Below are positions 1 to 64,000 of a stretch of DNA of 64,000 nt, piece after piece (positions within the stretch are counted from its first letter, which is position 1; the number at the start of each line of letters is the position of its first letter). The notes under the pieces are model-generated. The model worked only from the letters and a program-made list of their open reading frames with translations, did no database searches and was not told the DNA's origin. The DNA is taken from positions 1 to 64,000 of the forward strand of contig NZ_SELD02000044.1 in NCBI RefSeq assembly GCF_004923205.2, read 5' to 3'. The position numbers and the translations under genes were made by a program. This stretch comes from Paracoccus aeridis. GTDB lineage: Bacteria > Pseudomonadota > Alphaproteobacteria > Rhodobacterales > Rhodobacteraceae.

Positions 1-49
1 ATCACTCCCTGAACCCGGCAGGGCAGTCAGGCCGGACGCTTACGGATGA
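1..49 (+). CDS. C-terminal end of an unidentified gene (element A), truncated by window edge
   Basis: A reading frame open from position 2 ends at TGA 47-49 and overlaps the ATG at 46 (ATGA), the usual arrangement of translationally coupled phage genes. Only about 15 residues are visible (ending RPDAYG), too few to assign a function. It is listed because it explains the spacing of the next two genes. Confidence 0.4.
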   Translation, partial: SLPEPGRAVRPDAYG

Positions 50-117
50 AAGTAGGAGCCCGTCGTCTGGCCGAACGCCTGCGCGGGATGCTGGAACGCC
101 AAGAGGAGATTATCTGA
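46..117 (+). CDS. Putative 23-aa coupled microprotein (element A)
   Basis: ATG at 46 overlaps the stop of the preceding frame, and TGA at 115-117 lies just before the next ATG at 120. The peptide is short and rich in Arg/Glu (contains RRLAERLRG) and would form one amphipathic helix. It could be a real small phage protein or only a spacer between two genes. No family is recognised. Confidence 0.35.
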   Translation: MKVGARRLAERLRGMLERQEEII

Positions 118-119
118 CC

Positions 120-308
120 ATGTGCGACGTCTTCCCCAAGACCCCTAAGCCGAAGCTCCTCCCGGAGAAGCGGGAACTTCCCGCCGAGCCCCCGAAGCCG
201 CTGGCGATCGGCACCTCCAAGCGGGACGAGCGGCGGGGGTCCAACCCCTTCCGCATCGACCTCGGCTCGACGTCCTCCATGCGGGGTACGTCGGGGGCTC
301 AAGTGTGA
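120..308 (+). CDS. Small phage structural-type protein (element A)
   Basis: 62 aa, Pro/Lys-rich N-terminal half (PKTPKPKLLP), then a GTSKRDERRG stretch and NPFRIDL. The pattern of proline-rich start, basic linker and N-(S/P)-(L/F)-RI resembles small conserved proteins of podovirus-type phages; that likeness is from memory, without a search. GAGGAG lies about 9 nt upstream of the ATG. It suggests that the DNA left of the first att copy is also phage-derived. Function unknown. Confidence 0.55.
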   Translation: MCDVFPKTPKPKLLPEKRELPAEPPKPLAIGTSKRDERRGSNPFRIDLGSTSSMRGTSGAQV

Positions 309-497
309 TGGAGATTTCTTGCCGGATCATGCCGATTTGGGATTGACCATACTAGAGACCCGACCTCCCCCGAACAACTAACCTTAGGGTTACTTGGGGG
401 CCATGGTAACAGGTGCTGTTCAAGGTGCCCGACATGGCCCCTCGGGGAACGGGGATGACCCCGGACTGACGGGCCGAAGGCCCCTCCCTCCCGAACA
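309..497. other. Non-coding gap between element A operon and its integrase
   Basis: About 190 bp between the stop of the plus-strand small gene and the stop of the minus-strand integrase, so the two units converge here. It holds short GC-rich hairpins (for example GGGCC-GAA-GGCCC at 471-483) that could terminate transcription from either side. No other gene is seen. Confidence 0.4.
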
Positions 498-2018
498 TCA
501 CACCTGACAGTCTGGAAGCTTCTTGACCTCCCGCAGCATCGCCGGCACCGTGTACTCCCCATAGCCCGCCGCTGCGCTTGTGTTCGCATGCCCTTGGAGA
601 TGGTCTGCCCACTCCCCAGGCACCCCATGGTTCCGGCAGAGGGTCTTGAAGCGATGCCGCCAGCCGTGGTTGGGTTGCAACCGATCATCGCTGATGCCCA
701 CGACCTCACGCACCCACGCCCCGACGCGCTTGCTCACGTTCTCCGCGTCAACCGTCGGGGACCTGAACAGCGGACCTTCGCTGCACCCTTCCACGAACTC
801 AAGGAACCCTTCCCGGACAAGCTGGGGATGCAGGGGCACCCGACGATAGCGCCGGGTCTTCACCGACCCCGCGTCAGGGGTAATGCGGATGCAGGGAACC
901 CCCGAGACCGTCTCCACGTCGCCCTTGCGAAGCTGGGTTATCTCCGTGACCCGCGCCCCGGTGAAAGCGCATATCCAAGGTACCCAGCGTATCGCCCTTC
1001 GGGTATGTTCGGCATGGCGGGCGGTCAGGCCCTTCTCTGCCCGTGCCGCCGCAAGGATCGTCTTGGCTTCGGCTTCGGTGAAGCCCCGCTCACGGGTTGC
1101 CTGCGGGGCGCTGTAGGAGACCGAGACATTCTCCGTGGGGTCCGCAAGGCCCATCGCGTTCGCCTTGGCGTGGTTGAACAGCCCCCGGACCGCCACCAGG
1201 TACTTGTCCGAGACTGTGCGGGCTCCGATCCCCGTGTCTAGCAGGTGGTCTTTCCAGCGGACTATGTCTGCGGCGGTCAGGGCCGCTGCGTCGTCATGCT
1301 CCACGAACTCGACCAGCTTCCGCACCTTGCCCCGGAAGTCGGTGATGGTCCGCTCTGCCTTCCCGTTGCGCCGATGCTCCTTCTCCCAACCGTTGAACAG
1401 GTCCCACAGCGAAGCGCCCCCGCGCTCCTGTCCTTGCTTCGTCGGCTCCTTAGGGCCTAGGAGGCCGATTTCCGGGGGCTGGAGGGCAGGGAAGCTCCCC
1501 GCATGGGTATCCGGCCCATAGTCCCCGGTTGCCCTCCTGGAGAGCGTCTCCGCGGCTTGTTCCATGGTTCTGCGGAGACCCGAAAGCAGACGCCCGCGTG
1601 AGTAGTCGTCAGGCGCAAGCCCGTGCCTGGAAAGCAGATCGTCCGCTATCGACCCGTAGTGGCGTTCAAGGTCGGCGCGATCATCGCTGCGGGTCCGGTC
1701 CAGCATTTCGCGCACCGCGTCCCACACCGAAAGCTCGCCCGGCTCCTCCGACAGGTCCCCGACGAACCCCGAGTACCACTCCCCGCAGAGCCCCGCGACC
1801 TGCTTCCCGGTAAGAGGCTGCGGCCCGTTCCGCAGCGCCTCCCACTGCGCGTAGTGCCGCGCGAGGTGTTGAGCGTGGAGCTTCTGGGCCTCCGCTTCGT
1901 CAGACGTACGGAGAGAAAAGGAGACCTCCGACTTCCCGACAAGGTGCTGCACATCGGCAGGAACCCGGGCGCGGAAGTAGAAGGGGGAACCGGGGCGGCG
2001 GCGGGCGGGACGGGGCAT
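498..2018 (-). CDS. Tyrosine recombinase/phage integrase of element A
   Basis: About 506 aa. The N-terminal part (PRPARRRPGSPFYFRARVPADV) matches the arm-binding start seen in alphaproteobacterial integrases with a DUF6538-type domain. A core-binding region follows at roughly residues 190-290. The C-terminal catalytic domain shows Arg in FTGARVTEI, H-x-x-R in NHGWRHRF, and the late His (LQGHA) and Tyr (GYGEY). I chose the MPRPARR start; an in-frame ATG 13 codons upstream is possible. The gene begins 88 bp from the 53-bp att copy at 2107 and is unrelated in sequence to the integrase at 2172-3266, so it most likely belongs to a second element whose body lies left of the window. Confidence 0.9.
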   Translation of the reverse strand: MPRPARRRPGSPFYFRARVPADVQHLVGKSEVSFSLRTSDEAEAQKLHAQHLARHYAQWEALRNGPQPLTGKQVAGLCGEWYSGFVGDLSEEPGELSVWDAVREMLDRTRSDDRADLERHYGSIADDLLSRHGLAPDDYSRGRLLSGLRRTMEQAAETLSRRATGDYGPDTHAGSFPALQPPEIGLLGPKEPTKQGQERGGASLWDLFNGWEKEHRRNGKAERTITDFRGKVRKLVEFVEHDDAAALTAADIVRWKDHLLDTGIGARTVSDKYLVAVRGLFNHAKANAMGLADPTENVSVSYSAPQATRERGFTEAEAKTILAAARAEKGLTARHAEHTRRAIRWVPWICAFTGARVTEITQLRKGDVETVSGVPCIRITPDAGSVKTRRYRRVPLHPQLVREGFLEFVEGCSEGPLFRSPTVDAENVSKRVGAWVREVVGISDDRLQPNHGWRHRFKTLCRNHGVPGEWADHLQGHANTSAAAGYGEYTVPAMLREVKKLPDCQV

Positions 2019-2106
2019 CGTAAGGACCACTGTGGATAGCCTTTGTGTGTAAGGCAAGCCCGCTCAGACCCTTGTTTCGCTGCACCATCTTGATCTTGCA
2101 CAAGAA

Positions 2107-2159
2107 AAAATGGTGCTGTGAGAGAGGATTGAACTCTCGACCTCACCCTTACCAAGGGT
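2107..2159. repeat. att copy (prophage B attL; shared junction with element A)
   Basis: 53 bp identical to 43239-43291. It corresponds to the 3' part of tRNA-Thr(GGT), from the anticodon stem/loop through CCA plus four T (read on the minus strand). Identity stops at 2106 and 2160. The 5' half of the tRNA is missing, so this is not a functional gene. With the right copy it delimits the prophage. Because a second integrase gene ends its upstream region only 88 bp away on the other side, it probably also serves as the right att of element A. Confidence 0.93.
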
Positions 2160-2171
2160 TTCGTCACTTCG

Positions 2172-3266
2172 CTAATCACCTATTGCTTTCAATTGTTTAA
2201 CTGGTTTCCCGTCTGCCGCTTGTACGCGGGTTGTACGGATCATGGCCCGAACTTCGCTGTCCGGGGTCTCGTTGTGTGCGTAGATGCGGTCGGGCAGTGC
2301 AGGGTCGGACCAGCGCCCGGCCTTCGCGGCCGTGACGGGATCGATGCCCTGCCGCACGCGCAGCTCGGTGTAGAAGCCGTGACGGCCGGCGCTGTGCGGC
2401 GGCAGGTACGGGATGCCCGCCTTCTTGCACGCCGCCTTCCAAGCCTTCAGTGGGCCGTTGTGGCCGGCGTAGCCGAACACCCGCGGCGGGTGCACGGTGC
2501 CACGTCGGCGGTCGACCGGCTTGCGAGGCGGCAGGTTCGCCAGCTTCGCGACCATCTCCATGCTGATGCTGATCCACTGGGCGGGGTGCCCCTTGCTCGC
2601 CGGCAGCTTTACCCGGGCCCGCTGCAGGTCCAGGTCGCAGGGCCGCAGCCGCACTGCCTGACCCACGCGGGCGCCGGTCTCGAACATGAATTCGACCAGC
2701 GCAGCCAGATACGGGGAGGCGCAGGCGCTGAAGGCGTCGATCCATTCCCACGATCCGGGCGTCTTCGGGACCCGGCTCTGCTTGCCGCGCGCGGCGTCCT
2801 GCTGGACGCGCTCGGCCGTCGAGAAGCCGCGGATCCGGATCGGAGGGCATCTGCCGAGGTCATGGGCGTTGTTGATCACGGCCTTGACGGGCGTCAGCAC
2901 CTGGCGCTGCCAGGTGTCGGTGCTGGCTTCCGGGTAGAGCCGGCGGGCGAGGTCTCGGATCGATTGCGGCGTGATCGCCGCGCAGGCGGTCTGGCCGATT
3001 TCGGGGACGATCAGCAGCAGGTATCGCGCGTCGGCCGGCTTAGCGTTGTAGAGAACGACCGCATCGGCGAAGGTCAGTGCCGCCTCGTCTCCAACGAGAT
3101 GACGCCGGATCTGCCGTTCTTCTTCGGCGCTGCACCAGCTCCATGCGCCCGCTTCCGTAGGTGATCCAGTGCTGCGGCGGTAGTAGCCGGTGACGGGTTG
3201 TCCCTTGTATTCGACGCGGCCACGGACCCACCAGGTCGATCCGCGCTGATAGGGTTCGAGCGGCAT
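2172..3266 (-). CDS. int: Tyrosine integrase of prophage B
   Basis: 364 aa, starting MPLEPYQRGSTWWVRG; a longer in-frame start (3416) exists but the sequence before MPLEP lacks domain character and overlaps the excisionase. Catalytic-domain signatures: Arg in FETGARVGQA, the PHSAGRHGF box, and the terminal Tyr in RIYAHNE. The stop lies 12 bp from the attL core, the normal place for int. Its first 190 nt overlap the 3' end of the upstream excisionase-like gene in another frame, a layout I know from related Rhodobacteraceae prophages. Confidence 0.93.
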   Translation of the reverse strand: MPLEPYQRGSTWWVRGRVEYKGQPVTGYYRRSTGSPTEAGAWSWCSAEEERQIRRHLVGDEAALTFADAVVLYNAKPADARYLLLIVPEIGQTACAAITPQSIRDLARRLYPEASTDTWQRQVLTPVKAVINNAHDLGRCPPIRIRGFSTAERVQQDAARGKQSRVPKTPGSWEWIDAFSACASPYLAALVEFMFETGARVGQAVRLRPCDLDLQRARVKLPASKGHPAQWISISMEMVAKLANLPPRKPVDRRRGTVHPPRVFGYAGHNGPLKAWKAACKKAGIPYLPPHSAGRHGFYTELRVRQGIDPVTAAKAGRWSDPALPDRIYAHNETPDSEVRAMIRTTRVQAADGKPVKQLKAIGD

Positions 3267-3454
3267 GAGGCTTTTTCCGTCAGGATTAGTTCGAACTGGT
3301 CCGGCGTGATGATCATGGCGCGGCCCAGCTTGTGGCAAGCCCCGAGGCGGTTGGCCCTTTCGCGGATCGTCCGGGCGCTGACTTCCATGCCGCGCGCTGC
3401 GAGCTCTGCTGCCCATTCCTCGGGGGTCCTCGAGGTCGTCAGGATGCTGGTCAC
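3074..3454 (-). CDS. Excisionase-like DNA-binding protein
   Basis: 126 aa with a GTG start, GAGGAGG 5-6 nt upstream. The N-terminal 60 residues (TPEEWAAELAARG...ISARTIRERANRLG-type) form a compact winged-helix/MerR-like pattern ending in MIITPDQFE, typical of small recombination directionality factors. The C-terminal 65 residues are low-complexity and overlap the int start by 190 nt. The position directly upstream of int and a GTGA overlap with a 32-aa gene support an Xis role. That role is inferred from context. Confidence 0.7.
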   Translation of the reverse strand: MTSILTTSRTPEEWAAELAARGMEVSARTIRERANRLGACHKLGRAMIITPDQFELILTEKASCRSNPISADRPGGSVAASNTRDNPSPATTAAALDHLRKRAHGAGAAPKKNGRSGVISLETRRH

Positions 3455-3549
3455 GACGCCTCCTCGAATCTGTCGGTCTGATCGCCCCAGCTCGTCCATC
3501 CGGGCCGCTGCTGGCGGCTGAACAGCTCGATCCGCCGCACCTCGGTCAT
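3451..3549 (-). CDS. 32-aa coupled microprotein upstream of excisionase
   Basis: ATG 3549 overlaps the TAA of the upstream gene (TAATG), and its own TGA overlaps the GTG of the excisionase (GTGA). The SD GGGAGAGAGG sits close to the ATG. The peptide (MTEVRRIELFSRQQRPGW..., 32 aa) has a basic N-terminus and Trp residues. Exact coupling on both sides argues that it is translated. No family recognised. Confidence 0.6.
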   Translation of the reverse strand: MTEVRRIELFSRQQRPGWTSWGDQTDRFEEAS

Positions 3550-3809
3550 TACCTCTCTCCCGGCGCGGGCAGCGCCTTGTCGGTGGACTTGGACATGTCG
3601 CGGGTGACGCGGACGTCGTAGCCGCCCCGGGTGCGCTCGCCGTAGCGCAGGACCGTGGCGGTGACGCCGGGCTTCGGCTTGCCGGCGTCGTCCAGCAGGC
3701 CGAGGCCGCCGAGCAATTCGCGTTCGAGCCGGGCCTTCAGGTCGATGTCGGACAGGCGCGCCTCGTAGGTCACCACCGACATGTCGAGCAGCTGCACGGT
3801 GTCAGGCAT
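3549..3809 (-). CDS. Hypothetical phage early protein (86 aa)
   Basis: 86 aa, begins MPDTVQLLDMSVVTYEARL. A central stretch TATVLRYGERTRGGYDVRVTR looks like beta strands. It overlaps the upstream 67-aa gene by 8 bp and the downstream microprotein by 1 bp, so it lies within one leftward operon ending with int. Function unknown. Confidence 0.7.
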   Translation of the reverse strand: MPDTVQLLDMSVVTYEARLSDIDLKARLERELLGGLGLLDDAGKPKPGVTATVLRYGERTRGGYDVRVTRDMSKSTDKALPAPGER

Positions 3810-4005
3810 GGCGGGCCTGCGCGGCGACGAGGCGCAGCACCTGGGCGGCGTCGGCCGGGCGGGTGGCGCCCAGCTCCAGTTCGGCGGCGATCCGTTCGAC
3901 CCGGTCGAGCAGGTGCAGGTGGCTGGTCGCCAGGGCCGAGACCTGCGCGAGGTCGGGAATGAACATGCCGGCGTCGACGCGGGCGGGCGCGGCCGGGCGG
4001 ATCAT
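3802..4005 (-). CDS. Hypothetical phage early protein (67 aa)
   Basis: 67 aa, starts at the ATG that overlaps the upstream stop (ATGA at 4002-4005). The segment LHLLDRVERIAAELELGAT is helical and could form a short coiled coil. It is a leftward-operon gene of unknown role. Longer upstream frames only shadow the preceding gene. Confidence 0.65.
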   Translation of the reverse strand: MIRPAAPARVDAGMFIPDLAQVSALATSHLHLLDRVERIAAELELGATRPADAAQVLRLVAAQARHA

Positions 4006-4292
4006 GCCAGCCACCAGGCGAGCCCGGCGACGCACAGCAGCGCGCTGACGGCGACGGCCACGGCAAGGCTCATGGGGCCCGTGACATCCTCGATCGGGGC
4101 GAGCGGCACCTGCGGTGCGTGATCCGGTGCGCGGGGGGCGTCGATCGGGGGGGCATCGATCGGGGGCGCGTCGGGGCGCAGCGCGGCGAGCTCGGCGGCG
4201 CGCGCCTCTTCCGCTTCGGCCACCACATCCTCGGGCCACCCGAAATGAGGGTTCGCGAGGACGTAGCGGTAGTGGTTGCAGGCGGCGTTCAT
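4002..4292 (-). CDS. Small C-tail-anchored membrane protein
   Basis: 96 aa. The N-terminal cytosolic part begins MNAACNHYRYVLANPHFGWPE, then a proline-rich linker with a repeated APPID motif, then one hydrophobic segment at the extreme C-terminus (about residues 75-96, SLAVAVAVSALLCVAGLAWW). GGGAGGG lies 7 nt upstream of the ATG. It overlaps both neighbours by 4 bp. A single-pass early membrane protein in a lysogeny operon could act in superinfection exclusion, but nothing in the sequence proves that. Confidence 0.7.
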   Translation of the reverse strand: MNAACNHYRYVLANPHFGWPEDVVAEAEEARAAELAALRPDAPPIDAPPIDAPRAPDHAPQVPLAPIEDVTGPMSLAVAVAVSALLCVAGLAWWLA

Positions 4293-4537
4293 GCGAAGGC
4301 CCTCCCGTCGGAAGGGGCGCGGCGCGCCTGCAGGTCGGTAAGGGCGAGCTGCCAGGCGAAGATGCGGTCCAACTCGCCAGCAGCCTGGGCAATGACAGGA
4401 TCGGCGATCAGGGCGCGCGCGTCGGCAACCGTTTGCGGCTCGTTTGCGACCGCGTCGTCCAGCGCCGCGGCAAGTTTCTCGGGGTCGGGGATCGTGACGG
4501 CGAACTGGCCGTCGGGGTGGTCGGCGTCGGTGTCCAT
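4289..4537 (-). CDS. First gene of leftward operon, hypothetical (82 aa)
   Basis: 82 aa, acidic, helical. I placed the start at 4537 because GGAGGT lies 5 nt upstream; the ATG four codons earlier has no SD. It is the promoter-proximal gene of the leftward operon and lies 38 bp from an operator that overlaps the putative PL. Function unknown. Confidence 0.7.
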   Translation of the reverse strand: MDTDADHPDGQFAVTIPDPEKLAAALDDAVANEPQTVADARALIADPVIAQAAGELDRIFAWQLALTDLQARRAPSDGRAFA

Positions 4538-4569
4538 CTGGACCTCCATCGGGGTTCGATGGAGGTGAA

Positions 4570-4620
4570 GATCAGCCAAGAAACTTGGCATGTCAACTAA
4601 TGAATGCCAAAAAACTTGGC
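4570..4620 (-). promoter_or_regulatory. Leftward promoter PL with two repressor operators
   Basis: On the minus strand, TTGACA (4591-4596 on plus) is followed by a 17-nt spacer. A perfect palindrome GCCAAG-N3-CTTGGC (4575-4589) sits in that spacer, and a second near-perfect copy (4606-4620, one mismatch) lies upstream. Centres are 31 bp apart, three helical turns, as expected for cooperative dimers on one face. The -10 (GATCTT) is weak. This should drive the small leftward genes, xis and int under repressor control. Confidence 0.72.
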
Positions 4621-4765
4621 TGCTGGAAACTTTGCTTGACGCGAATCCTCGGACCGCCTCAACCTGCGGATGAGAACAAGGTGAGAACATGACAAAGAGG
4701 TTGGAGATGCTGCGGGCAGGCGCCGCCGCCTCCGGATTCACGATCGACTTTCTAGAGGCGCTGAC
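4621..4765. other. Intergenic spacer 3' of repressor gene
   Basis: 145 bp between the repressor stop and the PL operators. I see no convincing gene; a plus-strand frame from 4689 runs antisense into the repressor and is rejected. It may hold the repressor terminator but no clear hairpin with a T tract is visible. Confidence 0.4.
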
Positions 4766-5041
4766 TCAGGGCCTGTCGCGCCAGGCCACCCTTAAGGTCA
4801 TCGGCAATGCATCCGCTATGCCCTCGTATATGAAATCGAGTGACAACCCGTACGTGCGGCGGAGCGCCCGCGCGCCGTCGATGGAGATCCGAGACTTGCC
4901 GGTCTCCCAGTTGGACAGCTGAGTCCGGGTCAGTCCGGCGCGCGTCGCGTACTGCAACTGGTCGAGTTGTTCTAGCTTTCGGTGCCAGCGGATTCGCTCA
5001 GCGATGTCACCGAACGGCAGGTCTGGGTCATGCTCACTCAT
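4766..5041 (-). CDS. CI-like XRE-family lysogeny repressor
   Basis: 91 aa, start MSEHDPDLPFGDIAERIRW. A helix-turn-helix of the Cro/CI (XRE) type spans about residues 13-65: RIRWHRKL...YATRAGLTRTQLSNWETGKSRIS. There is no peptidase S24 domain, so it is a short repressor without a RecA-cleavable C-terminus. It sits between two clusters of GCCAAG-N3-CTTGGC palindromes and is divergent from a small rightward gene. That is the classic immunity-region layout, and I infer that it binds these palindromes. Confidence 0.85.
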   Translation of the reverse strand: MSEHDPDLPFGDIAERIRWHRKLEQLDQLQYATRAGLTRTQLSNWETGKSRISIDGARALRRTYGLSLDFIYEGIADALPMTLRVAWRDRP

Positions 5042-5056
5042 AAGCGCGACCATCGC

Positions 5057-5122
5057 CCGACAAGTTTTTTGGCGCAAAGCTGATCGTTTGTCTTGACGCA
5101 TGCCAAGTAACTTGGCACGTAG
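5057..5122. promoter_or_regulatory. Divergent immunity promoters with two operators
   Basis: A perfect operator GCCAAG-TAA-CTTGGC lies at 5102-5116 in the spacer after the rightward -35 TTGACG (5093-5098). A degenerate copy at 5059-5073 overlaps a candidate leftward promoter (minus strand TTGCGC, 17 nt, GATGGT) for the repressor itself. Centres are 43 bp apart, about four turns. Each promoter therefore carries an operator in the same register, which fits repression of PR and autoregulation of the repressor. Confidence 0.7.
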
Positions 5123-5127
5123 GCGAC

Positions 5128-5412
5128 ATGACGATCAAACCTGCTGCTCAGATCATCGATAACCTGCCAGCTGGCGAGTTGGAGCGCTTGGGCATGACGG
5201 ATCGGCTGATCCGCCATGCCCGGTCCACAGGGCGGTTTGCAGCGGCGTGGTACCTGGCGATTTCCCAAGCCTGTGCTGCGGCGCGCGTGGACTGCCCGCT
5301 GGGCGCCTTCAATTTCAAGGAAGTCGAGGACGCGAACAAGCAGGCCGACCCTGCCCCTTCCTCCACCAACACCGAGAACCCTCATGACCCAGCCTTCCTC
5401 AAACGCGCGTGA
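5128..5412 (+). CDS. Putative Cro-like/early rightward regulator
   Basis: 94 aa, first rightward gene, ATG 11 bp after the operator at 5102-5116. Residues 1-45 (DNLPAGELERLGMTDRLIRHARSTGRF) read as a helix-turn-helix with WYLAI following. The C-terminal third is low-complexity. Its place opposite the repressor suggests a Cro-like antirepressor; this rests on context and a weak HTH pattern. Confidence 0.6.
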   Translation: MTIKPAAQIIDNLPAGELERLGMTDRLIRHARSTGRFAAAWYLAISQACAAARVDCPLGAFNFKEVEDANKQADPAPSSTNTENPHDPAFLKRA

Positions 5413-5734
5413 CCGGGCTTGCCCGGCGCGGCCGCAAAAGTCCCGTTCCAACGTTTTCCCGCCCGCGGGCGGGCGCGGCCGCAGCGCCAGTTCGGCGCGC
5501 CGCGCGCACGGCGCGGCCGGCGATCCCGCGCTGCGGCGCGACGCGTTCATGCAGCGCTGGTCGCGGCTGATGCTGGTGAGCTTCGCCTCGCCCGAGGCCT
5601 GCGCGCTGTGGGCGAACGTCACCGTGCAGGCGGCGCGGAACTGGATGGACGGGTTCAACCGCCCCTACGGCGACGTGGTCGACCTCGCCGTGCAGACCCT
5701 GCCTGACTACGCCCGGATCATGGGGGAGGGGTGA
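5384..5734 (+). CDS. Hypothetical early protein with C-terminal HTH-like segment
   Basis: 116 aa, starts inside the previous gene in another frame. The N-terminal half is Ala/Arg/Pro-rich and disordered. The C-terminal 65 residues (FMQRWSRLMLVSF...VTVQAARNWMDGFNRPYGDVVDLA) resemble the small DNA-binding domains found in early regions of Rhodobacteraceae prophages, with VTVQAARNW as a likely recognition turn. The next gene starts on its stop (TGATG). A role in early regulation is inferred. Confidence 0.6.
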   Translation: MTQPSSNARDRACPARPQKSRSNVFPPAGGRGRSASSARRAHGAAGDPALRRDAFMQRWSRLMLVSFASPEACALWANVTVQAARNWMDGFNRPYGDVVDLAVQTLPDYARIMGEG

Positions 5735-6009
5735 TGACCGGCGCGTCCCGCACCGTGATCAGGTCCGGCATGTCGGCGCGGATCATCCATTTCAGCGATC
5801 CCGGGCGCCAGAAGGCGCCGGGTCAGGTCGCCTCGGGGCGGAAGGAGGGTTGGGGCGCAGTACCTGGCCGAAACCCCGCCACGGTTCCGGCCGCCACCGA
5901 GGCGGTTCAGGGCACCGGGACCGTGGAACCTGCGGTTGGCCCGGCCGAGAGCCGCCTTGTGGCGGCGGGGCAGCTTTCGCCGTCATCGACCGCCTGTCGA
6001 TCCGGCTGA
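5734..6009 (+). CDS. Hypothetical early protein (91 aa)
   Basis: 91 aa, ATG overlaps the preceding TGA, with GGGGGAGGGG just upstream. The N-terminus has a small ordered piece (SGMSARIIHFSDPGRQ); the rest is Gly/Pro/Ala-rich. It ends 3 bp before a strong terminator hairpin. Possible roles include antitermination, but no motif supports one. It could be an over-read frame in GC-rich DNA. Confidence 0.45.
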   Translation: MTGASRTVIRSGMSARIIHFSDPGRQKAPGQVASGRKEGWGAVPGRNPATVPAATEAVQGTGTVEPAVGPAESRLVAAGQLSPSSTACRSG

Positions 6010-6012
6010 CTG

Positions 6013-6051
6013 GCGCGGCGGGCACTGCTCGGCCCGCCGCGCATCTTTATT
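6013..6051 (+). terminator. Strong intrinsic terminator between early and replication genes
   Basis: A perfect 11-bp GC stem (6013-6023 with 6032-6042), an 8-nt loop, then ATCTTTATT. A second small hairpin (GCCCCG/CGGGGC) follows at 6083-6097. It would stop transcription from the rightward promoter before the replication genes unless an antitermination mechanism acts, comparable in position to lambda tR1. Confidence 0.75.
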
Positions 6052-6159
6052 CGCATCCTGCGCCGAGCCCAACGCGGCGCAGGCCCCGCCGCGGGGCAGG
6101 CTCGATCCCTCCCCGATCGCCCGCCCCGCGGCACCCCCGGACAGCAAGAGGTTTTGCCC

Positions 6160-6489
6160 ATGAGCGATGACGCCCGCCAGATCCCGCAATCCGACCTCGA
6201 CTGTCGCCGCCGGACAGGCGCGCGGATGATCGCGCTGGGACACGCGCTGCGCTGCAAGCTGGGCGAGGCGGACGACCGGTCGATGACCTGGGCCGTGAAC
6301 ACGGTGCTGCAGACGCATGCCGACACCGATCCGCTGGCGGTCCAGGTCAGGGACATGTCCCGCCGCTGGCGCGAGCTGTCGGCCAGGCACCAGGTCGACC
6401 AGCTGAAGGCGGCGGGCGAGCAGCTGCTGCGCGCGGTCGAGCGGGCGAGCTGGCCCTCGCAGTCCGATCGTCCCGATCTGGACGGGTGA
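6160..6489 (+). CDS. Hypothetical replication-region protein (109 aa)
   Basis: 109 aa from ATG 6160 with AAGAGG about 9 nt upstream. It is mostly helical (RTGARMIALGHALRCKLGEADD..., MSRRWRELSARHQVDQLKAAGEQLLRAVERA), basic and without Cys clusters. It is the first gene after the early terminator and overlaps or abuts the next start. Unknown function. Confidence 0.7.
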   Translation: MSDDARQIPQSDLDCRRRTGARMIALGHALRCKLGEADDRSMTWAVNTVLQTHADTDPLAVQVRDMSRRWRELSARHQVDQLKAAGEQLLRAVERASWPSQSDRPDLDG

Positions 6490-6494
6490 GCGCG

Positions 6495-6806
6495 ATGAAG
6501 CTGACGATCCACGATCACGTCCTGATCCACGCGATGACGGTCCTTGGCGGGCTGTCGCTGTCGCCGTTCGATCCGGCCGGCGCCGAGGGCGAGCAGCGGA
6601 TGATCCTGTCGATGCTGCACGACGTGCTGCCTAAGGTGCAGCGCGCCGAGCCGAAGCTGGCGTGGCTCGTCGCGATGGCCGACCGCGTCACCGAGAGGCC
6701 CGATCTGGTGGATTCGGTCCGCCACGACATTCGCGCCAGCGTCCAGGACTGGAACCGCGGCCGGCTGGCCGCCGCATGGGACGCCATTCAGGAGAAAGCG
6801 GCATGA
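6495..6806 (+). CDS. Hypothetical replication-region protein (103 aa)
   Basis: 103 aa, all-helical (MKLTIHDHVLIHAMTVLGGLSL...), no signal or membrane segment. A GTG nine bases upstream overlaps the previous stop and is an alternative start; GGTGA before the ATG favours 6495. It is coupled to the next gene by ATGA. Unknown role. Confidence 0.65.
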   Translation: MKLTIHDHVLIHAMTVLGGLSLSPFDPAGAEGEQRMILSMLHDVLPKVQRAEPKLAWLVAMADRVTERPDLVDSVRHDIRASVQDWNRGRLAAAWDAIQEKAA

Positions 6807-7858
6807 GCCTGAAGTTCGACATCTTCGAGATCAACGACCTGGCGCGGGTGGTGCCCGCTGATATGGAGATCACGACCTTCACCGGCATCCTGTGGTGGGC
6901 CGCGGCGCTGGTGGACGGCCGCGCGGCGGCCGAGCCTTCGGAACCGATGTCGCTGCCGCGCGAGCCGGAAGCGGTCGGGGCAGGCGACGACGCGTTCCGC
7001 CTGGTCGAACCTGACGAGCCGACCGAAACGGTGACGGTCGTTCTGGAGACTGCGGCAGACGCCGGAGTGGAGGCGGCGGTGGCGGACGCCGCTGCGGCCG
7101 CGATCGCCGCGATCGCCGCGTCGGGCGATCCGGCTCCTGCCACGATCGAGCCGCACGATCCGGACGAGGGCAGCCCTTCCTCCGCGGACGCGGCTGAGCC
7201 TGCGCCTGTCGCCGAGCCCGACGATGTCGCTGCGGATCCGGCCCCTGCGGTGTCGCCGGAAGCAGTCGCGGAAGATCTCCCGGCTCGCCCGACTTCGCCG
7301 CTGGTCGCCATCTGGAGCAAGGCCGACGACAAGCGGCTGGTCGAGATGTGGGATGCCGGATCGCCCGACGCGGAGATCGCGGCCGAGCTGCAGCGGTCGG
7401 CACGGGCCGTCCAGAACCGGCTTGCCCGGCTCAGGAAGTCGGGCGAGTTCGGCCCTATTGCCGTGCGCAAGCCGGGGCGCCCGGTTCCGGTTCCCGAGCC
7501 TGCACCGCAGCTGGAAACCAGGGCAGCTGCGACCACGACCGAGCCGACGCCCTCTGCCGCACCGGCGGTCATGCCCCCCGCGGCTTCACGGCTGCCTGCC
7601 GCGGCGCGGACGATCTACGAGCACCTTGCCCGGCTGGATGACAGCTTCACCCCGGGAGACGACCTGGACCTGATCCGCAAGCGGCAAGCCGGCGCGACGA
7701 TGGAGGCGATCGCCGAGGACCTCGGCAGCGACGTCGCCGCGGTGCGCGACCGCTGGCGCGCGATCCTGAAGTGCAAGGTCGAAAGCAAGGGCGGGATCGT
7801 CACGCCCGCCGGTCACGAGAGCCTGCTGTCCGCCGCCACGCTGCGGGCGTCTGCCTGA
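6803..7858 (+). CDS. DNA-binding protein with SANT/Myb-like and second HTH segments
   Basis: 351 aa. Residues 1-45 are ordered, residues 50-170 an acidic Ala/Pro/Asp-rich linker. About residues 172-220 (WSKADDKRLVEMWDAGSPDAEIAAELQRSARAVQNRL) are a SANT/GcrA-like helix-turn-helix. About 280-325 (DDLDLIRKRQAGATMEAIAEDLGSDVAAVRDRWRAI) form a second unit of the same kind. The gene overlaps both neighbours. Two DNA-binding units on an acidic tether beside the primase suggest an origin-binding or initiator function; that is inference. Confidence 0.7.
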   Translation: MSLKFDIFEINDLARVVPADMEITTFTGILWWAAALVDGRAAAEPSEPMSLPREPEAVGAGDDAFRLVEPDEPTETVTVVLETAADAGVEAAVADAAAAAIAAIAASGDPAPATIEPHDPDEGSPSSADAAEPAPVAEPDDVAADPAPAVSPEAVAEDLPARPTSPLVAIWSKADDKRLVEMWDAGSPDAEIAAELQRSARAVQNRLARLRKSGEFGPIAVRKPGRPVPVPEPAPQLETRAAATTTEPTPSAAPAVMPPAASRLPAAARTIYEHLARLDDSFTPGDDLDLIRKRQAGATMEAIAEDLGSDVAAVRDRWRAILKCKVESKGGIVTPAGHESLLSAATLRASA

Positions 7859-8991
7859 TGACGCGCGACGACACCCGCCTGGCCGAGGCGCACGGGATCC
7901 CGATGGAGCAGGTCGTCGATCGGCTGGGCATCGCGGGGCTCAGGCGCCTCGGCGCAGAGCTGGTGGGACCTTGCCCGGTCTGCGGCGGGACGGACCGGTT
8001 CGGCGTGAACGTCCTGACGAACGTGTTCCAGTGCCGCAAGGAATGCGGACCGCACGCGAAGGGCGACCAGGTCAGCCTGGTACAGCTGGTGCTGGGCAAG
8101 AGCTTCCCCGAGGCGCTGGAATGGCTGGTCGGGCCGCGGCAGGAGCTGTCGCCCGAGGAGCGCCGCGCGCTCGACGCCCGCGCGGCCGAGAACCGGCGTC
8201 GCCGCGAGGAAGCCGCGCGCCGGGCGCGCGAGCAGGCGATCTTGCAGGCGCGGACCGTGTGGGCTCGGGCCGGCGCAGCCGAGGGCACGCTGGTGCAGGA
8301 CTACCTCGCACGCCGGGGCATCCCCGCCCCGCTGCTGGCGCCGATGCCGAAGTGCCTGCGCTTCGTCGCCGATCTGCCGTTCACCGTGCCGGTGAAGGGC
8401 GAGGCCGGGCGCTGGCGCACGATCCACACCGGCCCCGCGATGATCGCGGCGGTGCAGGACGACGCCGGCCGGCTGGGCGCGGTGCACCGGACGTGGATCG
8501 ATCTCGACCAGCCGTCCGGCAAGGCGCGGATCGTGGACCCCGAGGGCGAGCACGCCGACCTGCCCGCGAAGAAGGTGCTGGGGTCGAAGAAGGGCGGTGC
8601 GATCCGCCTGCGCAGCCCGGCCGGCGCCACGACGATGGTGATGGGCGAGGGGATCGAGACGACGCTGTCGGCGCTGGTGGCCGAGGCGGTGCCGGGCGCG
8701 GCCGCGTTCTGGGCAGGGGTCGATCTCGGCAACATGGCCGGGCGGCGCCGGCTGGGGCAGGGGCTGCGCTACGCTGGCCTGCCCGATCTCGCCGACGACG
8801 AGGCGTTCGTGCCGCCCGCGCAGATCCGCAAGCTGGTCTTCGTCCAGGACGGCGACAGCGATCCGAAGCTCACCCGCGCGAAGCTCGAGGCCGGGCTGCG
8901 GCGCGCCATGGCCCTGCGGCCGGGCCTCACGGGCGCCATCGTCCACGCGGGCGAGGGGCGCGACCTGAACGACGTTCTGAGAGGGACCTGA
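7858..8991 (+). CDS. Phage DNA primase (CHC2-type zinc finger plus Toprim)
   Basis: 377 aa. A zinc finger lies at about residues 38-70 (CPVCGGTDRFGV...FQCRKEC). A helical linker follows, then a Toprim-type domain with EGIETTLSA at about residue 262 and QDGDSD near 325, as in P4/DnaG-like phage primases. ATG 7858 overlaps the preceding TGA; GTG-rich longer frames upstream are shadows. Followed by replication genes, so it should prime phage DNA synthesis. Confidence 0.88.
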   Translation: MTRDDTRLAEAHGIPMEQVVDRLGIAGLRRLGAELVGPCPVCGGTDRFGVNVLTNVFQCRKECGPHAKGDQVSLVQLVLGKSFPEALEWLVGPRQELSPEERRALDARAAENRRRREEAARRAREQAILQARTVWARAGAAEGTLVQDYLARRGIPAPLLAPMPKCLRFVADLPFTVPVKGEAGRWRTIHTGPAMIAAVQDDAGRLGAVHRTWIDLDQPSGKARIVDPEGEHADLPAKKVLGSKKGGAIRLRSPAGATTMVMGEGIETTLSALVAEAVPGAAAFWAGVDLGNMAGRRRLGQGLRYAGLPDLADDEAFVPPAQIRKLVFVQDGDSDPKLTRAKLEAGLRRAMALRPGLTGAIVHAGEGRDLNDVLRGT

Positions 8992-9515
8992 TGCTACCGA
9001 CGATCGTGACGGCCGCCGGCCGCCATTTCGACTTCCTCGCCCCCGAACGCTCGGTGATCGGCATCGACGAGATCGCGCACGCGCTGTCGCACATCTGCCG
9101 CTTCACCGGCCACACCCGCGAGTTCTACTCGGTCGCCGAGCACAGCGTCCACGTGAGCCGACTCGTGCCGCCCGGCGATGCGTTGGCGGGCCTGCTGCAC
9201 GACGCGGCCGAGGCGTTCATCGGCGACGTGGCGAAGCCGCTGAAGCTGCTGCTGCCGGACTATGCCGCGATCGAGGCGCGGGTGGAGGCGGCGGTGCTGT
9301 CGCGGTTCGGGCTTAACCCGGCGCTGCCCGCGTCGGTGAAGGTCGCCGACCAGGACATGCTGCGCGTCGAGCAGCGCCAGGCGATGGGCCGGTTCTACCT
9401 CGATCACCTGCCGTCCTTCGACAACCCGCAGGCCAAGCTGGTCCGGCTCGAGTTCTGGGAACCGGCCGAAGCCCGGATGATGTTCCTGCAGCGGTTCGAG
9501 GAAGTGACGCTGTGA
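8991..9515 (+). CDS. HD-domain phosphohydrolase (YfbR-like)
   Basis: 174 aa. Metal ligands of the HD superfamily are visible: the early His in YSVAEHSVHVSR, the HD pair in LLHDAAEAFIGDV, and the late Asp in VADQDML. The fold family includes 5'-deoxynucleotidases. In a replication block it probably acts on nucleotides (dNMP/dNTP turnover); the substrate cannot be read from sequence. Confidence 0.85.
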   Translation: MLPTIVTAAGRHFDFLAPERSVIGIDEIAHALSHICRFTGHTREFYSVAEHSVHVSRLVPPGDALAGLLHDAAEAFIGDVAKPLKLLLPDYAAIEARVEAAVLSRFGLNPALPASVKVADQDMLRVEQRQAMGRFYLDHLPSFDNPQAKLVRLEFWEPAEARMMFLQRFEEVTL

Positions 9516-9787
9516 GCGGCGCGGAGCGGGTCTGCGCCTATCCTGGCTGCGAGCGGTCCATCAGCGCGGACTCGCTCGCTGGCGTGTGCCGCGCGCACAA
9601 CCACGCCGTCGGCGTCTGCCGCTGCGCGCCCTGCTGCCGCCGGCGCGGCGAGGCACCGCCCGAGCGGCCGCAGCGGCACGTCCCGGCCCCGCGCATCCCT
9701 GCACCGGCCGGATTCACCGATCGCAACGAGCGCGCCGCCCGGCCGGTGTCGCTCGCGCGCGCGCCGTGGGAGGCGGGCGAGGCATGA
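9512..9787 (+). CDS. Cys-rich small zinc-binding protein
   Basis: 91 aa from GTG overlapping the previous stop (GTGA), with GAGGAAG upstream. Paired Cys/His: C-x4-C in CAYPGCE, C-x2-H in CRAHNH, then CRCAPCC. This suggests one or two zinc knuckles in the first 45 residues. The tail is basic and proline-rich. Possibly a DNA/RNA-binding accessory to the adjacent primase and methyltransferase. Confidence 0.65.
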   Translation: MSGAERVCAYPGCERSISADSLAGVCRAHNHAVGVCRCAPCCRRRGEAPPERPQRHVPAPRIPAPAGFTDRNERAARPVSLARAPWEAGEA

Positions 9788-10440
9788 GCGCGCTGCGCGT
9801 CCTGATCGGCTGCGAAAGCTCGGGCGTGATGCATTGCGCCTTCGCCGCGCGGGGCCATGACGCATGGTCGTGCGACCTGTTGCCGTCCGAGGACGGCAGC
9901 AACCATCACATCCGCGGCGACGTGCGCGATCACCTGGGCGACGGATGGGACCTGCTGCTGGTCGCTCATCCCCCATGCACGCGGCTCTGCAACAGCGGAG
10001 TGCGATGGCTGCATGAACCGCCCGCAGGCCGCACTCATGCCGAAATGTGGGCCGAGCTGGACGAGGGCGTCGAACTGTTCGCCGCCTGCTGGCGCGCGCC
10101 GGTCGATCGTGTCGCCGTCGAAAACCCGGTCATGCACCGGCACGCGCGCGAGCGGATGCCCGCTGACCTGCCGAAACCGCAGATCGTGCAGCCGTGGTGG
10201 TTCGGCGAGCCCTTCTTCAAGGCGACCGGCTTCTACCTGCGCGGGCTGCCGCCGCTGGCGCCGACCTGCAGGCTGACGCCACCGAAGGCCGGCACCGACG
10301 ATCACAAGGCATGGTCCGCCGTGCACCGCGCCCCGCCGGGGCCGGATCGATGGCGCTTCCGGTCCCGCACGTTCGAGGGCGTCGCGGACGCCTGTGCCGA
10401 GCAGTGGGGCGGCCATGCCGCCTGCGAGGTGGCCGCGTGA
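9784..10440 (+). CDS. DNA cytosine methyltransferase-like phage protein
   Basis: 218 aa. The start VLIGCESSGVMHCAFAARGHDAWSCDL looks like the SAM-binding motif of C5-methyltransferases (G-x-x-x-G then an acidic residue after strand 2). A later HPPCTRLCNSG resembles the PPC catalytic loop, then VAVENPVMHRH (ENV-like). The rest of the classical domain, including a target-recognition region, is short. Homologues in phages are often annotated as cytosine methyltransferases. Activity is likely but unproven. ATG overlaps the previous stop. Confidence 0.7.
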   Translation: MSALRVLIGCESSGVMHCAFAARGHDAWSCDLLPSEDGSNHHIRGDVRDHLGDGWDLLLVAHPPCTRLCNSGVRWLHEPPAGRTHAEMWAELDEGVELFAACWRAPVDRVAVENPVMHRHARERMPADLPKPQIVQPWWFGEPFFKATGFYLRGLPPLAPTCRLTPPKAGTDDHKAWSAVHRAPPGPDRWRFRSRTFEGVADACAEQWGGHAACEVAA

Positions 10441-12293
10441 CCGAGCACTCCAACATCGACGCCGTCCGCGCCATCATGGCGCAGGAAGAAGCGGTGGACC
10501 TGCCGGACGGGCTGGTGCCGCCAGGCGCCGAGCCTCCGGACGGCGACTGGTCCGGCCCGCCCGACGACGGCGCGCCCCCCGCGCCCCCCGGATCGGGCGA
10601 TGACCCGGTCGACCCGTCATCCCTCTGCGCCGCGCTGCCGCTGAACGACTTCGGCAACGGCCAGCGCTTCGCCGTCCATTTCGGCGAGGACGCCATGTGG
10701 GTGCCGCGGGTGGGCTGGTTCACCTGGGACGGCCGCCGCTGGTCCAAGGACGCCGACGAGATCGAGGTCCGCAAGCTCGCGCAGAAGCTCGGTTCGCTGA
10801 TCGAGCGCGAGATCCCGCACATCGTGCTGGACGACTGGCAGATGCAGATCCTCGGCCGCAAGCGCGAGCTGCAGGACGCCTTTTCCGCGGCCGAGACGCG
10901 CGCCAAGGGCGACGGGCCCGAGGCTGACGCCGCGCGGGCCGAGATGGACGAGCTGCGCCCCAAGCTGGGGCAGCTGGCCGGGATCGAGAAGTTCCTGGCG
11001 GCCAAGCGCAAGGATCACCGCGGCTTCGCCCGCACCTCGGGCAACACCGGCCGGATCGACGCGACGCTGCGCGAGGGCGGGGTGGGGCTGGCCGTGGGCT
11101 TCGATGCGCTGGACGCCGATCCGCTCGCGGTCGCCTGCGAGAACGGGGTCCTGCGCTTCACCCGCGCGCCCGACATGGGGCTGCCCGGCGAGCGCCCGTC
11201 GCACTACGTCAACGTCGAACCGCACGCGCGACCCGACCTGATTACGAAACTGATGCCGGTCGCCTACGATCCGGACGCGCGGGCGCCACGGTTCGAGGCG
11301 TTCCTGCGCCGGGTCCAGCCCGACCTCGAGATGCGGGAGTTCCTGCAGCGGTGGTTCGGGCTGTCGATGACGGCGCTGACGGGCGAGCAGAAGCTCGTGT
11401 TCCTGCACGGCATGGGCGCGAACGGCAAGTCGGTCCTGGTCGAGACGATGGCCCGGATGCTGGGCGACTATGCCAGCACCGCCAAGATCGAATCCCTGAC
11501 CGGCCGCAACCGGCGCGGCGGCGGCGACGCCACCCCCGACCTCGTGCCGCTGATGGGCGCGCGCATGGTCCGCGCGTCCGAGCCCGAGGAAGGCGAGCGG
11601 CTGCAGGAAGGCATCATCAAGGAGCTGACCGGCGGCGAGCCGATCCTGATCCGGGCGCTCCACAGCGACTTCATCGAGACCCGCCCGGTGTTCAAGCTGA
11701 CCATCAGCGGGAACCACAAGCCCGACATCCGCGGGCAGGACGACGGCATCTGGCGGCGCGTGCTGCTGGTGCCCTTCGACGTCCAGATCCCGAAGGAAGA
11801 GCGCGACCCGCAGCTGGTCGAGAAGATGCTCGAGGAGCGGTCGGGTATCCTGAACTGGATGGTGCAGGGTCTGGTCGCCTATCTCGACGGCGGCCTGCGC
11901 GAGCCTGCGGCCGTGATGGACGCGACGAGCGAGTATCGCGAGGAAAGCGACCCGCTGGGGCACTTCCTGACCGACGCCTGCGTGGTGACCGGCGACGCGG
12001 CCGACGGCGAGCTCGCCCGCGACCTGGTCATGGCCTTCAACTTCTGGATGGACGAGCGCGGCGCGGGCCAGTGGAAGGACCGCACCATCAGCCTGCAGCT
12101 GAAGGACAAGATGCGGCGCTGGGTCAGCCCGGCGACCGGGCAGAAGTACACCGAGCGCAAGTCGAACGGCGTCATGCGCTACGACGGCATCCGCTTCAAC
12201 GACGTCTTCGGCCCGCGCTTCCGCGACGCCCCGCGCGACCACCAAGGACGTCCCCTCGCCGGCGGCCGGAGGACGTCCGATGCCGACCGATGA
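10437..12293 (+). CDS. D5/P4-type primase-helicase (SF3 helicase)
   Basis: 618 aa from GTG overlapping the previous stop. The acidic/Pro-rich first 65 residues are followed by a D5-N region (about 70-290). The SF3 helicase domain has Walker A GMGANGKS at 325-332, the B region near VPLMGARMVRASEPEEGERL, and sensor KLTISGNHKPDI. The C-terminal winged-helix region (about 520-600) ends basic. It should unwind the phage origin together with the separate primase. Confidence 0.92.
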   Translation: MTEHSNIDAVRAIMAQEEAVDLPDGLVPPGAEPPDGDWSGPPDDGAPPAPPGSGDDPVDPSSLCAALPLNDFGNGQRFAVHFGEDAMWVPRVGWFTWDGRRWSKDADEIEVRKLAQKLGSLIEREIPHIVLDDWQMQILGRKRELQDAFSAAETRAKGDGPEADAARAEMDELRPKLGQLAGIEKFLAAKRKDHRGFARTSGNTGRIDATLREGGVGLAVGFDALDADPLAVACENGVLRFTRAPDMGLPGERPSHYVNVEPHARPDLITKLMPVAYDPDARAPRFEAFLRRVQPDLEMREFLQRWFGLSMTALTGEQKLVFLHGMGANGKSVLVETMARMLGDYASTAKIESLTGRNRRGGGDATPDLVPLMGARMVRASEPEEGERLQEGIIKELTGGEPILIRALHSDFIETRPVFKLTISGNHKPDIRGQDDGIWRRVLLVPFDVQIPKEERDPQLVEKMLEERSGILNWMVQGLVAYLDGGLREPAAVMDATSEYREESDPLGHFLTDACVVTGDAADGELARDLVMAFNFWMDERGAGQWKDRTISLQLKDKMRRWVSPATGQKYTERKSNGVMRYDGIRFNDVFGPRFRDAPRDHQGRPLAGGRRTSDADR

Positions 12294-12321
12294 ACCCCGC
12301 ACCCCTCGTCCGGATCTTCGA

Positions 12322-12628
12322 TCAGGGAGGATGAACCTCCCTGCAGGGAGGATGCAGGGAGCACGGGGAAGGGGGATTTGCCAGCCTCATCAAGACGTTG
12401 CGAGGCTCAGGGAGGATAGGGAGGATAAATCCGGGTTACGCGTACGCGAACGCGAGACAAGGGGAAAGGGTGCGAGGGGAGACAGTCTCTCACATGCGTA
12501 GGTCGGAATTATCCTCCCTATCCTCCCTGACACCCGTTTTCACCAGCATTAACAGCAACTTGGCACGTTCAATCATCCTCCCTGCATCCTCCCTGAACAG
12601 TAACTCATCCTCCCTGACCTCCCTGAAG
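12322..12628. repeat. Nested inverted-repeat block, candidate replication origin
   Basis: The 367 bp between the helicase stop and the next gene contain no convincing ORF but many copies of AGGGAGGAT and its complement ATCCTCCCT. The left half carries one orientation and the right half the other. Two pairs are perfect: 22 bp at 12407-12428 with 12509-12530, and 18 bp at 12344-12361 with 12578-12595, the first nested inside the second. More single copies lie at 12322-12341 and 12604-12628. The nested arms could form a large cruciform or RNA hairpin. Position after the helicase gene suggests an origin or a transcript-control element. Confidence 0.7.
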
Positions 12629-12660
12629 AACAGCATCGAAGAACAAGAACTGGTGGAAAG

Positions 12661-13431
12661 ATGGACAGGGAACGCAAGATGTTGAAGCCAACGCCCAAGC
12701 TGAAGTCGGACGCTGCCCTGGACTGGGTCCCGGAAGCCGCGCGGCAGCGCATGGCTCAGGTGGCATCCGCGGCCAAGCTGGTCGCCGGCGCAGCGGTTCC
12801 CGCCCAGTGCGGCGGGCGGATCATCCCGGCGCCCGGTCGCGGGCCGTTCAAGGTCGAGCCGCAGTCGGAGCTGCTGCCCAATGGCGTGGACAAGCGCGGG
12901 CAGGACAAGTGGATCGAGAAGGATGGCGGGTTCGCGGGCTGGAACCCCATCCGCGCCACCGATGCCTTTGACTTGATGATGGTGGGGGCAAAGCGCCGGG
13001 GCGAAGACGCGCCGCTGACGGCAAGCCAGATCGCGATCGGCCGGCACTACCAGGGCCTCGTCCAGCGCCACGATGCCGGCGGCATCCGGGGCACGCGGCT
13101 CGATGGCGGCGTGTCGGGCGGGACCGGGATCGACTTCATGGACGCGTACCTGGCCGAGGGTCGCGAGATCGAGGCGCTGCGGCGGCGGATCGGCACGGGC
13201 GCGGCGATGGTCGTGCGGCGGGTCCGGCCGTCAATGCGCGGCGGCGCGGATCGCCGCACCATCCCGGATCGAGTGCTGGTGGACATGGTCTGCCTGGGCG
13301 AGCGGTCGTTGTCGCAGGTACTCGAGGCGCATGGATGGGCAAGCAAGGGACCCACCCGCGCCGCGCTGCTGGAGGCTCTCAGCGCCGCGCTGGATCGCAT
13401 GATCGGGTATCGGGGCGAAAAAACCTCTTGA
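12661..13431 (+). CDS. Hypothetical phage protein (256 aa)
   Basis: 256 aa; GGTGGAAAG precedes the ATG; a second ATG six codons on (MLKPTPK) is possible. The C-terminal half has a helical unit, RTIPDRVLVDMVCLGERSLSQVLEAHGWASKGPTRAALLEALSAALDRMIGY, that looks like a helix-turn-helix of phage late regulators, between replication and packaging genes. A role in late-gene control is a guess from position. Confidence 0.7.
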   Translation: MDRERKMLKPTPKLKSDAALDWVPEAARQRMAQVASAAKLVAGAAVPAQCGGRIIPAPGRGPFKVEPQSELLPNGVDKRGQDKWIEKDGGFAGWNPIRATDAFDLMMVGAKRRGEDAPLTASQIAIGRHYQGLVQRHDAGGIRGTRLDGGVSGGTGIDFMDAYLAEGREIEALRRRIGTGAAMVVRRVRPSMRGGADRRTIPDRVLVDMVCLGERSLSQVLEAHGWASKGPTRAALLEALSAALDRMIGYRGEKTS

Positions 13432-13477
13432 CCGCTTAGGTCCGTCCATGAGAGGAAAATCGGTAATATCTATCGGT

Positions 13478-13509
13478 GCGCCCGGACGGAACCCAGTTCC
13501 TCCGGGCGC
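13478..13509 (+). terminator. Very stable hairpin before HNH/terminase operon
   Basis: 9-bp stem GCGCCCGGA/TCCGGGCGC enclosing a second 5-bp stem GGAAC/GTTCC with a 3-nt loop. No long T tract follows. It could end the replication transcript or be a structured leader of the packaging operon. TAATAT at 13464-13469 just upstream looks like a -10 but has no matching -35. Confidence 0.55.
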
Positions 13510-13528
13510 TCGCGTTTCGGGGGTGCGG

Positions 13529-13909
13529 ATGGGCCGGTTGACGCAGGTCGGATCGCGCCCGTCGTCCGCGCCGCGCCGGATCGCCGCGCCGCTTGGTGCG
13601 GACCGGGATCAACGCCGGGACAAGGTCCTAGCCTGGCGCGCGTGGTACAAGACGGCGCGCTGGCAGCGGCTCCGCTGGGACGTGCTGGTGCGCGACGGGT
13701 TCACCTGCCGCTGCGGCTGCGGGCTGATGGAAGCCGACAGCTCGCAGCTGGTCGCGGACCACATCCGCCCGCATCGCGGCGACGAGGCGCTGTTCTGGGA
13801 CCCGTCCAACCTGCAATGCCTGAGGAAGGCCTGCCACGACCGGGCCAAGCAGGCCGCCGAGCGCCGGGCAGGGGGGTGGGGCAAAAGTCCAGGGCACCCC
13901 ACCGCCTAG
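13529..13909 (+). CDS. HNH endonuclease
   Basis: 126 aa from MGRLTQVGSRP; an earlier ATG (13448) would add a segment inside the hairpin. The HNH core is complete: RWDVLVRDGFTCRCGCG, then DHIRPHRGDEALFWDPSNLQCLRKACHDRAK with D-H, N and H in place and zinc-binding Cys. In HK97-like phages this gene precedes the terminases and assists terminase cleavage. Confidence 0.9.
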   Translation: MGRLTQVGSRPSSAPRRIAAPLGADRDQRRDKVLAWRAWYKTARWQRLRWDVLVRDGFTCRCGCGLMEADSSQLVADHIRPHRGDEALFWDPSNLQCLRKACHDRAKQAAERRAGGWGKSPGHPTA

Positions 13910-13940
13910 ACCCGCGCCCCCCTCATCCGGAGATTTTTTC

Positions 13941-14456
13941 TTGGGCGAACGGTTTTTCGACCTGCTGGGCGACCCCATCCCGGACCGCCGTGGCGAGGTC
14001 GGGCGGACGGGCCACGTCGCGACGGCGGAAAATGTGAGCCGCGTCAGGGAGTTGCTGGTCTCGGGAATGGGCAAGGGCGCGATCGCGGCCGAGCTGGGGA
14101 TCTCGATCCCAACGCTGAACAAGCATTATTTCGAATCCGGCCGGGTCAGCCTCGCCGCGGCGCGGGCCAAGGCGGTTGCCGAGAGCAAGGCGAAGGCGCT
14201 GCTGCTGCTGAACCGGGAAGCGGAGAAGGGGAACGTGACCGCGATCAAGGCGGTGCTGGCCGCGGCGGAAAAGGCCGAGCTGGCGATCCTCGAGACGGCG
14301 TTCGGCGACAAGCCGAAGCCGGCGCGGCGATCGGCACGGCCGGTCGAGGCCAGGCAGGTCGCGCCGGGCAAGAAGGACCAGGCGGACCGGGACGCCGCGA
14401 CGGCAGGACAGGGCACGTGGTGGGACAACGACCTCGAGCCCGGCAAGCTGAACTGA
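13941..14456 (+). CDS. terS: Terminase small subunit-like protein
   Basis: 171 aa from TTG, with GGAG about 9 nt upstream; members of this family often use TTG and begin LGERxFDLxGDP as here. A helix-turn-helix lies at about residues 38-65 (LVSGMGKGAIAAELGISIPTLNKHYF), then a long helical oligomerisation region. It sits directly before the large terminase with a 1-bp gap. It should recognise phage DNA for packaging. Confidence 0.82.
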   Translation: MGERFFDLLGDPIPDRRGEVGRTGHVATAENVSRVRELLVSGMGKGAIAAELGISIPTLNKHYFESGRVSLAAARAKAVAESKAKALLLLNREAEKGNVTAIKAVLAAAEKAELAILETAFGDKPKPARRSARPVEARQVAPGKKDQADRDAATAGQGTWWDNDLEPGKLN

Positions 14457-14457
14457 G

Positions 14458-16158
14458 ATGACGGCGCCCGTTTCCGCGGCCAGCTGGTCGACAGCGGTGC
14501 CGGACTGGAAGGACCGGATCCGCGAGGGCCGGAGCATGGTGCCGGACCTGCCCCTGCACGATGCCGTCGCCGAGAAGGCGCTGCGGATCTTCAAGCGGCT
14601 GCGGGTGCCGGACATCATCGGCACGCCGACCTACGGCGAGGTATGCGACGAGTGGGTGTTCGACTTCGTGCGGGTCGTGTTCGGTTCGTACGACCCGGAC
14701 ACGAAGACGCGCGCGCTGCGCGAGTTCTTCCTGCTGGTGCCGAAGAAGAACGGCAAGTCCGCCATCGCGGCCGCGATCATGGTGACGGCCCTGATCATGA
14801 ACGAGCGGCCGGCGGCGGAACTGCTGCTGATCGCGCCCACGATCCAGATCGCTGACATCAGCTTCAGCCAGGCGGCGGGGATCATCCGGCTGGACGCGGC
14901 GCTGATGAAGCTGTTCCAGATCCAGGAGCACCTCAAGCGGATCACCCATCGGCGCACCAGGGCGGTGCTGCTGGTCAAGTCCGCGGCGCCCGACGTGGTG
15001 ACGGGGACGAAGGCCGCCTACGTGCTGATCGACGAGCTGCACGTCTTCGCGATGATGTCGCGGGCGGCCGAGGTCATGACGGAGATCACGGGCGGCCTCG
15101 CATCGCGGCCCGAGGGCTTCCTGCTGACGATCACGACCCAGTCGAAGACGCCGCCCGCGGGCGTGTTCAAGACGAAGCTCGCCGAGGCGCGGGCGGTGCG
15201 CGACGGCGAGCTGGCCCTGCCGGTCCTGCCGGTGCTCTACGAGCTGCCGCTCGAGATTTCGCGCGACGGCGGCTGGAAGGACGAGCGGACCTGGCCGATG
15301 GTGAACCCGAACCTCGGGCGGTCCGTCAGCGCCGACTACCTGCGGGCCGAGCTGGTGAAGGCCGAGTACGCCGGGGCCGAGGCGCTGGCGCTGCTGGCGT
15401 CGCAGCACTTCAACGTCGAGGTGGGACTTGCGCTGGCCGCGGACCGCTGGCCGGCGGCGGAGTACTGGCTGGAGGCGGCAGAGCCGGCGCTGACGCTCGA
15501 CGACATCATCGCCCGCTGCGAGGTGGTCACCGTGGGCATCGACGGGGGCGGGCTGGACGACCTGATGGCGCTCGCGGTGATCGGCCGGGAGCGGGGGACC
15601 CGCGACTGGCTTCACTGGGGGCGGGCCTGGGCGCAGCCGCAGGTGTTCGAGCGGCGCAAGCAGATCGCGCCGACGCTGGAAGGCTTCATGCGCGACGGCG
15701 ACCTGGTGCTGGTCGAGGATACCGACCAGGACGCGCGCGAGATCGCGGACATCTGCGAGCGCCTGCACGGGGCCGGGCTGCTGCCCGAGGCGGCGGCGAT
15801 CGGGCTGGACGCGTTCGGCGTCGGCACGCTGCTGGACGAGATCGAGGGCCGCGGGATCCCGGCCGACATGCTCAACAGCGTGGGGCAGGGCTACAAGCTG
15901 CAGGGCGCGGTGCTGACGCTGCCGCGCAAGCTGAAGGACAGGCGGATGCGCCACGGCGGGCAGGGGATCATGGCCTGGGCCGTCGGCAACGCGAAGATGG
16001 AGCTGCGAGGCTCGAACTACCTGATCACGAAACAGGCGGCGGGTTCGGCCAAGATCGACCCCGTCATGGCGACACTCAACGCGGCGGTGCTGATGATGAT
16101 GAACCCGGAATCGTTCGGGCCGTCGGTCTACGAGACCCGCGGGATCCTGAGGGTCTGA
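14458..16158 (+). CDS. terL: Terminase large subunit (HK97-type)
   Basis: 566 aa. ATPase: Walker A-like VPKKNGKS (94-101), Walker B VLIDE (189-193), coupling motif ITTQS near 226. RNase H-like nuclease: VGIDGGGLDD near 359-368, EDTD near 420 and a C-terminal Asp. Length is normal for HK97/BPP-1-like TerL. It is followed by portal with a 1-bp overlap. It packages DNA into the prohead. Confidence 0.95.
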   Translation: MTAPVSAASWSTAVPDWKDRIREGRSMVPDLPLHDAVAEKALRIFKRLRVPDIIGTPTYGEVCDEWVFDFVRVVFGSYDPDTKTRALREFFLLVPKKNGKSAIAAAIMVTALIMNERPAAELLLIAPTIQIADISFSQAAGIIRLDAALMKLFQIQEHLKRITHRRTRAVLLVKSAAPDVVTGTKAAYVLIDELHVFAMMSRAAEVMTEITGGLASRPEGFLLTITTQSKTPPAGVFKTKLAEARAVRDGELALPVLPVLYELPLEISRDGGWKDERTWPMVNPNLGRSVSADYLRAELVKAEYAGAEALALLASQHFNVEVGLALAADRWPAAEYWLEAAEPALTLDDIIARCEVVTVGIDGGGLDDLMALAVIGRERGTRDWLHWGRAWAQPQVFERRKQIAPTLEGFMRDGDLVLVEDTDQDAREIADICERLHGAGLLPEAAAIGLDAFGVGTLLDEIEGRGIPADMLNSVGQGYKLQGAVLTLPRKLKDRRMRHGGQGIMAWAVGNAKMELRGSNYLITKQAAGSAKIDPVMATLNAAVLMMMNPESFGPSVYETRGILRV

Positions 16159-17456
16159 TGGGCCTGCTGGGGCGCGTTTCCGAACGGCTGTTCGGGGGCG
16201 CGGATCATGCGCATGCGGTCGCGCCGGCGGTGCCGGCAGCGGCGGGGCGCACGGGGTCCGTGCAGGCGTTCGGATCCGGTTTCAGCGGCCTCGACGATCC
16301 GTACCTTCTGCCGTTCCTGCGCGGCGCGGCGTCGACCGCCAGCGGGGCGACGGTGACGGTCGAGACGGCGATGCGGAACACGGCGGTGTTCCGGAGCGTG
16401 TCGCTGCTGGCGTCGAGCATCGCCATGCTGCCGCTGCACCTCTACCGCGAGGGCGAGGCGCGCGAGAAGGCGACCGGCCACCCGCTGTTCCCGGTGCTGT
16501 ACCGGCGTCCGAACGGCTGGCAGACGGCCTACGAGTTCCGCAGCCTGATGCAGGCATGGGTGCTGCTGCACGGCGACGCGGTCGCGATCAAGATCAAGCG
16601 CGGCCCGCAGGTGATCGGGTTGGCGCCGCTGACGCCGGCGCGGCTGACGATCCGCCAGGACGACGACTGGTCGATGCGGTACGAATACCAGCCGCCGCAG
16701 GGCGCGAAGCGGGTGTTCGGCGCCGACGACGTCTTTCACCTGCGCGGCTTCTCGCTGGACGGGATCCGCGGACGCGCGCTGGTTCGGCAGGCGGCCGAGG
16801 CGATCGGGCTTGCGCTGCAGGCGGAGAGGGCGGCGGCGCGGCTGTTCGAGAAGGGGATGCTGACCGGCGGCGCGCTGTCGATGCCGGCCAACAAGAAGCT
16901 GTCGGCGGAGGCCTATGACCGGCTTCGTGCCAGCATGCAGGAGCACGAGGGCGCGGACGCGGCCGGCAGCTGGATGATCACGGAAGAGGGGATGGAGGCC
17001 AAGCCCTTCACCGCCACCGCCCAGAACAGCCAGCATGTCGAGCAGCGGCGCATGCAGATCGAGGAGATCGCCCGCATCTTCGGTGTGCCCCGGCCGCTTC
17101 TGATGGTCGACGATACGAGCTGGGGCACGGGGATCGACGTGCTGGGCCAGTTGTTCGTGCGCTACGGGCTCAACCCGTGGTTCACGGCCTGGGAACAGGC
17201 GATCGCGCGCGACCTGCTGACGACGGCCGAGCAGGAGAGGTACTACGCCCGGTTCAACGCGGGCGCGCTGCTGCGCGGGTCCATGAAGGACCAGGCCGAG
17301 TTCTACGCCCGGGCGCTCGGCTCGGGTGGTCACCACCCGTGGATGCACCAGGACGAGGTGCGGGGGCTGATGGAACTGGGCGAGCGCGACGACCTGCCGC
17401 TGGCGGCCGGCGCCACGGAAACAGGAGAGCAGGATGACGCTGCGCGCAACGCCTGA
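16158..17456 (+). CDS. Portal protein (HK97 family)
   Basis: 432 aa. Conserved portal features include RNTAVFRSVSLLASSIAMLPLHLY, the PFPVLYRRPNxWQTAYEFR-type region, and the late IFGVPRPLLMVDDTSWGT segment. The C-terminus overlaps the protease start by 23 bp. It forms the dodecameric DNA channel. Confidence 0.93.
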   Translation: MGLLGRVSERLFGGADHAHAVAPAVPAAAGRTGSVQAFGSGFSGLDDPYLLPFLRGAASTASGATVTVETAMRNTAVFRSVSLLASSIAMLPLHLYREGEAREKATGHPLFPVLYRRPNGWQTAYEFRSLMQAWVLLHGDAVAIKIKRGPQVIGLAPLTPARLTIRQDDDWSMRYEYQPPQGAKRVFGADDVFHLRGFSLDGIRGRALVRQAAEAIGLALQAERAAARLFEKGMLTGGALSMPANKKLSAEAYDRLRASMQEHEGADAAGSWMITEEGMEAKPFTATAQNSQHVEQRRMQIEEIARIFGVPRPLLMVDDTSWGTGIDVLGQLFVRYGLNPWFTAWEQAIARDLLTTAEQERYYARFNAGALLRGSMKDQAEFYARALGSGGHHPWMHQDEVRGLMELGERDDLPLAAGATETGEQDDAARNA

Positions 17457-18267
17457 ACTGAAGCTGTCGCGCCCGCCGAAGGTGCAGGCCTACGAGCCCG
17501 ATCCCGCGCTGCTGCGCGAGTGGAAGCCGGAGCTGCGCGCCGAGGGCGGCGACGCGGCGAACGTCATCACGATCCTCGACCAGATCGGCGAGGACTGGTA
17601 CGGCGACGGGGTCACCGCCAAGCGGATCGCGGCCGCGCTGCGGTCGATCAAGGCCGACGAGGTGATCGTCGACATCAACAGCCCGGGCGGCGACTTCTTC
17701 GAGGGCGTCGCGATCTACAACCTGCTGCGGCAGGACAGCCGAAAGATCACGGTGCGGATCCTCGGGCTCGCGGCGTCCGCCGCCTCGGTGATCGCGATGG
17801 CGGGCGACCAGGTGCTGATCGGCCGGGCCGGGTTCCTGATGGTGCACAACGCCTGGGTGGTCGCGGTGGGCAACCGCCACGACCTGGCCGACGCGGCCGA
17901 GACGATGGAGCCCTTCGACGACGCGATGGCGGCGGTCTATGCCGACAAGGCCGGGACCGAGCGCGGCGTCGCGGCGGGCTGGATGGACAACGAGACCTGG
18001 TTCAACGGCGAGGACGCGGTCGAGGCGGGTCTCGCCGACGGCTACCTCGCCGCCGACATCCACGCGGTCGGGCAGGAGGGCGGGACGAAGTCGGCGCTGC
18101 GCCGGCTCGACACGCTGCTGGCCAAGCAGAATGTATCCCGGTCGGAACGCCGCGCGCTTCTGGCCGAGGTCACGGGGGGCACGCCCGGCGCTGCCGCCCA
18201 CGTCACGCCGCGCGCTGACGACTGGACCGCCGAGCTGCGGTCCCTCACGGAAACGCTCAAGCGGTAA
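17434..18267 (+). CDS. ClpP-like prohead protease
   Basis: 277 aa. Serine protease of the ClpP/crotonase fold: INSPGG (oxyanion region), catalytic Ser115 in GLAASAAS, His138 in LMVHNA, and an acidic residue in the NGEDAVEAGLADGY region. SPP1/phage Clp-type proteases replace the HK97 U35 type in many alphaproteobacterial phages. It probably trims the scaffold/delta domain of the neighbouring capsid protein. Confidence 0.92.
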   Translation: MTLRATPELKLSRPPKVQAYEPDPALLREWKPELRAEGGDAANVITILDQIGEDWYGDGVTAKRIAAALRSIKADEVIVDINSPGGDFFEGVAIYNLLRQDSRKITVRILGLAASAASVIAMAGDQVLIGRAGFLMVHNAWVVAVGNRHDLADAAETMEPFDDAMAAVYADKAGTERGVAAGWMDNETWFNGEDAVEAGLADGYLAADIHAVGQEGGTKSALRRLDTLLAKQNVSRSERRALLAEVTGGTPGAAAHVTPRADDWTAELRSLTETLKR

Positions 18268-18277
18268 AGGACACACC

Positions 18278-19513
18278 ATGAGCATGCATCAACGCCCCGC
18301 GCTGACGCGTGGGATCCTCGACGTGCGCGCCGACGCAAGCGACCCGAAGGCGGCGGTGGCCGCCCTGAACCAGGCGTGGGAGGCGTTCAAGTCCTCGCAC
18401 GCCGACGAGGTGAAGGCCCTGAAGAAGGGGCAGGAGGACGTCGTCAAGACGGCCGAGGTCGACAAGATCAACGCCGCGGTCGACGCGCTGCATAAGGTGG
18501 TCGACGACCAGGCCGCCCAGATCACCGCGCTGAAGGTCGGCGGCGGCGGCAGCGAGGGCCCGGTAGACGCCGAGTACAGCACGGCGTTCAAGGCGTGGTT
18601 CAAGCGCGAGACCGTGTCGGCCGCGCTGACCAAGGGCACCGACGCCGAGGGCGGGTTCCTCGCGCCGGTCGAATGGGACCGCACGATCACCAACAAGCTG
18701 GTGGAAGTGTCGCCCATGCGCCAGATCGCGGGCGTGCAGGAGATCTCGGGCAGCGGCTTCCGCAAGCTGTACAACCTGGGCGGCTTCGGCTCGGGCTGGG
18801 TCGGCGAGACGGCGGCGCGCCCGATGACCTCGACCGGCACGCTGGCGCCGCTGGACTTCATCACGGGCGAGCTCTACGCGAACCCGGCCGCGAGCCAGCA
18901 GCTGCTGGACGACGCGCAGGTCGACCTGGAAGAGTGGATCGCCAACGAGGTCGAGACGGAGTTCGCGCGGCAGGAGGGCATCGCCTTCGTGGCCGGCGAC
19001 GGCGTCAACAAGCCCCGCGGCTTCCTGACCTACGCCACCGGCGGCAGCGCGGCGAACGTCCACCCGGCCGGCGCGATCCCGACTACGGTGGCGGGTTCGG
19101 CCACCGCCATCACCGCCGACAACATGCTGGACCTGATCTACGCGCTGCCTCAGTCGATGTCGCAGAACGCGCGGTTCGTCATGAACCGCAACGTGCTGGC
19201 CGCCGCGCGGAAGCTGAAGGACACCACCGGCGCCTACCTGTGGCAGCCGTCGGTGCAGGCGGGCGAGCCGTCGCAGCTGCTGGGCTATCCGGTCACGGAG
19301 ATGGCAGCGATGCCGAACCCCGCGGTGAACGCCTATCCGGTGGCATTCGGCGACTTCAAGCGCGGCTACCTGATCGTCGACCGCTTCGGCATCCGGGTGC
19401 TGCGCGACGCCTACACGAACAAGCCGTTCGTGCACTTCTACACCACCAAGCGGGTCGGCGGCGGCGTCATCGACCCAAACGCGCTCCGCGTCCTGCGGAT
19501 GGCCGCCGCCTGA
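18278..19513 (+). CDS. Major capsid protein (HK97 fold)
   Basis: 411 aa. The first 90 residues are a coiled-coil delta domain, ending in a GGGGSEGP linker. The capsid body starts at KAWFKRETVSAALTKGTDAEGGFLAP, with ELYANPAASQQLLDDA and the terminal VGGGVIDPNALRVLRM typical of HK97 gp5-like proteins. SD AAAGGA precedes the ATG. The delta domain should be cut by the upstream protease. Confidence 0.95.
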   Translation: MSMHQRPALTRGILDVRADASDPKAAVAALNQAWEAFKSSHADEVKALKKGQEDVVKTAEVDKINAAVDALHKVVDDQAAQITALKVGGGGSEGPVDAEYSTAFKAWFKRETVSAALTKGTDAEGGFLAPVEWDRTITNKLVEVSPMRQIAGVQEISGSGFRKLYNLGGFGSGWVGETAARPMTSTGTLAPLDFITGELYANPAASQQLLDDAQVDLEEWIANEVETEFARQEGIAFVAGDGVNKPRGFLTYATGGSAANVHPAGAIPTTVAGSATAITADNMLDLIYALPQSMSQNARFVMNRNVLAAARKLKDTTGAYLWQPSVQAGEPSQLLGYPVTEMAAMPNPAVNAYPVAFGDFKRGYLIVDRFGIRVLRDAYTNKPFVHFYTTKRVGGGVIDPNALRVLRMAAA

Positions 19514-19531
19514 TCGCGGTTCGGCCTGCCG

Positions 19532-19570
19532 GGCTCGTCCCGGCCGCGCCGGGGGCGGCGTCGCCCCCGG
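19532..19570 (+). terminator. Paired GC hairpins after capsid gene
   Basis: Two adjacent stems, GCCGGG/CCCGGC and a perfect 9-bp CCGGGGGCG/CGCCCCCGG (19549-19557 with 19562-19570). No T tract follows, so partial attenuation or mRNA 3'-end protection is more likely than full termination. This would leave the very abundant capsid mRNA more stable than the downstream connector genes. Confidence 0.45.
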
Positions 19571-19596
19571 TCCACCCTGGTTTCAAGGAGGCCGAC

Positions 19597-20001
19597 ATGG
19601 CTGCGAAGAACACCACGACCGAGCCTTCGGTCAAGACCGCCGCGCCGCACGAGGCCGCGCCCCGGGTGACCGCCGAAACCGCGGCGAGGACGCCCGCGCA
19701 GAAGGCTGCGGACGCGCCCGGCGCGATCGTCGATCCCGCGCCGGCCACGACCTTCGAGGACCCGTCGGGCGCGATCGTCGAGCCCGCGATCACCGGGAGC
19801 GTCAACCTGGCGCACGAGGCGATCGACGCCAATCCGCGCGCGGGCACGACCGCGCTGCAGAACGCGATCGACCTGAACGACGCCAAGAAGTCGAACCCGG
19901 TCGATCCCGACTTCGCGGGGGAGGGGATCGACATGTCGGTCTACGGCGACCGCGCGGCGGCGGCGGACGTCCCGGCCGCCGGCAAGACCTCGGATCGGTG
20001 A
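19597..20001 (+). CDS. Hypothetical head-associated protein (134 aa)
   Basis: 134 aa with SD AAGGAG 6 nt before ATG. Low-complexity, Ala/Thr/Pro-rich. It contains two imperfect copies of GAIV(D/E)PA separated by a short spacer, then LAHEAIDANPRAGTTALQNAIDLNDA. It lies between the capsid and first connector, where decoration or head-fibre proteins can sit. No fold recognised. Confidence 0.7.
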   Translation: MAAKNTTTEPSVKTAAPHEAAPRVTAETAARTPAQKAADAPGAIVDPAPATTFEDPSGAIVEPAITGSVNLAHEAIDANPRAGTTALQNAIDLNDAKKSNPVDPDFAGEGIDMSVYGDRAAAADVPAAGKTSDR

Positions 20002-20007
20002 TCCGCC

Positions 20008-20523
20008 ATGAGGTTGGTCCTCGTCGCGCCCCCGCGCGAGCTGCCGGTCACCCTGGCCCAGGCCAAGGTCCAGTGCCGCGTGGACAGCGACGAGGATGAC
20101 CTTCTGATCCAAGGCTACCTCGACGCCGCGGTGAGCCACCTCGACGGCTACCACGGCGTCCTGGGGCGCTGCCTCGTGACGCAGACCTGGCGCGCCGACG
20201 TGACGGCCGTCGGCGAGCGGCTGCAGCTGCCATTCCCGGATTGCACCGTCACTGCGGTCGTCCACACCGACCTGCTTGCGGGCGACCTCGCCTGGCGCTG
20301 GCACGAAAGCCTGGCGCATCCCGCGATCGTCCCACTGGGCGGCTGGGGGCGGCCGGCGTCGGTCACGTTCACGGCCGGGTTCGGACCCGCGCAGGCGGTG
20401 CCTCACGCGCTGAAACAGGCGATCCTGCTGCTGGTGGCGCGCTGGTACGACGACCGGGCCGTGGGCGCGATCCCCGACGGGTTCGACGACCTGGTGTTTC
20501 CGTTCCGCGTGCGGCGGCTGTGA
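20008..20523 (+). CDS. Head-tail connector (gp6/phiE125 gp8-like)
   Basis: 171 aa. The start (LVAPPRELPVTLAQAKVQCRVDSDEDDLLIQGYLDAAVSHLDGYHGVLGR) is the characteristic pattern of gp6-like adaptor proteins, with TAGFG and ALKQAILLLVARWYDDR in the C-terminal half. It forms the ring below the portal. Confidence 0.9.
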   Translation: MRLVLVAPPRELPVTLAQAKVQCRVDSDEDDLLIQGYLDAAVSHLDGYHGVLGRCLVTQTWRADVTAVGERLQLPFPDCTVTAVVHTDLLAGDLAWRWHESLAHPAIVPLGGWGRPASVTFTAGFGPAQAVPHALKQAILLLVARWYDDRAVGAIPDGFDDLVFPFRVRRL

Positions 20524-20541
20524 CGGACGGACGACCGAAGC

Positions 20542-20877
20542 CTATTCGGATATGCTGAACAGAGGTCGGGGGTCGGCTGCCTGGCCATCAATATAGGCTT
20601 GGAACGCGAACCCCTCGATCACGGCCTGACCTGCGCCCACGAAGCGGTCGCCGTCATAGAGGCGGATGGTCACCAAGCCTGCCTTGCAGCTGGCCGCGCC
20701 CGACAGCTTGACCGCCCCGATCGACGATTCCGCCGCGGTCCAGTCGGTGACGGCGCAGCCTTCCCCCGCTGCCGCGTCCCAGCAGGCGAGGCGTTCGCCG
20801 TCGTCGGTGACGCTCGGGCAGTCAAGGGCGAGGGCTGGACCGGCGAAGAGGCAGGCCGCGGCAAGAACCAATCTCAC
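20542..20877 (-). CDS. Secreted Cys-containing protein on the opposite strand (putative moron)
   Basis: 111 aa from GTG with AAGGA 8 nt upstream. A clear signal peptide (MRLVLAAACLFAGPALA) is followed by a mature domain starting LDCPSVTDDGERLACWDAAAG, with Cys at 20, 32, 41 and 64, probably two disulfides. The ERLACWD box recalls a short motif of several periplasmic proteins, some linked to type VI secretion; I do not assign it. It is the only minus-strand gene inside the morphogenesis operon, so it is likely expressed from its own promoter in the lysogen. Confidence 0.7.
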   Translation of the reverse strand: MRLVLAAACLFAGPALALDCPSVTDDGERLACWDAAAGEGCAVTDWTAAESSIGAVKLSGAASCKAGLVTIRLYDGDRFVGAGQAVIEGFAFQAYIDGQAADPRPLFSISE

Positions 20878-20891
20878 AGGGGGTGTCCTTC

Positions 20892-21221
20892 ATGGATGCT
20901 GGCAAGCTTGACCGCCGGGTTCAGTTCCTGCGGGCGGAGGTCGTGGACGACGGATACCAGCAGACGCTGGGTCCGCATAGCCCCCACGGGTCGCCGGTGT
21001 GGGCTGCCCGCCGGGACATGTCGGACGCCGAGCGCTTCGCGGCGGGTTCGATGCGCGCCGCCGTCCTGACGCGGTTCACGGTCCGGTGGTCGAGCTTCAC
21101 CGCCGGCATCCGGCCGACGGACCGGCTCGTCTGCGACGGCCGCACCTACGAGATCATCGGGTTGAAGGAAACCGGGTCCCGGCGGTCGTTCCTCGAGATC
21201 AGCGCGCAGGCGGCAGCATGA
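20892..21221 (+). CDS. Head-tail adaptor (closure) protein
   Basis: 109 aa. The start MDAGKLDRRVQFLRAE and the later RFTVRWSSFTAGIRPTDRLVCDGRTYEIIGLKE are typical of SPP1 gp16/HK97 gp7-like head-tail joining proteins. The ATG lies 14 bp from the start of the divergent moron. It ends in a 4-bp overlap with the next gene. Confidence 0.88.
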   Translation: MDAGKLDRRVQFLRAEVVDDGYQQTLGPHSPHGSPVWAARRDMSDAERFAAGSMRAAVLTRFTVRWSSFTAGIRPTDRLVCDGRTYEIIGLKETGSRRSFLEISAQAAA

Positions 21222-21778
21222 CCGCCGTCAAGGGCAGCGTCTCCATCAGGGGAATGGCTGAACTGAAGGACCGGCTCGGCCACATGAGCATGGCGGTGCA
21301 GCGCGGGGCGCTGGAAAGGACGCTGCGGAACGCCGCGAAGCCCCTGGCGGACACGATCCGGTCGATGACGCCCGTTCATTCGGGCGAGCTCGACCGGTCC
21401 ATCGTCATCTCGACGACGGTGAGCAGCGGCGGCGCGGGCCGCGCGGCCTATGCCCGGACCATGCAGGCCGGCGGATCGAGGGACGAGGCTGCGGCGGCGC
21501 AGCGCGCGGCGAACCAGGCCAATGCCGGACAGTTCAGCGCGGCGGTGTTCATCGGGCCTGCCGCCGGCGTCCGGCACGCCAGGTGGGTCGAGTTCGGCAC
21601 GGGCCTGCGCCGCAGCAGGAAGACCGGGAAGTCGTCCGGCGTGATGCCGGCCGACCCCTACATGAGGCCCGCGTGGGACCAGCATCGCGGCGTGATGATC
21701 GGCAGGATCGCCACCGAACTTCGGGCCGAGATCGACCGCGTCCTGGCGCGGGCGGCCAAGCGGGCGGCACGCGGTTGA
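21218..21778 (+). CDS. HK97 gp10-like tail completion protein
   Basis: 186 aa. The N-terminal helical part (MAELKDRLGHMSMAVQRGALERTLRNAAKPLADTIRSMTPVHSGELDRSI) and a C-terminal WVEFGTG...MPADPYMRPAWD box identify the family. An Ala-rich insert near 85-105 is slightly longer than usual. It acts at the head-tail interface during tail joining. Confidence 0.9.
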   Translation: MTAVKGSVSIRGMAELKDRLGHMSMAVQRGALERTLRNAAKPLADTIRSMTPVHSGELDRSIVISTTVSSGGAGRAAYARTMQAGGSRDEAAAAQRAANQANAGQFSAAVFIGPAAGVRHARWVEFGTGLRRSRKTGKSSGVMPADPYMRPAWDQHRGVMIGRIATELRAEIDRVLARAAKRAARG

Positions 21779-22167
21779 GCGGGGCGTTGCGGGTCGCGCT
21801 GCGCGCGCTGGTGCGCGAAGGCGTCGGACAGCTTGCCCCCGGCGGCGTGGACTGGATGGAACATCCGCAGGCCAGCGCGGGGTCGTTCGTGGTGCTGCAG
21901 ACGATCAGCGGATCGGACGGGCACACGCAGGACGGCCCCGACGGGCTGTTCCAGGGCCGGGTGCAGGCGGACTGCTATGCCGATCGGTACGCCGACGCCG
22001 TCGCGATCGCCGACGCCCTGACCGGGCATCTGGACGGGCACCGCGGGGGAGGGTTCGCGGGCATATTCCATCTGGGGACGCGGGACGGGCTGGCGGATGC
22101 CGACCCCGACCTGCTGCCACGGGTCTCACTGGACTTCATGATCAACTGGAGGAACGACAATGCCTGA
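21775..22167 (+). CDS. DUF3168-family tail completion protein
   Basis: 130 aa from a TTG overlapping the previous stop (TTGA). It has the LVLQTISG...DGPDGLFQGRVQADCYADRYADAVAIADAL pattern of this tail-terminator-like family. It overlaps the tail tube start by 8 bp. It caps the tail tube at the head side. Confidence 0.85.
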   Translation: MSGALRVALRALVREGVGQLAPGGVDWMEHPQASAGSFVVLQTISGSDGHTQDGPDGLFQGRVQADCYADRYADAVAIADALTGHLDGHRGGGFAGIFHLGTRDGLADADPDLLPRVSLDFMINWRNDNA

Positions 22168-22576
22168 AGCAGCAGGAGTGCTTGGCTACGGGACGACCGT
22201 CCGGGTCGGCCGCGGCGCAACGCCGACGTGGACGAAGCTCGCCCTGGTCGGCGACATCGAGCTGCCGGTCGACGAGATCGACGAGGTCGAGGTCACCCAC
22301 ATGGAAAGCCCGGGCCGCCGCCGGCAGTACATTTCCGGCCTGATCGACAGCGGCGAGATGACGGTGCCGATGAACCTTGTCCCGGGATCGGCAACCGACC
22401 TGCTGCTGCAGTCGATCCGTGACAGCGGCGAACAGGTGCTGGTGGAGGTGACGCTGCCCGAGGCTGATCCCGAGACCTACAGCGGCTACCTGTCGGGCTA
22501 TTCGCGGAGCGCACCGGTCCAGGACAAGATGACGGCCGAGGCCACGTTCCGCCTGTCCGGCGTGGTGACCCCCTGA
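22160..22576 (+). CDS. Major tail tube protein
   Basis: 138 aa, GGAGG 9 nt before ATG. It is beta-rich with EVEVTHMESPGRRRQYISGLIDSGEMTVPMNLVPGSATD, then KMTAEATFRLSGVVTP at the C-terminus, as in lambda gpV-N/GTA tail tube proteins. It is followed at once by the chaperones and tape measure, the fixed order of siphovirus tails. Confidence 0.9.
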   Translation: MPEAAGVLGYGTTVRVGRGATPTWTKLALVGDIELPVDEIDEVEVTHMESPGRRRQYISGLIDSGEMTVPMNLVPGSATDLLLQSIRDSGEQVLVEVTLPEADPETYSGYLSGYSRSAPVQDKMTAEATFRLSGVVTP

Positions 22577-22926
22577 TGGCCAACGCGATGAAGGGTGACG
22601 TGGGCGCCGTGATCGCGGGCCAGCAGTTTGTCCTGCGCATGGACATGAACGCCATGTGCGAACTGGAGGCCGAGCTGGGCGAGCCTGCGGCCGGCGTGCT
22701 GGGGCGCATGGCCGCCCCGCAGGCATTCATGCGCGACATCCGTGCAATCCTGTGGGCGAGCCTGCGGCGCCATCATTCCGGCGTCACGATCGAGGGGGCC
22801 GGCGACCTGCTGCACGAGGATGGGGCCGGCGCGCGGGCCGCCATCCTTTCGGCCCTGTCCGCGTCGGCGCCGCCGTCGGGGGACGACGCCGAAAAAAAAG
22901 CGACGGCCGCCACCGCGCGGCCGTAG
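22576..22926 (+). CDS. Tail assembly chaperone, zero-frame product (G-like)
   Basis: 116 aa; ATG overlaps the tail tube stop. The N-terminal part (VGAVIAGQQFVLRMDMNAMCELEAELG) matches GTA-type tail chaperones. Near the end, Glu-Lys-Lys is encoded by GAA AAA AAA, a run of eight A that forms a slippery site. Ribosomes that do not slip end at TAG 22924-22926. It binds and protects the tape measure protein during tail assembly. Confidence 0.85.
   Translation: MANAMKGDVGAVIAGQQFVLRMDMNAMCELEAELGEPAAGVLGRMAAPQAFMRDIRAILWASLRRHHSGVTIEGAGDLLHEDGAGARAAILSALSASAPPSGDDAEKKATAATARP
22893..22899 (+). promoter_or_regulatory. Slippery heptamer A-AAA-AAA for -1 frameshifting
   Basis: In the zero frame, codons AAA AAA (22894-22899) are preceded by A, giving the X-XXY-YYZ pattern. 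A -1 slip moves reading into the frame that is open to 23243 and yields an estimated 222-aa fusion (108 residues plus 114). The ATG of the downstream frame (22938) has no SD. Tail chaperone pairs at this place commonly use such a shift. Confidence 0.8.
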
Positions 22927-23243
22927 ATATTGCGCAGATGCTGTCCGACTACGCCGCTGCAGGGTTCGACCCCGAGGCGTTCTGGGCGCTGACGCCACGC
23001 CTGTACCTGCTGCACATGCAGGGCCGGGCCGAACGCGAGGACAGCGAATCCCGGCGGATGGTGACCGGGGCCTGGTTGACGGCGATGCTGTTCAGGTCGG
23101 CCAGGCTGCCGCGGCTGGCGCGGTTGCTCAGGGACAGGCGCGCGTCCGGCGGCGACATAGACGTGCGGCATCGGCTGGCGTCGCTGCGATCCGGGCTGCC
23201 CGCCATGACGATGGACGAATGGAGGGCGCGGCATGGCCGGTAG
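22899..23243 (+). CDS. Tail assembly chaperone, frameshift extension (GT-like)
   Basis: 114 codons read after the -1 shift (SDGRHRAAV..., then MLSDYAAAGFDPEAFWALTPRLYLLHMQGRAERE). The FDPEAFWxLTPRxYxxxxxG pattern is the usual second half of tail chaperones. An independent start at ATG 22938 is possible but no ribosome site precedes it. It overlaps the tape measure start by 11 bp. Confidence 0.8.
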   Translation, partial: SDGRHRAAVDIAQMLSDYAAAGFDPEAFWALTPRLYLLHMQGRAEREDSESRRMVTGAWLTAMLFRSARLPRLARLLRDRRASGGDIDVRHRLASLRSGLPAMTMDEWRARHGR

Positions 23244-25296
23244 CGTGGTCGGTGACCTGTATGTCGGGCTGAACCTCGAGGGCGCGGACTTCAGCGCCGG
23301 CCTGAATGCGGCGAAGCGCCAGCTCGACGGGCTGAAGGTTCCGGCCGACGAAGCCGGCAAGGCAGTGGGCAAGGCCGGCGAGGGGCTGGGGGCGCTTCAG
23401 CGCAACGCCGGTCCCCTGATCGAGAAGAACACGCTGCAGAACCTCGGCTGGCAGTTCCGCCAGATCGGCGAACAGGCGCAAGCGTCCGGCGGCGGGATCG
23501 ATGCCTGGGTCAGGGCGGTTGGAACGCAGCTGCCCGACATCATCGGGGCAGTCTCGGGGGCGTTGGGTCCGATGGGTGTCGCCCTAGGGGTCGCCGGGGG
23601 CTTGCTGGCCCCGTTCGTCCTGAAGCTGTTCACCGGCGCGGACGGCGCGAAGAGGCTGTCCGACGCGGTGAAGGAGCTGTCGGGTGCCTTCGACATCTAC
23701 AAGTCGAAGGTCCAGGACGCCCTGTCGCCGATGGGCGACCTCGAGAAGCGCTTCGGATCGATGGCCGATCGGATGGGTCCGATCCTGCGGTCGGCCGCGG
23801 CCAATGCGCGGATCGGAATGGTCGACGAGATCAGGGCGGGCCTGACCGAGGCCACCGCTCTGCTCGACGAGAACGCCGACGTGATGGCCGGTCTTCAGCC
23901 GCGGATGTTCGCATCGGAGTTCGGGCTGGTCAGCCCCTTGCGCGCGACCACGGACGAGGCGGCGAAGCTGGGTGCGGCCTTGCGGTCCGCCATGATGGAG
24001 CTGCGCCAGGCGCCCGACCTCAGCGCACAGATCGATGCGGCGATCCGGCTTCGCGAGGCATACGCCCAGATCGCGGATGCCAGTGGCGGGCGGTCCGAGG
24101 AGGAACGCGCCTACCTGAACAATCTCGACGCGATCATCACCAAGCTGGCCGAGATAAAGGCCCAGGACGAGTTCCTGGCGGCTGCCACAGGCGAGGCGGC
24201 GGCGGTCGCTGAGCAGACGGCGACGTCCTACGAAGAGGCTGCCGCGGCGTCGCAGGCGCTGGCCGATGCGGCGACGATCGACCCGGAGGCGATCGAACGC
24301 GGCAACAGCGCGATCGCCGATCTCAAGACCAACTGGGAAGACCTGAAGCTGATCATCGGCACCGACATGAGCGGCGTGACAGGTCCGTTCATCGCCGCGA
24401 TCGACGAGATGATCGCCAAGGCCGGCGAGGGCCGCACCGTCATTCCCGAGCAGCTGCGGGCGATGGTCGACGAGATGGGCGCCATTGCCGAAACCGCACG
24501 AGCCCATGGGACGGCCATCGGCGCGGCGATCGTGGAGGGCGCGGTCGCGGGCATGGATGCGAAGCGCGGCGCGCTGGCCGAGCGGGCCCGGGCGCTTGCG
24601 AGCCAGGTGTCCGTTCCTTTCCGCGAGGCGCTGGAGATCCATTCGCCGTCACGGGTGTTCGAGGGCTACGGCCAGAACATCGGCGAGGGGCTCGTGCGCG
24701 GGATCGATGCCGCTTCCCCGCAGGTGCAGGCGTCGGCGTCCGGGATAGCGGCCGCGGTCGACGGCGCATGGCGGATGCCGTCGTGGATCGACGAGATGAC
24801 CGGCGGCGTGCAGGGGTTCGGAAGCGAGTTCACGGCGGCCGTGAAGTCCGTGGCCAAGGGTGCCGAGACGATGAAGTCGGCAATTGCCGGTCTGGTGGAC
24901 AGCCTTGCCGACAAGGCCACGAACAGCCTGTTCGACGGCATCTGGGGGGCGCTGTTCGGGAACGGGGCAGATCCCCTTTCTGCCGCGCTGGCAGGCATCC
25001 CCGGGTTCGCCAACGGGGTCCGCAGCTTTTCGGGCGGGTTAGCCTTCGTGGGCGAGCGGGGGCGCGAGCTGGTGAGCATGCCCGGCGGGTCGCGTGTCTA
25101 CAATTCGACCGAGACCAGCCGCCTGCTGCGTCAGGACCGCGGGCCGGCGGCCATGAACATGACGATCGATCTGCGCGGCACCACCGGGGACGACGGTCTG
25201 GACGCGAAGATGCGGGCTGCCGGCGAAAGGATCCTGGCGCAGGCAAAATCCCAGGCGCCGGGCTGGGTCGCCGATCACGACAAGAGGAACGGCTGA
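23233..25296 (+). CDS. Tail tape measure protein
   Basis: 687 aa, SD GGAGGG before ATG. Features: an N-terminal YVGLNLEGADFSAGLNAAKRQLDGL start shared by tape measure proteins, a Gly/Ala-rich hydrophobic stretch (about 95-135), a long helical middle, and a C-terminal ALEIHSPSRVFEGYGQNIGEGLVRGI box. The end has a glycine-rich GFANGVRSFSGGLAFVGERGRELV segment. At about 0.15 nm per residue this gives a tail of roughly 100 nm. Confidence 0.93.
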   Translation: MAGSVVGDLYVGLNLEGADFSAGLNAAKRQLDGLKVPADEAGKAVGKAGEGLGALQRNAGPLIEKNTLQNLGWQFRQIGEQAQASGGGIDAWVRAVGTQLPDIIGAVSGALGPMGVALGVAGGLLAPFVLKLFTGADGAKRLSDAVKELSGAFDIYKSKVQDALSPMGDLEKRFGSMADRMGPILRSAAANARIGMVDEIRAGLTEATALLDENADVMAGLQPRMFASEFGLVSPLRATTDEAAKLGAALRSAMMELRQAPDLSAQIDAAIRLREAYAQIADASGGRSEEERAYLNNLDAIITKLAEIKAQDEFLAAATGEAAAVAEQTATSYEEAAAASQALADAATIDPEAIERGNSAIADLKTNWEDLKLIIGTDMSGVTGPFIAAIDEMIAKAGEGRTVIPEQLRAMVDEMGAIAETARAHGTAIGAAIVEGAVAGMDAKRGALAERARALASQVSVPFREALEIHSPSRVFEGYGQNIGEGLVRGIDAASPQVQASASGIAAAVDGAWRMPSWIDEMTGGVQGFGSEFTAAVKSVAKGAETMKSAIAGLVDSLADKATNSLFDGIWGALFGNGADPLSAALAGIPGFANGVRSFSGGLAFVGERGRELVSMPGGSRVYNSTETSRLLRQDRGPAAMNMTIDLRGTTGDDGLDAKMRAAGERILAQAKSQAPGWVADHDKRNG

Positions 25297-25961
25297 TGCG
25301 TGCCACGTGGCCCTACACTGCGCGCTGGACATCGGCGCAGCCGCGCATGGTCGGCGAGGTGCAGGCGCCGCAGCTGTCCATCAGCGGGGTCGAGACGATC
25401 GTCCGTGGCTTGGGGGCGCGATGGGAGGTCACCGGCAGCTTCGTCATTCATGGCGAGGAGCAGGAACTGGCGTGGCAGGCATTCATCGCACAGATGGAGG
25501 GCGGCGCGGGCACGACGCTGGTGCCGATCTGGTCGCGGTACCGGCCACGCGACAACCGCGGCCGGGAGGCGCCCTGGGACCGTATGGCCGGGTTCGCGGA
25601 CGCGCAGGCGTGGGAGCATTTCGGGTTCGAGACCGGACCTGTCGGGCTGATGCAACTGGCCGCGCCGGCCCCGCTGCGGGCGACGACGATAAGGGTCAGC
25701 GCCGTCAATTCGACCGGCATCCGCCCGGGCCAGTACTTCAGCCTGGGCGAGCGGCTTCACCGGGTTCAGCAACACTGGCAGGATGCTGGCGGAACGTCCA
25801 ACCTGATGATCCAGCCGCCGCTGCGGCAGGCGTTCACCGCGGCCGCCCTGATCCTCGATCGTCCGGTCTGCCTGATGCGGCTGGCCGAGCCTGCGGGTGA
25901 CATGGAGTACACGCCGGAGGGTGTGGGCCGGGTCACCTGCCGCTTCGTCGAGGCGGTCTGA
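25296..25961 (+). CDS. Distal tail-type protein
   Basis: 221 aa; ATG overlaps the previous stop. It is beta-rich, with GARWEVTGSFVIHGEEQELAWQAFIAQMEGGAGT near residue 45-80 and VTCRFVEAV at the end. Its place between tape measure and tail-tip genes and its size suggest a Dit/minor tail role. No specific family match claimed. Confidence 0.75.
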   Translation: MRATWPYTARWTSAQPRMVGEVQAPQLSISGVETIVRGLGARWEVTGSFVIHGEEQELAWQAFIAQMEGGAGTTLVPIWSRYRPRDNRGREAPWDRMAGFADAQAWEHFGFETGPVGLMQLAAPAPLRATTIRVSAVNSTGIRPGQYFSLGERLHRVQQHWQDAGGTSNLMIQPPLRQAFTAAALILDRPVCLMRLAEPAGDMEYTPEGVGRVTCRFVEAV

Positions 25962-26569
25962 TGGGCGCCCGCGAGGACCTGCTGGCGATCCCGGACGAGG
26001 CGCTGCGGACGGGGCGCGTCGGCCAGGCCGCGCTCGTGTTCATGGATTTCCGTGATGGCGCGAAACGCTGGTGGACGGGGTTCGGTGACCTCGACGCCGG
26101 CGGCTTCCGCTGGCAGGGCCTGGGCGACCTGATCGGCCTGTCGCGGATCGACACCGCCTATGACCTGTCGGCGAAGCCCATGACCTTCACGCTGGCCTGC
26201 ACGCCGGAACTGCTGGCGCTGGCGCTGAACGCCAAGTCGCGGGTGCGGGATCGGACGGTGACGGTTTCGGCGCAACTGTTCGCGATGGAGGCGACAGCCG
26301 GTTTCACGGCGGGCGGCGGGGAGATCCTGCGCGGGCAGCCGCTGGGGTCACCCTTCGTCATGTTCTCGGGCACGATGCAGCGCATGCCGTACAAGATCAG
26401 CGGCCCGAGCGAGCGCACCCTGACGCTGGAGGCGGAGGGGCTGTTCTTCCGCCGCAATGCGCCGCCCCGCGGACGATGGACCGATGCGGACCAGAAGGCG
26501 CGGTTTCCGGGCGACCTGGGACTGGAACGCCTGCCGCTCTACACGAACTACGAGACCCGATGGGTCTGA
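25961..26569 (+). CDS. Minor tail protein (DUF2163-like)
   Basis: 202 aa. The pattern ALVFMDFRDGAKRWWTGFGDLDAGGFRWQGLGDL followed by MTFTLACTPELLALAL resembles the DUF2163 tail proteins of alphaproteobacterial phages. It overlaps the next gene by 10 bp. Structural component of the tail tip; exact role unknown. Confidence 0.75.
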   Translation: MGAREDLLAIPDEALRTGRVGQAALVFMDFRDGAKRWWTGFGDLDAGGFRWQGLGDLIGLSRIDTAYDLSAKPMTFTLACTPELLALALNAKSRVRDRTVTVSAQLFAMEATAGFTAGGGEILRGQPLGSPFVMFSGTMQRMPYKISGPSERTLTLEAEGLFFRRNAPPRGRWTDADQKARFPGDLGLERLPLYTNYETRWV

Positions 26570-26958
26570 GATCGGCGACGGCGGCGGACATCCTGTCCAT
26601 CGTCGGCATGGTCGAGGCGCTGCGCGACGCGGTCGGTGGACCGGTGCCGGTCGATCGGGCGTGGACCGCGCGGACGCTGGCATCGCTGATCGCCAGCCCG
26701 GACGGGGCGGTGTGGGTATCCGCAGGCGGTTTCCTCGCCGCCTCGATCCAGCGCAGCGTCATCAGCCCCGTGCCGATGGCGGTGGAGCACGGCTGGTGGG
26801 CCGCCGACGGGTCCGGCCTACGGCTGCTGCGCGCCTACGAGGCCTGGGCGCGCGAGAAGGGCGCCGCGTTCGTCACGCTTTCGACCGGGGTGGATGGCCC
26901 GGACCTCGCCCGGCTGGGTTATCGACGCGCCGAGCAGGCGTGGGTGCGGAGTATCTGA
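26560..26958 (+). CDS. GNAT-like acetyltransferase in the tail operon
   Basis: 132 aa. Residues MGLRSATAADILSIVGMVEAL start like GNAT enzymes. A beta strand (VWVSAGGFLAASI), and LRLLRAYEAWAREKGAAFVTLSTG then LARLGYRRAEQAWVR match the C-terminal GNAT motif, though the acetyl-CoA loop (AADGSGLRLL) is shortened. It overlaps both neighbours. Position equals that of the peptidase/NlpC gene in many tails, which is absent here. Could modify a tail or host protein. Confidence 0.75.
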   Translation: MGLRSATAADILSIVGMVEALRDAVGGPVPVDRAWTARTLASLIASPDGAVWVSAGGFLAASIQRSVISPVPMAVEHGWWAADGSGLRLLRAYEAWAREKGAAFVTLSTGVDGPDLARLGYRRAEQAWVRSI

Positions 26959-28997
26959 TGGCGATCTTCACGGCGGTCAGCATGTGGGCGACGGCCGCGC
27001 TCGGGGCCGGGTCGCTCAGCGTGTTCGGCCTTTCGCCCGCGCTGACCTCTGCGCTGTTCGCGGCTGGGCGGTCCGTCGGCTGGTCGTTGGCATCGCAGGC
27101 GCTGGCCCGTCAGAACGTGCCGCGCCAGCAGGTGCAGGCCAACATCAACCAGACCGACAGCCCGCGCATTCGGGCCTACGGCCGGGTGCTGCTGGGCGGC
27201 ATCCGGGCGTTCTGGGAAACCGACGACGGCAAGCTGTACCAGATCATCGTCCTGCACCACGGCCAGCTGCACGGACTGGGCGCGTTCCACGTGGACGGCG
27301 AGCCGGTCACGGTCGACGCGAATGGCGAGGTGACCACGTCGCCGTTTTCGCCGGACCTGCGGATGCTGTTCTTCGACGGCGCGGGGGCTGGCGGCGGCTA
27401 TCCGTCGGTGCAGGCCGCCTTCCCGGAGCTGTGGACGCCGAACCACCGCCTGCAGGGCCAGGCCACGATGCTGGTGGTGATGAGCCATCCCGGCCAGGAG
27501 CAGTTCGCCAAGGTGTTCCCGAAGGGCCCGCAGACGGTGCTGCAGGCGGAGGTTCATGGCAGCCGGGTCCGGGACATGGCGGGCGCACTGGTCTACACGG
27601 AAAACGCCGCGCTGATCATCCGCGACTACTTCACGCATCCCGACGGCTGGCGGATCCCGGCCGCGGCGATCGACGATGCGTCGTTCGGGGCGTTCTCGGT
27701 CCGCTGCCAGCAGAGCGTGCCGCTGCGCGCCGGCGGGACCGAAACGCGCTACCGGCTGTGCGGGACCTATTCGCTGGACGACGCGCCGAAGGACGTGACC
27801 GCGCGGATGCTGGCGACGTGCGACGGGCAGGTCTACCAGACGCCGGAAGGCAAGGTCGGCATTCTCGGCGGGGCCTGGTCGGACCCGGACGTGACGATCA
27901 CGGCCGACGACATCATGGAGCTGTCCGTCGAGGACGGGTTCGACCCGTTCACCGACTTCAACGTGCTAAAGGGATCGTTCGTCAGCCCGGCCCACAAGTA
28001 CCAGCCCATCGACGTGCCGGAGCTGCGCGACGCGGCGGCGCTGGCGGAGCAGGGCGAGCGGGTCGAGCAGATCGACATCGACATGTGCCCCAGCGGTTCG
28101 CAGATGCAGCGCCTGCTGAAGATCATCTGGGCCAAGCGCCGCCGCGCGATGACCGGCACGTTGACCACGAACCTTGTCGGCATGAAGGCCCGCTTTCCGA
28201 AAGGCGACGGCATCCACACCATCCGCGTACGGGCGCCGGAGTTCGGTCTGGACGACGTGTTCGAGGTGACCAGCCACCGGTTCGACGTGGCGGGCCGCTG
28301 GTGCGAGATCGGCATCGCCTCGATCGCCAATCCCTACGGGTGGAATGCTGCAGTCGAGGAGCGTCCCGTCTCGACGCCCGCCGGCGGCCTGGCGCAGTCG
28401 TCGAAACAGGGGCCCGTGCCGGCGGGGGCCAGCCTGACGCAGGTGCCGGTAAGGGTCAGTGGCGAGACGTGGGGCGGCAAGCTGCGGCTGACGGTCAACG
28501 CCGTCGCCCGGCGCGACCTGACGCTGGAGGCGCAGGTGGCACAGGGCGACGTGGCGGTCACCGCCGCGCTGCCGTGGACGACGATGGGCGGCGACAGGTT
28601 TTCGGCCGAGACGGGGATTCTTCAGAATGAGCAGGTCTACACGGTGCGCTACCGCTGGCGCGGCCAGGCTGCGTGGCAACGCGCGGGGGCTGTGACGATC
28701 GTGGCGAACCCGAACGTTCCGGCGTCGCCGTCCGAGTTCGCGCGGGTGGGCACCGGCGGCGTCGAGATGACCTGGCGCAACCCGCCCGAGAACTTCTGGA
28801 AGGCACGGGTGTTCCGCAGCCAGGCCAACAGCTTCACGGGCGCGTCGCACGTGCTGGACGTTTCCGGCACGCCGGGGCTGATGTCGACGTTCCGCGGCAG
28901 CCAGCCGGCGGGAACGACCTGGTTCTACTGGGTCGTCGCGCTGAACGGATCGTCGGTCGCCTCGCCGCCGGCCGGGCCTGTCCAGATCGCGAGCTGA
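26958..28997 (+). CDS. Tail tip attachment (J-like) protein
   Basis: 679 aa. Starts with a short hydrophobic stretch, then PRQQVQANINQTDSPRIRAYGRVLLGGIRAFWETDDGKLYQIIVLHHG, typical of the phage tail-hub proteins of this group. The C-terminus has fibronectin-like repeats (PASPSEFARVGTGGVEMTWRNPPENFWKARVFRSQ...). It is the last gene before a terminator. It forms the baseplate hub and carries fibres. Confidence 0.88.
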   Translation: MAIFTAVSMWATAALGAGSLSVFGLSPALTSALFAAGRSVGWSLASQALARQNVPRQQVQANINQTDSPRIRAYGRVLLGGIRAFWETDDGKLYQIIVLHHGQLHGLGAFHVDGEPVTVDANGEVTTSPFSPDLRMLFFDGAGAGGGYPSVQAAFPELWTPNHRLQGQATMLVVMSHPGQEQFAKVFPKGPQTVLQAEVHGSRVRDMAGALVYTENAALIIRDYFTHPDGWRIPAAAIDDASFGAFSVRCQQSVPLRAGGTETRYRLCGTYSLDDAPKDVTARMLATCDGQVYQTPEGKVGILGGAWSDPDVTITADDIMELSVEDGFDPFTDFNVLKGSFVSPAHKYQPIDVPELRDAAALAEQGERVEQIDIDMCPSGSQMQRLLKIIWAKRRRAMTGTLTTNLVGMKARFPKGDGIHTIRVRAPEFGLDDVFEVTSHRFDVAGRWCEIGIASIANPYGWNAAVEERPVSTPAGGLAQSSKQGPVPAGASLTQVPVRVSGETWGGKLRLTVNAVARRDLTLEAQVAQGDVAVTAALPWTTMGGDRFSAETGILQNEQVYTVRYRWRGQAAWQRAGAVTIVANPNVPASPSEFARVGTGGVEMTWRNPPENFWKARVFRSQANSFTGASHVLDVSGTPGLMSTFRGSQPAGTTWFYWVVALNGSSVASPPAGPVQIAS

Positions 28998-29023
28998 TCT
29001 GCCGCCCGAACACCTGAACGATC

Positions 29024-29044
29024 GCCCGCCTTGCGCGGGCTTTT
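29024..29044 (+). terminator. Intrinsic terminator after J-like gene
   Basis: GCCCGC/GCGGGC stem (29024-29029 with 29035-29040), 5-nt loop, then TTTT. It separates the tail tip from the spike genes and probably gives partial read-through to them. Confidence 0.75.
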
Positions 29045-29062
29045 CCATATCGAGGAACTGCC

Positions 29063-30934
29063 ATGGCAAAAGCCCCGAATGAGGTGCTGCGTGACTTCAC
29101 GGTGTTCAACGCCGCCAACCCGTTGCCCATGGGCGATCCGACGAGCGGGGTGCACAACCCCACCAAGAAGGATCTTCGGGACCTTCTGAACGACCTGACC
29201 CCGCCGTCCGCCGGCAACCCGAACTACCAGGGGGTGCTGACCTACGGCGCCGAGCCGACGGGCAACGGCAGCAGCTACACGCTGACCGGGCTGCAGCAGG
29301 TTCCGGTGATCGGGCAGACCTTCTTCTTCACGCCGAACGCGGACAGCACCGTGCCCGCGCCTGCGCTGTCGCTGACCGACCAGCAGGGGCTGGTGCGGAC
29401 GGCCACCATCGTCGATGCCGACGGGCGCGGGCTGGCGGCGCCGCTGCGCCGCGGGACGTCCTATCTGCTGCGCTACGGCGAGGGCGTTGCGCAGGTCGTG
29501 TCGCGTGACGTGCGCGAGTCCAGGCTTCTCGCGAGCAGCTTCCCGGTCACCGACGCGGCCATTCCGGCCCATGTCGACCCGCTGCCGATCCGCAGCATCT
29601 ACGGGTCGCGCCAGCCGCTCATCGTATCGGGCCCGACGCCCTGCCAGGTGCAGCCGGTGTTCGACCAGTGCACCATCCAGATGACGGGCGCGGCCGGAAC
29701 GCTGGACTGCGCAGAGATGATCCCCGGAACGGAGGTGCTGCTGTCCCTGCGGTCAGGCGACAAGGTCGTGGCCCGCGAGAACTACGTCGGCACGTCGGGC
29801 AACGTCGCGACCGCCGCGGGCGTGAGCGTCGTGCGGGTGATGAAGCTGGCAGGCGCCACCGTCATCAGCACCGTCGCCGGGCCTGCCCCTGCCTATTCGA
29901 CCGGCCGGGCCACGCATGACATGACGATCGTCTGGGGTGGGCAGTCCAACGCCCAGCAGGCCCACATGTACGGCGGCCTCGGCGGCTTCACGTGGGCGCT
30001 GCGGAACTGGATCGCCACGCCGCTGAACAGGTCGGTGCGGTCCGTGCAGGGCGCCACCGGCGGCACCGCGATCGACAGCCGGTCCGTCGACGCCGGGCAG
30101 ACCAGCTACTGGTGGAACGCGGCCAACAACACGCCGGGCCCGGCGCTGACGACCTACATGAACGCGGTGGCGGCGGCCGTGTCCGACGGCGCGCCGGCGC
30201 CCGAGTGGTGCTTCTGGGTGCAGGGCGAATCCGACGTGGGTGCCATGTACCTCGATCGCCTGACGGTGGCGCAGCTGCGCGACACGATTGTGCGGGTATG
30301 GGGCCATATCCGCGCGACATATCCGAACATGAAGTTCCTCGTCGGCATGATCGGCGGGTTCGAGCAGCGGCTGGTCGACCTCGGCGCATCGCGCGTGCGG
30401 AACGCATACCTCGCGGCGATCGCGTCGGTCAGCTACGCGACGCTCGGGGCCGAGCTGTATGACATGCCGCGGCTGCACAACAACCTGCACTACTACGACA
30501 CCGCCTACGCGATCCTTGGCGCGCGGCTTGCGCGGTCCTGGGCGAACATCGCACACGGGCAGGCCAATCGGACCGGGCCCAAGGTCATCGCGGCGGGCAC
30601 CCAGAACAACGGCCGGACGCTGATTCTGTCATTCTCGGGCATGTCCGCGAGCTTCGTGCCCCGTACGCCGCTTGCGGCGGGCCCCGCACCCTACGGCATC
30701 TACGTGATCGAGGGCGACGACGGTGCGATGGTGCCGATGGCCTACGGCGAGTTCCAGAGCAACGGACAGCTGGCCTTGTTCGCGCCGCGCAGCGTGCGGG
30801 GCATGAAGGTCGGCGGGCCGTGGGGCTGGGCCCAGCACGCGCGGCAGGGGCAGGTCATCACCGACGACGATCGGGACCTGTATCACCGCGTGCCGGGCCT
30901 GCCGCTGTCCAGCTTCCTGATCGACATTCCCTGA
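29063..30934 (+). CDS. Tail spike with sialate O-acetylesterase-like (SGNH) domain
   Basis: 623 aa. Residues 1-180 form an N-terminal tail-attachment part. From about 285 an SGNH/SASA esterase domain shows GQSN (Ser295), GATGGTA, WVQGESD (387-391) and DMPRLHNNLHY (Asp467, His476), so the catalytic Ser-Asp-His are present. A C-terminal beta domain of about 100 residues follows. It probably removes O-acetyl groups from a surface polysaccharide at adsorption. The substrate is unknown. Confidence 0.85.
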   Translation: MAKAPNEVLRDFTVFNAANPLPMGDPTSGVHNPTKKDLRDLLNDLTPPSAGNPNYQGVLTYGAEPTGNGSSYTLTGLQQVPVIGQTFFFTPNADSTVPAPALSLTDQQGLVRTATIVDADGRGLAAPLRRGTSYLLRYGEGVAQVVSRDVRESRLLASSFPVTDAAIPAHVDPLPIRSIYGSRQPLIVSGPTPCQVQPVFDQCTIQMTGAAGTLDCAEMIPGTEVLLSLRSGDKVVARENYVGTSGNVATAAGVSVVRVMKLAGATVISTVAGPAPAYSTGRATHDMTIVWGGQSNAQQAHMYGGLGGFTWALRNWIATPLNRSVRSVQGATGGTAIDSRSVDAGQTSYWWNAANNTPGPALTTYMNAVAAAVSDGAPAPEWCFWVQGESDVGAMYLDRLTVAQLRDTIVRVWGHIRATYPNMKFLVGMIGGFEQRLVDLGASRVRNAYLAAIASVSYATLGAELYDMPRLHNNLHYYDTAYAILGARLARSWANIAHGQANRTGPKVIAAGTQNNGRTLILSFSGMSASFVPRTPLAAGPAPYGIYVIEGDDGAMVPMAYGEFQSNGQLALFAPRSVRGMKVGGPWGWAQHARQGQVITDDDRDLYHRVPGLPLSSFLIDIP

Positions 30935-30945
30935 CGGAGCCCGGC

Positions 30946-31245
30946 ATGGCCACCGAGACCCACACCCGCGGCGACACGCGGCCGATCGTCGTCAACCTGC
31001 TGCAGGAGGATGGCACGCCCTATGACCTGTCGGGCTGCACCGTGGCGCTGCACGTCAACACCGCCGCCGCCTGCCTGACAGTTTTTGGCACCGTTCCCGA
31101 CGTCCTGCTGGGGGCGGTGCTGTTCGACGTGAATGCGCTGGACCTGCCGCCCCGCGCCCGCCGCGCCACCGTCGAGGTCACGTGGTCTGACGGCACGCAG
31201 GAGAACGCGGGCGAATTCGTCCTCAATACCGTGGAGCGCTGCTGA
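30946..31245 (+). CDS. BppU-like small baseplate/fibre adaptor
   Basis: 99 aa. The RGDTRPIVVNLLQEDGTPYDLSGCTVALHV opening is the N-terminal Ig-like fold of upper-baseplate/fibre-adaptor proteins. ACGGAGC precedes the ATG. It lies between two spike genes, and its stop overlaps the next start. It probably anchors the long spike. Confidence 0.75.
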   Translation: MATETHTRGDTRPIVVNLLQEDGTPYDLSGCTVALHVNTAAACLTVFGTVPDVLLGAVLFDVNALDLPPRARRATVEVTWSDGTQENAGEFVLNTVERC

Positions 31246-34200
31246 TGCCGATCGAGCTTGTCTTTGCCCGCCAGGAGCGTCCGGTCGGCCGTTCGACCCT
31301 GGACCAGGTGCGCGAGCTGCGCGACCAGGCCCAGGAGATCGCGCGCACGGCTGCGTCCGACGCCGTGGCCGAGGCGATGCCGCGCATCGAAACCACGATC
31401 ACCAACGCGGCAGGGCAGGCGGCTGCCACTGCCGCGGAGCAAACGGCCCCGGCCGCGGCCGCGGCGGCAATCGCCGAGGCGCAACCTCGTATCGATGCCG
31501 CAGCAGCTCAGGCAGCTCAGGCGGCGGCTGGTCCGGCTGCCAGTGGCGCGGTCGCGGCAGTGCAGGCGCAACTCGACACTCGCGTGACAGCGGCACAAAC
31601 CGCGGCGGGAGATGCGTCCACCTCGCGCACCGGGGCCGAGACTGCACGGGCTGGCGCGGAGTCCGCCTCTGCCGATTTCGCCAATACAGCGGCTCGCCAG
31701 CCGTGGTCCTTCCACTCGGGTCTGCGCAACTGGACGACCACGCGAACCGGCTTGCCTACGGGAACAGTGTCGCTGGCTGGCTTGACGCAAGTTACGGACG
31801 ACCCGGTTTTCGGAACCTCTGCTGATTGGCGTCCGACGGCGGTGGGCAACAACGTTCTGACACGCGGCGTGTCGCCGTGGGGCCGCGCGGCGTACCGCGT
31901 AACCGCCAAGCTCCGTGTAATCTCCGGTCCTCTCCCAAATGTTCCTCTGAGCCTGGTCGCTATCGGTCTGAGCGGGAACATGGCCAATTCGACCTACTAC
32001 GGTGGGGCGGATCAGAGCGTTGCAGCGGACGGCAACGAAGTGACGCTGAGCGCGACATTCGCCCCTACGGCCGATTTCGGTGCAGATTATACCGCTGCGG
32101 GATTGGCGGGGGTTCCCTATGCGCGCTTCGGAGTTCGATATGGCGCCTCTGGGGCGGCGCAGATCCGCATTGGCTCGATCTTGATCGAGGAAGCAACGCT
32201 GGAATTGTCGCTGGGGAAAGCGTCTGCGGAAAGCGTTGCTTTTGTCTCACGAGATGCGGCGGCAGCGGCGCGTATCCCGGCTCCAGCTGGTCGCATTTCC
32301 GTGTTCCATGACGGCGAATTGCTGCAGTATAAGCGGCTTTCGTCCGGGGCGAGTACCGCGAACGTACCGCTGACCACGCAAGGGAACGTGCGTTGGGTTC
32401 CTGAGGGTATTCCGTCGCTGCGCCACTGGGGCGCGGTTTCTGGCGTCACTATGAACGCGGACGGGATCAGGTTTACCGGCACGGACTGCCGTGCCCTGCT
32501 GACGGCGATGCTGGCGTGGGCGGGCGCGAATGGCGCAACAAAGGCGCGGATCAACGCGGGGTCGTTCTATGTGGAAAAGCCACCTGGCACGACCATCGCT
32601 GTTCCGATCGCCAGCAACGGGACACTGGAGATCGTCGGCGAGGGCATGTTCGTCTCGACGCTGTATTACGCGGATTCCGCCATCGCCGCCGGGACCCCGA
32701 AACCGATGTTTTCACAGCAGGTCGGTTCATCGCTGGATTGCCTGCGCCTAGCCGACTTCGGGATCGTGTCGGATTGGGGTGCCAACGGGTTCTGGGGCGA
32801 CAGTTCGCACGCGGCTGCATTCGGTGTCGGCAACCGAAAGGTCATGGTGGAGCGCGTCAGGTTCAGCAACATCTGCCAGATGTGCCTCGTTCTCTCAGGC
32901 GTGCAGGACGTCACTGTGACTGAATGTTACTTTGATCGTTCTCAACGCGACGGCGCCCACCTCGTGAATGCCTCTCGTCTCAAGGTTACGAACAACTATT
33001 TCCGTCAGATCGGAGACGACTCCATCGTCTTTTCCCGAACGGCGGACAATGTTCTGCCCAGCCAAGCCATCATCACCGGAAACGTGATCGAGGACAGCCA
33101 AGGCATTTACGGCACCGGCTACGACAGCCTGATCGTATCCCACAACATCGTCCGAAGGCCGCACATCCGCGGCATCGAAATCCTGCGATCGGCATCCTGG
33201 GGCGACAACCGGGGAAGAATCCCGCGCATCAACTACGTCATCACCGACAACATCGTGACCGACGTGTTCAGGCGCATCCGGTTTGGCGGCGCGGGTAACG
33301 AGTGCGCTTATATCGCCGTAGGTGACAGCTCCGATCCCACCTACAGCGGCGGGCTCACTCTGGGAAAGATGGGCTCTCTGCCAGATGGCAGCTACGTCTG
33401 GAACAGCAACGGAACCGGCGTCAACGCGCCCGCCCCCTACTTCCACAAGGAAGGCAACTTGGTCGGCAACCTGAACATCGTCATCGCCAACAATATCTGC
33501 ATGAGGACGCTCGAACCGACCGCCAACTACACCGACTACGGCTACGGCCCACGCTATGTGCAGAACGTCGGCCCCTACACCGGAGACGTGCTGGAGGAGG
33601 ATTTCTACGGCACGCACATCGCGGTGCGGGGGACCATGCGAAGCGTCCGGGTGTCCGGGAACTTGAGCTACGGCGCGACGACTCCGTTCGAGGTCTGGGG
33701 CTTCATGGAGGGGGCGGTCACGGACTGGGACGGCCTGACCTACGAGAGCAATCGTGCCATGCACGTCCGGGGCGACCGGGCGTTCGATGTGCGCGGACAA
33801 GGCGTCGTGACCTTCCGCAACAACGACATCGACGGCGATCCCTTCCATCTCCACCCCGCCCGCGGGCCCAACGGCCGCTGGGGTTCGGCGACCGACAAGG
33901 TGGCCTACCGGGTCGACAACGGCGCCCAGGTCATCCTGGACGGCGGCTCCTACAAGAACCTGTCGTCGATCGCGCGGGTCGTCAGTGGGGGCGTTTCCCA
34001 TACGCCCGCCGCCGTCACCCTGCACGGCAGTTTTGCAGGGATCGGCGACAACGCGGCAAACGGTGGCGTCCGCGTGGTGCCCGGCAACGTCCCGGTCATC
34101 TATGTGCGGGTGAACACCGATAAGACGAGCCCCGACTTCAACAAGGTCACGGGGATCACGTCTGGCACGGCCGCAGCCATGCCCGCGTCCGGCCACTATC

Positions 34201-34337
34201 TCGCGGGCCAAACGGTGATGGCGCCGGTTCCGGTCATCCGGTCGGGCTATGCCGTGACCGGCTGGCTGCGCCTGACGACCGGCAATGGACACGTGGCCGG
34301 GACGGACTGGTCGGAGATGAGGACGACCCTCGCGTAA
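31245..34337 (+). CDS. Long beta-helical tail spike
   Basis: 1030 aa. Residues 1-145 are an Ala-rich coiled coil (AAAAQAAQAAA) for trimerisation and tail attachment. A beta-sandwich-like part spans 150-330. From about 380 to 880 many short parallel-helix turns appear (VTVTECYFDRS, KVTNNYFRQIGDDSIVFS, ITGNVIEDS, SHNIVRRP, with repeated N-N/N-I spacing), typical of right-handed beta-helix polysaccharide-binding spikes. Base composition falls in 31.7-33.3 kb compared with the flanks, a sign of module exchange. Catalysis is not evident. Confidence 0.88.
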   Translation: MPIELVFARQERPVGRSTLDQVRELRDQAQEIARTAASDAVAEAMPRIETTITNAAGQAAATAAEQTAPAAAAAAIAEAQPRIDAAAAQAAQAAAGPAASGAVAAVQAQLDTRVTAAQTAAGDASTSRTGAETARAGAESASADFANTAARQPWSFHSGLRNWTTTRTGLPTGTVSLAGLTQVTDDPVFGTSADWRPTAVGNNVLTRGVSPWGRAAYRVTAKLRVISGPLPNVPLSLVAIGLSGNMANSTYYGGADQSVAADGNEVTLSATFAPTADFGADYTAAGLAGVPYARFGVRYGASGAAQIRIGSILIEEATLELSLGKASAESVAFVSRDAAAAARIPAPAGRISVFHDGELLQYKRLSSGASTANVPLTTQGNVRWVPEGIPSLRHWGAVSGVTMNADGIRFTGTDCRALLTAMLAWAGANGATKARINAGSFYVEKPPGTTIAVPIASNGTLEIVGEGMFVSTLYYADSAIAAGTPKPMFSQQVGSSLDCLRLADFGIVSDWGANGFWGDSSHAAAFGVGNRKVMVERVRFSNICQMCLVLSGVQDVTVTECYFDRSQRDGAHLVNASRLKVTNNYFRQIGDDSIVFSRTADNVLPSQAIITGNVIEDSQGIYGTGYDSLIVSHNIVRRPHIRGIEILRSASWGDNRGRIPRINYVITDNIVTDVFRRIRFGGAGNECAYIAVGDSSDPTYSGGLTLGKMGSLPDGSYVWNSNGTGVNAPAPYFHKEGNLVGNLNIVIANNICMRTLEPTANYTDYGYGPRYVQNVGPYTGDVLEEDFYGTHIAVRGTMRSVRVSGNLSYGATTPFEVWGFMEGAVTDWDGLTYESNRAMHVRGDRAFDVRGQGVVTFRNNDIDGDPFHLHPARGPNGRWGSATDKVAYRVDNGAQVILDGGSYKNLSSIARVVSGGVSHTPAAVTLHGSFAGIGDNAANGGVRVVPGNVPVIYVRVNTDKTSPDFNKVTGITSGTAAAMPASGHYLAGQTVMAPVPVIRSGYAVTGWLRLTTGNGHVAGTDWSEMRTTLA

Positions 34338-34380
34338 CGCGCCCGAAAGCACCCACAAGCATCAACCAGGAGGCCCTACG

Positions 34381-34647
34381 ATGGCGCTGAATCCCCTTCA
34401 CACCTACGGCAAGTCCGCGCTCGGCCCGGCGATGGGATCGTTTCCGATCACGCCTGCCGATGGCGCCGATCTGGCGACCGACATCCGTGCGATCACGCTG
34501 AACGCGGGTGGCACGTTGTCGTGGGTCTCGTCCGAAAACAACGCGGTGCAGACGACGGCTGCCCTGCCGCCGGGGACATATCCGCTTCTTGCCCGCCGGA
34601 TCCGGGCGACCGGGACGACGGCGACCGGCCTGACCGGGTGGGTGTGA
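34381..34647 (+). CDS. Small tail-associated hypothetical protein (88 aa)
   Basis: 88 aa with SD GGAGG 9 nt before ATG. It begins MALNPLHTYGKSALGPAMGSFPITPADGADLATDIRAI and ends with a short beta rich part (ATGTTATGLTGWV), a pattern I know from conserved small phage proteins between spike and lysis genes. The next gene starts on its stop. Confidence 0.75.
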   Translation: MALNPLHTYGKSALGPAMGSFPITPADGADLATDIRAITLNAGGTLSWVSSENNAVQTTAALPPGTYPLLARRIRATGTTATGLTGWV

Positions 34648-35366
34648 TGCAGTTCGGGTTCGGCCTTGGCCTGACGCATCTGCGCCCGGCCAGCGCGAAC
34701 GCCGATCCGATCACCTCGCGGTACGGCACGGGCATGGAGCAGATCCCGCTGCACCATGACCCCGAAGATGCGGTGCTTGACGGCAACGGCAACGTCACGA
34801 GCATCGCTAACCGCGGCGGCGCAGGGCCGCTGTTCAACGCGACGGCCAGTGCGACAGGGATCACGCGCACGGGCAACCTGCTGAACGTGACCAGCCAGGA
34901 CCTCAGGCTGGTACTTGCGAACCCCGCCGACATGGTGGGAACGCGCCTGTTCATCGTCGCTGCATTCGACCCCGCTTCTGTTCCCGACCCCCGACTGTTC
35001 GGCAGCGCGTCCCCCGTCAACTTCGGCCGCATCCACCAGACGCAGGGCAACCTGCTTCTGTCCCGGGCGGGCGCGCAGGCGTTCCTCGTCAGCCCAACCA
35101 ACCTCGGCAACGCCCTGCACCTGTTCGAGATCGAGTTGGCAGGCGGGAAGGCGAGCTACTGGGTGGACGGCGTGTTGCGGGAAAGCGCCGCCAATGCTTG
35201 GACCGACTTCACCATCAACCTGCTCTATGGGGCGACGACTGGCTTCGGCTTCATCGGCCGATCGGGCGTAGTCCTGTCCGTCATCACGGACGGCGCGCCG
35301 GAACGCGAACCGACCATGCTGGCCGTCCGGCGCTCCCTCGTCGCCAAGCACGGCATCGCCCCGTGA
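34647..35366 (+). CDS. Hypothetical virion protein, beta-sandwich-like (239 aa)
   Basis: 239 aa. Starts MQFGFGLGLTHLRPASANA. Middle and C-terminal segments (LFIVAAFDPASVPDPRLF, FEIELAGGKASYWVDGVLRES, INLLYGATTGFGFIGRSGVVLSVI) look like LamG/concanavalin-type beta strands, so a carbohydrate-binding role in the tail is plausible. Not recognised further. Coupled on both sides. Confidence 0.7.
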   Translation: MQFGFGLGLTHLRPASANADPITSRYGTGMEQIPLHHDPEDAVLDGNGNVTSIANRGGAGPLFNATASATGITRTGNLLNVTSQDLRLVLANPADMVGTRLFIVAAFDPASVPDPRLFGSASPVNFGRIHQTQGNLLLSRAGAQAFLVSPTNLGNALHLFEIELAGGKASYWVDGVLRESAANAWTDFTINLLYGATTGFGFIGRSGVVLSVITDGAPEREPTMLAVRRSLVAKHGIAP

Positions 35367-35698
35367 ACGCGCTTCGGCGGCTGCTGGCGATCGTCGCCGC
35401 TCCTACAGACGGCGACAGCTACCAATGGGCCGTCATCGGGCTGGGCCACGTGATGCTCGGCGCGGCCTTGCAGGGGCTGCTGGGCGTGACCGCGGCTGCG
35501 GCCCGGCTGGGGCTGGCGGCGCTCTACTGGGCGGCGAAGGAGCACGGCGACATGCGGCGCGGCGGCGCGCTGCGAGACGGCCTCGTGGACACGGCGCTGG
35601 TCGGCGTGGGGTGCTTCTATACGGGCGACCGCTGGTGGCCGGTGGCGGTGATGCTGACGGCCGCTGTTGGAGCGTGGATCAAGGAGACGCGGGCATGA
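35363..35698 (+). CDS. Small membrane protein, holin-like
   Basis: 111 aa from GTG overlapping the previous stop. Two or three hydrophobic segments (WAVIGLGHVMLGAALQGLLGVTAAAA, ALYWAA, LVGVGCFYTGDRWWPVAVMLTAAVGAW) and a basic end. It lies among lysis-type genes and its stop overlaps the ATG at 35695 (ATGA). That junction is where the cargo below is inserted. Holin function inferred. Confidence 0.65.
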   Translation: MNALRRLLAIVAAPTDGDSYQWAVIGLGHVMLGAALQGLLGVTAAAARLGLAALYWAAKEHGDMRRGGALRDGLVDTALVGVGCFYTGDRWWPVAVMLTAAVGAWIKETRA

Positions 35699-35702
35699 TC
35701 GT
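35678..35702 (+). repeat. Left 25-bp direct repeat flanking cargo insertion
   Basis: Identical to 38201-38225. It spans the SD-like AAGGAG, the stop of the upstream gene and the start ATG of the downstream gene (ATGATCGT). In the left copy the start is followed by cargo; in the right copy by the real gene at 38218. Identity ends at 35677 and 35703. Confidence 0.9.
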
Positions 35703-35800
35703 CATGCAAGGACGGCATTATGCTGAAGCTGGTCTTGACTCCGGTCCGAACCCTTGGTTGGGAGATCATAAGAGTTCAACCAGCAGGGTAGAAAACAGCC

Positions 35801-37051
35801 GTGGACAGCCAGCTCAAGACGAAAGAGAGCCCCCCTGCCATCCGCGCCAGAGCAGTCTCAGGCCAGCCGACCATACCGTTCCGGTACTACAACGTCATCC
35901 GCAACTGTGGTGATGCAATCACCAGCTATATCTTGCAAGAGAGTTTCGGGGTGCAGGGGCGGGTCAGTGAAGCTGGTGAAGAGCACCTTCTGGCCATTGG
36001 AAGTATTTTCTTCATGGCCAATAGGAAGTCCAACATCTGGGGCTCGGGCGTGCTGGACCCGAAGGCAGGTATCCCGGGAATTGATTCTTCAAAAGTACAC
36101 GCTCTTAGAGGGCGGAAAACCGTAGAGTACCTGTCCGGCCTAGGATACAAGCTTCCTGATCTGCCGCTCGGTGATCCCGGCATTTTCGTCGATGAACTCG
36201 TTGACGTTCCCGCGACATCGAAATATCGCGCCGCTATCGTGCCGCATCATACGGGATTTCATAGCGATAAATGGGACCGCGCTCGGCACAGCGCAGAGTT
36301 CTGTGTAGTAGATATGATGGATGACAGCCTGGAACCTCTGCGGAGGATATCTGAAGCTCAGGTTGTGCTTTCGCAAAGCCTGCACGGTCTGATATTCGCC
36401 GCTGCGCTAGGAAAGCCGTACCTCTGGATATCTGGACACAGTTCCGAAGTGTGGAATTGGAAGTTTCTTGACTGGTTCAGTACTTGTGAGAATGGGCAGC
36501 TTGCGCCGGTCCTCCTCAACGTTTCGCTTGACGATATGCTCGCGCTCGCGGAGCCGAGGAGATGCACAGCAAGCAAAGCCGATCTGAGGTCAGCCTTTCC
36601 GATGCAGCTCGTTGATCACGATACGAAGGTTCGTGGGGACTTTCGGACTTCTAGAATGCTTTCGCCTGCTCACGTGTTTTTTGAGTCTAGTGGAAGTGCA
36701 GAGACCGAGGATGGCACCCACACATGGCACGAATTTACGGCGAAAGTGGCAAAGCTCCGTTCAAGGGTTTTCGTGAACTCACCCGAACCAACATATCTCG
36801 CGATCACTCTGGCCTCGGCGGCTCATCAACCTAGCCGCGCAGATTTAGTGGAGGGGCAGCGGTACCTCGACGTTAACCGAGAAGCGCAGTTGCTCTGGTA
36901 CCCTGGTAACGTTGATTTCTCAAAAGCGACGAAGTTTTTGCTGTCTGACGTGAGAATCGGGGAAACTGACTTGCGGAACGGTACCATTCTAGTCCGACCC
37001 GATGGTCACATCGGTAAAGATGGCAGATTTGCCGTTGCGACCCTCCAGTGA
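35801..37051 (+). CDS. Polysaccharide pyruvyl transferase family protein (cargo)
   Basis: 416 aa from GTG. Family signatures: NVIRNCGDAITSYIL near residue 31-45, AIGSIFFMANRKSNIWGSGVLDP near 65-87, PLGDPGIFVDE, and the C-terminal SEAQVVLSQSLHGLIFAAALGKPYLW, as in ExoV-like pyruvyltransferases (PF04230). A C-terminal extension of about 130 residues (from MLSPAHVFFES) is not part of the known domain. Codon use is clearly less GC-rich than the flanks. It probably adds pyruvate ketals to a surface polysaccharide, changing receptor structure in the lysogen. Confidence 0.82.
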   Translation: MDSQLKTKESPPAIRARAVSGQPTIPFRYYNVIRNCGDAITSYILQESFGVQGRVSEAGEEHLLAIGSIFFMANRKSNIWGSGVLDPKAGIPGIDSSKVHALRGRKTVEYLSGLGYKLPDLPLGDPGIFVDELVDVPATSKYRAAIVPHHTGFHSDKWDRARHSAEFCVVDMMDDSLEPLRRISEAQVVLSQSLHGLIFAAALGKPYLWISGHSSEVWNWKFLDWFSTCENGQLAPVLLNVSLDDMLALAEPRRCTASKADLRSAFPMQLVDHDTKVRGDFRTSRMLSPAHVFFESSGSAETEDGTHTWHEFTAKVAKLRSRVFVNSPEPTYLAITLASAAHQPSRADLVEGQRYLDVNREAQLLWYPGNVDFSKATKFLLSDVRIGETDLRNGTILVRPDGHIGKDGRFAVATLQ

Positions 37052-37081
37052 GCGACTGTCGCGCTGCGAAGCGACCTTTAG

Positions 37082-38005
37082 TTAAGTAGGAGCGCTATCG
37101 ATCGCTTGGCGAAGCCGGGACTCAAATGCAAGAACGTCTTGGTCCGAAGCTTCAGACTGCAAGTCTTGAAGAAACCCATTGTGGAAAACTTCCGCGAGCC
37201 GTTCTTTTGAGGCTTTGTTGTAAGTGTAAGTGTTCAGCCAAGTGTTCGCCTTCGAGACGAACCTTTGTCCTGCGTGAACTGGGTGATAGAAGAGCCCCGT
37301 TGGCTCCTGCTCGGAAATTCGCCGTTCTGATTTCGGCAGGCCGACATTGAAGGAGGCGTTTGTTCTATACTTTACCGGTCCGGCGTCCAAGCTGTTGCAG
37401 TTGAAGCCGTTAGCCATCAGAATTGACGTCAAGAAAGATTCATCGTTGGGCCATCTACGAGTCTGGCCAATTGGGACAACGTCATCGAAAGACTGTGAGA
37501 TTTGCCTGCGGGCTTGAAAGGCGAACTTAGCAGCTCGCCTACTTATGCCTACAACTGGGAAAAGACACGCATACACTTCTGGCTCAAAATAACACATCGG
37601 GGCATGCCAATACCAATTACTTTGCGCTCTGAATGTGTGAAATGCCAGGAAGTCGTGATGTTCGTCGGAGAAGTTGTCAAAGAACTCTGCGCTGGAGGGA
37701 AGGCTGAGCCTGACATCAGACTCGATCATCCAATACCTGTCGTAAGCGTTTAGAAGTTGTGCAGCGGCGTAAAGAAAATAATCGCCGCAAAGCCAGCCGA
37801 AGTTAGGAGGGGCGTACAATCCCATATCTTTGGCGGATTGTTCGGAAATCGAGAGCTTTACTTTCCCGGTTCCAACATCAACTGCTCCGTTTGTTTCATC
37901 ACAAATGAAAGCTACGTCGCGGTTAGATGTATTCTTGAGGTAATGATACAAACGTTCGGTTGCCTCGCAGTAGTAGTGAGTCCGAATTATGATCAACTCT
38001 CTCAT
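37082..38005 (-). CDS. Glycosyltransferase-like protein (cargo)
   Basis: 307 aa from MRELIIIRTHYYCEA, AGAAGG 6 nt upstream; a longer frame to 38098 lacks SD. An N-terminal Rossmann-like strand (ELIIIRTHYYC), AFICDETNG, then YWMIESDVRLSLP where E-S-D-V could be the metal-binding D-x-D equivalent. Later RRWPNDESFLTSILMANGFNC has the acidic/aromatic pattern of processive glycosyltransferases. Converges with the pyruvyltransferase gene. Assignment rests on motif resemblance only. Confidence 0.6.
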   Translation of the reverse strand: MRELIIIRTHYYCEATERLYHYLKNTSNRDVAFICDETNGAVDVGTGKVKLSISEQSAKDMGLYAPPNFGWLCGDYFLYAAAQLLNAYDRYWMIESDVRLSLPSSAEFFDNFSDEHHDFLAFHTFRAQSNWYWHAPMCYFEPEVYACLFPVVGISRRAAKFAFQARRQISQSFDDVVPIGQTRRWPNDESFLTSILMANGFNCNSLDAGPVKYRTNASFNVGLPKSERRISEQEPTGLFYHPVHAGQRFVSKANTWLNTYTYNKASKERLAEVFHNGFLQDLQSEASDQDVLAFESRLRQAIDSAPT

Positions 38006-38200
38006 GATAGCCTTCTTCTTCTGCGGTTCTTCAAAGGCACACTGCCTTGCCTCGGCAAAGGTAAGTCTCTGCGTCTCTATGCATGACCTCCGGTGCATTC
38101 GTCCACCAGATAACCCTTAGCTACGCGTCTTATACGAGCCGGCGGCGTTCACGATCGCCCCGGTCGCCAACGGCCACAGTCCGACGCGGGATCACCACAA
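38006..38200. other. Cargo right flank without gene
   Basis: About 195 bp between the glycosyltransferase-like start and the right direct repeat. It should hold that gene's promoter on the minus strand. No ORF with a ribosome site, no inverted repeat of transposon-end type and no transposase remains. Confidence 0.4.
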
Positions 38201-38225
38201 ATCAAGGAGACGCGGGCATGATCGT
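38201..38225 (+). repeat. Right 25-bp direct repeat flanking cargo insertion
   Basis: Exact copy of 35678-35702. Here the ATG at 38218 opens the native late gene. Removing one repeat and the cargo would restore an ATGA-coupled gene pair, so the repeat marks the insertion boundaries. Confidence 0.9.
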
Positions 38226-38673
38226 GATCCGGCGCATCACCGACGGCATCTATGCCCACCTGCCGATCCGGGTCACCGAATGGGGCATGGCGTGGCCCGC
38301 GTTCACGATGGGGCTGGCGCTGAACTACCAGAGCGACATGTTCCAGACCTCGCCATCGTTCGAGCGCTTGGCGGCGATCGCGAGCGAGGGGACATGGGCG
38401 ATCCTCGTCCTGGCCTGCTGCCTGCTGCGGATCGTGGCGCTGACCGTGAACGGCACCTTCACGGGCTTCGGCTATTCCCCGCACATGCGCCTCGCTGCAT
38501 CGCTGGTCGGGCTGTTCTTCTGGTCGCGCTACTGCCTCGGCTTCCTCGACGCGGCCATTGCCAGCGGCGGGTCGTGGTCCGCCCCTGCGATCTATTCGAC
38601 CGCCGTGCTGTTCGAGATGATCAACGCCTATCGGTCGTGGCTCGACGTCTTGCGCAGCAGGCAGGGGAAGTGA
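38218..38673 (+). CDS. Four-helix membrane protein in lysis region
   Basis: 151 aa. Hydrophobic segments at about 24-40, 60-82, 92-112 and 120-135 (for example GTWAILVLACCLLRIVALTV and LAASLVGLFFWSRYCLGFL). A phage membrane protein, possibly part of the holin set. Its original partner upstream is the gene ending at 35698, now separated by the cargo. Confidence 0.7.
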   Translation: MIVIRRITDGIYAHLPIRVTEWGMAWPAFTMGLALNYQSDMFQTSPSFERLAAIASEGTWAILVLACCLLRIVALTVNGTFTGFGYSPHMRLAASLVGLFFWSRYCLGFLDAAIASGGSWSAPAIYSTAVLFEMINAYRSWLDVLRSRQGK

Positions 38674-38676
38674 CGG

Positions 38677-39042
38677 ATGAACTGGGAAAATTTCGATCCG
38701 ACGAAGTGGGCCGACGCCATCCTTCTCCTGATCGTCGGCATCCTGAGCGCATTCGGGATCGGGCAGGTGCGCACGCGGAAGACGCCCGCCCGTCCCGACG
38801 ACGTGATGGAGGTCGCCGGAGCCATCGTCAGCGACCGCGCCGTGGAGCGCATGGTGACGGCGCTGGACGGCTTCACCGCCTCGGCGAAGCTGCTGACCCT
38901 CGCCATCGACAAGGACGTTGACGCCAAGGCGAAGCTGACCGGCGCCCTTACCGGGGTCTGCGAGGAGGTCAAGGAGATGAGCGACCAGCTCGACCGCGTG
39001 CGCGACGAGATGATCCGGTCCCAGTCCCGCCGGGGCTACTGA
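38677..39042 (+). CDS. Single-pass membrane protein with C-terminal coiled coil
   Basis: 121 aa. One transmembrane helix at about residues 13-30 (WADAILLLIVGILSAFGIG), then a long helical part (VMEVAGAIVSDRAVERMVTALDGF...VCEEVKEMSDQLDRVRDEM). It resembles i-spanin-like or holin-accessory proteins. Followed by a terminator. Confidence 0.65.
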   Translation: MNWENFDPTKWADAILLLIVGILSAFGIGQVRTRKTPARPDDVMEVAGAIVSDRAVERMVTALDGFTASAKLLTLAIDKDVDAKAKLTGALTGVCEEVKEMSDQLDRVRDEMIRSQSRRGY

Positions 39043-39066
39043 CACCACCTACCATCACGCCACCCG

Positions 39067-39090
39067 GCCCCGCCTCGTGCGGGGCTTTTT
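39067..39090 (+). terminator. Intrinsic terminator before endolysin gene
   Basis: GCCCCGC/GCGGGGC stem (39067-39073 with 39079-39085), loop CTCGT, then TTTTT. A strong rho-independent terminator. Confidence 0.82.
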
Positions 39091-39108
39091 CGTTTCCGAG
39101 AGGACGCC

Positions 39109-39729
39109 ATGAAGGAAAACTTTGCGGCCTGTCTGGCTGAAACGCTCCGCCACGAAGGTGGATGGAGCGACCACCCGAAGGATCCCGGCGGCGCGACGAT
39201 GAAGGGCGTCACGCTGGACACCTATCGCCGATGGCGCCCGGGCGCGACCAAGGCACAGCTGCGCGCGATCACGGATGCCGAAGTAGCAGCGATATACCGC
39301 AAGGGCTACTGGGACGCCGTAAACGCCGACGACCTGCCCGCAGGGCTGGACCTTGTGGCGTTCGACGGTGCGATCAATAGCGGCCCGTCTCGTGGCGCGA
39401 AGTGGCTGCAAGCCGGCGTTGGTGCGAAGCAGGACGGCAAGGTCGGTCCTGCCACCATCGCTGCCGCCCGCGCCTACGACACCCGCACCGCCGTCAACCG
39501 CGCCTGCGATGCCCGTCTGGCGTTCCTTCGCACGCTGGGAACGTGGCCGACCTTCGGCAAGGGCTGGTCCCGCCGCGTGGCGTCCGTGCGATCTACGGCG
39601 CTTGCCATGGCCGCTCCGGCGCGTCCCGCGCCCAAGCCCGCCGTCTATCCCCCCGCCAATACCCCCGCTGCGCCCCAGACAGGCTTCTGTGCGTGGCTCA
39701 AGCGACATTTTGGAGGCAACCATGCTTGA
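39109..39729 (+). CDS. Endolysin, GH108 N-acetylmuramidase
   Basis: 206 aa. Glu16 in HEGGWSDHPKDPGGATMKGVT is the catalytic residue and following box of glycosyl hydrolase family 108. The peptidoglycan-binding part (DGAINSGPSRGAKWLQAGVGAKQDGKVGPATIAAA) lies at about 85-130. A proline-rich linker and basic tail (WLKRHFGG) end the protein. No signal peptide, so it needs a holin. Cleaves peptidoglycan at lysis. Confidence 0.92.
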   Translation: MKENFAACLAETLRHEGGWSDHPKDPGGATMKGVTLDTYRRWRPGATKAQLRAITDAEVAAIYRKGYWDAVNADDLPAGLDLVAFDGAINSGPSRGAKWLQAGVGAKQDGKVGPATIAAARAYDTRTAVNRACDARLAFLRTLGTWPTFGKGWSRRVASVRSTALAMAAPARPAPKPAVYPPANTPAAPQTGFCAWLKRHFGGNHA

Positions 39730-40135
39730 CCAGGCTCTCGATCTACTCGACCCTCATATCGCTGAACTCATCTGGGGCGCCATCGTCGCCTACTTCGGCT
39801 GGGTGTTCCGCTACATCGCCAAGACCAAGCAAGCGCAGGACAGCCTGCATCGCGCGCTCGGGACCGGCGTCGATCTCGTCACCGACGCGCTCGTGGCGAT
39901 GATCCTGACGAACCCGGCAGGCATCGCCGCTGATCGGCTTGCGGGTCAGGTCGTCGGCTACGTCAAAGGCTCGGTTCCCGGTGCGCTGCGCTGGCTGCTT
40001 CCGTCCGACGCGCAGCTGATGAGAATGGCCGAGGCGAAGCTGAACGCGGCTGTGGCTGATCTGGTGGCCAAGATGGGGCCGGATCGTCTGGCCGAAGCGC
40101 TGCAACAGGCTGGCGCGCCTGCGAGGCAGCTGTGA
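39722..40135 (+). CDS. Membrane-associated lysis-region protein (137 aa)
   Basis: 137 aa; ATG overlaps the endolysin end by 8 bp. One N-terminal hydrophobic helix (ELIWGAIVAYFGWVFRYIA), then amphipathic helices. It may be a spanin- or holin-like component because of position; no motif decides it. Confidence 0.65.
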   Translation: MLDQALDLLDPHIAELIWGAIVAYFGWVFRYIAKTKQAQDSLHRALGTGVDLVTDALVAMILTNPAGIAADRLAGQVVGYVKGSVPGALRWLLPSDAQLMRMAEAKLNAAVADLVAKMGPDRLAEALQQAGAPARQL

Positions 40136-40947
40136 CAGCACCACTTTGGGCCGGCTTTGAATGCGGCAGGCTGCCCTGGAATGGGCATGACCTGCTGCAC
40201 TCGACCGGCCACCTGCCGGGTGGCGGCATGCAGCGGCACTACGCCCATGCCGTCGCTCAGGGAGCTGTAGGAGCGCGGGACGGGCTTTCGTGGCGACACG
40301 ACATAGGTGCGCGGGTCGCGGCCGTTCCTGACGGCTTTCCGGTCATGTGGGACATGGTGCACTTCGACATGCCGCCCGATCCCGAGGCACATGCCGCCGC
40401 TGTGGGTGCCGCGTTGCCACCGGGGACATGGGCCATCGCCGTGAATGAGCCGACGATCCACGGCAGTCGCAACTTCCAGGGCGACGGGCAGTCGTGGCCG
40501 TTCGTGAGTACCGCGCTGCGCATGATGCGTGCCGCGCCGCACTTGCGCTACGCCACCTGCGACGCGCTGCACGACATGCGGCCCGAGACATGGTGGGCGA
40601 CCGATCGGCTGGTCGAAAGCGGCTTGGTCGAAGTGGTGGGGATCAACTACTACCCGAACTATGGCGTCGTACCGTTGCTGCACGTGCTGCGCGAAGCGAA
40701 GGCGCGCTATCCAGGAATGCCGCTCGCGATAACAGAAACGGGCTGGCATGTCGGGCACCCCAATCTGCCACCGGGCGAGCGCCGCATGGAGTGGCTGGCA
40801 CAGGTTCGGCAAGACTGCGAGTCGGTCGGCGGCGTCGAATTCGTGGCATGGTACCCTTGGCTGGACATGCCGTGCTGGTCGCTCAGCGGCGATCGCTGGC
40901 CCTGCGGGTGGCCCGAGCGGCCGCTGGCTGATGCTGTCGCAGCCTGA
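40132..40947 (+). CDS. Glycoside hydrolase-like (TIM-barrel, clan A type) protein
   Basis: 271 aa from GTG overlapping the previous stop. N105-E106-P107 (WAIAVNEPTIHG) and E202 in LAITETGW are placed like the acid/base and nucleophile glutamates of clan GH-A enzymes (NEP and TETGW of family 1). Other barrel strands are visible (FPVMWDMVHFDM, VEVVGINYYPNYG). It is shorter than cellular GH1 enzymes. No signal peptide. It could be a virion or lysis glycosidase; substrate unknown. Confidence 0.75.
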   Translation: MTAPLWAGFECGRLPWNGHDLLHSTGHLPGGGMQRHYAHAVAQGAVGARDGLSWRHDIGARVAAVPDGFPVMWDMVHFDMPPDPEAHAAAVGAALPPGTWAIAVNEPTIHGSRNFQGDGQSWPFVSTALRMMRAAPHLRYATCDALHDMRPETWWATDRLVESGLVEVVGINYYPNYGVVPLLHVLREAKARYPGMPLAITETGWHVGHPNLPPGERRMEWLAQVRQDCESVGGVEFVAWYPWLDMPCWSLSGDRWPCGWPERPLADAVAA

Positions 40948-41101
40948 CGCGCCGGCAAGCCTCGGCATCACGGCCGAGGCGCTGACCGTGTCGGTGGGCG
41001 GCCGCACTGTCCTTTCGATCCCGCGCGACCAGTTTCCCGACCTGATCGTGCGGATCGCCGCGGCGCTGAGGGAGGTGCCGCCGTCGGATCGGCGCGTGTG
41101 A
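40931..41101 (+). CDS. Small hypothetical protein (56 aa)
   Basis: 56 aa in a second frame, starting inside the glycosidase 3' end. Contains ITAEALTVSVGGRTVLSIPRDQFPDLIVRIAAALREV, a plausible beta-alpha unit. Ends before the SRAP gene. Unknown. Confidence 0.5.
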   Translation: MLSQPDAPASLGITAEALTVSVGGRTVLSIPRDQFPDLIVRIAAALREVPPSDRRV

Positions 41102-41177
41102 CGGGCGCCCTCAGAACGCCCTCGCCAGCCGCGGCCGCGGGACCTATCCTGCCGTCCTTCAGAAGGAGGGCAGGACC

Positions 41178-41789
41178 ATCTGCAACCTGTATCGAACCCG
41201 CGCCAGCGCCGACGAGATTGCCCGCCTGTTCGCCGCGGTCGATCGGACCGGCAACGAGCCCTGGCCGGTCGACGTCTACCCGGACCGCCTGGCGCCGATC
41301 GTCCGCCATGGAGCTGACGGCCCCGAGATCGCCCGGGCGCGCTGGGGCATGCCCACGCCCCCCCAGCACCTCAAGACGCAGCGCGATCCGGGCGTGACCA
41401 ACGTGCGGAACACCGGCAGCTCGCACTGGCGCCGTTGGCTGGGCGCCGAAAGCCGCTGCCTGGTCCCGCTGGTCGCCTTCAGCGAACCCGGACCCGACCG
41501 CAAGCCGCTGTGGTTCGAGCCGGTCGACGAGGCACCCATGTTCTTCGCCGGGATCCAGACGTGCGGCTGGACGTCGGTGCGCAAGGTCAAGGACGGCGCG
41601 ACGACGGACGACCTGTTCGCCTTCCTGACCACCGCGCCCAACGCCGAGGTCGGCGCGGTCCATCCGAGGGCCATGCCGGTGATCCTGACCAAGCCGGACG
41701 AATGGCAGGCGTGGCTGGCGGCGCCGTGGAACGAGGCGCGGGATCTTCAGCGCCCGCTCCCTGACGGCGCGCTGAGGATCGTGTCGTAG
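41178..41789 (+). CDS. SRAP/HMCES-family protein (YedK-like) with ATC in place of the start ATG
   Basis: 203 codons. The family always begins Met-Cys-Asn-Leu-Tyr; here the codon before Cys-Asn-Leu-Tyr is ATC, with an excellent SD (AAGGAGGG) 7 nt upstream and no ATG/GTG/TTG nearby in frame. Active-site residues are otherwise present: Cys2, Asn75 (VTNVRNTG), His162 and Arg164 (AVHPRAMPVIL). Glu103 stands in FSEP. The enzyme crosslinks to abasic sites in single-stranded DNA through Cys2. Either ATC is used as a weak start or the gene is silenced by one change. A truncated start at 41349 would lose Cys2. Confidence 0.8.
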   Translation: MCNLYRTRASADEIARLFAAVDRTGNEPWPVDVYPDRLAPIVRHGADGPEIARARWGMPTPPQHLKTQRDPGVTNVRNTGSSHWRRWLGAESRCLVPLVAFSEPGPDRKPLWFEPVDEAPMFFAGIQTCGWTSVRKVKDGATTDDLFAFLTTAPNAEVGAVHPRAMPVILTKPDEWQAWLAAPWNEARDLQRPLPDGALRIVS

Positions 41790-41793
41790 TCCG

Positions 41794-41999
41794 GTGGCGA
41801 AGGACTATCGTGAGCAGTGGGTCAGGCTCATGTGCTGCTGCGGCCACCACGAGGTGGTGTGCCTGCCGCTCGGCCCATGGCGGCACCGCAACTGGATCCT
41901 GTGCCTCGGGCGCGCTGCGGCAAGTGCGGGCGGAAGGGCGCGGTCGACTTGACCTCCGTCTGCGCGCCGCATGAGCAGTACGGCGGGTGGGGGTACTAG
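41794..41999 (+). pseudogene. Frameshifted zinc-ribbon-like small protein
   Basis: A GTG frame (41794) encodes AKDYREQWVRLMCCCGHHEVVCLPLGPWRHRNW, then runs off into Gly/Ala/Arg. The frame one base back continues RCGKCGRKGAVDLTSVCAPHEQYGGWGY to TAA... stop at 41997-41999. Joined, the two halves make one Cys-paired ribbon (CCCG...CGKC), so a single base seems to have been lost near 41905. No slippery site is present. Confidence 0.45.
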
Positions 42000-42337
42000 C
42001 GGCAGCCGCCATAGGCGCCGCGGCTATACCTTGGCCAGTCGGCAGCATGCCCGCTTCGCACCATCTCGCACGCGACGTCTGCGCCGTCCGGCAAGGCACA
42101 GCGCACGACCGGGCGGCTGTAGCGGTCGACGTCCATGAGATCGCACGTGAGCATCTGCCCGTTCACCAGCCGGGCCAGCGCGTCTTGTGCCGCCGCGCCG
42201 CCCTGTTCCCGCAGCTCGGGTGCGCTGATCCCCCAGAGACGCAGGCGCAGGTCTTTGCCGGGCGCGTCTAGGCGCAGGGTGTCGCCGTCGATCGCGACCG
42301 CGCCCGTGAGGCAGATTGCAGCGAGGCAGGTGATCAT
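41996..42337 (-). CDS. Secreted thermonuclease-like (SNase fold) protein
   Basis: 113 aa. A short hydrophobic N-terminus (MITCLAAICLTGAVA) may export it. The SNase core IDGDTLRL...LRLWGISAPELREQGGAAAQDALARLV, then MDVDRYSRPVVRCALPDGADVACEMVRSGHAAD matches the OB-fold nuclease with Arg/Asp active residues (DGDT, Arg near RLWG, DRYSR). C-terminus is Cys-ended. A minus-strand accessory gene; it may degrade external or competitor DNA. Confidence 0.82.
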   Translation of the reverse strand: MITCLAAICLTGAVAIDGDTLRLDAPGKDLRLRLWGISAPELREQGGAAAQDALARLVNGQMLTCDLMDVDRYSRPVVRCALPDGADVACEMVRSGHAADWPRYSRGAYGGCR

Positions 42338-42741
42338 CGGTTGTCATCCGGCTGGGCCTGCTCGGTGAGGAGGGTATGGGTCTGTCGATACCCCGCCGCG
42401 AAGAGAGCATCGGCAACAACTCTGGCCTCGAAAAACGACAAGGACATGGCGCTCATGATCGCCTCAATCATCGCCGCGCGCTCGTCTTCCGCTGGTGCCG
42501 GGGAGGGCTGCGGTGCAGCGGCAATGACGGCACGGGTATTCCAATTGACCGCCGCTTCCTCGTAGGTGCCGGCGCTAGGAGCAGATGCTTCACAGTTGGC
42601 GCAGGCGACTGCAAAGCGATGCTTTGTGCGCTTGCCCATGATTTCTGCCGTCTCACCGTCATCATAGGCCGCGCCGCCGCAGAAGGGACAGGGCAGTAGG
42701 TTGTGCGCCTTGCGGAATGGCTCGGGGGTGGGGCGGGTCAC
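42334..42741 (-). CDS. Lar-like restriction-alleviation zinc protein
   Basis: 135 aa from GTG with GGAGAG 6 nt upstream. The zinc ribbon LLPCPFCGGAAYDD...VACANCEASAPSAGTYEEAAVNWNTR is the hallmark of Lar/restriction alleviation-like proteins of prophages. The C-terminal half is a helical extension (DERAAMIEAIMSAMSLSFFEARVVADALF). It ends on the nuclease start (ATGA). Anti-restriction role is by family name only. Confidence 0.72.
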   Translation of the reverse strand: MTRPTPEPFRKAHNLLPCPFCGGAAYDDGETAEIMGKRTKHRFAVACANCEASAPSAGTYEEAAVNWNTRAVIAAAPQPSPAPAEDERAAMIEAIMSAMSLSFFEARVVADALFAAGYRQTHTLLTEQAQPDDNR

Positions 42742-42859
42742 GTCGTCTCTCCTTGCTTCGGGGCAGCGCCCGGTGGGGGTGGGGGAAGCGGCATCACCAG
42801 AAATCCTCGCTGAAAGCATCGCGCGGATGCAGATCCTCTCGGACGATAGGCTGCCCCGA

Positions 42860-43060
42860 TCAAAAGGCGATGTGCTTGGCCTCCACGCGAGTCACAAAGC
42901 GGCCCTCGCTGGTCAGGAACCCCTGCACAATGGCACGCTCCAAGCTGATGTGTTCGTCGATCACAGCGAAGAGCTGGCCGTGACGCGCAGGCTGCGGAAG
43001 GCTGATGGTGAAGCCCTCGATCTGAAGAGCGGCGGCGACGATGCGTTCTGGCTCGCTCCT
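42860..43060 (-). pseudogene. Small conserved phage protein with start codon AGG
   Basis: A 65-residue frame (SEPERIVAAALQIEGFTISLP..., QGFLTSEGRFVTRVEAKHIAF) matches a widespread small phage family that begins MSEPERIV. Here the codon at the Met position is AGG, with AGGAGGGG a few bases upstream and no other start in frame. The gene is probably dead by one substitution, though sequencing error cannot be excluded. Confidence 0.6.
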
Positions 43061-43238
43061 GCCGCCCCTCCTGACCGCCAGGTGAGGTAGAGGGCATGTC
43101 GTCGAAACGGCTGGTGAACATCTGTACGGGCTTTGTACGACCGAGACCCGGAATCACCATAGATGTTCGCGTAAACTTCCGCATCGAGCGTTCCCAGCGA
43201 CCACTTAGGGCACAACTTAGCTACTGAAATTGCTAGAG

Positions 43239-43291
43239 AAAATGGTGCTGTGAGAGAGGATTGAACTCTCGACCTCACCCTTACCAAGGGT
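43239..43291. repeat. att copy (prophage B attR, within tRNA-Thr)
   Basis: Identical 53 bp to 2107-2159. It covers the tRNA 3' part from the anticodon stem through CCA and four downstream T. Integration here keeps the tRNA intact because the element supplies the same 3' end. Prophage length between copies is about 41.1 kb. Confidence 0.93.
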
Positions 43292-43317
43292 GTGCTCTAC
43301 CACTGAGCTACCACAGC
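43243..43317 (-). tRNA. tRNA-Thr(GGT)
   Basis: 75 nt including encoded CCA. Acceptor GCTGTGG pairs with TCACAGC (one G-T); D arm GCTC/GAGC; anticodon stem CACCC/GGGTG with loop TTGGTAA, anticodon GGT; T arm GAGAG/CTCTC with loop TTCAATC; discriminator A. It is the integration target of the prophage on its left. Confidence 0.97.
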
Positions 43318-43347
43318 GCCTGCGACCGTTTCGGGGTCGTGGGGCGC

Positions 43348-43376
43348 GATGTAGACAAAACGCCGGGGGGGCGCAA
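43348..43376 (-). promoter_or_regulatory. tRNA-Thr promoter
   Basis: On the minus strand TTGCGC (43371-43376) and TACATC (43348-43353) are separated by 17 nt, about 30 bp upstream of the mature tRNA 5' end. It lies outside the prophage, so tRNA expression is unaffected by integration. Confidence 0.6.
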
Positions 43377-43814
43377 GGGGGGAAATGCGGATCGCTAAGA
43401 GCGCGCCTGCCGTGTCCCGGACGTTGGCCTTGGCCGTGCCGCAGGGAAGTGTAGGATCGTCACTAGGAACATCGCAGCAGGGGCGGTCGGCGGCGTCATC
43501 GCCAGCGCGCTTGTCAGCGGGGTCATGCTCGGCGGGCGCAGGGCCGGGCTTCTGCACAAGACGCCGGGCGGGCAGGCGGAGGGCTGGCTCGACCGCAACC
43601 TCGACAGCCGCAGGCACGCGGGCGAGGCGGGGACGTTCCTGGCCGGGCAGGCGAACCACGCCGCGACGTGGGGCGTCCGGGGCGGCGCTCGGTGCGGTTC
43701 ACCGGGGGCACTGACGCTGATCGTCGGACGGGCGAGCGCCCGGTCCGGCGGCGACGGCTTGCCAGCCCGCGCCGCCGATGCCACAAAAAGGGTGGACAAG
43801 CCGGGACGCAGTGA
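43377..43814. other. Host spacer after tRNA with a doubtful remnant frame
   Basis: About 440 bp without a supported gene. A plus-strand frame open from 43399 to 43818 encodes a hydrophobic Gly/Ala-rich segment (IAAGAVGGVIASALVSGVML) followed by low-complexity residues. The likely start position after AGGATCGTC is ACT, and the first ATG (43525) has no SD. It may be a decayed gene or chance frame in GC-rich DNA. Confidence 0.35.
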
Positions 43815-44684
43815 ATGAACGATCTTTCGAGGAGCGAGCGCCGCCTGATCGTGGCACTGGACCGGCTGGACTATACCGTCGAGCGGGCGGGCGGCGACCT
43901 GACGCGCCTGCGCAGCCGCCCCCCGGTGCCGCCGCAACCCGCCGCTGCCGCGCAACAGGGCAGCCAGCAGCTGCAGACGGAGAACCGGCGGCTGTCGGAC
44001 GATGTCGCGGCGCTGCACGATCGGCAGGCCGCGACGCTTGAGGCCATGCGCGAGCGGCTGGCCGAAACCCAGGAGCGGCTGGCCGGTGCCGGCGAGCACA
44101 TGGCGCGGCTGGCTGCGGCCAATGACGGGCTGTCGGCGGCGAACCGCGACCTGATCGCGGCCGCCGGCGGCGGCGCGTCCGCGTCGGACGCCATCCGCGC
44201 GGCGCTGGAGGCGGAGATCGAGTCCCTTCGCGCCGCCCGCGCCGCCGAGATCGCCCAGATGGGCGAGATCCTCGACGCGCTGGACCGGATGCTCGGCACG
44301 CCCGCGCCCACGCCGCGCAAGCCCGCGCGCGCGCCGGAGGGGCGGGATGAAGCGGAGACAAGGCAGGAGGCGAATGACGACGCGATCTCGCCTGCGGCGG
44401 GCGCGTTCCGGGCGGCGGGGTCGTCCATGTCCACCGCCACGGCGGTCGTTGCGCCCGCCGAGGTGGTCGGCGATGCGGGGGGGCCAGACACGGGGGCCGC
44501 CGCGGGGCCGGAAGCGTTTTCGGACGACGCCTTTTCGGACGACGCCGCGGAAACCGCCGGGGAACGCGAGCTCGTCGTCGAACGCGACGAGCTGCCCGAC
44601 GACGACGTGTCGCTGTTTGGCGGCGTCTACGACGACGATGCCGACGAAAGCGACCCCGACGACACGGAAGGAGACCGGCGCTGA
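43815..44684 (+). CDS. Coiled-coil protein upstream of zapA
   Basis: 289 aa. The N-terminus (MNDLSRSERRLIVALDRLDYTVERAGGDLTRLR) is followed by a long coiled coil (about 45-165; LQTENRRLSDDVAALHD, AMRERLAETQERLAGAGEHMARL) and an acidic C-terminus (ELPDDDVSLFGGVYDDDADES). It ends on the zapA start (1-bp overlap). Rhodobacteraceae carry such a gene before zapA; a cell-division scaffold role is inferred. Confidence 0.8.
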   Translation: MNDLSRSERRLIVALDRLDYTVERAGGDLTRLRSRPPVPPQPAAAAQQGSQQLQTENRRLSDDVAALHDRQAATLEAMRERLAETQERLAGAGEHMARLAAANDGLSAANRDLIAAAGGGASASDAIRAALEAEIESLRAARAAEIAQMGEILDALDRMLGTPAPTPRKPARAPEGRDEAETRQEANDDAISPAAGAFRAAGSSMSTATAVVAPAEVVGDAGGPDTGAAAGPEAFSDDAFSDDAAETAGERELVVERDELPDDDVSLFGGVYDDDADESDPDDTEGDRR

Positions 44685-45094
44685 TGCCCAACGTGGAATT
44701 CAAGGTCGGTCACAAGGACTACACCCTGTCCTGCCAGGACGGGGAAGAAAAGCTCCTGCGCCGGGCGGCAGGGATGCTGGACGCTGAGGCGCGCCAGATC
44801 CTGGAACAGGCGGGGCGGATGCCCGAGCCGCGGCTGCTGCTGCTGGCGGGGCTGATGCTCGCCGACCGCACCTCGGCGCTCGAGGATCGCGCCGCGTCCG
44901 CCGAACGCGAACTCGCGCGGCTGAAATCGAACCCGGTCCGGGTCGAGGTGCCGGTGATCCCGCCGGAAATCGGCGAGGTCATGGCCGAACTCGCCGCCCG
45001 CGCCGAGGCCCTGGCCGACAAGGCGGAGGAGATGCTGGCCGAGGACGTGCCGGGCGAGGACATGCCGGCCGACGATGACGACCAGCCCGCCTGA
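44684..45094 (+). CDS. zapA: Cell division protein ZapA
   Basis: 136 aa. PNVEFKVGHKDYTLSCQDGEEKLLRRAAGMLD is the ZapA globular start; a coiled coil (LADRTSALEDRAASAERELARL) follows, then an acidic tail. It tetramerises and crosslinks FtsZ filaments. Coupled to the coiled-coil gene upstream. Confidence 0.9.
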   Translation: MPNVEFKVGHKDYTLSCQDGEEKLLRRAAGMLDAEARQILEQAGRMPEPRLLLLAGLMLADRTSALEDRAASAERELARLKSNPVRVEVPVIPPEIGEVMAELAARAEALADKAEEMLAEDVPGEDMPADDDDQPA

Positions 45095-45192
45095 CGCGGC
45101 TGCCGCCCCGATGAACGTGCGTTTTATCAGCGGCTTCGCAGAAACTTCCGGCGGCATCTGCGCGTTTCCCTGACCTGCGGGAGGGAACGGCA

Positions 45193-46179
45193 ATGGCGTC
45201 ACGCGCGATCTGGAAGGGACAGCTGCGCCTGTCGCTGGTGGCCATCCCGGTAGAAATCCACAGCGCGACCAAGACCGCGCGCCGTGTCAGCTTCCGCCAG
45301 ATCCACGGCCCGACCGGCAAGCCCATCCGCTATGAAAAGACGGTGGCGGGCGTCGGACCGATCGATCCCGACGACATCATGAAGGGCTACGCGCTCGGCG
45401 ATAACGAATACCTGCTGATCGAACCCGACGAGATCGACGCGATCAAGCTGGAGACCAAGAAGACGTTCGAGCTGGTGCAGTTCGTGGGCCAGAACGAGAT
45501 CTCGCCGCTCTACTACGACCAGCCTTACTACATCGTGCCGACCGACGAGCTGGCCGAGGATGCCTATCGCGTGGTCCGCGACGCGCTGCGGAAGTCGGGC
45601 AAGGTGGGGCTGGGGCAGCTGACCGTGCACGGCAGCGAAAAGCTGTGCGCCGTGCGGCCCTGCGGCGACGGGCTGCTGATGGAGACGCTGTTCTACGCCG
45701 ACGAGATCAAGGAGGCGGAGCCGCTGTTTTCGTCGATCGAGGACCAGGAGGCGGACGAGGATCTTCTGAACGTCGCCGAGGCGCTGATCGAGAAGAAGAC
45801 GGCGCCGTTCGACGCGGCCGCCTTCACCGACCACTACGACAAGGCGCTGCGGTCGCTGATCGAGGACAAGCGCAAGGGCCGGGCGCCGCGGGTCACGACC
45901 GAAGGCGAAAGCCGCCCGTCGGGCGACAACGTGGTCGACCTGATGCAGGCGCTGCGTGACAGCCTGAAGGCGTCGGGCGGTGCTGGCGACAAGGCGCCGG
46001 CGCGCAAGCCGGCGGCGAAATCGACCGCGGCCCGCTCGTCGGGGGGTGTCAAGGCGCGGTCATCGCGCGGCAAGGCGGCGGCCAAGGCCGACGAGGTCGA
46101 GGACAAGGACGAGGACGAAGCGCCCGCGAAACCCGCCAAGGCACCCGCCCGGCGTGCGCCCACGCGCAAGGCGGGCTGA
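45193..46179 (+). CDS. ku: Non-homologous end-joining protein Ku
   Basis: 328 aa, SD GGGAGGGAA before ATG. Bacterial Ku core: RAIWKGQLRLSLVAIPVEIHSATK, FRQIHGPTGKPIRYEKTV, DDIMKGY, YYDQPYYIVPTD. The C-terminus is Lys/Ala/Pro-rich (ARKPAAKSTAARSS...), about 85 residues, probably DNA binding. Binds DNA ends and recruits LigD, encoded immediately next. Confidence 0.96.
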   Translation: MASRAIWKGQLRLSLVAIPVEIHSATKTARRVSFRQIHGPTGKPIRYEKTVAGVGPIDPDDIMKGYALGDNEYLLIEPDEIDAIKLETKKTFELVQFVGQNEISPLYYDQPYYIVPTDELAEDAYRVVRDALRKSGKVGLGQLTVHGSEKLCAVRPCGDGLLMETLFYADEIKEAEPLFSSIEDQEADEDLLNVAEALIEKKTAPFDAAAFTDHYDKALRSLIEDKRKGRAPRVTTEGESRPSGDNVVDLMQALRDSLKASGGAGDKAPARKPAAKSTAARSSGGVKARSSRGKAAAKADEVEDKDEDEAPAKPAKAPARRAPTRKAG

Positions 46180-48618
46180 TTGGCCGCCCGGCTCGACACC
46201 TACCGCGGCAAGCGCGATCCCGCGCGCACGGCCGAGCCGTTCGACGAAGGCACACCGTCGGCGGGCGCGCTGCGGTATTCGATGCAGAACCACGACGCCA
46301 CCCGGCTTCACTGGGACCTGCGGCTGGAATGGGGTGGCGTGCTGCTGAGCTGGGCCGTCACCCGCGGCCCGAGCTTCGACCCCGGCGAAAAGCGTCTCGC
46401 GGTCAGGACCGAGGATCACCCGATTCCCTACCTGACCTTCGAGGGCACGATCCCCAAGGGCGAATATGGCGGCGGCACCGTGATGCTGTGGGACATCGGG
46501 TCGTGGCGACCCGACGGCGACGTGGAATACGGCCTGGGCAAGGGCCACCTGCGCTTCCAGGTCTACGGGCGGCGGCTGACCGGGTCCTGGGACCTGGTAC
46601 GGATCAAGGGCCGGCCGAACGAGAGGCGCGAGAACTGGCTGCTGATCAAGCAGGACGACGCCGCCGCCCACGCGCCCGATCCGGTCGAACGCTACCGCAC
46701 CAGCGTCGCGACCAACCGCGACTTCGCCGCCATCGCCGAGGATCGTCCCGCCGTGCCCTTCGGCCCCGCGAACCGGCTCGCCCGCCCGAAGCCGGTCGAG
46801 CCGATGCTCGCAAAGCTGGTCGACGACCCCCCGTCCGGCGATGGCTGGCAGCACGAGATCAAGATCGACGGCTATCGCGGCCTTGTCGAGATCGGCAAGG
46901 GGGGGGCGCTGATCCGCACCCGCAACGGTCTCGACTGGTCCGAACGGTTCGCGCCGCTGCTGCCCGCGTTCGAGGAACTGCCCGCCCGCTCAGCCCTGAT
47001 CGACGGCGAGATCGTCGCGGGCGCGGGCCGCCTCGGCTTCACGGCGCTGCAGCAGGCGATCACGGCAGGCGGGCCGTTCGCCTTCGTCGCCTTCGACCTG
47101 CTGCATCTCGACGGCAAGGACCTGAAGCGCACGCCGCTGAAGGACCGGCAGGCGGCACTGCGCGACCTGCTGGCCGACGTCCCGGCCCTGGGGCTGATCG
47201 AGCAGTCGCTCGCCGTCGAGGGTAGCGGCGAGGACGCGCTGGCCGCGATCTGCGCGGCGAAGGGCGAAGGCATCGTGTCGAAGCGGATCGACTCGACCTA
47301 CCGGCCGGGCAGGGGGGACAGCTGGCGCAAGACCAAGTGCGAACATCGCGACGACTACCTGATCGCGGGATGGTTACCCTCGCAGGCAAACGGGCGCGCG
47401 TTCTCGTCGCTGTTGCTGGCCGAACGGGCCGAGGACGGGACGCTGCACTATCGCGGCAAGGTCGGCACCGGGTTCGACGGCGACGCGCTGGACAAGGTCA
47501 TGGCCGCGCTTGCGCCGCATGCCCGGCCGAAAGCGGCGCTGGACGTGCCCCGGTCCGAGGCGCGCGGCGCGAAGTGGGTCGAACCTGTCATCGCGGCCGA
47601 GATCCGCTATGCCGACATCACCGGCGACGGCCGGCTGCGCCATGCGAGTTTCCAGGGGCTGCGCGAGGACAAGATGCCCAAGGCTCCGCCTGCGAGGAGG
47701 GCCGCGAAGGCCACACCCGTCGTCCGGGTCGCGTCGGGCCGCTCGGACGACGAGATCCGGGTTGCGGGCGTCCGCATCTCGAACCCCAGGCGCGTCGTCT
47801 ACCCGGACGCAAAGGTCACCAAGGCCGACATCGCCGCCTATTACGAGGCCGTGGCGCCCCTGATGCTAGAGCATCTGCGCGACCGGCCCATCTCGCTCGT
47901 GCGGCTGCCCGAGGGGCTGGGCGGCGAATCGTTCTTCCAGAAACACGCGGGCAAGGGCTTTCCGACGCAGATCCGCGAAACGGCGATCGAGGGCGAGGAC
48001 GAGCCCGCGCTTTACGTCCGCGACGCGGCCGGGCTGGTTGCCGGGGCGCAGATGGATGTCGTCGAATACCACATGCGGGGCACGCACCGCGACCGGCCCG
48101 ACCGGCCCGACCGGCTGGTCTTCGACCTCGACCCCGACGAGGGGCTGGGGTGGGCCGACGTGAAGCGCGCGGCGTTCGACCTGCGCGACCGGCTGGATGG
48201 GCTGGGGCTGCCGACTTGGGCCATGGTGACGGGCGGCAAGGGCGTTCACATCGTGTGCGACATCAGGCGCACGGTGCCGTGGGAAACCGCGACGCTGTTT
48301 GCGCGGACCCTGACAACGGTGCTGGCAGATGAGGAGCCGGATCGCTTTGTCGCGGTCATGTCCAAGGCCAGGCGGACCGGGCGGATCTTCATAGACTGGC
48401 TGAGGAACCAGCCGCAAGCGACTGCAGTCGCGCCGTTTTCCCTGCGCGCACGCCCGGGGGCGACGGTCGCGGTGCCGGTCTCGTGGGAGGTGCTGGAGAC
48501 ACTGAAGGGCGCGAACGTCTTTACCATCCGCGACGCGCTCGACCGCGCGCCGGACGTCGTGCCCGATTATCCCGACCCGGTGCCGCTGACCCCTGCGATC
48601 AGGGCGCTCACAACGTGA
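46180..48618 (+). CDS. ligD: Multifunctional DNA ligase D
   Basis: 812 aa from TTG directly after the ku stop. Order of domains: 3'-phosphoesterase (1-165; HWDLRLEWGG, DHPIPYLTFEGTIPKGEYG), ATP-dependent ligase (about 200-500; catalytic Lys in HEIKIDGYRGL, GEGIVSKRIDSTY), polymerase/primase (about 540-812; DLDPDEGLGW, KGVHIVCDI, KARRTGRIFIDWLRN). Complete for all three. Seals double-strand breaks with Ku. Confidence 0.96.
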   Translation: MAARLDTYRGKRDPARTAEPFDEGTPSAGALRYSMQNHDATRLHWDLRLEWGGVLLSWAVTRGPSFDPGEKRLAVRTEDHPIPYLTFEGTIPKGEYGGGTVMLWDIGSWRPDGDVEYGLGKGHLRFQVYGRRLTGSWDLVRIKGRPNERRENWLLIKQDDAAAHAPDPVERYRTSVATNRDFAAIAEDRPAVPFGPANRLARPKPVEPMLAKLVDDPPSGDGWQHEIKIDGYRGLVEIGKGGALIRTRNGLDWSERFAPLLPAFEELPARSALIDGEIVAGAGRLGFTALQQAITAGGPFAFVAFDLLHLDGKDLKRTPLKDRQAALRDLLADVPALGLIEQSLAVEGSGEDALAAICAAKGEGIVSKRIDSTYRPGRGDSWRKTKCEHRDDYLIAGWLPSQANGRAFSSLLLAERAEDGTLHYRGKVGTGFDGDALDKVMAALAPHARPKAALDVPRSEARGAKWVEPVIAAEIRYADITGDGRLRHASFQGLREDKMPKAPPARRAAKATPVVRVASGRSDDEIRVAGVRISNPRRVVYPDAKVTKADIAAYYEAVAPLMLEHLRDRPISLVRLPEGLGGESFFQKHAGKGFPTQIRETAIEGEDEPALYVRDAAGLVAGAQMDVVEYHMRGTHRDRPDRPDRLVFDLDPDEGLGWADVKRAAFDLRDRLDGLGLPTWAMVTGGKGVHIVCDIRRTVPWETATLFARTLTTVLADEEPDRFVAVMSKARRTGRIFIDWLRNQPQATAVAPFSLRARPGATVAVPVSWEVLETLKGANVFTIRDALDRAPDVVPDYPDPVPLTPAIRALTT

Positions 48619-48992
48619 CCGATGATGACGGCGCGCTGACGGGACGCCCGCTGCGCCTGCGCGTCTATCTGGACGAGCGCCGCTGGCTCGGCCCCGGCAA
48701 GGCCGACCTGCTGGCGCTGATCGACGAGACCGGCTCGATCTCGGCCGCGGGGCGACGCATGAAGATGAGCTACAAGCGCGCTTGGACCTTGGCCGAGGCG
48801 CTGAACGCGATGTTCCCCGAGCCGCTGATCGAAAGCGCCCGTGGCGGGGCGCAGGGCGGCGGCGCCGCGCTGACGCCGCTCGGGCGGCAGGTCCTCGCGC
48901 GGTTCCGGGCCATCCAGGCGGGCGCGGAACAAGCCGCCGCCGCCGAGATCGCGGCGCTGCGCGGCCTTTCCGATATGTCCGGCCGGAAATAG
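48615..48992 (+). CDS. modE: ModE-type regulator lacking the molybdate-binding domain
   Basis: 125 aa from GTG overlapping the ligD stop (GTGA). It contains only the LysR-like winged-helix domain: LALIDETGSISAAGRRMKMSYKRAWTLAEALNAMFPEPLIES, then GGGAALTPLGRQVLARF. The two MopI (molbindin) domains of E. coli ModE are absent, common in alphaproteobacteria. Probably represses modABC. Confidence 0.87.
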   Translation: MTDDDGALTGRPLRLRVYLDERRWLGPGKADLLALIDETGSISAAGRRMKMSYKRAWTLAEALNAMFPEPLIESARGGAQGGGAALTPLGRQVLARFRAIQAGAEQAAAAEIAALRGLSDMSGRK

Positions 48993-49059
48993 CGCTTGCC
49001 GCGCTGCGCGGACCTTGGTCTAACTGCGTGGCGACGCCGTTCCCTGATCCGAGGCCCAG

Positions 49060-49845
49060 ATGACCCGCATGTCCCGCCTTGCCGTCGCGGCTTTGACCGC
49101 CATGACAGTCGTCGCGGGGCCAGCCGCCGCTGAGGACGTCACCGTCTTCGCCGCCGCGAGCCTCAAGACCGCGCTCGACCGCATCGTGAAGGAGTGGGAG
49201 GGCAGCAGCGGCAACAGCGCCGTCGTGTCCTACGCCGGCAGCTCGCAACTGGCCCGCCAGATTCAGGAGGGCGCGCCGGCCGACATCTTCATCTCGGCCG
49301 CGACAGACTGGATGGACACGCTGGAACAGGCGGCAGAGATCGACCCCGGCAGCCGCGTCGACCTGCTGGGCAACACGCTGGTCCTGGTGCGCGCGGGCGG
49401 CGAGGCTGCGCCCGACGCGCCCGTCATCGACAAGAACTATGACCTGAAGGGCCAGCTCGCCGGCGGCAAGCTGGCCATGGCGCTGGTCGAATCGGTGCCC
49501 GCAGGGGTCTACGGCAAGCAGGCGCTGACCTCGCTGGGGCTGTGGGACAGCGTCTCGCAGGACGTGGCGCAGGCCGACAACGTGCGCGCCGCGCTGGCGC
49601 TGGTCGCCACGCGGGAGGCGCCGATGGGCATCGTCTACGCGACCGACGCGCATGCCGAACCGGCCGTGAGCATCGCGGGCGTGTTCCCCGCGGACAGCCA
49701 CGATCCCATCACCTATCCTGCGGCGCTGGTGAAGGGCGCCGCCGACAGGCCGGCCGCCGTCGATCTGTTCGAGACCATGAAGGGCACCGCCGCCCGCGCG
49801 GTCTTCGAAGGCGAGGGCTTCACGCTGCCGCCCGCGCAGAACTGA
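49060..49845 (+). CDS. modA: Molybdate-binding periplasmic protein ModA
   Basis: 261 aa. Signal peptide MTRMSRLAVAALTAMTVVAGPAAA, then DVTVFAAASLKTALDRI, AGSSQLARQIQEGAPADIFISA, NTLVLV, and GIVYATDAHAE; the serines that bind the oxyanion are in place (AAS, GSS). The start of the modABC operon. Confidence 0.94.
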   Translation: MTRMSRLAVAALTAMTVVAGPAAAEDVTVFAAASLKTALDRIVKEWEGSSGNSAVVSYAGSSQLARQIQEGAPADIFISAATDWMDTLEQAAEIDPGSRVDLLGNTLVLVRAGGEAAPDAPVIDKNYDLKGQLAGGKLAMALVESVPAGVYGKQALTSLGLWDSVSQDVAQADNVRAALALVATREAPMGIVYATDAHAEPAVSIAGVFPADSHDPITYPAALVKGAADRPAAVDLFETMKGTAARAVFEGEGFTLPPAQN

Positions 49846-49850
49846 CGACC

Positions 49851-50561
49851 TTGCTGCAGGCGCTCGCAGACTGGCTGGGGCCGGACGGAACCACTGCGCT
49901 TTTGCTGTCGCTCAAGGTGTCGCTGTGGGCCACGATGGCCAGCCTGCCGCCCGGGATCCTGTGCGCGCTGGTGCTGGCGCGGGGGCGGTTCTGGGGTCAC
50001 GGGCTGCTCAACGGGCTGGTGCACTTGCCGCTGATCCTGCCGCCGGTCGTGACGGGGTACCTGCTCCTCGTCATCATGGGGCGGCGCGGCCCGGTGGGCG
50101 CATGGCTGGAACAGGCCTTCGGCATCGTCTTTGCCTTCCGGTGGACCGGCGCGGCGCTCGCCGCGGCCGTCATGGCCTTTCCGCTTTTGGTCCGGGCGAT
50201 CCGCCTCGCGATTGAGGCGGTGGACCCGCGGCTGGAGGACGCGGCGGCGACGCTGGGCGCGCCGCGCGCGGCGGTCTTCGCCACCGTGACGCTGCCCTTG
50301 ATCCTGCCGGGCATCATCGCGGGCGCGGTGCTCGCCTTCGCCAAGTCGATGGGAGAGTTCGGGGCGACGATCACCTTCGTTTCGAACATTCCCGGCCAGA
50401 CCCAGACCCTGCCATCGGCCATCTACACCGCGCTGCAGGTGCCGGGGCAGGGCGAGACGGTGGCGCGCCTTGCCGCATTGTCGATCGCGGTGGCGCTGGT
50501 GGCGCTCGGGGTGGCCGAGTGGCTGTCGCGCGCCGTCGCGCGGCGCATCGCGGGGCGCTGA
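49851..50561 (+). CDS. modB: Molybdate ABC transporter permease ModB
   Basis: 236 aa from TTG 5 nt after the modA stop. Five to six membrane helices; GLVHLPLILPPVVTGYLLL and the EAA loop EDAAATLGAPRAAVFATVTLPLILPGIIAGAVLAFAKSMGEFGAT are diagnostic. Overlaps modC by 1 bp. Confidence 0.93.
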   Translation: MLQALADWLGPDGTTALLLSLKVSLWATMASLPPGILCALVLARGRFWGHGLLNGLVHLPLILPPVVTGYLLLVIMGRRGPVGAWLEQAFGIVFAFRWTGAALAAAVMAFPLLVRAIRLAIEAVDPRLEDAAATLGAPRAAVFATVTLPLILPGIIAGAVLAFAKSMGEFGATITFVSNIPGQTQTLPSAIYTALQVPGQGETVARLAALSIAVALVALGVAEWLSRAVARRIAGR

Positions 50562-51637
50562 TGCTGTCGGTCGCGCTGCGGCACCGCTTTCCGGGCTTCG
50601 CGCTCGACGCCGCCTTCGACGCGCCGGCGGGGATCACCGCGCTGTTCGGACGCTCCGGTTCGGGCAAGACCACGATCGTAAACGCGGTGGCGGGGCTGCT
50701 GCGCCCCGATCACGGTCGCATCGTCGTCGATGGTCGCGTGCTGACCGACAGCGCCGCGGGCGTGATGGTGCCCGTGCGGTCGCGGCGGATCGGCTATGTC
50801 TTCCAGGATGCGCGGCTGTTCCCGCACATGACGGTGCGCCGGAACCTCGCCTACGGCACCCGCTTCGCGCCCCCCGGCGCGACCGGGCCGTCGGGCGGCG
50901 AGGTGGTGGAGATGCTGGGGATCGGCCGCCTGCTCGACCGTCGCCCCGCGCTTCTGTCGGGGGGCGAGAAGGCGCGGGTCGCGATCGGGCGCGCGCTGCT
51001 GTCGCGGCCGCGGCTGCTGATCCTCGACGAGCCGCTCGCCTCGCTCGACGCCGCGCGCCGGGCGGAGATCCTGCCCTACGTGGAAAGCCTCCGCGACCGC
51101 ACCGGCATCCCCGTCCTGTATATCAGCCACGCGATTTCCGAGGTCGCGCGGCTGGCGACGACGCTGGTCCTGATCGACGCGGGCCGGGTCACGCGGGCGG
51201 GCGCGCTCGAGGACCTCCTGTCGGACCCGGCGTCGGCCGCGCTGCTCGACCCGGACGAGGTCGGCGCGGTGCTGCCCGGCATCATCGCCGCGCACGAGCC
51301 CGACGGCCTCGCCCGCATCGCTACGGCCGCGGGCGATCTGCTGGTTCCGGGCCTTGCCGCGCCCGTGGGCCGCGCGCTCAGGCTGCGGATCAGGGCGGCA
51401 GAGGTGATCGTGTCGCTCGCGCCACCGCAGGACAGTTCCGTCCTGAACGTCCTGCCCGTTACGGTCGCGCGGATCGAGGGCGAGGGCGCGACCGTCCTGG
51501 TCCAGCTGCGCCTGCACGGGGGCGCGGCGCTGCTCGCGCGCATCACGCAGCGGTCGGTCGACGCGCTGCGTCTGGCGCCGGGCGTCCGGTGCCACGCCAC
51601 GGTGAAAAGCGCGGGTCTGGTGCAGGGGGCGGGCTAG
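50561..51637 (+). CDS. modC: Molybdate ABC transporter ATPase ModC
   Basis: 358 aa. Walker [10 protein letters not shown] (30-38), Q loop [13 protein letters not shown], signature [14 protein letters not shown] (132-), Walker B LLILDEP, H loop YISHA. The C-terminal MOP domain (about 290-355) binds molybdate. Ends with a 4-bp tail-to-tail overlap with the mutase gene. Confidence 0.95.
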
Positions 51638-53775
51638 GCGTGCGCACCCCGCACGATCTCGAGGATCTCGCGCGCGGCCACCGGGATGTTGGTGCCCGGC
51701 CCGAAGATCGCGGCGACGCCTGCCTGGCGCAGGAAGTCGTAGTCCTGCTGCGGGATCACGCCGCCGCAGATGACGATGATGTCCTCGGCCCCCTTGTCCT
51801 TCAGCGCGCGGATCAGCTGCGGCGCGAGGGTCTTGTGCCCCGCTGCCTGGCTGGAAATGCCGACCACGTGGACGTCGTTGTCCACCGCGTCCTGCGCGGC
51901 CTCGTCGGGGGTCTGGAACAGCGGGCCCACGTCCACGTCGAAGCCGATGTCGGCGAAGGCGGTGGCGATCACCTTGGCGCCGCGGTCGTGGCCGTCCTGG
52001 CCCATCTTGACGACCAGCATACGGGGTCGGCGGCCCTCTGCCTCGGCAAAGGCCTCCACGTCGCGCTGGATCCGGGCGAAACCTTCGTCGCCGTCATAGG
52101 CCGCGCCGTAGACGCCGGCGAGCGTGCGGACCTCGGCGCGGTGGCGGCCGAACACGTTCTCCATCGCCATGCTGATCTCTCCCACGGTCGCGCGCGCCCG
52201 CGCGGCTTCGACCGCGGCTTCCAAAAGGTTCCCGCCCTCGCGCGCGCGGCGCGTGACCTCGGCCAGCGCCGCGTCGCAGGCGGCCTGGTCGCGGGTGGCG
52301 CGGATGGCTTCCAGGCGGGCGATCTGGCTCGCGCGGACCTTCATGTTGTCGATGTCGAGGATGTCGATCGGGTCCTCGCGGTCCTTGCGGTACTTGTTGA
52401 CGCCGACGATCACCTCTTCGCCGCGGTCGACCATGGCCTGTCGGCGGGCGGCCGTCTCCTCGATCCGGAGCTTGGGCTGCCCGGTGGCGACGGCCTTGGT
52501 CATGCCGCCCATCGCCTCGACCTCCTTGATGATCGCCCAGGCCTTTTCGGCCAGTTCGGCCGTTAGGCTTTCGACGTAGTAGGACCCGGCCAGAGGATCG
52601 ACGACATGGGTGATCCCGGTCTCCTCCTGCAGGATCAGCTGCGTGTTCCGCGCGATCCGGGCCGAGAAGTCCGTCGGCAGCGCGATCGCCTCGTCCAGCG
52701 CGTTGGTGTGGAGCGATTGCGTCCCGCCAAGCGCCGCGCTCATCGCCTCGTAGGCGGTGCGGACGACGTTGTTGTAGGGGTCCTGTTCCTGAAGGCTCAC
52801 GCCCGAGGTCTGGCAGTGCGTTCGCAGCATGAGGCTCGACTGCTTCTTCGCGCCGAAATCCGACATGATCCGGTGCCACAGCAGCCGCGCGGCGCGCAGC
52901 TTCGCGATCTCCATGAAGAAGTTCATGCCGATGGCGAAGAAGAACGACAGGCGGCCCGCGAAGTCGTCGACGTCCATCCCTGCCGCCATCGCGGCGCGGA
53001 CGTATTCACGCCCGTCGGCCAGCGTGTAGGCCAGTTCCTGCACCAGGTTCGCGCCCGCTTCCTGCATGTGGTAGCCGGAAATCGAGATCGAGTTGAACCT
53101 GGGCATCTCCGCCGAGGTGTAGCCGATGATGTCGGCGATGATCCGCATCGAAGGCTCGGGCGGATAGATGTAGGTGTTGCGGACCATGAACTCCTTGAGA
53201 ATGTCGTTCTGGATCGTCCCCGACAGGACGGCGCGGGAATGGCCCTGCTCCTCGCCCGCGACGATGAAGCTGGCGAGGATCGGGATCACCGCGCCGTTCA
53301 TGGTCATCGACACCGACACCTTGTCCAGCGGGATGCCGTCGAACAGGATCTTCATGTCCTCGACGCTGTCGATGGCAACCCCCGCCTTGCCCACGTCGCC
53401 TTCGACCCGCGGATGATCGCTGTCATAGCCCCGGTGCGTCGCGAGATCGAACGCGACCGACACGCCCTGCTGCCCGGCGGCGAGATTGCGGCGGTAGAAC
53501 GCGTTCGATTCCTCGGCCGTCGAAAAGCCCGCATATTGCCGGATCGTCCACGGGCGGCCCGCATACATCGTCGCGCGCGGGCCGCGGGTGAAGGGCGCGA
53601 TGCCGGGCAGGCTGCCCATGTGATCGAGGTCCTCGGTGTCTGCCGCGGTATAAAGCGGCTTGACCTTGATGCCTTCCAGCGTGTCCCAGGCGAGCGTATC
53701 GGGTTCCGCGCCCTTCAGTTCCTTGCGTGCCAGTTCGCGCCACAGATCCAGCGTCGGCTTGGGGTCGTTCATCAT
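51634..53775 (-). CDS. Methylmalonyl-CoA mutase
   Basis: 713 aa single-chain form. N-terminal TIM-barrel catalytic domain ([45 protein letters not shown]) and C-terminal cobalamin-binding domain with [11 protein letters not shown] (base-off His). Converts methylmalonyl-CoA to succinyl-CoA after PccAB. Starts with MMND; the second Met is also possible. Confidence 0.96.
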
Positions 53776-53833
53776 GTGGTCCTTTCAGGTCGCGCGCGCG
53801 TCACTATATCTTCGGAATGAGGGCGAGGCACAG

Positions 53834-54343
53834 ATGGTAATCAGGCGGTTGGCATGGGGGCTGGCGGCTATGGCCGTGGCCGGACTGGGCGCGGGAACGC
53901 CCCCGGCCTCGTTGCCCGCGCCGGTCTCGACGGTCGAGACGCCCACCGCCCCGGCCGTCGTTCGCCCCGGCGTGTCGGCGCTTTCCGTGCGCGACGCGGC
54001 GGAAGTCGCGCCCGAGGATCTGATCTTCACCGCCCGCGCCGTCATCGTCTTCGCCGACACGCCCGAGGATGCCGCGTTCCGGTCGCAGGTCGACCTGATC
54101 AACCGCGACCCCGCCGGCCTTGCGGCGCGCGACGTGGTCGTGTTGCTGGACACTGACCCTGCGAACGCGTCTTCGTGGCGGCGGAAGCTGCGGCCGGTCG
54201 GGTTCTCGCTGGTGATCCTCGACAAGCAGGGCACGGTCATCGACCGGAAGCCGTTCCCCTGGAACTCGCGGGAAATCGGCCGGGCGATCGACAAGACGCC
54301 GGAAAGCCGGGCCGAGAATGCGCGCGCGCGGGCCGGCGGATGA
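53834..54343 (+). CDS. DUF4174 exported protein
   Basis: 169 aa. GAGG precedes ATG. Signal peptide (MVIRRLAWGLAAMAVAGLGA), Pro-rich spacer, then the DUF4174 domain (DLIFTARAVIVFADTPEDAAFRSQVDLINRDPAGLAARDVVVLLDTDP, FSLVILDKQGTVIDRKPFPWNSREIGRAID), a thioredoxin-like fold without Cys. Divergent from the mutase. Unknown function. Confidence 0.8.
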   Translation: MVIRRLAWGLAAMAVAGLGAGTPPASLPAPVSTVETPTAPAVVRPGVSALSVRDAAEVAPEDLIFTARAVIVFADTPEDAAFRSQVDLINRDPAGLAARDVVVLLDTDPANASSWRRKLRPVGFSLVILDKQGTVIDRKPFPWNSREIGRAIDKTPESRAENARARAGG

Positions 54344-54446
54344 ATTTTGCGGGATTTGGCCGGTATGTTTTCGACTGCATTGGCCACGCCGTTGAATTCG
54401 ACCTGCATCATCATTATGCTAATGACGCAGGAACAGGAGCCCGCAG

Positions 54447-54512
54447 ATGAGCACCACATCCTACAACCCGCCCCCGATCACGGGCCGGACCGGCCCGAAG
54501 CCGGGTTACTGA
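54447..54512 (+). CDS. Possible 21-aa peptide
   Basis: ATG 54447 with AGGAG about 9 nt upstream, TGA at 54510-54512. Sequence MSTTSYNPPPITGRTGPKPGY is Pro/Gly-rich. It overlaps by 35 bp the end of the minus-strand membrane protein gene. It could be a real micropeptide of the DUF4174 unit; evidence is only the SD. Confidence 0.3.
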   Translation: MSTTSYNPPPITGRTGPKPGY

Positions 54513-55065
54513 CCGACCGGGCCGCGGTTCCGCGGCCGTCGATGTTGCGGCGGATCGCGTCCAGCGCGCTGTGTCCCATCTCCATCGCCTCGACCTTCAT
54601 GGCGATGTAATCCCGGTACATCGACGCGGCCCGCTCCGGTCCGATCCGTGCGAGGTCGAGCGTTCGCAGGTCCGCGATCATCGCCACGATCGCATTCAAC
54701 TGGCTGTAGTACAGCACCACCGGATCGACCGTGTCGCGGGGCAGGACGTGGATTTCGCCCACGATGGCGTTGAAGATCGCGTCGTTCTTTTCGGACGGGA
54801 TCACGGGGAAGTAGCCCGGCTCCGAGGTGATGCGCTCGGCGATGCGGGCGCCGTAGGCGGCGACGTCGTCGCGCTGGAGCACGGCAAGGTAGGCGCGGAT
54901 TTCCGCGAACAGCGCCCGCTGCACGTCGCGCACCCGTTCCGCCCGCAGCCGGTCGTCGCGGCGGCGGTTCTGCCAGGCCACCACCCACCAGCCGGCCGCC
55001 AAGAAGACGCCCGCGATGACCGCCTGCTGAGCCTGCGGCGACAGGATGTCGTCGAGCGGCGCCAT
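54478..55065 (-). CDS. Membrane-anchored hypothetical protein
   Basis: 195 aa. One transmembrane helix near residues 15-30 (AVIAGVFLAAGWWVVAW), then a helical cytosolic domain (RLRAERVRDVQRALFAEIRAYLAVLQRDD, ...YYSQLNAIVAMIADLRTLDL). The basic residues after the helix indicate cytosolic placement. No family named. Lies between two DUF4174 genes on the opposite strand. Confidence 0.75.
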   Translation of the reverse strand: MAPLDDILSPQAQQAVIAGVFLAAGWWVVAWQNRRRDDRLRAERVRDVQRALFAEIRAYLAVLQRDDVAAYGARIAERITSEPGYFPVIPSEKNDAIFNAIVGEIHVLPRDTVDPVVLYYSQLNAIVAMIADLRTLDLARIGPERAASMYRDYIAMKVEAMEMGHSALDAIRRNIDGRGTAARSVSNPASGRSGP

Positions 55066-55140
55066 CACGATCCCGCCCCTGCGGGAACCGAGGGCGGGTC
55101 CGGCGCGTCACGTTCCGACATGCCGGGAGGAACCGCCATT

Positions 55141-55464
55141 ATGGAACGTATCGTCACAATCCCTCTGGCCGAGGCCGACCACCTCACCCTGCTGGGCCGG
55201 GCGCGGCCCGTCATCATCACGGCCCCTGCCGAAAGCGACGCAGCCGCCGTCGAGCAGTTGCGGATGCTGGGGGCGGCCGCGCACGGGCTGGGCGAACGCG
55301 ACATGCCGGTGCTGACCGACTTCGGCGGCCATGACGCGTTCGAGTTGCGGCTGGTCGGCAAGGACGGGACCGTCAAGCAGCGGTTCGATACGCCGGTGGA
55401 CGCCGAGACCCTGTTCGAGATCGTCGATGCCATGCCGATGCGGCAGGACGAGATGAAGGAATGA
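55141..55464 (+). CDS. DUF4174-like small protein
   Basis: 107 aa; GGGAGGAA lies 9-10 nt before ATG. No signal peptide. The fold is that of DUF4174: RARPVIITAPAESDAAAVEQLRMLGAAAHGLGERDMPVLTDFG, ending ETLFEIVDAMPMRQDEM, the typical C-terminal box. A second member of the family within 1 kb of the first. Confidence 0.75.
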   Translation: MERIVTIPLAEADHLTLLGRARPVIITAPAESDAAAVEQLRMLGAAAHGLGERDMPVLTDFGGHDAFELRLVGKDGTVKQRFDTPVDAETLFEIVDAMPMRQDEMKE

Positions 55465-55551
55465 CGCGCGGCCCCGCGCCGCGCCCGCTTGCGCACCGCG
55501 CAAGGACGGCCGCGGACCGGGACGGGGCAGGGCGCCCGGCGCGCGTGCACC

Positions 55552-57609
<2,058 letters not shown>

Positions 57610-57634
57610 GGGCTGCCCTGGGCTGGTTACGGAA

Positions 57635-57666
57635 AGGCCGCCCGGGTGCATGCACCGGGGCGGCCT
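57635..57666 (-). terminator. 32-bp near-perfect palindrome between lipoprotein gene and pccA
   Basis: Bases 57635-57666 are self-complementary except for one central G-G pair, centred on GTGCATGCAC. It lies 26 bp upstream of the pccA start and 45 bp after the lipoprotein stop, followed on the minus strand by TTTCC. Attenuator/terminator or protein-binding site. Confidence 0.55.
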
Positions 57667-57711
57667 GGATCATTCGGAATGCCGGCCATGGGACCGGCGG
57701 TGACGCTCAGG

Positions 57712-57933
57712 TCACTGGCACAGACGGACGTCGTCGCACAGCGCGCCGCCGACGGCGCCGATGGCCGCGCCCTTGAGGCGGTCGCTGCCGCCCTTGCCGC
57801 GGACGTCCTGGACGACGTAGCCTGCGCCCGCGCCGATGATCGCGCGGTCAAGGTCGGTGGGCTGGATGTTCTGCGTGCAACCGGCGAGCATGGCGGCGCC
57901 CAGTCCGGCGACGAGCAGCAGTTTCTTGGACAT
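57712..57933 (-). CDS. Small glycine-zipper lipoprotein 1
   Basis: 73 aa. Lipobox LAGC after MSKKLLLVAGLGAAM gives Cys18 as the lipidation site. Glycine-rich hydrophobic part (AIIGAGAGYVVQDVRGKGG, LKGAAIGAVGGALC) and the C-terminus GGALCDDVRLCQ. Paralogue of the next gene, with the same end. Periplasm-facing outer membrane lipoprotein. Confidence 0.85.
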   Translation of the reverse strand: MSKKLLLVAGLGAAMLAGCTQNIQPTDLDRAIIGAGAGYVVQDVRGKGGSDRLKGAAIGAVGGALCDDVRLCQ

Positions 57934-58038
57934 GTGATCTCTTTCTTGTCTTGCGGCGCCCGGTCCGCGCACGGGCGCCCGGCGGCCTTGTTGGTCAGGA
58001 TGCGCGCCGCCCGGCAGCAGGCGGTCGCGCCGATCGCG

Positions 58039-58287
58039 TTACTGGCAGACGCCCACGTCGTCGCAGAGCGCACCACCGGCCGCGCCGATGAGGGCGCCGG
58101 TTGAGGCCTTCTCGTCAAGCGCCTTGGCAACGACGGCACCGGCAAGGGCGCCGCCCGCGGCGCGCTGCGCGTCTGCGGACAGGCCGGTGTTGTAGCCGTA
58201 GCCCGGGTAGGTGCCTTGCGCACAGGCCGACAGGCCAGCGGCCAGCAGCGCGACGCCAGCAATGCGAACGATGAGTTTGGTGTGCAT
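58039..58287 (-). CDS. Small glycine-zipper lipoprotein 2
   Basis: 82 aa. Signal peptide with lipobox LSAC (Cys22), a Gly/Tyr stretch, then GGALAGAVVAKALDEK and TGALIGAAGGALCDDVGVCQ. The 12-residue C-terminal end matches the downstream paralogue, including both Cys. Hairpin GGCGCCCG/CGGGCGCC follows the gene. Confidence 0.85.
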   Translation of the reverse strand: MHTKLIVRIAGVALLAAGLSACAQGTYPGYGYNTGLSADAQRAAGGALAGAVVAKALDEKASTGALIGAAGGALCDDVGVCQ

Positions 58288-58513
58288 TTTCCTATGCCTG
58301 TATTGAGGACCCTTTTCCGGGCCGATTGTATGACACGCGGCCTCACTATGTCACGCAGGGCACACAGGTCAAACTGACAACCCGGAGAGAACATCGGGAT
58401 CGGCGCACTCGCGCCAATGCATCCGGTTCGCGTGACTGTCGGCACGGGACCCGGCGCGTCGTCCACGCACGGGCGGGCTTCGGGGCCGGTGTGATGGCGG
58501 GCCCGCGCGGCGA

Positions 58514-58927
58514 TCATGCGTCGTCCGCATCCTCGTCGTCGTCCCAGCCATCGCCGTCGTCCCAGCCGAAGTCGGGCGGGCTTTCGGTCGCGAACAGTTC
58601 GGGGAACGACGCCTCGGCCTTCTTCATGTCCACCTTCAGCAGCTGTTCGTAGCTGACCGGGTCGAACTTGCCGACGGCCACGACCTCGCGCCCCAGGAGC
58701 CAGGACAGGCGCCCCGCGTCCAGGTTGCCGCGCTCGAACGGCTCGTCGCCGAAATGCCGGATCAGCGCGGCCATGAACCCCGCGTCGGCGCGCCGGTCGG
58801 CGGGCTGGCGGTCGCGGTAGCGTTCGCGCGCGACCAGCTTCGTCGCGCCCTTCTTGTTGGCGCGGCGGACGGTGAACTGGAAGTCGGTCGAGGGAAGGCG
58901 GCCGGGAAAGCCGCGATGCTTCAGCAT
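58514..58927 (-). CDS. Hypothetical conserved protein with acidic tail
   Basis: 137 aa, N-terminus basic (MLKHRGFPGRLPSTDFQFTVRRANKKGATKLVARERYRDR), middle domain with LIRHFGDEPFERGNLDAGRLSWLLGREVV, tail of Asp (WDDGDGWDDDEDADDA). No family. Same strand as the pcc operon genes. Confidence 0.7.
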   Translation of the reverse strand: MLKHRGFPGRLPSTDFQFTVRRANKKGATKLVARERYRDRQPADRRADAGFMAALIRHFGDEPFERGNLDAGRLSWLLGREVVAVGKFDPVSYEQLLKVDMKKAEASFPELFATESPPDFGWDDGDGWDDDEDADDA

Positions 58928-59005
58928 GGCGCGACCTTCATCGGGCGGGCGACGCGTCGGGAGTGCGGGCCGGCCGCGACGACGGCCGACCCGCGCAGGG
59001 CAGGA

Positions 59006-59131
59006 TCAGCTGCCATACTTGCCGGTGAACACCGGCTCGGCCGTGACGACCGGCTGCACGACGGGCTGCGGCCGCTGGCAGCCCGCGACGACGGCGGCCA
59101 GCACCAGCACCAGTGCGATTTTCTTCGACAT
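59006..59131 (-). CDS. 41-aa lipoprotein between pccB and pccA
   Basis: 41 aa. MSKKIALVLVLAAVVAGC is a signal peptide with lipobox VAGC; the mature part is short, Pro/Val-rich and ends FTGKYGS. AGGAG precedes the ATG. I know small lipoproteins with a GKY end at the pcc locus of Rhodobacteraceae. Function unknown. Confidence 0.8.
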   Translation of the reverse strand: MSKKIALVLVLAAVVAGCQRPQPVVQPVVTAEPVFTGKYGS

Positions 59132-59312
59132 GTTCCCAAACTCCTGATCTGCGGGGTTTTCGTGCCCCGACTGCTCGTGTGACGGTCCGCCTCGCGCGGG
59201 CCGGCGGCCATCATACAGGGCACCGCCGCGCCGTCACGCCGAGGGCAGCGCGCATCCGCCGCCTGTGGCCCGTCTGCATCATGGATGACGGCGGCGCGGG
59301 GAACGGGGCGCA

Positions 59313-60038
59313 TCACCACGGCTCCCATACGCAGGCGTCGCGGTCGGGCGGGATGCGGAACCCCTCGAACAGCTGGACCACGGTCGGATCGAAGGTCCCG
59401 AACTCGCTTTCCGCCGAGGCGAGCGAGATCACCACCTGCTGCGGGCGCTCGGGCATGTCCTTCAGTCCGGGCAGGGCCACGTTCTCGCACAGCCACACGA
59501 CGTCGAGATGGTTCGGGTCCTGCATCAGCACGTCGGGGGCGGCGGGCAGGGGAACCTCGGCGTCGGCCGCGGCCTCGGCCCCCGGCTGCGAGGGTGGAAC
59601 GGGCAGGTCGAACGCCTCTTCCGGGATCAGCGCGCCGGCTTCCGCCTCGATCCGGTCCACCGGGGACGCGGGGTCCGCGTGCTGCGTAAGGTCCAGCGCC
59701 GGGGTGTCGGGGGGCAGCACCTCGAAGACGGGGGCGCCGTCGCCTGCACCTCCCTCGTCCACCGGGGTTCCCCTGAGCGAGCCGTCGTTCAGCGCCGCCA
59801 CGTCCTCGTCGCTCAGCGGCACGTCGGCGTAGTCGTCGGTATAGTCCGTCGACGGCGGGACCTGATCCGCCAGCGACGGCATCACGAAGCGGAACCGCGC
59901 GACAAGCCCCATGCCGACGACCTTGTCGGTCAGGACCTCCTGCAGCCAGACCTGCGCCCCCGACGGCACCGCGAGCGGCGCGTCCGCACCGGGGCCCGCG
60001 GCGAGCGCCGTCGACAGGAGGATCTCGAAAGGGTTCAT
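59313..60038 (-). CDS. DUF6497-like conserved protein
   Basis: 241 aa. No clear signal, an acidic/Pro-rich middle (about 90-170), and conserved ends: PSGAQVWLQEVLTDKVVGMGLVARFRFVMPSLA at the start and VWLCENVALPGL...VISLASAESEFG...FRIPPDRDACVWEPW at the end. This is the family found at the pcc locus in Rhodobacteraceae. Unknown function. Confidence 0.75.
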   Translation of the reverse strand: MNPFEILLSTALAAGPGADAPLAVPSGAQVWLQEVLTDKVVGMGLVARFRFVMPSLADQVPPSTDYTDDYADVPLSDEDVAALNDGSLRGTPVDEGGAGDGAPVFEVLPPDTPALDLTQHADPASPVDRIEAEAGALIPEEAFDLPVPPSQPGAEAAADAEVPLPAAPDVLMQDPNHLDVVWLCENVALPGLKDMPERPQQVVISLASAESEFGTFDPTVVQLFEGFRIPPDRDACVWEPW

Positions 60039-60079
60039 CGCATGGGGCCCGTGGTCGCGGTGATCTTCACTGGGACATG

Positions 60080-61612
60080 CTACAGGGGAATGTTGTCGTG
60101 CTTCTTCCAGGGATTGCCCAACTGCTTGCCGCGCAGGCTGGCAAAGGCGCGGGCGACGCGGCGACGGGTCGAATGGGGCTGGATCACCTCGTCGATGAAG
60201 CCCTTCTCGGCGGCGACGAAGGGGTTGGCGAAGCGATCCTCGTAGTCCTTCGTGCGCGCCGCGATCCTGTCGGCGTCGCTCAGTTCGGATCGGTACAGGA
60301 TCTCGACCGCGCCCTTCGCGCCCATCACCGCGATCTCGGCGGTGGGCCAGGCATAGTTGAAATCGCCCCGCAGGTGCTTTGACGACATCACGTCGTAAGC
60401 CCCGCCATAGGCCTTGCGGGTGATGACCGTGACCTTGGGCACCGTCGCCTCACCATAGGCGAACAGCAGCTTCGCGCCGTGCTTGATGACGCCGCCGTAT
60501 TCCTGAGCCGTGCCGGGCAGGAAGCCGGGGACGTCCACCAGGGTCAGGATCGGGATGTTGAAGGCGTCGCAGAAGCGGACGAACCGCGCGGCCTTGCGGC
60601 TGGAATCGATGTCCAGGACGCCCGCCAGCACCAGCGGCTGGTTGGCGACGACGCCGACCGTCTGCCCCTCGATCCGCACGAAGCCGGTCAGGATGTTGCC
60701 CGCGAAGTCGCGCTGGATCTCGTAGAAGTCGCCCTCGTCGGCGATCTTCGCGATCAGCTCCTTCATGTCGTAGGGCTGGTTCGGGTTGTCGGGGATCAGC
60801 GTGTCGAGCGATGGCTCGATGCGCGCGGGGTCGTCGAAGAACGGCCGGGTCGGGGCCTTGTCGCGGTTCGACAGCGGCAGGAAGTCGAACAGCCGCCGGA
60901 TCTCGGTCAGCATCTCGACATCGTTGTCGAAGGCGCCGTCGGCGACCGAGGATTTCTTCGTGTGGGTCGACGCGCCGCCCAGCTGTTCCGCCGTCACGAC
61001 CTCGTTCGTGACCGTCTTCACGACGTCCGGGCCGGTCACGAACATGTAGGAGGTGTCGCGCACCATGAAGATGAAGTCGGTTATGGCGGGCGAATAGACC
61101 GCGCCGCCGGCGCACGGCCCCATGATGAGCGAGATCTGCGGCACCACCCCCGATGCCATGATGTTGCGCTGGAACACGTCGGCATAGCCCGCGAGGCTGG
61201 CCACGCCTTCCTGGATCCGCGCCCCGCCGGAATCGTTGATGCCGATCACGGGCGCGCCGTTCTGCATCGCCATGTCCATGATCTTGCAGATCTTCCGGGC
61301 GTGGGTTTCCGACAGCGAGCCGCCGAACACGGTGAAATCCTGGCTGAAGACATAGACCATGCGGCCGTTGATCGTGCCCCATCCGGTCACGACGCCGTCG
61401 CCGTAGGGGCGGTCCGCCTCGATCCCGAAGTCGGTGGAACGGTGGCGGACGAACATGTCGAACTCCTCGAAGCTGTCCTCGTCGAGGAGCAGCTCGATCC
61501 GCTCGCGGGCGGTCAGCTTGCCGCGGGCGTGCTGGGCATCGATTCGGCGCTGCCCGCCGCCCAGCTTCGCCTCGGCCCGGCGCTGGCCCAGTTGTTCCAG
61601 GATGTCCTTCAT
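60080..61612 (-). CDS. pccB: Propionyl-CoA carboxylase beta subunit
   Basis: 510 aa from [20 protein letters not shown]. Carboxyltransferase domains: [61 protein letters not shown], and [24 protein letters not shown]-terminus [11 protein letters not shown] is typical. Transfers CO2 from biotin to propionyl-CoA. Confidence 0.96.
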
Positions 61613-61716
61613 GCTGTCCCCCGTCTGGCCCGGTCCCGGGCTTTGCGGGGACACTACTTGCCTCGGCGGCGCAGGCAAACACCTATTGAGTGCAGCCGCC
61701 GTGCCGGGCGGTCGCC

Positions 61717-61760
61717 GCAGCCCCGACGCAGCCCCGACGCAGCCCTGACGCGGCCTTGAC
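61717..61760 (+). repeat. Tandem 11-bp repeat upstream of alr
   Basis: Four units of GCAGCCCCGAC, the last two diverged (GCAGCCCTGAC, GCGGCCTTGAC), end 31 bp before the alanine racemase ATG. One helical turn per unit. Perhaps a regulator site or a slippage-prone repeat. Confidence 0.6.
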
Positions 61761-61791
61761 GCAGCGGCCGGCAGGGGCCAAGCAATCCGGC

Positions 61792-62829
61792 ATGGGATTG
61801 GACATCAGCATCGACGCCATCGTGGCGAACTGGCGCAGCCTGGCGGCGCGGGCGCCCGGCGCGCGGGCGGGCGCGGTGCTGAAGGCTGACGCCTACGGGC
61901 TTGGCGCCGATCGCGTGGCTCCCGCGCTGCATGCCGCGGGCGCGCGCGACTTCTTCGTGGCGCTGCCGTCCGAGGGGCGGGCGATCCGGCCGCTGCTTCC
62001 GGGCGACGCGCGGATTCTCGTGCTGTCCGGGCCGCTGCCCGGGGACGCCGACATGGCCGGGCTGATCCCGGTCCTGAACAGCGCCGAGCAGTTCTTCCGC
62101 GACCGCGTCACCCGGCGCAAGGGGGCGTTCGCCATCCAGCTCGACACCGGCATGAACCGGCTGGGCATGGAGCGTGCCGAGTGGGCCGCCGTCCGGTCCG
62201 AGGCGCTTGCCGCCGTGACCGGGGACGGCACCGGCCCTGCGCTGGTCCTGTCGCACCTCGCCAACGCGGACGAGCCGGACCACCCGTCGAACGCGGCGCA
62301 GCTTGCCGAGTTCAGGGCGATGACCGACGGCGTCACCGCGCCGCGAAGCCTGTCGGCCACCGGCGGCATCCTGCTGGGGCCGGACTATCATTTCGACGTG
62401 ACGCGGCCCGGCATCGGCCTTTACGGCGGCGCGCCGTTCGCGGACGCCCGGCCGGTCGTGTCGCTGGACCTGCCCGTGATCCAGACCCGCGCGGTCCGCG
62501 CGGGCGAGGGGGTGGGCTACGGCTATGCGTGGACCGCCCCCCGCGACTGCCGCATCGCCACCGTCGCGGCGGGCTACGCCGACGGGATCTTGCGGGCGCT
62601 GTCGGGGTCGGAGCTGTCGCTGTGGGCCGGCGACCGGGCCTGCCCGGTGGTGGGGCGCGTGTCGATGGACCTGCTGACGGTCGACGTGACCGAACTGCCC
62701 GACATGCCCGATGCCCTTTCGCTTCTGAACGAACGCCAGCGCGTGGACGACGTGGCGCGGCTCGCCGGGACCATCGGCTACGAGATCCTGGCCTCGCTCG
62801 GCACCCGCTACCCGCGCAACTGGTCCTGA
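61792..62829 (+). CDS. alr: Alanine racemase
   Basis: 345 aa. PLP lysine in [46 protein letters not shown]; catalytic Tyr region [40 protein letters not shown]. Start MGLDISID chosen; longer frames upstream run through the repeat. Makes D-Ala for peptidoglycan. Confidence 0.93.
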
Positions 62830-62955
62830 CGCGCGAAATCCGCGCATTCGCCGCGGCGCCCGTCCATAGCGGGCAGCTTGCCCTTGCACACGCGCCCCCG
62901 GCTTGCGACCATGGACGCACTCGCCAAACGGCCACTCCTTCGATGAGGATCGCAC

Positions 62956-64000
62956 TTGGGTCTTGCCCCGACCACTCCGGCCCCGGCCGAGACGCTGATC
63001 GAATTTCCCGACAACCGGCTGCTGATCGACCTCTGCGGCCCCCACGACCGGCACCTCGCCCGGGTCGAGCAGGCGCTCGGCGTGCACGTCCTGCGCCGCG
63101 GCAACCGGCTGGAGATCGTGGGACCCGCCGACGCGCAGGCCGAGGCCGCGTCGGTGCTGCGTGGGCTCTACGCCCGGCTGGAGCAGGGTCGCGCGGTCGA
63201 AGCGGGCGACGTCGACGCGGCGCTGCGGATGGCGGCGGACCGGGACGCGCCCGGCCCGACGCCGTCAGAGCAGCTCGAGATGTTCGCCCAGGGCCAGATC
63301 GAGCTACGCACCCGCAAGAAGGTCGTGGAACCACGCACCGACGCGCAGAAGGACTATGTCCGCTCGCTGTTCGCAAACGAACTCGCCTTCGGGATCGGCC
63401 CGGCCGGAACCGGCAAGACCTACCTTGCCGTGGCGGTGGGCGTCACCATGCTGATCGGGGGGCAGGTGGACCGGATCGTGCTGTCGCGCCCCGCGGTCGA
63501 GGCGGGCGAGCGGCTCGGCTTCCTGCCCGGCGACATGAAGGAGAAGGTCGATCCCTACATGCAGCCGCTCTACGACGCGCTGAACGACTTCCTGCCGCAG
63601 AAGCAGATGCAGAAGCTGATGGAGGAAAAGCGGATCGAGATCGCGCCCCTGGCCTTCATGCGCGGGCGCACGCTCGCCTCGAGCTTCGTGGTGCTGGACG
63701 AGGCGCAGAACGCGACGTCGATGCAGATGAAGATGTTCCTGACGCGGCTTGGCGAAGGCTCGCGCATGGTCATCACCGGCGACCGCACGCAGGTGGACCT
63801 GCCGCGCGGCGTGCAGTCGGGCCTGTCGGACGCCGAGCGGATCCTGAAGGGCGTGCCGGGGATCAGCTTCAGCTACTTCACGGCGCAGGACGTGGTGCGC
63901 CACCCTCTCGTCGCCCGTGTGATCCAGGCCTACGACGCCGCCGACGAGAACGCGCGCGCGCAGGGTGCCGGGTCGGAGATGCGCGGGCAGTACCCGTCGC
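62956..64000 (+). CDS. PhoH-like ATPase, 3' end beyond window
   Basis: 348 codons visible, start TTG with GAGG 7 nt upstream. N-terminal KH-like part (VEQALGVHVLRRGNRLEIVG), then the PhoH P-loop FGIGPAGTGKT (145-155), SRPAVEAGERLGFLPGD, and Walker B VVLDEAQN (245-252), SGLSDAERIL near 300. No stop within the window, though family length (about 340-360) suggests it ends soon after. PhoH2-type proteins act in RNA metabolism with YbeY. Confidence 0.93.
   Translation, partial: MGLAPTTPAPAETLIEFPDNRLLIDLCGPHDRHLARVEQALGVHVLRRGNRLEIVGPADAQAEAASVLRGLYARLEQGRAVEAGDVDAALRMAADRDAPGPTPSEQLEMFAQGQIELRTRKKVVEPRTDAQKDYVRSLFANELAFGIGPAGTGKTYLAVAVGVTMLIGGQVDRIVLSRPAVEAGERLGFLPGDMKEKVDPYMQPLYDALNDFLPQKQMQKLMEEKRIEIAPLAFMRGRTLASSFVVLDEAQNATSMQMKMFLTRLGEGSRMVITGDRTQVDLPRGVQSGLSDAERILKGVPGISFSYFTAQDVVRHPLVARVIQAYDAADENARAQGAGSEMRGQYPS

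Follow-up and report, generated by a model that had tools for sequence, protein, structure and literature searches.

Genes of host type that a phage carries but can do without are known as morons. Among the closest described systems, prophages of Acinetobacter baumannii carry capsule-modifying wzy and acetyltransferase genes according to the available text of two reports (PMC13228068; PMC9676051), the first of which suggests transfer of such genes between prophages. P22-like and Shigella phages carry gtrABC operons for O-antigen conversion, described as a phage-borne glycan modification that blocks adsorption (PMC11436027).

The present analysis concerns a 64,000-nucleotide stretch of the genome of Paracoccus aeridis (hereafter the window), in which two convergent genes, one for a polysaccharide pyruvyltransferase-like protein (PST) and one for a predicted GT-A-fold protein (GT), lie between the late phage genes C and D. 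Prophage cargo of this kind is known; the unusual feature is the duplicated C/D junction. It is fairly likely that the pair is a moron which came from a surface-polysaccharide locus of Paracoccus type and whose insertion duplicated the C/D junction; it probably alters the surface glycan.

Prophage frame and duplicated gene junction

The cargo was found within a 41-kb tRNA-Thr prophage of the Paracoccus genome, with 53-bp att repeats and an integrase. The attL site (2107–2159) is an exact 53-bp copy of the tRNA-Thr 3′ end, and attR (43239–43291) overlaps the intact tRNA-Thr(GGT) gene at 43243–43317 on the minus strand; neither att site is assigned a strand. The tyrosine integrase gene (2172–3416, minus strand) matches phrog_1 (E 7e-21) and PF00589 (E 8e-11), and terminase, portal, head protease, tape measure and tail fibre genes were also recognised. 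The late genes named here are all on the plus strand. They include a gene for a protein weakly similar to SASA carbohydrate esterases (29063–30934; PF03629 at E 0.011, below the curated cut-off), a gene for a probable beta-helix tail spike (31245–34337; PF13229 E 9.5e-11; phrog_2234 tail spike E 8e-5) and gene B (34647–35366), a homologue of which precedes the C-like gene in a related stretch (L062). Gene C (35363–35698, 111 aa) is the upstream partner of a coupled pair completed by gene D (38218–38673, 151 aa) of the lysis region, whose homologue in Agrobacterium phage JP1 is annotated as a membrane protein. Downstream lie gene E (38677–39042), with homologues after D in L060, L061, L151, L152 and weakly in L154, and an endolysin gene of the GH108 type (39109–39729; PF05838 E 4e-28; phrog_315 E 2e-51).

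An earlier, sequence-only reading of this DNA had described a 2.5-kb AT-richer segment between exact 25-bp direct repeats, each carrying the Shine-Dalgarno sequence, stop and ATG of the coupled pair, and the repeat search and base composition bear this out. The copies occupy 35678–35702 and 38201–38225 on the plus strand and extend to 28 nt with one mismatch (to 35705 and 38228). This is the second longest exact direct repeat of at least 16 nt in the window, the longest being the 53-bp att repeat, and the 25-mer with up to three mismatches gave two matches in the window against 0.00 expected from 100 shuffles. The left copy comprises the 3′ end and stop of C, the Shine-Dalgarno sequence and the start of D, and the right copy holds the Shine-Dalgarno sequence and start belonging to gene D itself; both contain AAGGAG and an ATGA in which the stop of C and the ATG of D overlap. 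As all these signals are present in each copy, both coupled genes stay whole. A remnant of C before the right copy was looked for and was not found.

The cargo genes and their chromosomal counterpart

PST (35801–37051, plus strand, 416 aa) matches PF04230 with an E value of 1.4e-8 and 35.5 bits against a family cut-off of 25.3, covering only the C-terminal half of the model (positions 121–279 of 280); the earlier label of a pyruvyltransferase-like gene can be kept. Residue H195, within the motif SQSLHG, is invariant across three aligned homologues and may be the counterpart of H308 in CsaB as described in the available text on that enzyme (PMC10435577). A search for solved structures related to PST by sequence returned none.

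The label glycosyltransferase-like, which the same reading had given to the convergent gene, stands in part. GT (37082–38005, minus strand) matches nothing in PHROGs and no Pfam or NCBIfam model above the curated cut-off, and the start at 38098 was corrected to 38005, where homologues begin and where translation of the resulting 307-aa protein probably starts. In favour of the label is a predicted GT-A-like fold: the AlphaFold2 model (pTM 0.70, mean pLDDT 72.7) gave 13 Foldseek matches at E ≤0.001, all to glycosyltransferases and with low TM values of 0.29–0.39, and in structural comparison the best match was VIA (Z 11.3, rmsd 3.7, 188 aligned). Nucleotidyltransferases follow close behind (MobA and GlmU, Z 10.5 and 9.8), and the sharing of the predicted fold with these enzymes counts against a firm call; GT is probably a glycosyltransferase. 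A search of solved structures with the GT profile returned one match, the mannosyltransferase 1s4n, at E 0.15. The ExD motif following YDRYW is conserved among homologues and is a putative metal-binding motif of the DxD type.

Both genes differ sharply in composition from their surroundings. The values for PST (GC 0.543, GC3 0.587) and GT (GC 0.490, GC3 0.537) lie below those of 16 other window genes, 13 from the phage and 3 chromosomal (GC 0.644–0.730, GC3 0.757–0.963), and the pair has the most atypical codon use among the 18 genes compared. A base composition unlike that of the phage is one mark of a moron; a match to the flanks in composition or codon use, which would have told against the sequence-only reading, was not seen. 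A moron would be expected to have its own promoter and terminator and to be expressed in the lysogen. The search for sigma-70-like promoters in the segment returned none, against 1.4 in shuffles, which weighs against a moron as far as expression goes. Terminator-like hairpins in the segment are weak, among them one between the convergent genes (37058–37075, plus strand; consensus match only).

A convergent pair of homologues is present in Paracoccus endophyticus SYSUP0003 (L094/L123), with amino acid identities of 73.8% for GT and 67.3% for PST and a DNA identity of 68.7% over 2,174 columns. It consists of the same two genes, AT-rich and in the same tail-to-tail order as in the prophage. However, this pair is chromosomal, its neighbours are glycosyltransferase genes and, next to it, a gene for a sulfotransferase, and no flanking repeats of at least 20 nt were found around it in L094 or L095. 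A role connected with polysaccharide is plausible from the enzyme families and from this neighbourhood. The P. aeridis genome already has a GT relative (64%); in a six-row GT tree no branch reached starred support, so that a nearest relative is not singled out and the tree speaks neither for nor against the host's own paralogue as the source.

The junction in related phages and the origin of the duplication

Gene D was found in 6 of the 125 genomes of the genus and in one of 295 genomes of the wider family, that one being the present genome. The junction was compared in 16 further stretches that encode a homologue of D, at 23–51% identity. Two Paracoccus relatives, both distant, have a C-like gene directly before D and no cargo (L061, with an ATGA overlap, and L062). 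The similarity of C to these genes is weak (E 1e-4 and 9e-4 in pairwise comparison; the survey of the 16 stretches gave no hit at 0.01), and their identity as C-like rests also on position and size. With that proviso on distance and similarity, the cargo separates two phage genes that adjoin each other in relatives, as is typical of morons. A search of the 16 stretches for PST and GT found neither, which runs against the possibility, raised beforehand, that related phages all carry the pair without the repeat; in IMG/VR both matched only a record identical to this prophage. A close relative with an empty site was not found in what was searched.

Some related phages have different cargo at or near this boundary, with antisense genes of lower GC in 2 of the 16 stretches. 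In L060 a C-terminal remnant of the spike (58% over 43 aa, E 1.8e-7) is followed by two antisense PEP-CTERM-type genes (GC 0.55–0.56, against 0.64 for D) and then by D. This locus is itself a remnant, and its contig, which carries a Rep3 gene, stops 360 nt past the cargo. In L154 an antisense PF13704 glycosyltransferase gene lies between a tail gene and the endolysin gene, with two genes separating it from D. The forecast that the junction in related prophages would be either empty or filled with other cargo thus agrees with L061 and L062 on the one hand and with the surface or glycan cargo of L060 and L154 on the other. Flanking repeats were rejected as a rule of this boundary, since the longest word shared by the two boundaries measured 7 nt for L154 (null maximum 13 nt) and, away from the exact ends, 12 nt for L060 (null maximum 11 nt).

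It had also been proposed that the cassette is exchanged by homologous recombination at a conserved junction. This part was not upheld, since the 22-nt core of the repeat has no match with up to two mismatches in 124 other Paracoccus genomes, a 19-nt core occurs in IMG/VR only in the identical record (identical over 12,873 nt), and no flanking repeat was found in L060 or L154. With three mismatches the 22-nt core matched in 12 of the 124 genomes, compared with one for the reversed pattern. Gene order at the junction is partly shared among relatives; the DNA is not. A related explanation, nearest to the original proposal, is that two phages with differing DNA upstream of D recombined near its start, the left copy being the old C/D junction with a stub of one D allele and the right copy the D of the other phage, already with cargo before it. 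The upstream neighbour of D varies among relatives, as at the edge of a module, and similarity to the 5′ end of D may continue after the left copy (gapped p 0.0155, 0.008, 0.009 and 0.061 for 40, 60, 80 and 110 nt; a 14-column local match, p 0.0065). Yet the upstream side, where homology is not expected, gave p values of 0.0035, 0.113, 0.02 and 0.158, so that the signal is weak, and a decayed D remnant was not accepted. A GC-rich stretch of ~80 nt directly before the right copy, for which no origin was traced, would also suit such a recombination; matches of 25–29 nt to it in 3 of the 124 genomes fall in three unrelated reading frames and were put down to chance. As a second phage with the 25 bp was found neither in these genomes nor in IMG/VR, this explanation is considered possible but unlikely.

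The exact flanking by direct repeats, and the occurrence of the PST/GT pair as a unit elsewhere, would also be expected if an unrecognised mobile element, or site-specific recombination in trans, had left a long target-site duplication or an att core. Such an origin is very improbable. In agreement with the sequence-only reading, no transposase was recognised among ORFs of at least 60 aa and no recombinase in the segment, and none of the five inverted pairs listed joins the segment ends. A duplication of 25–28 bp exceeds what most transposases make, and the P. endophyticus pair is without such repeats. The prophage repeat was not met again in the 124 genomes, in IMG/VR beyond the identical record or at the L060 and L154 boundaries; with no transposase recognised and no inverted ends either, a transposon- or integron-like origin was rejected. 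A misjoin of contigs is more doubtful still, to the point of being hardly credible: there is one assembly, and the IMG/VR record may go back to this very genome and cannot count as independent proof, but 25 bp is short for a misjoin and the usual phage gene order is found on both sides. It is also conceivable, although rather improbable, that the genes are intact passengers that are not expressed in the lysogen, bring no benefit and will eventually be lost by recombination between the repeats. The missing promoter-like site, the antisense orientation of one cargo gene to the late operon and the host's own GT relative fit such a fate, but both frames are open, 67–74% identity to the P. endophyticus proteins has been kept, and glycan or surface cargo recurs near the boundary in 2 of the 16 other loci.

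The preferred explanation remains the acquisition of a moron. The convergent module would have been taken from a surface-polysaccharide locus of Paracoccus type and placed between C and D, at the boundary of the tail and lysis modules, with duplication of at least 25 bp of the junction, most likely through a staggered break or a template switch. The duplication leaves the end of C and the Shine-Dalgarno sequence and start of D intact, and with them the lysis operon. Within the lysogen, PST and GT would probably alter the surface polysaccharide, and adsorption of glycan-binding phages would probably be hindered, as judged from the enzyme families and from known converting phages.

Comparison with known systems

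The locus illustrates how bacterial cargo can be taken up without damage in a tightly packed, translation-coupled lysis region, the duplicated junction supplying a second ribosome-binding site and start. A bolder possibility, which we regard as improbable, is that alphaproteobacterial temperate phages use the boundary before D as a standing port for cargo genes that reshape the host surface, and that recombination between the 25-bp copies makes the cassette reversible, restoring the native C–D overlap and letting lysogens switch the glycan on or off. If the boundary were such a port, scanning alphaproteobacterial prophages there would be a simple route to hitherto unknown surface-modifying and phage-exclusion genes.

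PST-like proteins are likewise phage-encoded in Prevotella Lak phages, Tunturiibacter phage Tunturi_5 and Cobetia phage Carin-5, at 24–32% identity over 43–57% of the protein and mostly in very large phage genomes; GT had no match in the same phage collection. Phage morons and lysogenic-conversion genes, as presented in the available text of PMC6469090, share with the cassette horizontally acquired host-type cargo between phage genes, odd base composition and location in a prophage; that text does not mention a duplicated coupled translation start flanking the cargo, and the promoter result above is a further difference. The likeness to gtrABC is one of analogy: such an operon places a GtrA flippase and a GtrB bactoprenol glucosyltransferase beside a specific Gtr, whereas the cassette has only two convergent genes and neither matches these families. 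As far as the available reports on A. baumannii go, the prophage genes there act on polysaccharide made by a chromosomal locus, which by analogy may also apply here, whereas the host and the enzymes differ and the chemistry of the present pair is putative. To the acetyl, glucosyl and polymerase changes of the cited papers, pyruvylation carried by a prophage would, if confirmed, add a further surface chemistry.

The Prophage and Its Duplicated Translation Start

The Paracoccus genome (3.32 Mb), one contig of which begins with the 64 kb of the window, was found to carry a pair of exact 53-bp att repeats at 2107–2159 and 43239–43291, covering the 3' end of tRNA-Thr(GGT). As a tyrosine integrase gene adjoins the left copy, the prophage is taken to span about 2107 to 43291 (41 kb). 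Genes for a terminase, portal, head protease, head-tail adaptor, tape measure and tail fibre were recognised, and after these come a beta-helix spike gene, B, C, the cargo segment, D, E and a GH108 endolysin gene. Towards its right end the prophage encodes a Lar-like restriction alleviation protein (42337–42819; PF14354, E 3e-8).

Genes C (35363–35698) and D (38218–38673), both on the plus strand, are separated by cargo lying between two copies of a direct repeat, which is exact over 25 nt (28 nt with one mismatch). The copies begin at 35678 and 38201, a spacing of 2,523 nt. Among exact direct repeats of at least 16 nt in the window this one is second to the att repeat, and with up to three mismatches allowed the 25-mer had no match in 100 shuffles. 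Each copy holds the last codons of C, a Shine-Dalgarno sequence, the stop of C and start of D overlapping as ATGA, and the first codons of D, so that C is ended by the left copy and D is started by the right. The unusual feature is the duplication of a coupled translation start without damage to the genes. The sequence-only reading had described AT-richer cargo bracketed by a repeat at a coupled start, and this was confirmed, the repeat being exact and the cargo consisting of a polysaccharide pyruvyltransferase-like gene (PST) and a second gene, GT. A frame of 72 codons (35695–35913) begins at the left start copy and runs into the first part of PST, out of register with it; its translation may be coupled to that of C. 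The right repeat is separated from the AT-rich cargo by some 80 nt of GC-rich sequence (38118–38200).

The Cargo Genes and Their Relatives

PST (35801–37051, plus strand) and GT (37082–38005, minus strand) are arranged tail to tail, with G+C contents of 0.543 and 0.490 and GC3 values of 0.587 and 0.537, respectively, compared with 0.644–0.730 and 0.757–0.963 for 16 other genes of the window. PST matched the C-terminal half of the PF04230 model with 35.5 bits, the cut-off being 25.3. No family match above a curated cut-off was obtained for GT, the homologues of which begin at the methionine equivalent to 38005. A structural model built on an alignment of five sequences (pTM 0.70, mean pLDDT 72.7) had glycosyltransferases as its first 13 Foldseek matches (E 0.001 or less; TM 0.29–0.39). 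In a second structural comparison Z values reached 11.3, those of nucleotidyltransferases sharing the fold being only slightly lower. On the basis of this predicted fold and a conserved ExD after YDRYW, GT is likely a GT-A glycosyltransferase.

Matches to GT were found in 11 and to PST in 41 of 125 genomes of the genus, with both genes exceeding 50% in only two besides that of the window. In one of these, P. endophyticus, the pair is likewise tail to tail (proteins 73.8 and 67.3% identical; DNA 68.7% over 2,174 columns) and is located in an AT-rich island, adjoining two glycosyltransferase genes and a sulfotransferase gene. The other, G318, has a larger form of the module (L095 7671–11165, G+C 0.45–0.58), in which two PF04230 genes accompany the GT relative and a Stf0 sulfotransferase gene is close by. 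The host genome contains a lone GT relative (64%), and a relative at 44% is found on P. yeei plasmids; a six-row tree singled out no nearest relative for GT. IMG/VR scans with both profiles returned nothing beyond a record identical to this prophage, and GT had no match in a set of 50,697 annotated phage records, where PST had only distant ones (19 records).

The Junction in Other Phages and the Origin of the Insertion

The junction was compared with 16 other stretches bearing D homologues (23–51% identity), namely five from Paracoccus (L060–L064), five from IMG/VR (L150–L154) and six annotated phage records, a subset of twelve matching D. For D itself no family was found in Pfam, PHROGs or NCBIfam, and its homologues adjoin lysis genes in alphaproteobacterial and cyanobacterial phages. 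Neither PST nor GT is encoded in any of the 16 (E 0.01; stretches of 4.7–18 kb). A C-like gene overlaps D by the same ATGA in L061, and in L062 one ends 4–28 nt before D and is preceded by a B homologue; both resemble C only weakly (pairwise E 9e-4 and 1e-4, with nothing at 0.01 in the 16-stretch search), so their identification leans also on position and size. A different phage gene directly precedes D in L063 and L064, an 82-codon ORF overlaps it by 4 nt in L150, and in the six annotated records the phage gene upstream of D either overlaps it by 1–4 nt or stops no more than about 120 nt short of it. No recognisable cargo was seen directly before D in L151–L153, which are annotated in part.

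Other cargo was identified in two stretches. L060 retains the end portion of a spike gene, which matches the L061 spike at 58% over 43 aa (E 1.8e-7). Between this and D stand two antisense genes (10391–11609; G+C 0.55–0.56 vs. 0.64 for D) whose products bear weak sorting signals of the PEP-CTERM type, one of them only just reaching the Pfam cut-off; as this contig carries a Rep3 gene and ends 360 nt beyond the cargo, the locus may represent a plasmid-borne remnant. L154 has an antisense gene for a PF13704 glycosyltransferase (2363–3379; G+C 0.61, neighbours 0.68 and 0.65). It overlaps the end of a tail gene by 4 nt and precedes an amidase endolysin gene, two genes separating it from D. Counting the window, surface or glycan genes therefore occur at the tail/lysis boundary in three of 17 loci, in two of which they directly precede D. 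That this boundary, the only one surveyed, could be a hot spot for such cargo is a lead.

It had been proposed that the cassette is exchanged by homologous recombination at a conserved junction, which the distribution of the repeat does not support. Its 22-nt core is unmatched at up to two mismatches in 124 other Paracoccus genomes; with three it occurs in 12 (one for a reversed control), none of them among the genomes where D was found. The 19-nt core was detected in no IMG/VR record except one identical to this prophage. As, in addition, no boundary repeats were found at the L060 or L154 cargo and no flanking repeats of at least 20 nt around the pair in P. endophyticus (L094) or L095, the repeat looks like the scar of a single event. 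The explanation fitting with least assumption is that a staggered break or template switch would have duplicated the target C/D junction during insertion of the cargo. The main rival is recombination between two close phages, one of which carried the cargo before D. The left copy may be followed by a decayed stub of D (p about 0.01, with similar p values on the upstream side), which, if real, would suit both junction duplication and two-phage recombination.

Probable Function and Precedents

By family and neighbourhood, PST and GT are assigned to surface-polysaccharide metabolism, and the cassette probably brings about surface-glycan conversion. No sigma-70-like promoter was found in the segment, which does not exclude a promoter in this group. 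One auxiliary gene, terB, is reported for the active phages of a Paracoccus phage survey, and a term search of this survey did not return the words moron, pyruvyl, glycosyltransferase or polysaccharide (PMC6536676). The cassette is probably a phage moron. As precedents, prophage wzy and acetyltransferase genes are described as changing the Acinetobacter capsule (PMC13228068; PMC9676051), and P22, D3 and Shigella phages as modifying the O antigen in a way that blocks adsorption (PMC11436027).
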